Source: Desulfobacterales bacterium
GTDB taxonomy: Bacteria > Desulfobacterota > Desulfobacteria > Desulfobacterales > UBA5852
Length of the DNA stretch: 21,200 nt
Direction of reading: 5' to 3'
Assembly (NCBI GenBank): GCA_030066455.1
Contig: JASJBQ010000015.1
Span: 1 to 21,200 of the forward strand
Each line of letters opens with the position of its first letter. The stretch's first letter is position 1. Positions 1-21,200 of the stretch are shown piece by piece. Under the pieces are notes generated by a model that did not search any database, was not told the origin of the DNA, and saw nothing but the letters and a program-made list of their open reading frames with translations. The position numbers and the translations under genes are program-made.

Positions 1-285
1 CGTATTGGATGACCCGGCCGCAATGGTGCTGCCGTTGATGTCGAGCTTGCAGGTGACGCCGCGAATCCGAAAAGTGCGATCGTTGGGGTTGACCAGCCGC
101 AGGTGTAGCTGAATGGCACTTTCAAGGTCGTCCGATTTCAGGGGGGTGATTTTGACCAGGCTGATGTGGGGGGGCTCGATGCCCTCATCGAGGGTGGCGC
201 ACCCCCAGGGCAGGCCTCCGATCAACAGGGTGCAAAGCAGCGCCCGGAGGGCGGCCCGATGGTTCCGTTTTCTTCCCCTCGACAT
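1..285 (-). CDS. LEA14-like (LEA type 2/WHy) lipoprotein, partial
   Basis: Minus-strand reading frame open from an ATG at 285 to the window edge, giving the first 95 residues; the C-terminus lies outside. A basic start (SRGRKR) leads into a hydrophobic segment ending LPWGCATL, so Cys29 is a probable lipidation site, although the lipobox is not canonical. The following stretch (EPPHISLVKITPL, then LRLVNPNDRTFRIRGVTCKLDING) matches the pattern of bacterial LEA14-like proteins of the WHy/LEA_2 family: a beta-sandwich with an NPN turn. Family members are periplasmic, usually lipidated, and of poorly defined function, with desiccation or stress roles proposed. A purine-rich GGGAAGAG stretch lies just before the ATG. 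It is downstream of the AsmA gene on the same strand, separated by 226 bp that include a repeat-like element, so co-transcription is uncertain. Family assignment is fairly secure; function is not. Confidence 0.72.
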   Translation of the reverse strand, partial: MSRGRKRNHRAALRALLCTLLIGGLPWGCATLDEGIEPPHISLVKITPLKSDDLESAIQLHLRLVNPNDRTFRIRGVTCKLDINGSTIAAGSSNT

Positions 286-346
286 TTCTCTTCCCGGTCG
301 CTTGCTTGTTGTACCGCGGCCTTCACATCCTCTGGTGGGAAGCCGC

Positions 347-365
347 GTCCGACGCTGAGTCGGAC
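347..365. other. Short perfect hairpin in AsmA-LEA14 spacer
   Basis: GTCCGAC at 347-353 and GTCGGAC at 359-365 form a 7-bp perfect stem with a 5-nt loop. It lies upstream of the LEA14-like gene and just outside the repeat-like element at 368-514. No T-tract follows on either strand, so it is not a classical intrinsic terminator. It could be part of a larger repeat unit. Confidence 0.4.
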
Positions 366-367
366 AT

Positions 368-514
368 TAGAAGTGGTTTCAAAACCTCATCTAACGCCCG
401 ATGGTGGCGTTGCCACTTTCTTTAAAATGCTCACATATCATTGAATATGCTCCGCTTTTTCATCAGGCGGCGCCTTGCCCGCGAACGCGATCTAAGGTTT
501 TGAAACCGCTTCTA
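368..514. repeat. MITE-like intergenic element with 20-nt inverted ends
   Basis: The ends are inverted copies of each other: 368-387 (TAGAAGTGGTTTCAAAACCT) and 495-514, matching at 19 of 20 positions. The interior of about 107 bp has no credible gene but contains small dyads: GTGGC/GCCAC at 404-416, CATAT/ATATG near 430-447, and CGCGAACGCG at 480-489. One end overlaps the AsmA stop codon (512-514). Size, terminal symmetry and intergenic position resemble a MITE or other small interspersed repeat. Only one copy is visible here, so this rests on structure alone. Confidence 0.5.
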
Positions 515-2518
515 GTCAAACAAACCCTTGATCATCTTTTTGGCTTTGTCCTCATAGGGTTGAAGCTCTTCGTTTTCTTTGAAGACTTTCTTGAACTGGT
601 CGGATTCGACGATTTTTTCTTCCACCTGCTGCCGGGCCAGGCTCTTGAGATCCGGTCGGAACGTGGGCTGGTCAAAGGAGCCGCTGACCAGCACCGGTAC
701 CATGATGCCGCTGCGGGAGGCCGTGTCGCCCTGGCCCACGAGGGTGGCCACGAATTTGGGGTTGACCCGGAAATTCAGGGTTTCGTTCACCAGGTCGGCC
801 TGGCCGTTGGCCAGCAGACGCAGCAGGGGCGATTTCATATTCGAGGCGGCCGTCTGGAAAACGCCGTCCTTGAGCTCGAAGGGGATGTCCAACTCGCTAA
901 AATCGGTCCTGGGCTTTTCGGTGGGACGTTCCCCGGCGCCGAAGGCGGCCTGGAGGTTGCGCACCATGCCGGCCAGATCGATGCCCACGATGGCACCGTC
1001 GTTGAAGGTCAGGCGGCCCTTCCCGTTGAGGGACTTGCGGATCGTTTCGGGCCGATCGCCGGCAAACTGAAGATCGATCGCCGTCACCAGTTTGCCCTCC
1101 AGGAAGTCTTTTTGGAGGACATCCGTCATAAAGGGCCCAACCAGCATATCGGTGAGTTGAAGCGAAATGTTGGAGCGGGGTTGGCTGCGGGTGACGTCCA
1201 GGTTTCCCTCGATGCGGGCCTTTCCCCCGTAGAGGTCCGCGCTGAAGGGCTCGAGGTCGAAGCGCCCGTTGCGCCCCTTGATTTGGAGCACGATCTGCTG
1301 CAGCCGTGCCTGATTGATCTTGAGTTTGGCTACATCGAGCCGGGCGTCCAGGACGAGGCGGCGCAGCGGGGCGTAATCCACGCCCCCCGGTTGATCCTCC
1401 CCGGCCGGCGGTGCGGGTGCCGGGGCCTGATCTTTTTTCTTTGCCGGTTTCTTTTCCGGCGCTTCGGCCGGCAGGTAGCGATCGACGTCGATGTCGTCGA
1501 TCTTGGCTTTCACATTGATGCGCGGTTTGTCGAACTCGCCCGCTTCGGCCTCGAAATCGATCCGGCTCTGGTCCAGGGTCATCTGGCCGGCGTCGAGCTT
1601 GATCGACTGGGGGCCGCCGTTGAGGCTGGCGCTGAAGGCGACCGACTGCAGCGCTTTGGGGTCGGTCGTGTTCACCGGAAATGGCTGGCCCAGGCGCTCG
1701 AAGAGCTTGCGGGGGGAAAAGGGTTGGGCCTTTACCTGCAGGTTCACCACCGGCTGGGTTTGGATGTCCCGCGCGCTGCCTTTGAGGGTCAGGGCGAGCT
1801 CGTTCATTGCGGCCAGCGCCAGATCGAAGCCGAGAGGCTGGCTGGCCGGGGGGTTGCCGACCGGGCCGATATTGCCCGACAGCGTGATCGGCTGTCCATT
1901 GAACCGCGTCGTGAAATCAATTTGAAGCGGGCGGTCCAGGGAAACGTCTTTGAGCACGAGGTTGAGGTCGGCGATTTCCTGCTTCTGGCCGCTGGCCTCG
2001 TCGACGTAGGTCAGGCGTCCGTTGCGGATGGCGATTTCCTCGGCTGTCAGGGTGGCCAACGTCGTATCCGCTCCCGGCGGGGGCGTTTTTTCCTCGGGCT
2101 TGCCGGGTGATTCGCCGGCGGTCGCAAAATCCCAGTTGGTCTTACCGCTCTTGGTTTTGATCAGGGCCAGCGCGGGGGCCTCGACGACAATGCGCTTGAC
2201 TTCCACCTCGCGGGAGAGAAGGGGCAGCAGACGAACTTGGGCTTCAAAGCGGCCGACAGCCAAGAAAGCTTGATCCCCGAATTCGGCCGGGCTACCCAAC
2301 TGCAGGTCGCTGAGGGCCACGCCGATCCAGGGGAAGACGGAAAGCGCCATGTCCCCGCCGATTTTGAGGGGCCGGCCAGTGGCTTTTTCAACCTGCGCCT
2401 CGATCTGCGGCTTGTATTCGTTGACGTCGACCAGCAGGGGAATGAGGACGACGGCGGCGATCAGAACAACCACGATGGCACCCGCGGCCATCAGGATCCA
2501 TTTGAGCAGCCGGTTCAT
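512..2518 (-). CDS. AsmA family protein
   Basis: 668 residues, close to or slightly longer than typical AsmA proteins. A single N-terminal hydrophobic segment (about residues 8-30) is followed by the diagnostic DVNEYKPQIEAQVEKATGR stretch and an AsmA N-terminal domain (LKIGGDMALSVFPWIGVALSDLQLG). A Lys/Pro/Ala-rich linker at about 351-379 divides the protein. The C-terminal half (about 380-640) carries AsmA_2-type repeats, including GKGRLTFNDGAIVGIDLAGMV. AsmA-family proteins are inner-membrane-anchored, span the periplasm and belong to the bridge-like lipid transfer superfamily thought to affect outer-membrane phospholipid flow. AAGGAG lies 9 nt before the ATG at 2518. It is divergent from the patatin-like phospholipase gene across 485 bp; both could concern phospholipids, but that link is inference. 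Its last codon overlaps the inverted-repeat element. Confidence 0.93.
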   Translation of the reverse strand: MNRLLKWILMAAGAIVVVLIAAVVLIPLLVDVNEYKPQIEAQVEKATGRPLKIGGDMALSVFPWIGVALSDLQLGSPAEFGDQAFLAVGRFEAQVRLLPLLSREVEVKRIVVEAPALALIKTKSGKTNWDFATAGESPGKPEEKTPPPGADTTLATLTAEEIAIRNGRLTYVDEASGQKQEIADLNLVLKDVSLDRPLQIDFTTRFNGQPITLSGNIGPVGNPPASQPLGFDLALAAMNELALTLKGSARDIQTQPVVNLQVKAQPFSPRKLFERLGQPFPVNTTDPKALQSVAFSASLNGGPQSIKLDAGQMTLDQSRIDFEAEAGEFDKPRINVKAKIDDIDVDRYLPAEAPEKKPAKKKDQAPAPAPPAGEDQPGGVDYAPLRRLVLDARLDVAKLKINQARLQQIVLQIKGRNGRFDLEPFSADLYGGKARIEGNLDVTRSQPRSNISLQLTDMLVGPFMTDVLQKDFLEGKLVTAIDLQFAGDRPETIRKSLNGKGRLTFNDGAIVGIDLAGMVRNLQAAFGAGERPTEKPRTDFSELDIPFELKDGVFQTAASNMKSPLLRLLANGQADLVNETLNFRVNPKFVATLVGQGDTASRSGIMVPVLVSGSFDQPTFRPDLKSLARQQVEEKIVESDQFKKVFKENEELQPYEDKAKKMIKGLFD

Positions 2519-3003
2519 GGGTCGGCTCCTTCCTGTCGGTTGTTTTAATTTCCGGCGTACCGTATGTTGGCACCATACGGCACACGTGCGTCGGTGTGAC
2601 TTGCCCCGGGCGCGCTGAATTGGCAGCGATAAGGGTTTCTATGCTCAGGGATGGTAACGATGGGCAACGGCCCGCTGTTGGTTACCCTATCCATCGATTT
2701 AGCAAAATTCAATACACAAGTTAATATTTTCAGACCATTAGCTGGCAGGCCACCTATGCGTCCGTGGCGACCGATGTGATCGCCTCCCGTGGGCCGGTCA
2801 ATTTCCACGGCCGGATCCGGGCTGCACAAGGGATGCGCCGCCACGAACCAACCGCGCTTGATGAGTCCCGATCGGCGTTCTAACGTTGATTTTTTTCAAC
2901 CGGGAAAATCTGAATGCCAAACTTCATACATTTGGATCACGGAGGCTGGCCAAGACGGAAGAGGCATTGAGTGTTGGCCCTACAACCCCAAAAGGAGATC
3001 ACA
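2519..3003. other. 485-bp divergent intergenic region, AsmA / patatin
   Basis: No credible gene: the short frames here lack family signatures and ribosome-binding sites. It should hold the promoters of both flanking genes. The only clear structure near the AsmA start is the dyad at 2560-2580. An AT-rich patch (about 2695-2740) and the stretch around 2884-2910 with a GTTGA-T6-TCAAC mini-dyad are candidate promoter zones, but I cannot assign -35/-10 boxes with confidence. Confidence 0.6.
2560..2580. promoter_or_regulatory. Dyad upstream of AsmA gene, possible operator
   Basis: CCGTATG (2560-2566) and CATACGG (2574-2580) are perfect inverted arms around a 7-nt centre, 42-62 bp upstream of the AsmA ATG. 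Such a dyad in a leader or promoter could be an operator or an RNA hairpin. No regulator can be named. Confidence 0.35.
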
Positions 3004-4098
3004 ATGACGGCAAGTGACACCAAGAGAATTGACATCGCCCTTCAGGGCGGGGGCGCCCACGGCGCCTTCACCTGGGGCGTCCTCGATCGGTTGCTCGAGG
3101 AGCGGCGCATCGAAATCGAGGGCATCAGCGGCACGAGCGCCGGGTCCATGAATGCGGTGGCCCTGGCCCAGGGTCTGGCCGACCGCGGACCCCGCATGGC
3201 GCAGGAACTGCTTGCCGGCTTCTGGAAGAAGGTCAGCGAGGCTGCACGCCTGGGCCCCGTCCAACGCTCCTTTTTCGACGTCATGATGGGGCGCTGGAGT
3301 TTGGACCTGTCGCCCAGTTTCATCTTCTTCGAGCATTTTACGCGGACCTTCTCGCCGTATGAGTTCAATCCGTTCGATATCAACCCGCTGCGCGATATTG
3401 TGGCCGAGGTTTTCGACTTCGACGTCATCAACAACGCCCGGTTGCCGACGCTTTTTCTCTCGGCTACCAATGTCCGCACCGGACGTGCCAAGGTGTTTCG
3501 CCAGCCAGAAATATCGGTGGATGCGACCATGGCCTCCGCCTGTCTGCCCTTTTTGTTCCAAGCCGTCGAAATCGACGGCGAGGCCTACTGGGATGGCGGC
3601 TATATGGGCAATCCGCCGATATTTCCCCTGATCGACGAGACCGAGGCCAGCGACATCGTCATCGTTCAGATCAACCCGTTTTCACGATCCGAGATTCCCC
3701 GTACGGCCTACGAAATCAACAACCGCTTAAACGAGATCACCTTCAACGCCAGTCTGAAAAAAGAACTGCGGGCCGCCGCCTTCCTCTCGGAGATCATCCA
3801 CCATGAAAATCTCGACCGGCAGGCCTACCGCGACGGTCGCCTCCATCTTATACAGTCCGAGGAGGAAATGCGGAAGCTAAGCGTCTCCAGCAAACTCAAT
3901 GCCGAGTGGCAATTCCTGCAACATCTCCACGACATCGGCTGGCGCACGGCCGATCAGTGGCTGGCGGCGCACTTTGACGATCTGGGCGTTCGTACCAGCT
4001 GGTTCCCCGAATTTGTCTTCGAAGAGAGCCTCAAGCCGGCCCATTTGCCGGAAGATCGGCAGGCTGTAAAAGATCCAAAGAAGAGGAAACCCAAATGA
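3004..4098 (+). CDS. Patatin-like phospholipase family protein
   Basis: 364 residues from the ATG at 3004, chosen because AAAGGAG lies 6 nt upstream; the frame also opens further upstream without such a site. All patatin hallmarks are present near the N-terminus: the glycine-rich oxyanion loop GGGAHG (15-20), nucleophile Ser45 in GTSAG, and the dyad Asp197 in WDGGY. No signal peptide is seen, so a cytoplasmic or membrane-peripheral acyl hydrolase is likely. The C-terminal region (about 210-340) is helical and ends in a Lys-rich tail. Family members hydrolyse acyl esters of phospholipids or other lipids; the substrate here is unknown. PHA genes lie about 1 kb away, and patatin-like proteins have been reported on PHA granules in some bacteria, but a granule role here is only a guess. 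A degraded ORF overlaps its stop codon. Confidence 0.93.
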   Translation: MTASDTKRIDIALQGGGAHGAFTWGVLDRLLEERRIEIEGISGTSAGSMNAVALAQGLADRGPRMAQELLAGFWKKVSEAARLGPVQRSFFDVMMGRWSLDLSPSFIFFEHFTRTFSPYEFNPFDINPLRDIVAEVFDFDVINNARLPTLFLSATNVRTGRAKVFRQPEISVDATMASACLPFLFQAVEIDGEAYWDGGYMGNPPIFPLIDETEASDIVIVQINPFSRSEIPRTAYEINNRLNEITFNASLKKELRAAAFLSEIIHHENLDRQAYRDGRLHLIQSEEEMRKLSVSSKLNAEWQFLQHLHDIGWRTADQWLAAHFDDLGVRTSWFPEFVFEESLKPAHLPEDRQAVKDPKKRKPK

Positions 4099-4254
4099 TC
4101 GACATTCTTGCGTTTCTGGCCGTTTTCAACCGCTCCCGTCATTCTTCTGGCCACCGTATTTGGCGCGTTTTAATCTGGGCTTGCCGTCGTCGTAGCGGGT
4201 ACGATTTGGCCGGACGAATCGTCACCGGATCACGGCCTCAACCACGGACGGTGA
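4095..4254 (+). pseudogene. Remnant of a small membrane-protein ORF
   Basis: An ATG at 4095 overlaps the patatin stop codon (ATGA) and is preceded by AAGAGG, an arrangement typical of translational coupling. The frame starts MIDILAFLAVFNR and then loses membrane-protein character. In the +1 frame, from about 4135, hydrophobic coding resumes as PVILLATVFGAF, an in-frame TAA at 4171, then SGLAVVVAGTIWPDE to a TGA at 4252. Joined, the pieces would give two transmembrane-like segments. This fits a small membrane protein gene broken by one frameshift and one stop. It could also be coincidence in GC-rich DNA, and the intact 56-codon frame at 4095-4265 might itself be translated. Confidence 0.35.
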
Positions 4255-4261
4255 ACGTCGC

Positions 4262-4846
4262 CTAATCCGCGACGAAACGAAGCCGCCCGATCACTTGCAG
4301 CGCATTCGCATGTGGTGGGGCAAGCAGCACGCCCTCGCCCGAAGATACGCTTTCACCGGTTATCCCGGCAATGGTTACGAAGTGGGTCACCAGGATGATC
4401 AGGTCGCCATCCTGTGACTGGCGGGAAATGAAATCGCGCAGCGCCGCAAGGTTGGGCTCCCGATCCTGCGGTCGCTGGAAAAAGGAATTCAGAGCCGGCA
4501 GAGGGGTTACCGGGCCCAGATCGATCAATGCCGCGGTCTCGAGGCAACGGCACCACTGACTGGCATATACGCGGGCCTGGGTGATGCCCCGGGTGCGCAG
4601 CCAGACGCCGATATTCGTCGCTTGTTCGCGACCGCGGGCGTCCAGGTTGCGCTGGGTGCGGCAATCGCCGAGCCTGAAGTGGGGCGGATCGCCCGTCCCG
4701 GGCGCCAGGGCGTGGCGCAGCATGAGGATATGGCCCCCGCCTTTAAGCCGCGGGAGCAAATCGGCGGAATCCGCATGGGAAATGGCGGCCGCCAGCAGAA
4801 TGAACATCCAGATGGCAAAGGCCCCTATGATTCGATACGATGCCAT
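4262..4846 (-). CDS. Secreted histidine phosphatase family protein
   Basis: 194 residues from the ATG at 4846, chosen because it opens directly into a signal peptide (hydrophobic residues 6-21, likely cleavage near SHA-DS). An in-frame ATG at 5011 would place 55 unlikely residues before that signal. The Shine-Dalgarno is weak at either start. The family signature is clear: LMLRHA with catalytic His45, GDPPHFRLGDCRTQRNLDARGR after it, SQWCRCLETA with Arg100, and the second histidine His155 in LVTHFVTIAG. This matches periplasmic branch-2-like histidine phosphatases, which hydrolyse phosphoesters through a phosphohistidine intermediate. The substrate is unknown. The gene converges with the patatin gene, and its stop lies inside the remnant-ORF region. 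It sits below the PHA terminator, so it probably has its own promoter. Confidence 0.85.
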   Translation of the reverse strand: MASYRIIGAFAIWMFILLAAAISHADSADLLPRLKGGGHILMLRHALAPGTGDPPHFRLGDCRTQRNLDARGREQATNIGVWLRTRGITQARVYASQWCRCLETAALIDLGPVTPLPALNSFFQRPQDREPNLAALRDFISRQSQDGDLIILVTHFVTIAGITGESVSSGEGVLLAPPHANALQVIGRLRFVAD

Positions 4847-5027
4847 GTCAATGTCTTTCGGCTTTGCCTCGAATCCATACCACGAATGGCCATCAATCCT
4901 CAGGGGATCAAGCTGTAAGCCCCCACCGCTTCCGATCGGAAAACGCGCTTCGAACGTGTCGGTCGCCATCCGCCGCATGTCGATCGTTCTATCGTTCTGA
5001 GAAATATCCATTCGGATCGAATGCCCA

Positions 5028-5061
5028 AAAAACCCGCACCTCCAATGTCAAGGGGTGCGGT
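5028..5061 (-). terminator. Rho-independent terminator of the PHA operon
   Basis: Read on the minus strand, CCGCACC (5061-5055) pairs with GGTGCGG (5041-5035) around a loop of about 13 nt, and a run of six T residues (5033-5028) follows after one base. This is the classic intrinsic-terminator layout. It lies about 117 nt past the phaJ stop codon and upstream of the histidine phosphatase start, so it most likely ends the long PHA transcript. Confidence 0.8.
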
Positions 5062-5177
5062 CGACCTGGGCCGTATGGGCCCCGTCGTAGGCTCCCATTG
5101 TGATTGTTTCTACGGCACCGGCCGTTTCCAGGCGTCCAATGAGAATGGCGTTAACCGCTGAAGGTGGTGGGGCTTAA

Positions 5178-5597
5178 TCACCCCCGGGGGGGGCTCACCA
5201 GGGCCTCGCCGGTGAGGACTTCGGTGCCGTCCTGGTTGGTGCACACCGTCTTGAGGCGGACCCTTTTCTTTTCCGTCAGGATCTCCACGACTTCGGCCGT
5301 GGCGGTAATCGTGTCACCGATACGCACCGGCGCCAGAAAGTTGAGGGTTTGGGAGATGTAGATCGTTCCCGGGCCGGGCAACTGGCAGCCGATCACGGTG
5401 GAGATGAAGCTTGCGGATAGGATGCCGTGGGCGATGCGGGTTTTAAAGGCCGTTTGTTCCGCGTAGGCCTGGTTGATGTGAGCCGGGTTGAAATCGCCGC
5501 TGACGCCAGCGAACAGGTAGACGTCGGATTCAGCGACGGTTTTGCTGAAACTGTCCTCCTGGCCGATTTCCAGTTGATCGATGGTGTATCCAGGCAT
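5178..5597 (-). CDS. phaJ: (R)-specific enoyl-CoA hydratase (MaoC family)
   Basis: 139 residues, the usual length of single-hotdog PhaJ proteins. The hydratase 2 motif is intact: SGDFNPAHIN supplies the catalytic pair Asp35 and His40, followed by RIAHGILSASFISTVIG. PhaJ hydrates trans-2-enoyl-CoA to (R)-3-hydroxyacyl-CoA, the PHA synthase substrate, and so diverts beta-oxidation intermediates such as crotonyl-CoA into PHA. AGGGGAGGA precedes the ATG by 4 nt. As the last gene of the PHA operon with no phaA or phaB here, it is probably a main monomer route; the reverse, feeding depolymerised monomer to beta-oxidation, is also possible. The related MaoC enzymes of other pathways cannot be fully excluded, but location favours PhaJ. 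Confidence 0.88.
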   Translation of the reverse strand: MPGYTIDQLEIGQEDSFSKTVAESDVYLFAGVSGDFNPAHINQAYAEQTAFKTRIAHGILSASFISTVIGCQLPGPGTIYISQTLNFLAPVRIGDTITATAEVVEILTEKKRVRLKTVCTNQDGTEVLTGEALVSPPRG

Positions 5598-5642
5598 GAT
5601 TCCTCCCCTTAGCGAACCGGCAAGCGTTTGAATATTGCGGGT

Positions 5643-5668
5643 AGGCCGCGTATGGGCTTATGCGGCCT
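5643..5668 (-). other. Intercistronic hairpin between GAF gene and phaJ
   Basis: AGGCCGC (5643-5649) and GCGGCCT (5662-5668) form a perfect 7-bp stem with a 12-nt loop in the 114-bp gap between the GAF-protein gene and phaJ. No T-tract follows, so it is more likely an mRNA processing or stability structure, or a weak attenuator, than a full terminator. Confidence 0.5.
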
Positions 5669-5711
5669 GGCGATGAACGATCCCGTCTTGTGCGGTGTTG
5701 GGGCGATGTCC

Positions 5712-6758
5712 TCAGAACCAGCTGCGGTGGCTCCAGACATCGGCTTCCAGCTCCTTCTGTTCGGCCTGCAGTTTGAGAAACATGGAGGCGTTCTGGATGG
5801 CCAGCCCGCCCTGATGGGCCAGGGCCTGGACCAGAACGACCATATCTTCCTCGTATTTGCGTTTCACGGGGCTGTAGAGTCTGAGGGTGCCGATAACCTC
5901 GTCCCGGGCCGTGATGGGCGTGATGATCATCGAGGCGATGCCTTCAGCCGCCACCTCGTCCTTGTAACGGACCCGCTTGTCGCTGGCGGCGTCTTCGATG
6001 ATCACCGTTTCACCCTTTAGCGCGGCCGTCGAAATATCGGTGCCGGTATGGCGTCCCACGTCGCGAAATTCATCGCTGAGCCCGTGGTAGGCCACCAGCT
6101 TCAAGCTGCCGGAGTCCTCGTCCAGAAGGCGGATGGCCGCGCCTTTCAGACCCAGGCTTTCGCATATCTTGACCGTCAGGATATTGAGCACCTCCTTGAT
6201 GTCGCGGGTCGAGTTGATGGCCGAGGCCAGATCCAGAAACATGAGGGCATTTTTTTGGATGCGCTCCAGCAGGCGGGTTTTCTCGATGGCGACGCCGCCC
6301 TGGTCGGCCAGGGCGTCCAGAAATTCGATCTCCTCGGCGGAAAACTTGCGGCGTTTGGCGGTATAGAGTGACAGCACGCCAATGGGCTGATCCTTGACGC
6401 GCACCGGCACGCTCAGGATACTGGCGATGCCTTCCTTGACTTTGGCCTCATGATTCTCAAGGCGCGGATCCTTGGTGGCGTCCTCGAAGGCCAGGTGGCC
6501 CGCCTCGAGCAGGGGCTTCAAGAGCTTCTGGGCCTTGAGGGGGTTGGCGTGCAGATAGCTTTCCGACAGACCGTGTTGGGCCTTGGGGACGATAAGATCT
6601 TTGCTTTCATCGGCCAGAAACAGGCAGGCCGCCTTGCCGTTCAGGGCATCCGTGGCGCTTTGCACCACGAGGTCGAGGAGCTCCTCCTGAGTGGCCGCGG
6701 TGCCGAACGCCTGGCTGATTTTGCAGAAGGTTCTAAAAAAGTCGCTGTTTTTGGTCAT
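5712..6758 (-). CDS. Tandem GAF-domain sensor protein
   Basis: 348 residues with two GAF domains, about 25-160 and 185-322. Both show the family pattern, for example EGIASILSVPVRVKDQPIGVLSLY in the first and EGIASMIITPITARDEVIGTLRLY in the second, each followed by a helix containing (A/D)xQGG(V/L)AI. A connecting helix (about 155-190) resembles a signalling helix. No HD-GYP, GGDEF, kinase or DNA-binding output domain follows; the protein ends about 25 residues after the second GAF. GAF domains bind small molecules (cyclic nucleotides, haem, amino acids) or mediate dimers; the ligand here is unknown. AAGGAG lies 5 nt before the ATG. It sits between phaC and phaJ in an apparently single transcript, so a regulatory or scaffolding role in PHA metabolism is plausible but unproven. 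Confidence 0.9.
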   Translation of the reverse strand: MTKNSDFFRTFCKISQAFGTAATQEELLDLVVQSATDALNGKAACLFLADESKDLIVPKAQHGLSESYLHANPLKAQKLLKPLLEAGHLAFEDATKDPRLENHEAKVKEGIASILSVPVRVKDQPIGVLSLYTAKRRKFSAEEIEFLDALADQGGVAIEKTRLLERIQKNALMFLDLASAINSTRDIKEVLNILTVKICESLGLKGAAIRLLDEDSGSLKLVAYHGLSDEFRDVGRHTGTDISTAALKGETVIIEDAASDKRVRYKDEVAAEGIASMIITPITARDEVIGTLRLYSPVKRKYEEDMVVLVQALAHQGGLAIQNASMFLKLQAEQKELEADVWSHRSWF

Positions 6759-6818
6759 GGTGTCTCCTTACTTCGGATAAAAGGCTGGATTCGTGGATCA
6801 ACGCCGTGCGCCGGACGG

Positions 6819-7988
6819 TCAGGCCGGTGATGGCTGCTTGGCGGCCGCGGTTTTTTTGGCCGCCCGTTTCGGGGCCCGTTTTCGGGCCGGGCTCGGGGCC
6901 CGCTTGCGCTGGGCGTCGCGCTCTGCCAGCCAGGCCGCGATCTTGGGGGCGAAATCACGCTGGCATTTGCTGCTGACATAAATGCCGATGTGCCCGGTGC
7001 GCAGGCAGATGTCCTCCGTATCCTTGCTGCCGACGGCAGCTGTCAGCCGTTCGCAGGCCTCCGGGGGCACGAGGTGATCGAATAAACCGTATATATTGAG
7101 CAGCGGCATGGTGACCTTTTTCAAATTGACCGGCTTGCCGCCCACTTTCATCTTGCCCTGAATAAGCAGGTTCCGCTGATAGCAGTCGCGGATGAACTTG
7201 GTAAAGACGGCTCCGGGCAGATCCGGGCTGTCGAAGATCCACTTTTCCATGCGGATAAAGTTTTCTACGAATTTTTTATTGTCCATGTTCTGGATGAAGC
7301 CGACGTACTTGTCGAGCATCAAACGGGCCGGGTTGAGCAGCAGAAAACCGAGGTTCATCGCATGGGCCGGCAGGTTGCCGTAGACACTCACCAGTGCATC
7401 CGGATCGACGAACTGCATCCATTGATGCAGAAGGCCCTTGTCCGTGTCGAAATTGGTGGGTGTCACGGTGGTGACGAGATTCTTGACCTTGTCAGGGTGC
7501 TGCGAGCTGTAGATGACACAGAAGGTGCCCCCCATACAGATGCCCATCAAATGGATTTTGGGCAAATTGTGACGATCCCGGATGAAATCGACCACATTGT
7601 CCATATAGCCGTTGATGTGGTCGTCAAATCCCAGAAAGGCGTCTTTGCGGGTGGGGTAGCCCCAATCGATCATGTAGACCTCCAGGCCGTGGTCCAGGAA
7701 GGTCTGAACGACACTGCGGCCGGGCTGGAGATCCAGCATGGTCTCCCGGTTGATGAGGGCATAGACGACGAGCAAGGGGGTCTTGTATTTGGGCTGGCCC
7801 TCGGGACGATAGTATTTCAGCTTGACGCGGTCTTCCTGATAGACAACTTCGTAAGGAGTGGGGGCGATTTCGGTATCCAAATCATCCAGCAGGACCTCGG
7901 AGCCTTTGCGGGCCCTGGCGTGGGCTTGCTCAGAGGCTTCCGCCATCTTGGACATGATCAGATCGACGGGAATATTTTGTTTGGTCAT
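6819..7988 (-). CDS. phaC: Class III PHA synthase catalytic subunit PhaC
   Basis: 389 residues. PhaC polymerises (R)-3-hydroxyacyl-CoA into PHA on the granule surface as a complex with PhaE. The alpha/beta-hydrolase fold carries a lipase-like box with a Cys nucleophile (GICMGG, Cys151), the acid Asp304 in YGLFDHLVPPEA and the base His333 in RTGHIGIYVSS, matching the Cys149/Asp302/His331 triad of Allochromatium vinosum PhaC. That enzyme is about 355 residues; the extra length here is a C-terminal tail from about residue 360, rich in Lys, Arg, Ala and Pro (11 basic and no acidic residues in the last 29), resembling histone H1-like and PhaF tails. GGGAAG precedes the ATG. PhaE is encoded 48 bp upstream on the same strand. 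Confidence 0.96.
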   Translation of the reverse strand: MTKQNIPVDLIMSKMAEASEQAHARARKGSEVLLDDLDTEIAPTPYEVVYQEDRVKLKYYRPEGQPKYKTPLLVVYALINRETMLDLQPGRSVVQTFLDHGLEVYMIDWGYPTRKDAFLGFDDHINGYMDNVVDFIRDRHNLPKIHLMGICMGGTFCVIYSSQHPDKVKNLVTTVTPTNFDTDKGLLHQWMQFVDPDALVSVYGNLPAHAMNLGFLLLNPARLMLDKYVGFIQNMDNKKFVENFIRMEKWIFDSPDLPGAVFTKFIRDCYQRNLLIQGKMKVGGKPVNLKKVTMPLLNIYGLFDHLVPPEACERLTAAVGSKDTEDICLRTGHIGIYVSSKCQRDFAPKIAAWLAERDAQRKRAPSPARKRAPKRAAKKTAAAKQPSPA

Positions 7989-8036
7989 GGCGATCTTCCC
8001 TTCTCTGGCAACAATGTTAGGGCCTTAGCGCAATGG

Positions 8037-8942
8037 TCATTCCGGGTTTTTCTCCAAGGCACGCAGGCGCCGCTTGAGGCGGTGGATTTCCTGGTAGAGG
8101 GAGTCGATTTCGGACCGGGTCGGAATCGGCAAGCCGTCAAGCATGTCTTCGATGACGGCATTGCGCGCGCTTTTGTATTCGGTAAGGCTGCTGAGGGTCT
8201 TGCCCAGGATATCGGTATATTCAGGTGTCTGAAAGAGCGTCATATAATGGCCCTCCAGCACCTTGATCCACATGTCGTAGTAGGCCCGCCCGTCCTCGGG
8301 CAGCTCCCCCTTGTCCGCCAGCTCGCCCAGCTGTTCCTGCAGCACCACAAATGAACGGCTCACCGGTACCGCCAGGATACGCATAAACTCGTTCAAGGTG
8401 ACCTGAAAACGGTTGAAGGCATCGATGGACTCGCTGATACGTTCCTGATACTCACGGACAAGTCCCAGCTTGGGGATCTTGAGATAGCGTTGAATCTCTT
8501 TTTCGTAGATGCCCGTCCAGGTCTCGAAAAAATTTTCGTCCAAGTGGGCGAAGGTGTCGGCATCGACATAGTCTCCTATGCGATTGGCGCTATCCAGGAT
8601 TTTCTGCTGCATTTCCACAAATCCATGCAGGCTGGTCTGGGCCAGCTGGGCGAGCACCTCGGGCATGGCGCCCATCCCCTTGAAAATGGCGTCCAGCGAG
8701 CCGGGTTCGGATAGGGCGCCGGAAAAGGTCTGCCAGTTCTTCAAGGCCGCCGTGACGGAGTCACGGATGCGTTCCGTCGCGCCCTGGTCGGCTTCGGCGC
8801 CTCGACCGTCATTTTCGGCGGCGGTTGGGTTGCCGTCCGGGACCCAGAGGCGCAGTGCATTGCCCCATATATCGGTCATCGTTGCGGTCCACTGGGCAAA
8901 CATGTCTCTCTCGTCCGTGTTCGGGGAGCGCTTCTCGGCCAT
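8037..8942 (-). CDS. phaE: Class III PHA synthase subunit PhaE
   Basis: 301 residues from the ATG at 8942, preferred because AAGGAAGG lies close upstream and residues before it (frame open to 8987) look non-native. PhaE activates PhaC and forms the class III heteromer; it has no catalytic residues. Features include a Trp-containing N-terminal segment (DMFAQWTATMTDIWGNALRLW), a long helical middle with a conserved-looking block IPKLGLVREYQERI (typical of the PhaC-binding region), and a C-terminal basic coiled-coil, IDSLYQEIHRLKRRLRAL, that closes most PhaE proteins. It lies 48 bp before phaC and 93 bp after a coiled-coil protein gene. Length is within the usual range. Identification rests on pattern plus adjacency to a clear class III phaC. 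Confidence 0.9.
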   Translation of the reverse strand: MAEKRSPNTDERDMFAQWTATMTDIWGNALRLWVPDGNPTAAENDGRGAEADQGATERIRDSVTAALKNWQTFSGALSEPGSLDAIFKGMGAMPEVLAQLAQTSLHGFVEMQQKILDSANRIGDYVDADTFAHLDENFFETWTGIYEKEIQRYLKIPKLGLVREYQERISESIDAFNRFQVTLNEFMRILAVPVSRSFVVLQEQLGELADKGELPEDGRAYYDMWIKVLEGHYMTLFQTPEYTDILGKTLSSLTEYKSARNAVIEDMLDGLPIPTRSEIDSLYQEIHRLKRRLRALEKNPE

Positions 8943-9035
8943 ATCACACCTTCCTTGCTGTGCGGTCTTTTCGGTGGCGCCGGTCAATTCTTGAGGGGGC
9001 CAGGGGGGGTGGCGGTCTTGAGACCGCGTGCACCT

Positions 9036-9521
9036 TTATTTGCGCTCGGCCTCGTCCGATTTCTCCGGGGATGCCTGCAGCGCCTGCATCAGATCGTCAA
9101 AGGCCTTGCCCTGATCGGTGACCAGGTTCTGAAACCGGGTGATCAGGCTCATGTGCCCCAAATCCTTGTCGTCGAGGATGGCTTCCAGTTGCTGGATCAA
9201 GCGCGTCTGGTCGGCTATCTGTACCTCCAGGCGTTCCTTCTCGCGTTTGAGCTGATCGTAGCGCTCCAGCGGCACCCAGCCCCAAAGGGGCGCGTAGGCT
9301 TTGAAGGCCTTGTGGAAATCCGCCGTGGCTTTCTGCCAGGCGTTGGTGCTTTCGGGAGACGCGAAGGCCTGCAGTCCGTAGCACTTGCGAAAAAGATCGG
9401 CCATTTCGCCGGAAGGCGAGAACCCACCGTGGATCCATCGGGTCAGCTCTTCGAGCTTGCGCTGCCCGTCGGCCGCCTGCAGGAGAAATTCTCCCCAAAA
9501 TTTAAAAAATTGGTGATCCAT
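9036..9521 (-). CDS. Coiled-coil PHA-locus protein, PhaE- or phasin-like
   Basis: 161 residues from the ATG at 9521, chosen for the GGAGGT site 9 nt upstream; the frame extends to 9551 without a better site. No catalytic motif. The N-terminus is amphipathic and aromatic (MDHQFFKFWGEFLLQAA). The middle contains YAPLWGWVPLERYDQLKREK, then a heptad-like coiled coil (about 91-118, LERYDQLKREKERLEVQ and onward), and the C-terminus is charged. The aromatic-then-coiled-coil plan recalls PhaE and granule-associated phasins, and the gene lies directly before phaE. A role as an accessory synthase subunit or granule protein is inferred from context. I do not recognise a named family. Confidence 0.8.
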   Translation of the reverse strand: MDHQFFKFWGEFLLQAADGQRKLEELTRWIHGGFSPSGEMADLFRKCYGLQAFASPESTNAWQKATADFHKAFKAYAPLWGWVPLERYDQLKREKERLEVQIADQTRLIQQLEAILDDKDLGHMSLITRFQNLVTDQGKAFDDLMQALQASPEKSDEAERK

Positions 9522-9672
9522 GCTTGCAGACCTCCAGCCAAGCGAATGCATGCCATCCGCCCCGGGCTAACTTGATCCGCGTTGAGGCCCTCCGAGCGGC
9601 GGGCCCTTTATCACCGGCATGCTACCGGCCCCACGTTGAACGGCCGCGGGTGGCAGGGGGTGACGGTTGACG

Positions 9673-11211
9673 TTATTTGGCCGCGTTTTCCTGGTCGCCC
9701 TCTAGATCGAGGTGAAATCGCACCGGCCCGCGGTGTTGCCCTTCGCCGAAGCGGGTGTGCAGGGCACAGGCCGAAGACGGGTGGGACCAGGAAGTGGCGA
9801 TGGCCACATGACCCTTGGGAAACGGGGTCACCTCGGCCGGAACGAAATCCAAAGGCGCCAGAGCGGTTTCCTTTTCGACCAGATCGTCATGGATGCCGTA
9901 GCAGATCAACCAGGGCAGCCCTTTCGCCTTGAGCCGCTTGAGGTTGAGTTTCTGGCCAAACATCCGAATCGGCAGCGTGCCGTCAGCGGCGATGGGCGTA
10001 GTGTAAGAGGCAAAGCTCATCTCGGTGATGGCCAGCGGCAGATCATTGCGTTCATGGGCCAGCCAGTAATTCAGACCGGCCGCGGTTTTGCTGATGCTGC
10101 CGGCATCACCGCCGGTGCGGGCCAGCATGGCCAAATCCCGGAAGTAGGCCGACAGCGGCGCTTCGGTTTCGATACTCTTGAGTTTATAAACCCATCCCAT
10201 CAGTTGGCCGTCGGCCACCCGGTTGCCGTTGGGCAGGGTCTTGGTGCCGTAGGCCAAATCATTGAACCGCGCGGGCAATTGCTGCAAAAAACCGGAGAGA
10301 CCGCGGCTGCGGGTGCCGTCCATCGGCGAGACACAGGTGATGAAGGCGTCAACCAGGTCATCGAGCTCTCCGCTGAGCAGGCCGCACAAGGCATTGAAGC
10401 CGCCCTGGCAATAACCGTTGAGGGTGACCGCTTGGGCATGCCGCTGCCGAATGGCCTTGCAAAAGCGTCGTGTGTCGCGGACATCGTCTTCGGCGCTCAT
10501 GGTCTGCAGCGGTTCGCATACGGCAATGTCCTTCAGTATTCGAATATAGGTCGGAATTCCCTGGTTGGCAAAGCAGTGGGCGTAGCTGCGGTCTTCTCCC
10601 GGCAGAAATCCCAGGATGTTCGCCCCCAGGACGTAGGGCGGTATGATCAGGATCGGCTTGCGCCCGGGCTGGGTTTCGACTCCCGCTTTGGAGGGCGCAA
10701 TGCGGTAGAGTTGAAAGCGATCGGATTCATCGACCAGTTCATGCGTCCCGCGCTCGAAGTGAAATCCGAAATCATCGGCAATTCCTTCGATGGCCCGGGG
10801 GTAGCCGTGAGCGACCAGCGCCAGCAGGGCGCCCTGCTGGTGGACGATGTCCCGGAGCGGGCGCGTATTGCCGGTGGTCAAGGCCGACGCGAGAGCGGCC
10901 GCAGCGTCGGCAAATGTCGACTGCGCGTAGCGGCCGGCGGCCTCGAACGCGCCGTCCATACTGCGCCGCAGCAGGTCGAGATTGAACAGGCCCAGATCCG
11001 CGTAGGCTTTAAGTACCTCGTGAAGACCGGCGGCGCTGGCTTTGCGCACCTCGGCCTGCGTAAAGTAGTGGGTCGACAGCAGGAAGGGGATGATAAAGCT
11101 GTTCTGATAGCTGGCCATGCCGCTGGCGGCGTCGAAAGCTGCGCTGACGATATCCGTTCCGGTTTGCAGGCAGTTTTTGTCGGACGGTGGATGGGCACTT
11201 CTAGCGGTCAT
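9673..11211 (-). CDS. Divergent PHA synthase-family alpha/beta hydrolase
   Basis: 512 residues, with GGGAGGAG before the ATG. The C-terminal two-thirds has a PhaC-type fold: VTLNGYCQGG with Cys268 as nucleophile, YGIHDDLV with Asp442 aligned to the synthase aspartate, and FPKGHVAIA with His468. ILIIPPYVLGANILGFLPGEDRSYAHCFANQGIPTY corresponds to the strand region that in class I/II synthases reads PPWINKFYILDL. The first 160 or so residues are helical and Ala-rich, somewhat phasin-like, and unlike the short N-terminus of class III PhaC. It may be a second synthase, a synthase-like transacylase, or a thiolytic/hydrolytic depolymerase of the granule. Retention of Cys at the nucleophile favours acyl-transfer chemistry. 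It lies upstream of phaE and phaC in the same operon. Family is secure; the exact reaction is open. Confidence 0.85.
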   Translation of the reverse strand: MTARSAHPPSDKNCLQTGTDIVSAAFDAASGMASYQNSFIIPFLLSTHYFTQAEVRKASAAGLHEVLKAYADLGLFNLDLLRRSMDGAFEAAGRYAQSTFADAAAALASALTTGNTRPLRDIVHQQGALLALVAHGYPRAIEGIADDFGFHFERGTHELVDESDRFQLYRIAPSKAGVETQPGRKPILIIPPYVLGANILGFLPGEDRSYAHCFANQGIPTYIRILKDIAVCEPLQTMSAEDDVRDTRRFCKAIRQRHAQAVTLNGYCQGGFNALCGLLSGELDDLVDAFITCVSPMDGTRSRGLSGFLQQLPARFNDLAYGTKTLPNGNRVADGQLMGWVYKLKSIETEAPLSAYFRDLAMLARTGGDAGSISKTAAGLNYWLAHERNDLPLAITEMSFASYTTPIAADGTLPIRMFGQKLNLKRLKAKGLPWLICYGIHDDLVEKETALAPLDFVPAEVTPFPKGHVAIATSWSHPSSACALHTRFGEGQHRGPVRFHLDLEGDQENAAK

Positions 11212-11259
11212 GGTCTCCTCCCCCGGGGACGTTCATGTTGGACAATGCAACCGCAATAT

Positions 11260-11288
11260 CAGGGCGCGGAAATGCGATCCGCGCCCTG
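11260..11288 (-). other. Strong intercistronic hairpin after second phasin gene
   Basis: An 11-bp perfect stem (CAGGGCGCGGA at 11260-11270 with TCCGCGCCCTG at 11278-11288) and 7-nt loop lies in the 115-bp gap between the second phasin-like gene and the PhaC-like gene. The minus-strand transcript has no U-run after it. This fits an mRNA 3'-protecting or partially terminating element that would raise phasin mRNA over downstream synthase mRNA. Confidence 0.65.
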
Positions 11289-11326
11289 GAAGCGGGCCGA
11301 CGTGGACAACTTCGAAGGGCGGAGGG

Positions 11327-11593
11327 CTATTCGCTGTCGGTAAAGTAGGTCTCCACCTTTTCGTAGTTCGCGTCCACCATCTGTTTGAAATCCTGGCAAC
11401 CCTGCTTGTAAGAGTTCATCCAATCCTGCAGGGCTTTCTTGCCCTCGTCCGGCAGCCATCCGGCCTGTCCCAAAAAGGCGTCGAGCATTTTTTCATTCTG
11501 CTCGTAGACCAGGCTCATGGCCTTGAAGCTGTTGTCGAAAGCCGACTTGTTGAACTGCACCATCTGTTTGGCGATCTGTTTGTGATCCATCAT
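11327..11593 (-). CDS. Small phasin-like protein (second copy)
   Basis: 88 residues, all predicted helical, without cysteine-box, signal peptide or membrane segment. The start is one of two adjacent ATGs (11593 or 11590); GGAGG lies 9 nt before the first. The protein contains QAGWLPDE and, about 20 residues later, KQMVDANYEKV, both shared in the same spacing with the gene 59 bp upstream (QAGMMPEE and ETMVNAQFDMI), so the two are paralogues. Small amphipathic helical proteins at the head of PHA operons are typically phasins, which coat the granule surface and control granule size and number. That function is inferred from size, composition, position and proximity to phaR. Confidence 0.8.
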   Translation of the reverse strand: MMDHKQIAKQMVQFNKSAFDNSFKAMSLVYEQNEKMLDAFLGQAGWLPDEGKKALQDWMNSYKQGCQDFKQMVDANYEKVETYFTDSE

Positions 11594-11632
11594 CCTTACA
11601 ATCCTCCTTGCATGGGGTATACGTTATGGTTT

Positions 11633-11650
11633 CCGGACCACCGGGTCCGG
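11633..11650 (-). other. Intercistronic hairpin after first phasin gene
   Basis: CCGGACC (11633-11639) and GGTCCGG (11644-11650) form a perfect 7-bp stem with a 4-nt loop, beginning two bases past the stop of the first phasin-like gene. No T-tract follows on the minus strand. Its placement hugging the stop codon fits an mRNA-stabilising or translation-insulating stem. Confidence 0.6.
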
Positions 11651-11652
11651 GG

Positions 11653-11931
11653 TTACGATCGGGTTCGGGCGGGGTTCAGGACCCCGGCGATCATGTCGAA
11701 CTGGGCGTTCACCATGGTTTCGAGTGTCTGGCGGCCCGTCTGCCAGAGCGCTGAGCCATACTCCCAGGAACGCTGGATTTCCTCGGGCATCATACCGGCC
11801 TGCTCGAGACAGGTGCGGGCCACGCGACCGCCCTGTGCCAGCCACATGTCCTGGGTTTTAAGGTTGGTCTGAACGAGTGTCTTCTGAAGTTTCAGTATCT
11901 GTTTCGTCATTGCAAAATCAGCGGGTGTCAT
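11653..11931 (-). CDS. Small phasin-like protein (first gene of PHA operon)
   Basis: 92 residues from the ATG at 11931, which has AGGAGGAA about 9 nt upstream; the internal ATG at 11910 lacks one. The protein is helical and amphipathic, with QAGMMPEE and TMVNAQFDMIAGVLNPA, and aligns without gaps from QAG onward with the neighbouring 88-residue protein, showing an ancient tandem duplication. As first gene after a strong promoter, and opposite phaR, it occupies the usual phaP position; PhaR in other bacteria represses phasin genes and is released when granules form. A granule-coating role is therefore likely, though no named phasin domain can be asserted by eye. Confidence 0.8.
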   Translation of the reverse strand: MTPADFAMTKQILKLQKTLVQTNLKTQDMWLAQGGRVARTCLEQAGMMPEEIQRSWEYGSALWQTGRQTLETMVNAQFDMIAGVLNPARTRS

Positions 11932-11961
11932 GTTCTGAGATTCCTCCTTGCCGTTAGCGGT

Positions 11962-11974
11962 GCAGCCGTTCTGC
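11962..11974. promoter_or_regulatory. GCAG-N5-CTGC dyad at the phasin start site
   Basis: GCAG at 11962-11965 and CTGC at 11971-11974 are inverted arms lying just downstream of the predicted transcription start of the PHA operon. PhaR proteins are known to bind TGC-rich sequences, so this is a candidate operator that would block early transcription. Confidence 0.4.
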
Positions 11975-11984
11975 GATGAACCCT

Positions 11985-12012
11985 ACTATAGTGCCGGGAT
12001 GGCAGGCGTCAA
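11985..12012 (-). promoter_or_regulatory. Sigma70-type promoter of the PHA operon
   Basis: On the minus strand TTGACG (12012-12007) and TATAGT (11990-11985) are separated by 16 bp, five of six matches to consensus in each box. Transcription would start near 11978, about 46 nt before the first phasin ATG. A TTGCAATGCA palindrome lies just upstream of the -35 box, and a GCAG-N5-CTGC dyad just downstream of the start. Confidence 0.75.
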
Positions 12013-12023
12013 GTAAAAAAATG

Positions 12024-12033
12024 TTGCAATGCA
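12024..12033. promoter_or_regulatory. TGCA-A-TGCA palindrome, putative PhaR box
   Basis: TGCA at 12025-12028 and 12030-12033, around a single A, make a palindromic TGC-rich site centred about 50 bp upstream of the predicted PHA-operon start. Known PhaR proteins bind TGC-rich motifs near phaP and phaR. Similar boxes at 12080-12087 and 12130-12140 share the same divergent region. Confidence 0.5.
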
Positions 12034-12063
12034 CAAAAATCTTGGTGGGGTTGCGAAAAACTG

Positions 12064-12092
12064 TTTTCAAATACTTAAAAATGCATTATATT
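12064..12092 (+). promoter_or_regulatory. Candidate phaR promoter with embedded AATGCATT
   Basis: TTTTCA (12064-12069) and TATATT (12087-12092) are spaced 17 bp, a moderate sigma70 match pointing toward phaR. The palindrome AATGCATT (12080-12087) sits between the boxes, where a bound repressor would block RNA polymerase. Confidence 0.45.
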
Positions 12093-12129
12093 TCGCCCAT
12101 ATTTTATTTCACGTCAATTGAAAATTATT

Positions 12130-12140
12130 TTGCGAAGCAA
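12130..12140. promoter_or_regulatory. TTGC-GAA-GCAA palindrome at the phaR start
   Basis: TTGC (12130-12133) and GCAA (12137-12140) flank GAA and end one base before the ATG at 12142. It is a third TGC-type dyad in the phasin-phaR intergenic region and a candidate for PhaR autoregulation. It also occupies the space where the ribosome would bind, if the ATG at 12142 is used. Confidence 0.45.
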
Positions 12141-12141
12141 C

Positions 12142-12633
12142 ATGGATCGGGAGCCGCCGAGGATGGACCCAATGGAAGGACCACGCGTCTATAAGAAATA
12201 TGCCAATCGCCGGATTTACGACACATTCGCCAGCGGCTATGTCACACTGGAGGAACTGGCGGAGGTTGTTCGCCAGGGCGGTGAAGTCAAGGTCATCGAC
12301 GCCAAAACCAAAGAGGACGTGACCGCATTCATCTTAACGCAGATCGTGCTCGAGCAGGCCAAGCGCAAGAATGCCTTGTTGCCTTCACCGGTATTGCATT
12401 TGATTATCCAATACGGCGACAATGTGCTTCTGGAGTTCTTCGAAACCTACCTGCAGCAGATCGCCCGCAATTATATCCGCTACAAGAAAACCGTTGACGA
12501 CCAGTTCAAGCGCTGGCTGGATCTCGGCATGGGCCTTTCCAGGGCTGGCGGCCGCGGTCGCACCTCCGAGATCAACCCCTTTGCGGCCTTCTGGGGCCCG
12601 GGTGCCGATGCCGACAAGCCGAATGATGAATAG
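12142..12633 (+). CDS. phaR: PHA synthesis repressor PhaR
   Basis: 163 residues from the ATG at 12142. The N-terminal PHB/PHA accumulation regulator DNA-binding domain is unmistakable: VYKKYANRRIYDT, SGYVTLEELAEVV, KVIDAKTKEDVTAFILTQIVLEQ (about 16-72). A helical region typical of PHB_acc follows (about 85-130), then a Gly/Arg-rich C-terminus. PhaR binds TGC-rich DNA near phasin genes and PHA itself; nascent granules titrate it and so derepress phasin expression. Start choice is uncertain: 12163 and 12172 are in-frame ATGs with GGGAG or GAGG at better distance, while 12142 has a weak site overlapped by a palindrome. The gene is divergent from the eight-gene PHA operon, which fits its role. 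Confidence 0.95.
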   Translation: MDREPPRMDPMEGPRVYKKYANRRIYDTFASGYVTLEELAEVVRQGGEVKVIDAKTKEDVTAFILTQIVLEQAKRKNALLPSPVLHLIIQYGDNVLLEFFETYLQQIARNYIRYKKTVDDQFKRWLDLGMGLSRAGGRGRTSEINPFAAFWGPGADADKPNDE

Positions 12634-13100
12634 GGTCGGTATCGCCCCTGCTTGCGCGCTCCCTATTGTGCAGATGCGAAACCGCCTGGGGCCCGCTGTC
12701 GAAATCAGCCGCGCAGGCCGCCTGCCGCGTATTGAAGCATCCTGTCCGCAAATGACGGTCGGTTTCACGCCGGGGATGGGGTTCCCACACCGCGTCATCC
12801 ATTCGACGGTCTAACGCCGCACCCGCCGGCACGCTCCGGTTCACGACCACCCGGCTCGGAATTGGTGGTTTGGTCGGCACCCACGCGGCCACCCGCGATT
12901 CACACCCTCCGCGGCCCCTCCGCCAAGGCTGTCCAGGGTCTCGAGCCGGCGATGGTCTTGCTTCGGGGGGGGATGCAGGAACCGGCAACGGCCGGCCAGG
13001 AGAACTGGACGCTATCCGGAAAACCGGTCGGCATGGCCGCCCGCAGTCCCCGGTGATGATGCGATCGCATCGCTTGTGGCCGGCTTTTGAAAAATACCGT
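12634..13100. other. Non-coding stretch between phaR and the marR operator
   Basis: About 470 bp with no supportable gene on either strand: frames are Arg/Pro-rich and lack domain signatures or ribosome-binding sites. AATAGGG (12629-12635) and CCCTATT (12661-12667) form a loose stem spanning the phaR stop, without a T-tract, so it is a weak terminator candidate. No tRNA or recognised small RNA was seen. Confidence 0.5.
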
Positions 13101-13128
13101 CCAAATATCTTGACATCAAGATATTTGG
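13101..13128. promoter_or_regulatory. MarR-family operator and -35 box of marR gene
   Basis: CCAAATATCTTGA (13101-13113) and TCAAGATATTTGG (13116-13128) are perfect 13-bp inverted arms around CA. The core ATCTTGA/TCAAGAT recurs at 13591-13606 before the dioxygenase gene. A perfect TTGACA (13110-13115) lies inside, so regulator binding would cover the promoter. The site resembles the TATCT(C/T)GA-type dyads bound by MhqR proteins of Firmicutes. Confidence 0.85.
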
Positions 13129-13144
13129 TTTTAACTTCCCGGGC

Positions 13145-13573
13145 ATGGAAACCGGCGCCCACATACGCTTGATTCTCTGGAAGGCGGCCAAGGCCGTTGA
13201 AAAGGTCGACCGCCAAAGCATCGCGCGCACCGGACTGAAACTGACCGATTTTCAGATCCTGGAAGTTCTGCTGCACAAGGGGCCGCTGCCGATCAACACG
13301 ATCGCCGGCAAAGTGCTCCTGACCAGCGGCTCCATGACCGCGGCGGTCAACCGCCTGGAGCGTCGGGGGCTCGTGCGGCGTGTCCAGGACCCCTCGGACG
13401 GACGCTGTTTCCATGTGCACCTCACGGCGGACGGCCGCAGGGTCATTCGCGAAGCATTTGCCCAACACCGCGAGCGCCTGGAGAATCTGGTCCGTGTCCT
13501 CTCGGCGGCCGAGCGCCGCGATATCGTGCGCCTGTTGAAAAAAATCGGCATGCGCGCCGAGCAATCGGCATAA
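13145..13573 (+). CDS. MarR family regulator, MhqR-like
   Basis: 142 residues with a full MarR winged helix: dimer helix (IRLILWKAAKAVEKV), GLKLTDFQILEVLLHKGPLPINTIAGKVLLTSGSMTAAVNRLERRGLVRRV with recognition helix about 60-71, and the wing DPSDGRCFHVHLT. The GLxLT(D/E)FxxLExLxHKGP and LLTSGSxT patterns match MhqR-type regulators, which sense quinones and repress ring-cleavage dioxygenase and reductase genes. One cysteine (Cys88) is in the wing. It lies 52 bp before the VOC dioxygenase gene, and both carry the same operator, so autoregulation is likely. No Shine-Dalgarno precedes the ATG; if the TTGACA at 13110 is the -35 box, the mRNA would be nearly leaderless. Confidence 0.92.
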   Translation: METGAHIRLILWKAAKAVEKVDRQSIARTGLKLTDFQILEVLLHKGPLPINTIAGKVLLTSGSMTAAVNRLERRGLVRRVQDPSDGRCFHVHLTADGRRVIREAFAQHRERLENLVRVLSAAERRDIVRLLKKIGMRAEQSA

Positions 13574-13580
13574 TATTTTT

Positions 13581-13609
13581 TTGACTTAACATCTTGATAT
13601 CAAGATTTT
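13581..13609 (+). promoter_or_regulatory. Operator and promoter of the VOC dioxygenase gene
   Basis: ATCTTGAT (13591-13598) and ATCAAGAT (13599-13606) form a perfect 16-bp palindrome, the same core as the marR operator. TTGACT (13581-13586) makes a likely -35 box; a weak -10 (GATTTT, 13604-13609) follows 17 bp later, placing the operator between the two. GGGAGG then precedes the ATG at 13626. Confidence 0.75.
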
Positions 13610-13625
13610 TTGGGAGGTATCGATT

Positions 13626-14684
13626 ATGGAAACGACCACCGAGAACCTCAAGATCAGCGGGATTCATCACCTGACGGCGATTGCCGCATCGGCGGCGGAA
13701 AACCTGGTCTTCTACGAAACCGTTCTGGGTCTGCGGCTGGTCAAGCAGACCGTCAATTTCGACGACCCCTCGACCTATCATCTTTACTACGGCGACGCGG
13801 AGGGCGCCCCGGGAACGATCATTACCTTTTTTCCCTGGGAAAACCTTCCGCGCGGCCGGGCGGGGGCCGGCATGGCGACGGCGATCGCATTGGCCATCCC
13901 CGGCGAATCGATGCCGTTCTGGCAGGAACGGCTGCGGCGTCACGGCGTGGCCTTCGCGGAGGCGGCCCCGTTCGGTTCACCCTTGCTGCGTTTTGACGAC
14001 CCGCACGGTCTGACACTGGAACTGGTGGCCGTCCAAACACCGCCGACGGTGCGGGCCTGGCCCGCGAGCGCCATCCCGGCCAGACATGCCATTCGGGGTT
14101 TCCATACGGCCACGCTCCTGAGCCGCGACCCGGATGCCACCCAGGCGTTGCTGACCCAGGTCATGGGCATGACACGGGTGGGGAAAGACAGTGATCGCCA
14201 TCGGTTCCGCATGCAGGCCGAAGATGCGCCCGGTCATTTCGTCGATCTCGTGGAAGACCCATCTGCGCGGCGCGGCCAACAAGGCGGCGGCACCGTCCAT
14301 CACATCGCCTTTCGCGTCGCCGATGCGCAGGCGCAGGCGGCCTGGCGCCGGGTGCTCGATCAGCAAGGGTTTCAACCCACCACGGTGCGCGACCGCAACT
14401 ACTTCCAATCCATCTATTTCCGGGAGCCCGGCGGCGTGCTCTTCGAATTTGCCACCGATCCGCCGGGCTTCGCGGTGGATGAAGCACCGGACGAACTGGG
14501 CGCCCAACTGCAGCTGCCGCCCCAGTACGCCGCCATGCGCAGCAAGATTGCGAGGCAATTGCCGCCGCTGCGGCCGCCGGACCTCGCGCACGTCTTAAAA
14601 CTGCCCGCGGACGGTCGGGATGACGGCGGCACCCGATTGAACCGCCGGGTGTTCGGTAGGCGCGGCGCGGACCGCATCCATTAG
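13626..14684 (+). CDS. VOC family ring-cleaving dioxygenase, MhqO-like
   Basis: 352 residues built of two vicinal-oxygen-chelate halves. The first starts ISGIHHLTAIA (His14 or His15) and includes FYETVLGLRLVKQTVNFDDP and YHLYYGD; the second starts IRGFHTATLLSRDPD and contains GTVHHIAF (His225/226) and GVLFEFATDPPGF (Glu274). These positions match the metal ligands and the typical E-x-ATDPPGF ending of MhqO/MhqA-type proteins, annotated as Fe-dependent hydroquinone or catechol ring-cleavage enzymes. GGGAGG lies 7 nt before the ATG. The shared palindromic operator ties it to the MarR gene upstream, suggesting quinone or electrophile detoxification. About 35 residues after LPPLRPP look non-conserved. 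The exact substrate is unknown, and oxygen use may conflict with an anaerobic lifestyle if the host is one. Confidence 0.9.
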   Translation: METTTENLKISGIHHLTAIAASAAENLVFYETVLGLRLVKQTVNFDDPSTYHLYYGDAEGAPGTIITFFPWENLPRGRAGAGMATAIALAIPGESMPFWQERLRRHGVAFAEAAPFGSPLLRFDDPHGLTLELVAVQTPPTVRAWPASAIPARHAIRGFHTATLLSRDPDATQALLTQVMGMTRVGKDSDRHRFRMQAEDAPGHFVDLVEDPSARRGQQGGGTVHHIAFRVADAQAQAAWRRVLDQQGFQPTTVRDRNYFQSIYFREPGGVLFEFATDPPGFAVDEAPDELGAQLQLPPQYAAMRSKIARQLPPLRPPDLAHVLKLPADGRDDGGTRLNRRVFGRRGADRIH

Positions 14685-14766
14685 AGGCGGGCGATCGATG
14701 CCTGCGGTTCCTTGGCGGGCTGCGGGCCATGCAAATCGGCGGGCCGTCGGTCGTCGGGGAAGGCGT

Positions 14767-14802
14767 CCGGCGGCGGTCAACCGGGGCACGGGACGCCGCC
14801 GG
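14767..14802. terminator. GC-rich hairpin between convergent genes
   Basis: CCGGCGGCG (14767-14775) and CGCCGCCGG (14794-14802) give a 9-bp perfect stem with an 18-nt loop in the 145-bp gap between the convergent dioxygenase and DUF900 genes. There is no T-tract on either side, so it may be a non-canonical bidirectional transcript end, or chance in very GC-rich DNA. Confidence 0.3.
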
Positions 14803-14829
14803 CACCTCGTCCCGCGGTGCTTGACGGGG

Positions 14830-16209
14830 TCAGTTGGCCGCGCCGGAATCCTTAGCCCGGCGGCCGCTGCCCCGGGCCAGATCCGGTTTCAGCGTCTTGA
14901 TATGTTGTTGCAGCCGTTCGATATAGTCGTCGGGAAACGACCAGATTGGCAATTCGGGCATACGCCTGAGGCCGCGGCGTTCAGCGCCCAGATCGAAGGC
15001 CAGAAGGGCGAGCAGGTCCGAGCTGACCCAGGGGCTTTGGGAAAAATAACTGTGCCCGTTGCCCGTCGTCGAACCGGCGGCCCGGGTCACGTCGACGAGT
15101 TCCAGTGTCGGGTGGTGGCGCAGAAAATCGTGCGTTTTCGGGGGCACATCCTTCTCGAGCATCTGACCGAGGCGTTGGTGGCGAAAAATGCGCCGCGCCC
15201 ATATCAGGGCCCGGTCGGCCGAGGAAACGTAGACCGTGACCCGCTCCGGTATCCGCAGCAGCCCGTCCGCCACCGCGGCGGCAAAGCCCTTGCGGCTGAC
15301 ATCCCCGCCGACAATGATCACGTTGCCGATTTTTACCCGGCGGCGGATTTCGGCGTCGCTCTTGTCGGCATTCATCAGGGCCAGCTGTTCGAGGGCGCCC
15401 ACCACCAGCCGCGAGCCGGCACTGAAGCCGATGACGTGGATTTTCTCCACCTGGGTTTCTTCCGCCAGATAGGTCAGAAACAGCCGCAGCTTGCGCGCCA
15501 TGTGAATCGCGGTTTCCACGTCCGCGGCGTAGGCCAGAAAGTGCGGCGTCGAAGGCCAGGTGTAGGCCACGAAGGCCCCCCGGTAGCCCAGGAAATGCCA
15601 CAGCTCGGCAGCCACCATGACGGGAACGTCGAACACGACCCGGTAGCCGTGCACATAGACAAAGACTTCCCGGTGGCCGGAGCCGCCCATACGCTGGTCG
15701 ACAAGCGCGCCAAACACCTGGCCATTGCCATCCGGCAGCGATTCGTCATCGGGTGATGGCGCGATAAAGGTATCGGTCTGCACCAGGGTGTCGGTCTCCT
15801 TTACGGCCAGGACCTGCAGCGGGAAATCCCGCTCGCGGTTTTTGGCCAGGGTGATGCGACGCACATCTTCCCACTGGATGCCCGGGTCGCCGGCACTGAC
15901 CCGGGCATGCCCCAAGCGGACGACGAAACCGGCCTGGTTGTAGTAGAACGGGCGGGTTTCCGGGTTGTCAGACCGCTTGCGGTCCGTCGCATAAAGCATT
16001 CGGAAGTTGTCGTAGGATACGGGCGGCTTGCCGGCGGGCAACGGGTTGATTTCACCGTCGGCGAACACCGCCGGGGCGGGCATCAGGTTGATTTTGTGGG
16101 GCGAGCGGCTGCAGGCCGTGAAGGTGGCGCCCAGCAACAAGATGCCCACAAGGACCAAGCCGGGCCGCGGCCGGCGCCGTATACGGATAAAATCGCTTGT
16201 TCTGATCAT
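14830..16209 (-). CDS. DUF900-type alpha/beta hydrolase lipoprotein
   Basis: 459 residues from the ATG at 16209, where a basic stretch (RIRRRPRP) and hydrophobic helix lead to the lipobox FTAC, making Cys33 the probable lipidated residue. The frame opens at 16257, but the extra 16 residues are implausible. The hydrolase domain shows a VYVHGY oxyanion region (187-189), nucleophile Ser263 in GFSAGS, Asp303 as a candidate acid and His386 (GNGHSYF) as base. MLYATDRKR and VTVYVSSADRAL are typical of DUF900/COG4782 esterase-like proteins, whose substrates are unknown. The plus-strand gene at 17191 is a paralogue sharing the YVSSxDRAL and LVDVT blocks. The Shine-Dalgarno is weak. Confidence 0.87.
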   Translation of the reverse strand: MIRTSDFIRIRRRPRPGLVLVGILLLGATFTACSRSPHKINLMPAPAVFADGEINPLPAGKPPVSYDNFRMLYATDRKRSDNPETRPFYYNQAGFVVRLGHARVSAGDPGIQWEDVRRITLAKNRERDFPLQVLAVKETDTLVQTDTFIAPSPDDESLPDGNGQVFGALVDQRMGGSGHREVFVYVHGYRVVFDVPVMVAAELWHFLGYRGAFVAYTWPSTPHFLAYAADVETAIHMARKLRLFLTYLAEETQVEKIHVIGFSAGSRLVVGALEQLALMNADKSDAEIRRRVKIGNVIIVGGDVSRKGFAAAVADGLLRIPERVTVYVSSADRALIWARRIFRHQRLGQMLEKDVPPKTHDFLRHHPTLELVDVTRAAGSTTGNGHSYFSQSPWVSSDLLALLAFDLGAERRGLRRMPELPIWSFPDDYIERLQQHIKTLKPDLARGSGRRAKDSGAAN

Positions 16210-16300
16210 GGCGCAGGACGATTCTCTTGAAAAATTATAATTTTGATTAAAGTTCAAAGATATTAACGACCTTTTTGGTTTGCAGGTGTAATCATCATAT

Positions 16301-16338
16301 CTACATGGTTAGCCCATGAATTTCAAACCGCCATGTAG
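16301..16338. promoter_or_regulatory. Inverted repeat in divergent lipoprotein promoter region
   Basis: CTACATGG (16301-16308) and CCATGTAG (16331-16338) are perfect 8-bp inverted arms separated by 22 bp, between the divergent DUF900 lipoprotein gene and the small lipoprotein gene. GGTTAGC occurs beside both (16307-16313 and 16339-16345). It could be a shared operator or an RNA stem; no regulator is identified. Confidence 0.4.
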
Positions 16339-16381
16339 GGTTAGCGGCCATTAATCTTTGCTTATAGAAAGGAGGCTTCAA

Positions 16382-16912
16382 ATGGCAACGAACCGGGGCG
16401 ATGAGAGGAAAGCCGTTCTTTTGAGAGCATCATCGAAGACCGGATTATTCCTGCTGCTGGCCGGTATTGTTTTTTCGGCTGCGAATATCGGCTGCCAGAC
16501 CACCGGCTCTTCCCGCGTGGGGCTGACCGTGCCCGAGGGCAACCGCATCATGATCCAGCACGGCGGGGAGCATTCCGGAACGTTTAGCACCCGGAACATG
16601 ACCATCAATTATACGTTCCACACCGAGGGCGACAAACTGTTCGTTTCCGGGACCTGGGATATCCGGTACCGGGATATCGACAGTCTTTCCTTGACCCTCT
16701 ATTACCTCGATGCGGAAGGCATCGTCATCGATTATCATCCGTTTTTTGCGCGTCCGCAGCGGGCCGTAAGAGGACGCGTCATGGACAACCGCTTCAACCG
16801 GGAGTTTGAACTGCCGGCCGACGCCAAGGCATTCAGCGTCGGTTATACCGGTCGGAGCCGGGTGGGGGGGACCGAGGGTAAGGGCCGTGTCTTCAGCCAC
16901 TCCCCGTTCTGA
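16382..16912 (+). CDS. Small lipoprotein of unknown function
   Basis: 176 residues from the ATG at 16382, with AAAGGAGG 6 nt upstream (an upstream in-frame start at 16358 lacks one). The N-terminus is charged, then hydrophobic (GLFLLLAGIVFSA), ending at NIGC, so Cys38 is the probable lipid attachment site. The rest is predicted beta-rich: INYTFHTEGDKLFVSGTWDI, then LSLTLYYLDAEGIVIDYH and FNREFELPADAKAFSVGY, suggesting a single beta-sandwich domain. I do not recognise a family. It lies between two DUF900-type hydrolase genes, so an envelope role shared with them is possible. A short hairpin follows the stop codon. Confidence 0.85.
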   Translation: MATNRGDERKAVLLRASSKTGLFLLLAGIVFSAANIGCQTTGSSRVGLTVPEGNRIMIQHGGEHSGTFSTRNMTINYTFHTEGDKLFVSGTWDIRYRDIDSLSLTLYYLDAEGIVIDYHPFFARPQRAVRGRVMDNRFNREFELPADAKAFSVGYTGRSRVGGTEGKGRVFSHSPF

Positions 16913-16916
16913 CGAA

Positions 16917-16933
16917 CCGGTCATTAAGACCGG
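16917..16933 (+). terminator. Hairpin after the small lipoprotein gene
   Basis: CCGGTC (16917-16922) and GACCGG (16928-16933) form a 6-bp stem with a 5-nt loop, four bases past the stop codon. The downstream sequence is not T-rich, so it is a weak terminator or 3' stabiliser. Confidence 0.4.
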
Positions 16934-17006
16934 ACAGCCCCTTTGCCGCATATAATGTGCCAACCCCCTAGACTTGAGCTCGGCCGCTTTTTCATCTATG
17001 GTGTCG

Positions 17007-17056
17007 CATCCATTCGGCAACCAAGCGCGTCTTGGTTACCGCGGGCCCAATGGATG
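17007..17056 (+). other. Nested stem-loop I in leader of DUF900 operon
   Basis: Outer arms CATCCATT (17007-17014) and AATGGATG (17049-17056) enclose an inner stem, GGCAACCAAG (17016-17025) with CTTGGTTACC (17031-17040), broken by one C-A mismatch and closed by a 5-nt loop. No T-run follows. The structure may be an RNA regulatory element, a terminator of the upstream gene, or a small repeat. Confidence 0.5.
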
Positions 17057-17110
17057 ACTTGTCAGAAGGCGAATCAGAATTAATCCTTAATCTTATTTGA
17101 TCTAAAAATT

Positions 17111-17162
17111 GCACCCGGGATGGTGTGCCGTCCGGAATTATTCCGCCCTTTGACCCGGGTGC
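17111..17162 (+). other. Nested stem-loop II just upstream of DUF900 gene
   Basis: GCACCCGGG (17111-17119) and CCCGGGTGC (17154-17162) are perfect 9-bp inverted arms; inside them CGGAA (17133-17137) pairs with TTCCG (17141-17145). The structure ends 28 nt before the ATG at 17191, so if transcribed it would be a structured 5' leader. AT-rich DNA at about 17075-17110 directly upstream may hold a promoter. Confidence 0.5.
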
Positions 17163-17190
17163 GTGATTGCCACCATCTGCGAGGGATGCG

Positions 17191-18387
17191 ATGACGCGCT
17201 TCAAACGCCGACTGCTGATCGGTCTGGCGCTGGTTGCCGTGCTGATGTCCGCTGCGGGCGTCTGGTTCTATAATTTCTACTTCCGATCCACGGGCGCCAT
17301 CACGCGGCATATGGAAAACTTCCGCTTCCGGCGGATGACCGTGGCCCAGCTGGCCGAACAATCGAACTACCGGTTTTTCTTCATCACCAATCGCAAGGTG
17401 ACTTCAAGCCAGGGGCCGCTCGAAAGCCAATTCGGGGCGGAACGCGAGGCGGCCCTCAAGTTCGGCTATTTCGATACGCGGATCCGGCCCTCGCTGGGGC
17501 TGGGCATGCTCATCGATCCGACCGAGTGGTTCCAGAACGAGGAAATCCAGCTCCAGACCGTGGCCCCGCTGGAGCGGGACCAATTCATCGAAGACGTCCG
17601 CCAGGTCGTTGACGACTCCCCCTACCGCTCGCTGCTGGTCGTGGTGCACGGCTTCCGCGAGCGCTTTCCCTCGGCGCTACGCAAGACCGCTTTTCTGGGC
17701 CACGTGCTCGATATCAACACACCGGTGATGGTATTCGACTGGCCCGGCAACCAGGGCAGTTCACTGGGCGGCTACCGTCGAGCGCGCCAGGTGGCCGAGG
17801 CTTCCGGGGAAGATCTGGCCCGCACCCTGGAGCTGATCATCGCTGACATCCGGCCCGAGCGGCTGTGGCTGCTGGCCAACAGTATGGGCGGCCAGGTCGT
17901 GGTGGACGCCTTTGGTCTTCTGTACCGGAACCAGGATCTGGCCGATGCCGAGACCGAGATCGAAGACGTGGTGCTGACCGCACCGGACGTGGACCACGCC
18001 AAATTCAACGCCCAGTTCAAGCAGGAAATCAAAAGCCTGGCCCGGGATCTTACCGTGTATGTTTCGTCCAACGATCGGGCCCTGCTGGTCAGCCGCCTCA
18101 TCAACCGGGGCAAACGAGGGGGGGAGAGCACGCTGAGTCCGGACATGCTGGCCGAGGCCGAGCGCATGGCGGACCTGATCGAGCCCGACAGCGATCAGCT
18201 CGCCCTGGTGGATGTCACCCCGGTGAACCGCACCCGTAATTTTCACAACTTCAGCCTGGAGACCCCCGAATTTTTCGACGACTTGTATTTGCGGCTGACC
18301 AACGACAAGAACCCACAGACGCGGCTGATCTATCAGGTGCAGAGCCCGGAGGGCAAAGTCTATTGGGTGCTGACACGCGGCCGTTAG
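17191..18387 (+). CDS. Membrane-anchored DUF900-type alpha/beta hydrolase
   Basis: 398 residues from the ATG at 17191, which has GAGGG close upstream. A basic start (MTRFKRR) and hydrophobic segment (8-30) without a lipobox suggest an uncleaved inner-membrane anchor with a periplasmic hydrolase domain. RFFFITNRK (the DUF900 opening), VVHGF (151-155), nucleophile Ser231 in LLANSMGGQ, Asp266 in APDVD and His352 in NFHNFS form the expected catalytic set. The nucleophile elbow is ANSMG rather than strict GxSxG. LTVYVSSNDRAL and LALVDVT are shared with the lipoprotein paralogue at 14830-16209. Substrate unknown. It is followed 13 bp later by another hydrolase gene, almost certainly in one operon. 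Confidence 0.88.
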   Translation: MTRFKRRLLIGLALVAVLMSAAGVWFYNFYFRSTGAITRHMENFRFRRMTVAQLAEQSNYRFFFITNRKVTSSQGPLESQFGAEREAALKFGYFDTRIRPSLGLGMLIDPTEWFQNEEIQLQTVAPLERDQFIEDVRQVVDDSPYRSLLVVVHGFRERFPSALRKTAFLGHVLDINTPVMVFDWPGNQGSSLGGYRRARQVAEASGEDLARTLELIIADIRPERLWLLANSMGGQVVVDAFGLLYRNQDLADAETEIEDVVLTAPDVDHAKFNAQFKQEIKSLARDLTVYVSSNDRALLVSRLINRGKRGGESTLSPDMLAEAERMADLIEPDSDQLALVDVTPVNRTRNFHNFSLETPEFFDDLYLRLTNDKNPQTRLIYQVQSPEGKVYWVLTRGR

Positions 18388-18400
18388 CAGAGGAGGTGCG

Positions 18401-19861
18401 ATGTCTTCCGGTGAAACCAACAAGCTTGGCGGCTTTAGCCAGGCTTTCTTCTTCACCCTCACGGTTTTGTTGGTGCTGACCCTGCAGGGTTGCAGCAGCG
18501 TGCCCCTGCACCCCTGGCACACCGAAAAGCTGACCGAAGAATTCACGGCGGCCCGGGTGGACGAGATCCAGTCCTTTGATGACTACCGTGCGCTGGAAGA
18601 CCGGCTGTTCGCCCAGCTCGATCAGGAAGTCTACGCCCAGACCGACACCGGCGCGGCCCAGGCCCTCGTGCGTTACAGCCGGGGCAGCGCTTCCGATCCC
18701 CAGGTGCACCGCCCCAACTGGAACCGCAGCTTCGAACTGACGGTCGATCCGCCGGTCGGTGGAATTCTCCTGCTTCACGGCATGTCGGATTCGCCCTACT
18801 CGCTCCGGGCGCTGGGTGAAGCCCTTCACCGACGGGGCTACTGGGTGGTGGGTTTGCGTCTGCCCGGTCATGGTACGGCGCCCTCGGGGCTCAGATATGT
18901 CAAGATGGAGGACATGACCGCCGCGGTGCGTCTGGCCGCAGCCCACCTGGCCGCCAAGGTGGGTTCCCGGCCGATCCACCTGGTGGGCTATTCCAACGGA
19001 GCACCCCTGTCGCTGGCCTTTGCCCTCGACGCCCTGGAAGGCCAAGCCGCACCGGAGCCGGCCAGCCTGGTCCTAATCTCTCCGGCCATCGGCCTCCACC
19101 CGGCCGCCGGGCTGGCCCAGTGGAAGCGCCGCATGTCCGCCCTGCCCGGCCTGGGCGCGATGGCCTGGCTTACAATCGAGCCCGAGTTCGATCCCTACAA
19201 GTACAACTCGTTTGCCACCAACGCGGCCGAACAGGTGCATCGCATAACGCGCAACGTGGCCCGGCGGGTGGCCCGCCGCGCCGGTGCGCATCCCGACCGT
19301 GTGCTGCCGCCGACACTGGTCCTCAAGTCGACTGTGGATGCCACCGTCTCGACCAGCGCCGTGGTGGACCGGCTCCTGGGGCGCCTGGCGCCCGATCGCC
19401 ATGAACTCGTGCTGTTTGACATCAACCGTCTTGCGGCCAAATCCATGCTGCTGGTTGCCGACCCGGCACCGCTGACCGCGCGGTTGATGACCGATCAAAA
19501 CCTGCCCTTCACGCTGACCCTGGTCACCAACGCGGGGCCGGAGACCAGGGCCGTGGTGGCCCGCCGCAAAGCGGCGCGCGAAGCCGACGTATCGCAGACC
19601 GAAGAACTCGGCCTGGCCTGGCCGGTGGGGGTGATTTCACTCTCCCACGTGGCGCTGCCCTTCCCGCCGGACGATCCGCTTTACGGTCAGCGGCCTCCCG
19701 GCAAAAAAGACACCATTTTTCTGGGCCAGATGGCGATCAAGGGCGAGCGGGATCTGTTCAAGCTTTCGCCCAACTGGCTTCTGCGGCTGCGGCACAATCC
19801 TTTTTACCCTTATCTCGAAGCCCGGGTGCTGGATTGGATCGACGATGCCAACAGCCGCTGA
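18401..19861 (+). CDS. Lipoprotein alpha/beta hydrolase
   Basis: 486 residues, with AGAGGAGG 4 nt before the ATG. The signal ends at LTLQGC, a good lipobox, making Cys31 the lipid attachment site. After a linker of about 85 residues the fold begins with ILLLHGMSDSPYSLRALGEAL (HG oxyanion region) and contains LRLPGHGTAPSGL, nucleophile Ser198 in VGYSNGA, Asp313 in LKSTVDATVS and His416 in ISLSHVALPF. This is monoacylglycerol-lipase/serine-aminopeptidase-like architecture, with an insertion between Asp and His that lengthens it. The protein probably sits on a membrane facing the periplasm or outside and cleaves esters; the substrate is unknown. It starts 13 bp after the DUF900 gene, implying joint expression. 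Confidence 0.9.
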   Translation: MSSGETNKLGGFSQAFFFTLTVLLVLTLQGCSSVPLHPWHTEKLTEEFTAARVDEIQSFDDYRALEDRLFAQLDQEVYAQTDTGAAQALVRYSRGSASDPQVHRPNWNRSFELTVDPPVGGILLLHGMSDSPYSLRALGEALHRRGYWVVGLRLPGHGTAPSGLRYVKMEDMTAAVRLAAAHLAAKVGSRPIHLVGYSNGAPLSLAFALDALEGQAAPEPASLVLISPAIGLHPAAGLAQWKRRMSALPGLGAMAWLTIEPEFDPYKYNSFATNAAEQVHRITRNVARRVARRAGAHPDRVLPPTLVLKSTVDATVSTSAVVDRLLGRLAPDRHELVLFDINRLAAKSMLLVADPAPLTARLMTDQNLPFTLTLVTNAGPETRAVVARRKAAREADVSQTEELGLAWPVGVISLSHVALPFPPDDPLYGQRPPGKKDTIFLGQMAIKGERDLFKLSPNWLLRLRHNPFYPYLEARVLDWIDDANSR

Positions 19862-20005
19862 CCCCAAGAAAAAAGCGAATCGAATGAACCGTTAGATAAA
19901 ATCGGCCGGTATCCCAGACCGCGACACGCGTGCCCGATTCCGGCTGGCCCCCTTCCTTCAAGCCGCCGTGGATCGAGTCAACGACACACGAGAAAGGTGC
20001 TCAGC

Positions 20006-21169
20006 ATGAAATGTCATTACGCGAACAGGAAACCCATGGTCGTCGACCGCCAGCGTCCGGCGGGCGCCGGCGGGATGGCCAGGCGCTCTCTGGCCCTTAC
20101 GGTGCTTGCCATCATCTGCCCGGCCCTGCTGGCCTGCAGCGAACAGCCCTCGCCGCCCGTGGAAACGGTGCGGGCCATAAGAACTTTCGAGGTGGGCGAT
20201 CCGGCCGAGGGGCAGAAACGCCGGTTTTCGGGCGTGGTCGAGGCGGCAGACAATTCCGCCATCAGTTTCGAGGTGGCCGGGAATGTGCACGAAGTGCATG
20301 CGGACGTGGGGCAGCAGATTGAAAAGGGCCAGGTGCTGGCCGTCATGGACGATCGGACGTTTCGCATGAACGTGGCGGCGGCCCAGGCGGCCGTGGGTCG
20401 TGCCGAAGTCGAGCGCAACGATGCGCGCAGCGAGCGGGATCGGGTGCGCAAGGCGGCGGAAATCAATCCCGGAGCCGTCAGCCAGCGATCCATCGACCAG
20501 GCCGAGACCCAGTTCAACAGCGCCCGTAAGAACATGCGCTATCACCAGTCACAGCTGGATCTGGCCCAACGCGATCTGGAGCGCACCGTGCTCAAGGCGC
20601 CGTTCGACGGTGTCGTGGCCACGCGCCAGGTGGATCCCTTCCAACAGGTTTCGCTGGGTCAGATCCTCTTCGAGCTCTATGCGGAAGGGGCCATGGAGGC
20701 GGCCATCAGCGTGCCCGAATCGGAAATCGACCGGGTTCATCTCGGACTTCCCGCCGAAATCCGCTTCCCGGCCATACCGGATCAGATCTTCCCGGGCACA
20801 GTTTCGGAGATCAGCCGGGTGGCCGGAGGGGCCAATGCCTTCCCGGTGAAAGCGATGATCGACGCCGATAATCCGCGGATCCGCCCCGGTATCACCGCCG
20901 AGGTGACCCTGCTGCTCGGGGATGACGAGGATGGGGCGGCCTACCTGATTCCCTCCGGCGCCCTGCTCGCGGGGCCGGATGAGACCCGCGGGTTCGTGTT
21001 CGTTTTCGACCCGGCCACCTCCACGGTCCGGAAAACCGCGGTCACCTTCGGTGGTGTGCGCGAGAGCAATGTCATCGTCCGTCAAGGTCTTAAAACCGGG
21101 GACGTGATTGCAGCGGCCGGCGTGAGCTTCATGCGCGACGGCCAGAAGGTCATACGGGGCCATCGTTAG
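20006..21169 (+). CDS. RND efflux periplasmic adaptor (HlyD/MFP family) lipoprotein
   Basis: 387 residues from the ATG at 20006, which has GAAAGG 7-8 nt upstream; a GTG at 19997 and an ATG at 20075 are alternatives. The hydrophobic segment ends PALLAC, making Cys44 the likely lipidated residue. The adaptor pattern follows in order: first half of the lipoyl-like domain (ISFEVAGNVHEVHADVGQQIEKGQVLAVMD), a helical hairpin (about 122-190), the second half (LKAPFDGVVATRQVDPFQQV), then beta-barrel and membrane-proximal domains ending GLKTGDVIAAAGVSFMRDGQKV. Such proteins link an inner-membrane RND pump to an outer-membrane channel. The start of a following gene is signalled by a ribosome-binding site at the window end. 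Confidence 0.93.
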   Translation: MKCHYANRKPMVVDRQRPAGAGGMARRSLALTVLAIICPALLACSEQPSPPVETVRAIRTFEVGDPAEGQKRRFSGVVEAADNSAISFEVAGNVHEVHADVGQQIEKGQVLAVMDDRTFRMNVAAAQAAVGRAEVERNDARSERDRVRKAAEINPGAVSQRSIDQAETQFNSARKNMRYHQSQLDLAQRDLERTVLKAPFDGVVATRQVDPFQQVSLGQILFELYAEGAMEAAISVPESEIDRVHLGLPAEIRFPAIPDQIFPGTVSEISRVAGGANAFPVKAMIDADNPRIRPGITAEVTLLLGDDEDGAAYLIPSGALLAGPDETRGFVFVFDPATSTVRKTAVTFGGVRESNVIVRQGLKTGDVIAAAGVSFMRDGQKVIRGHR

Positions 21170-21190
21170 AACCGCTTTTTCGCACCACGA

Positions 21191-21200
21191 ATAAAAGGAG
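21191..21200 (+). promoter_or_regulatory. Shine-Dalgarno of a gene beyond the window
   Basis: ATAAAAGGAG ends the window, 31 nt after the adaptor stop codon. It is a strong ribosome-binding site, so a start codon should follow within about 10 nt. Adaptor genes of this type are usually followed by the RND permease gene. Confidence 0.7.

Follow-up and report, generated by a model that had tools for sequence, protein, structure and literature searches.

On the 21200 bases of DNA analyzed here (the window) a bacterium of Desulfobacterota type carries, as we consider probable, a PHA granule locus which is made up of two modules behind a single promoter and which would operate by the mechanism proposed below. 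Judged from its sequence, the locus is composed of a coat module, with phaR divergent from phaP1-phaP2-C2-CC, and a synthase module, phaE-phaC-GAF-phaJ, the latter being separable. The openly licensed literature, as far as it was searched, says little about PHA turnover in sulfate reducers and related bacteria; a search made mostly by listings found no description of a window-type gene set in sulfate reducers, and the matches listed included no work joining a GAF domain with PhaE. The interest of the locus lies in a conserved family with the PhaC fold under apparent PhaR control, in the GAF protein and in the geometry of the putative operator.

Gene Content and Boundaries of the Locus

The nine genes reported in the preliminary description of this DNA are all present (Table 1), and its reading of them as a class III PhaEC pair with phasin-like, coiled-coil, GAF and PhaJ proteins, a second Cys-type protein of the PhaC fold and a divergent PhaR is supported. 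PhaC passes the cut-off of TIGR01836 (414.1 bits, cut-off 365.3), and the adjoining PhaE passes that of PF09712 (116.7 bits, cut-off 25.7) and falls below that of NCBIfam model TIGR01834 (101.1 vs. 154.95); by these profiles phaE and phaC encode a class III PHA synthase PhaEC, for which polymerizing activity is predicted. Similarly, PhaR passes PF07879, the DNA-binding domain of the PHB/PHA accumulation regulator (87.6 bits, cut-off 25), and is below the TIGR01848 cut-off (88.9 vs. 109.45). PhaJ carries a MaoC-type hydratase domain (PF01575, 82.6 bits, cut-off 27), and in the GAF protein Pfam gives two GAF domains and no other domain. Of the earlier claim of two phasin-like paralogues, the relationship stands as a weak one (phmmer E 5.7e-4 among 7818 ORFs), and neither phaP1 nor phaP2 matched a Pfam or NCBIfam phasin model at E up to 0.1; the label phasin-like refers to size, place and the names of 3 out of 108 homologues of the family, called phasin by their source (JGI). 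CC was also considered as a relative of PhaE, and the alignment was unconvincing (hhalign probability 34% over 60 columns).

Table 1. Features of the PHA granule locus, with positions in the window.
Feature	Position	Strand	Basis
phaR, PHA-responsive repressor, divergent	12118..12633	+	PF07879
phaP1, small phasin-like protein, 92 aa	11653..11931	-	ORF list, homology, gene order
phaP2, small phasin-like protein, 88 aa	11327..11593	-	ORF list, homology, gene order
C2, Cys enzyme of predicted PhaC fold, 512 aa	9673..11211	-	profile, alignment, structure model
CC, coiled-coil protein, 161 aa with revised start	9036..9521 (ORF 9036-9551)	-	homologue lengths
phaE, subunit of class III synthase, start revised	8037..8942 (ORF 8037-8987)	-	PF09712
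phaC, catalytic subunit of class III synthase, 389 aa	6819..7988	-	TIGR01836
Tandem-GAF protein and candidate synthase regulator, 348 aa	5712..6758	-	PF13185, two stretches
phaJ, MaoC family (R)-enoyl-CoA hydratase, 139 aa	5178..5597	-	PF01575; stereospecificity predicted
Putative PhaR-type operator TGCAATGCACAA	12025..12036	+	full match to Bradyrhizobium consensus TGCRNYGCASMA
Sigma-70-like promoter of eight-gene array, TTGACG-16-TATAGT	11985..12012	-	10/12 consensus matches
Intrinsic terminator with hairpin at 5060-5034, then a U run	5027..5060	-	sequence and fold

The eight minus-strand genes are co-directional, as had been described, and only some of the gaps are short: from phaP1 to phaJ the listed ORFs are separated by 59, 115, 121, 48, 48, 60, and 114 nt. 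CC probably starts at 9521 (39 of 58 CC homologues measure 160-161 aa) and phaE probably at 8942, where the ribosome-binding-site-like stretch AAGGAAGG is found, so that with the revised starts the C2-CC gap becomes 151 nt and the CC-phaE gap 93 nt. For phaR the true start may be the ATG at 12142 instead of the TTG at 12118. A purine-rich, Shine-Dalgarno-like stretch precedes every gene of the locus. The clear promoter and terminator of the preliminary description were both recovered, the terminator lying in a 56-nt stretch which folds at -29.3 kcal/mol (z -4.25); this hairpin was missed by the consensus scan that gave the promoter. The window contains no tRNAs or RNA elements, and no thiolase or reductase gene (phaA, phaB) was present among the window ORFs scanned. 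Within that scope, the presence of PhaJ without thiolase or reductase fits the proposed feeding of the locus from beta-oxidation.

Two Separable Modules in Related Loci

Scanning of 84,980 species genomes with the C2 alignment yielded 133 relatives, the best 80 of which were kept; as the scan used two peptide motifs, including GYCQG, this set is biased to C2 genes that keep them. Of these best 80 of 133, 77 bear Desulfo- or delta-type names and the rest (L065, L068, L070) are named Proteobacteria only. Among the relatives are two cultured organisms with complete genomes, Desulfosarcina alkanivorans (L006) and Desulfonema magnum (L034). Neighbors were counted in the 80 loci and the window for those genes with enough flanking sequence. 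A phaE gene lies immediately 5' of class III phaC in 50/50 cases and a GAF gene immediately 3' of it in 41/47, with phaJ 3' of GAF in 24/47. On the coat side phaP is found 5' of C2 in 61/76 and CC 3' of C2 in 38/76, C2 being the upstream neighbor of CC in 39/46, and 56 of the 60 phaR genes have phaP as divergent 5' neighbor. All genes follow one another as in the window in L001, L003, L015, L019, and L044 and, with an extra phaP between C2 and CC, in L054; two loci (L099 and L100) have phaP without C2. Since gene order is kept across related loci, the layout is real and chance is excluded. The earlier view of an exceptional, "unusually elaborate" operon is not supported, because each of the "extra" members is a regular neighbor in related loci and together they constitute a common gene set of related bacteria. 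Gene order thus characterizes this type of locus as common in sulfate-reducer relatives, with two often separate gene blocks that here stand in a row.

Class III PHA synthase loci (phaE-phaC) are known from Allochromatium and Desulfococcus multivorans. A work by Hai et al. (2004), cited in PMC2939530, reportedly deals with such loci. The window resembles them in having phaE directly 5' of a class III phaC that scores over the curated cut-off, and differs from them in the GAF and phaJ genes after phaC, in the attached phaP, C2, CC and divergent phaR, and in lacking phaA and phaB among the window ORFs scanned.

The position of the synthase module is variable. Relative to C2, the nearest phaE lies downstream in 30 stretches, of which 16, among them the window, have it in the same direction and 14 in the opposite one; it lies upstream in 20, with the opposite direction in 16 and the same direction in four. 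A further 31 stretches, a number of which are truncated by the end of a contig, have no phaE. Of the 50 stretches with phaE, 34 thus have the module inverted or on the far side of C2, and the array is not a fixed unit. Among seven loci compared, phaP2, C2, CC, and phaR of the window are nearest to those of L001 (97, 92, 86, and 87%, respectively), and phaE, phaC, GAF, and phaJ to those of L054 (82, 93, 83, and 86%, vs. 67, 88, 79, and 81% for L001), so the window looks like a mosaic in which the modules have had separate histories. Furthermore, in ten class III loci of genomes without C2, GAF adjoins phaC in seven (L098-L104) and is not beside phaC in three (L095-L097). The variable layouts, the mosaic identities and the retention of GAF-phaC without C2 indicate that phaE-phaC-GAF(-phaJ) and phaR-phaP-C2-CC move separately.

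This separability, the difference in nearest relatives across the CC-phaE gap, gaps of up to 151 nt and minus-strand promoter-like sites within C2 (10571-10543 and 11117-11090) make it quite possible, though not our favored view, that the array consists of at least two transcription units which happen to adjoin. Such a division is opposed by the gaps themselves, none of which holds a promoter-like site, and by the course of the array from phaP1 to phaJ, in which no strong terminator is apparent, the only strong one being that after phaJ; the weak candidates of the scan are at chance level (11 vs. a shuffle mean of 11.4). Transcription of both modules from the single promoter remains our preferred reading.

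A Putative PhaR-Type Operator at a Fixed Distance From the Promoter

For PhaR of Bradyrhizobium a 12-mer consensus, TGCRNYGCASMA, has been derived (PMC6201568). Of 55 phaR-phaP stretches, 45 contain this 12-mer and 10 lack it; 50 dinucleotide shuffles gave 0.18 on average and 1 at most. Its core TGCANTGCA occurs once in the 21200 bases of the window, a count of at least one being reached in 29 of 100 shuffles, and starts there 21 nt ahead of TTGAC. In 42 of the 44 stretches with the core TTGAC starts 17-21 nt beyond it toward phaP, 34 of them at 19 or 20 nt, vs. a mean of 1.1 and a largest value of 5 when TTGAC was shifted at random 500 times. Up to 300 nt upstream of the respective genes the 12-mer is present for phaR in 43/60 and phaP in 55/141, for C2 in 2/79, CC in 2/46, and phaC-labelled genes in 1/74, and for phaE (0/52), GAF (0/48), and phaJ (0/37) in none. 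Where phaE is downstream and opposite, the 12-mer is absent from 15/15 upstream stretches.

By its distribution the PhaR-type site, a putative operator, belongs with the coat module, at a fixed distance before the -35 box. Most simply read, the coat module would be controlled by PhaR, and read-through could extend this control to the synthase module where, as in the window, the two are co-directional. The arrangement is reminiscent of the PhaR-phasin circuit of Ralstonia and Bradyrhizobium in that a PhaR-family gene stands beside phasin-like genes with a site fitting TGCRNYGCASMA (PMC6201568). It differs in that the small phasins of the window look non-homologous, in that C2 and CC belong to the same unit, and in the placement of the site, which among loci that have the core nearly always precedes the -35 box by about 20 nt.

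C2, a Cys Enzyme of Predicted PhaC Fold

C2 has an N-terminal helical domain (residues 12-143; helices 11-56, 62-112, and 116-142 in the structure model) and a catalytic domain of about 150-505 with the predicted triad C268-D442-H468. The structure was modeled with 81 rows (pLDDT 90.7) after a first model with 29 rows (pLDDT 68.7), and with both models PhaC was the top structure match, fold and Cys-Asp-His arrangement being those of the PhaC catalytic domain (5xav, 5t6o, 9knj); the best 50 structure matches all concern the catalytic domain. C2 differs from PhaC in its own N-terminal domain, in motifs of its own such as SPMDGTRS, and in scoring below all PhaC cut-offs (29.8 bits vs. 365.3 for TIGR01836, PF07167 not matched). 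In profile comparison the distance of C2 to class III PhaC (E 1.9e-13) exceeds that of class I PhaC (E 1.6e-40), and against PhaZ, represented by a profile of two sequences, E is 0.33; TIGR01849 (PhaZ) gave no match to C2 up to E 0.1. With intracellular PhaZ (TIGR01849) C2 has in common that it is a PhaC-related Cys enzyme with a plausible role at the granule; it is unmatched by that model and has not the CQP motif present in PhaZ of L090 and L091. The reading of the N-terminal domain as a phasin or PhaE domain was rejected, since by profile it matched neither PhaE nor phasin nor the N-termini of class I PhaC. A comparison with a viral library returned generic alpha/beta hydrolases, and C2 had no match on plasmids.

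The Cys-Asp-His residues and the GxCxGG box are invariant in 81/81 aligned rows (and in 80/80), with identities to the window protein of down to about 50%, and G[YF]CQGG is kept in 9/9 C2 genes found by profile alone. The long helical N-terminal domain, and the place of the C2 gene between the phasin genes and the coiled-coil gene, would suit granule scaffold or segregation proteins, C2 and CC, with the triad a relic or the seat of a minor esterase activity; we regard this as unlikely, since a relic triad is hard to reconcile with catalytic residues that are invariant at about 50% identity.

The distribution of C2 was determined in 158 genomes sampled from the phylum of Desulfosarcina alkanivorans. 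At E ≤ 1e-20, C2 is present in 9 and PhaC (TIGR01836) in 19, 14 of the latter over the cut-off; PF07167 is matched in 16 of the 158 and PhaZ is over its cut-off in two. PhaC accompanies C2 in 5 of the 9 C2 genomes vs. 14 of the 149 others (Fisher p 0.0014, kinship being ignored). Separate examination of 16 C2 genomes, including the four left over of the 9, found class III PhaC over the cut-off in 12; of the rest, whose completeness is not given, G011 gave 71.5 bits in a frame of 118 aa, and in G039, G086, and G154 there was no match. C2 is therefore probably not a sole synthase, and as a stand-alone replacement for PhaC it was rejected as the main reading. Canonical PhaZ (TIGR01849) over the cut-off is absent from 14/14 C2 genomes and equally from 10/10 class III genomes without C2, which weakens the view of C2 as a simple PhaZ substitute. 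A depolymerase is hence an attractive reading of C2, as the canonical enzyme is missing, and a weak one, as the same absence is seen in genomes without C2.

Proposed Mechanism and Function of C2

In the mechanism we propose, PhaJ would convert enoyl-CoA from beta-oxidation to (R)-3-hydroxyacyl-CoA, which PhaEC would polymerize. Free PhaR would sit on the phaP promoter until nascent polymer pulls it from the DNA, so that phasins, C2 and CC would be made once granules form; in the arrangement of the window the release of PhaR would lead to more synthase as well. The tandem-GAF protein is probably a small-molecule sensor which adjusts PhaEC or PhaJ. C2 probably attacks the polymer on the surface of the granule by way of an acyl-enzyme of the Cys-Asp-His type.

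We slightly favor mobilization by C2, as a depolymerase or by thiolytic release, over a second activity in synthesis. A mobilizing enzyme under PhaR control has a precedent, because the genes repressed by PhaR in Bradyrhizobium include two phaZ depolymerases (PMC6201568). It is an observation against a depolymerase that C2 is nearer to PhaC than to PhaZ by profile, and apparently by fold, and that its nucleophile motif reads GYCQGG where PhaZ has CQP. Alternatively, C2 could be a second, self-contained PHA synthase, in which the N-terminal helices replace PhaE and which serves another choice of monomer or the chain start for PhaEC. This is possible and we find it doubtful, given that C2 fails the PhaC models and is farther from class III PhaC than class I PhaC is, that its N-terminal domain gave no match to those of PhaE, phasins and class I PhaC by profile, that its gene stands among the coat genes behind the PhaR site and apart from the synthase genes, and that most C2 genomes examined already have a class III PhaC.

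To return to mobilization, we tentatively propose that C2, with a PhaC-fold catalytic domain and N-terminal helices of its own, may stand for a separate, new class among the Cys-dependent PHA enzymes, being a PhaR-controlled and hitherto unrecognized intracellular depolymerase on the granule surface of PHA-storing Desulfobacterota, and that the tandem-GAF sensor may switch the synthase. A depolymerase would fill a gap in the mobilization of stored carbon by these anaerobes; a synthase would add one more class. The locus offers a C2 family with a conserved triad, a GAF protein that goes with class III PhaC, and a putative operator whose fixed spacing is predicted to mark PhaR-controlled genes. 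As to other depolymerase families, NF050089, over its cut-off, and 3HBOH were each found in 1 of 11 C2 genomes, in both cases G002, and in C2 locus L014 phaR is adjoined by a PhaZ-like gene, which scores 103 bits with TIGR01849, below the cut-off.

PhaC-like proteins in the comparison loci

PhaC-like proteins with a GLCQGGW box form a third group, whose members in some loci adjoin phaR, the PHA-responsive repressor gene, or lie close by. This group is intermediate by score, with 131.7 bits for class III PHA synthase (PhaC III) and 73.9 bits for intracellular PHA depolymerase (PhaZ), under both cut-offs. Longer PhaC-like proteins, of 729-866 aa, also occur close to phaR (L006, L012, L031, L032, L040, L057, L060, L061, L063, L064, L072, and L076), with a GNCQGGW box wherever the box was readable; we tentatively take these to be DUF3141-type, given the DUF3141 match that the window PhaC itself gives.

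Six assemblies carry paired loci of C2, the PhaC-fold Cys enzyme (L001/L002, L005/L017, L028/L047, L034/L046, L065/L070, and L077/L078), and several of the second copies have few or no adjacent pha genes. Public records name the C2 homologues P0033, P0055, P0056, and P0105 "metal transporter," apparently a misannotation.

Other genes of the window

Four further hydrolase genes are present, encoding two DUF900 alpha/beta hydrolases, another alpha/beta hydrolase, and a patatin-like protein; the latter had no copy in the 80 C2 loci of relatives (best 80 of 133), phmmer matching the window copy only. Immediately 5' of the MarR-family gene lies a perfect 12 bp inverted repeat, which is likely to be a MarR operator.

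Coordinates of additional features (window positions unless a locus is named)
Feature	Position	Remark
AsmA-family protein and HlyD-type membrane fusion protein	512-2518, 19997-21169	on either side of region
Further hydrolase genes	14830-16257, 17167-18387, 18401-19861, 2971-4098	
Inverted repeat	13101-13128	candidate operator
MarR-family gene	13145-13573	adjoins glyoxalase-type gene
Glyoxalase-type gene	13626-14684	adjoins MarR-family gene
GLCQGGW-box PhaC-like group	L092:17991-19091, L093:13630-14736	also L039, L069
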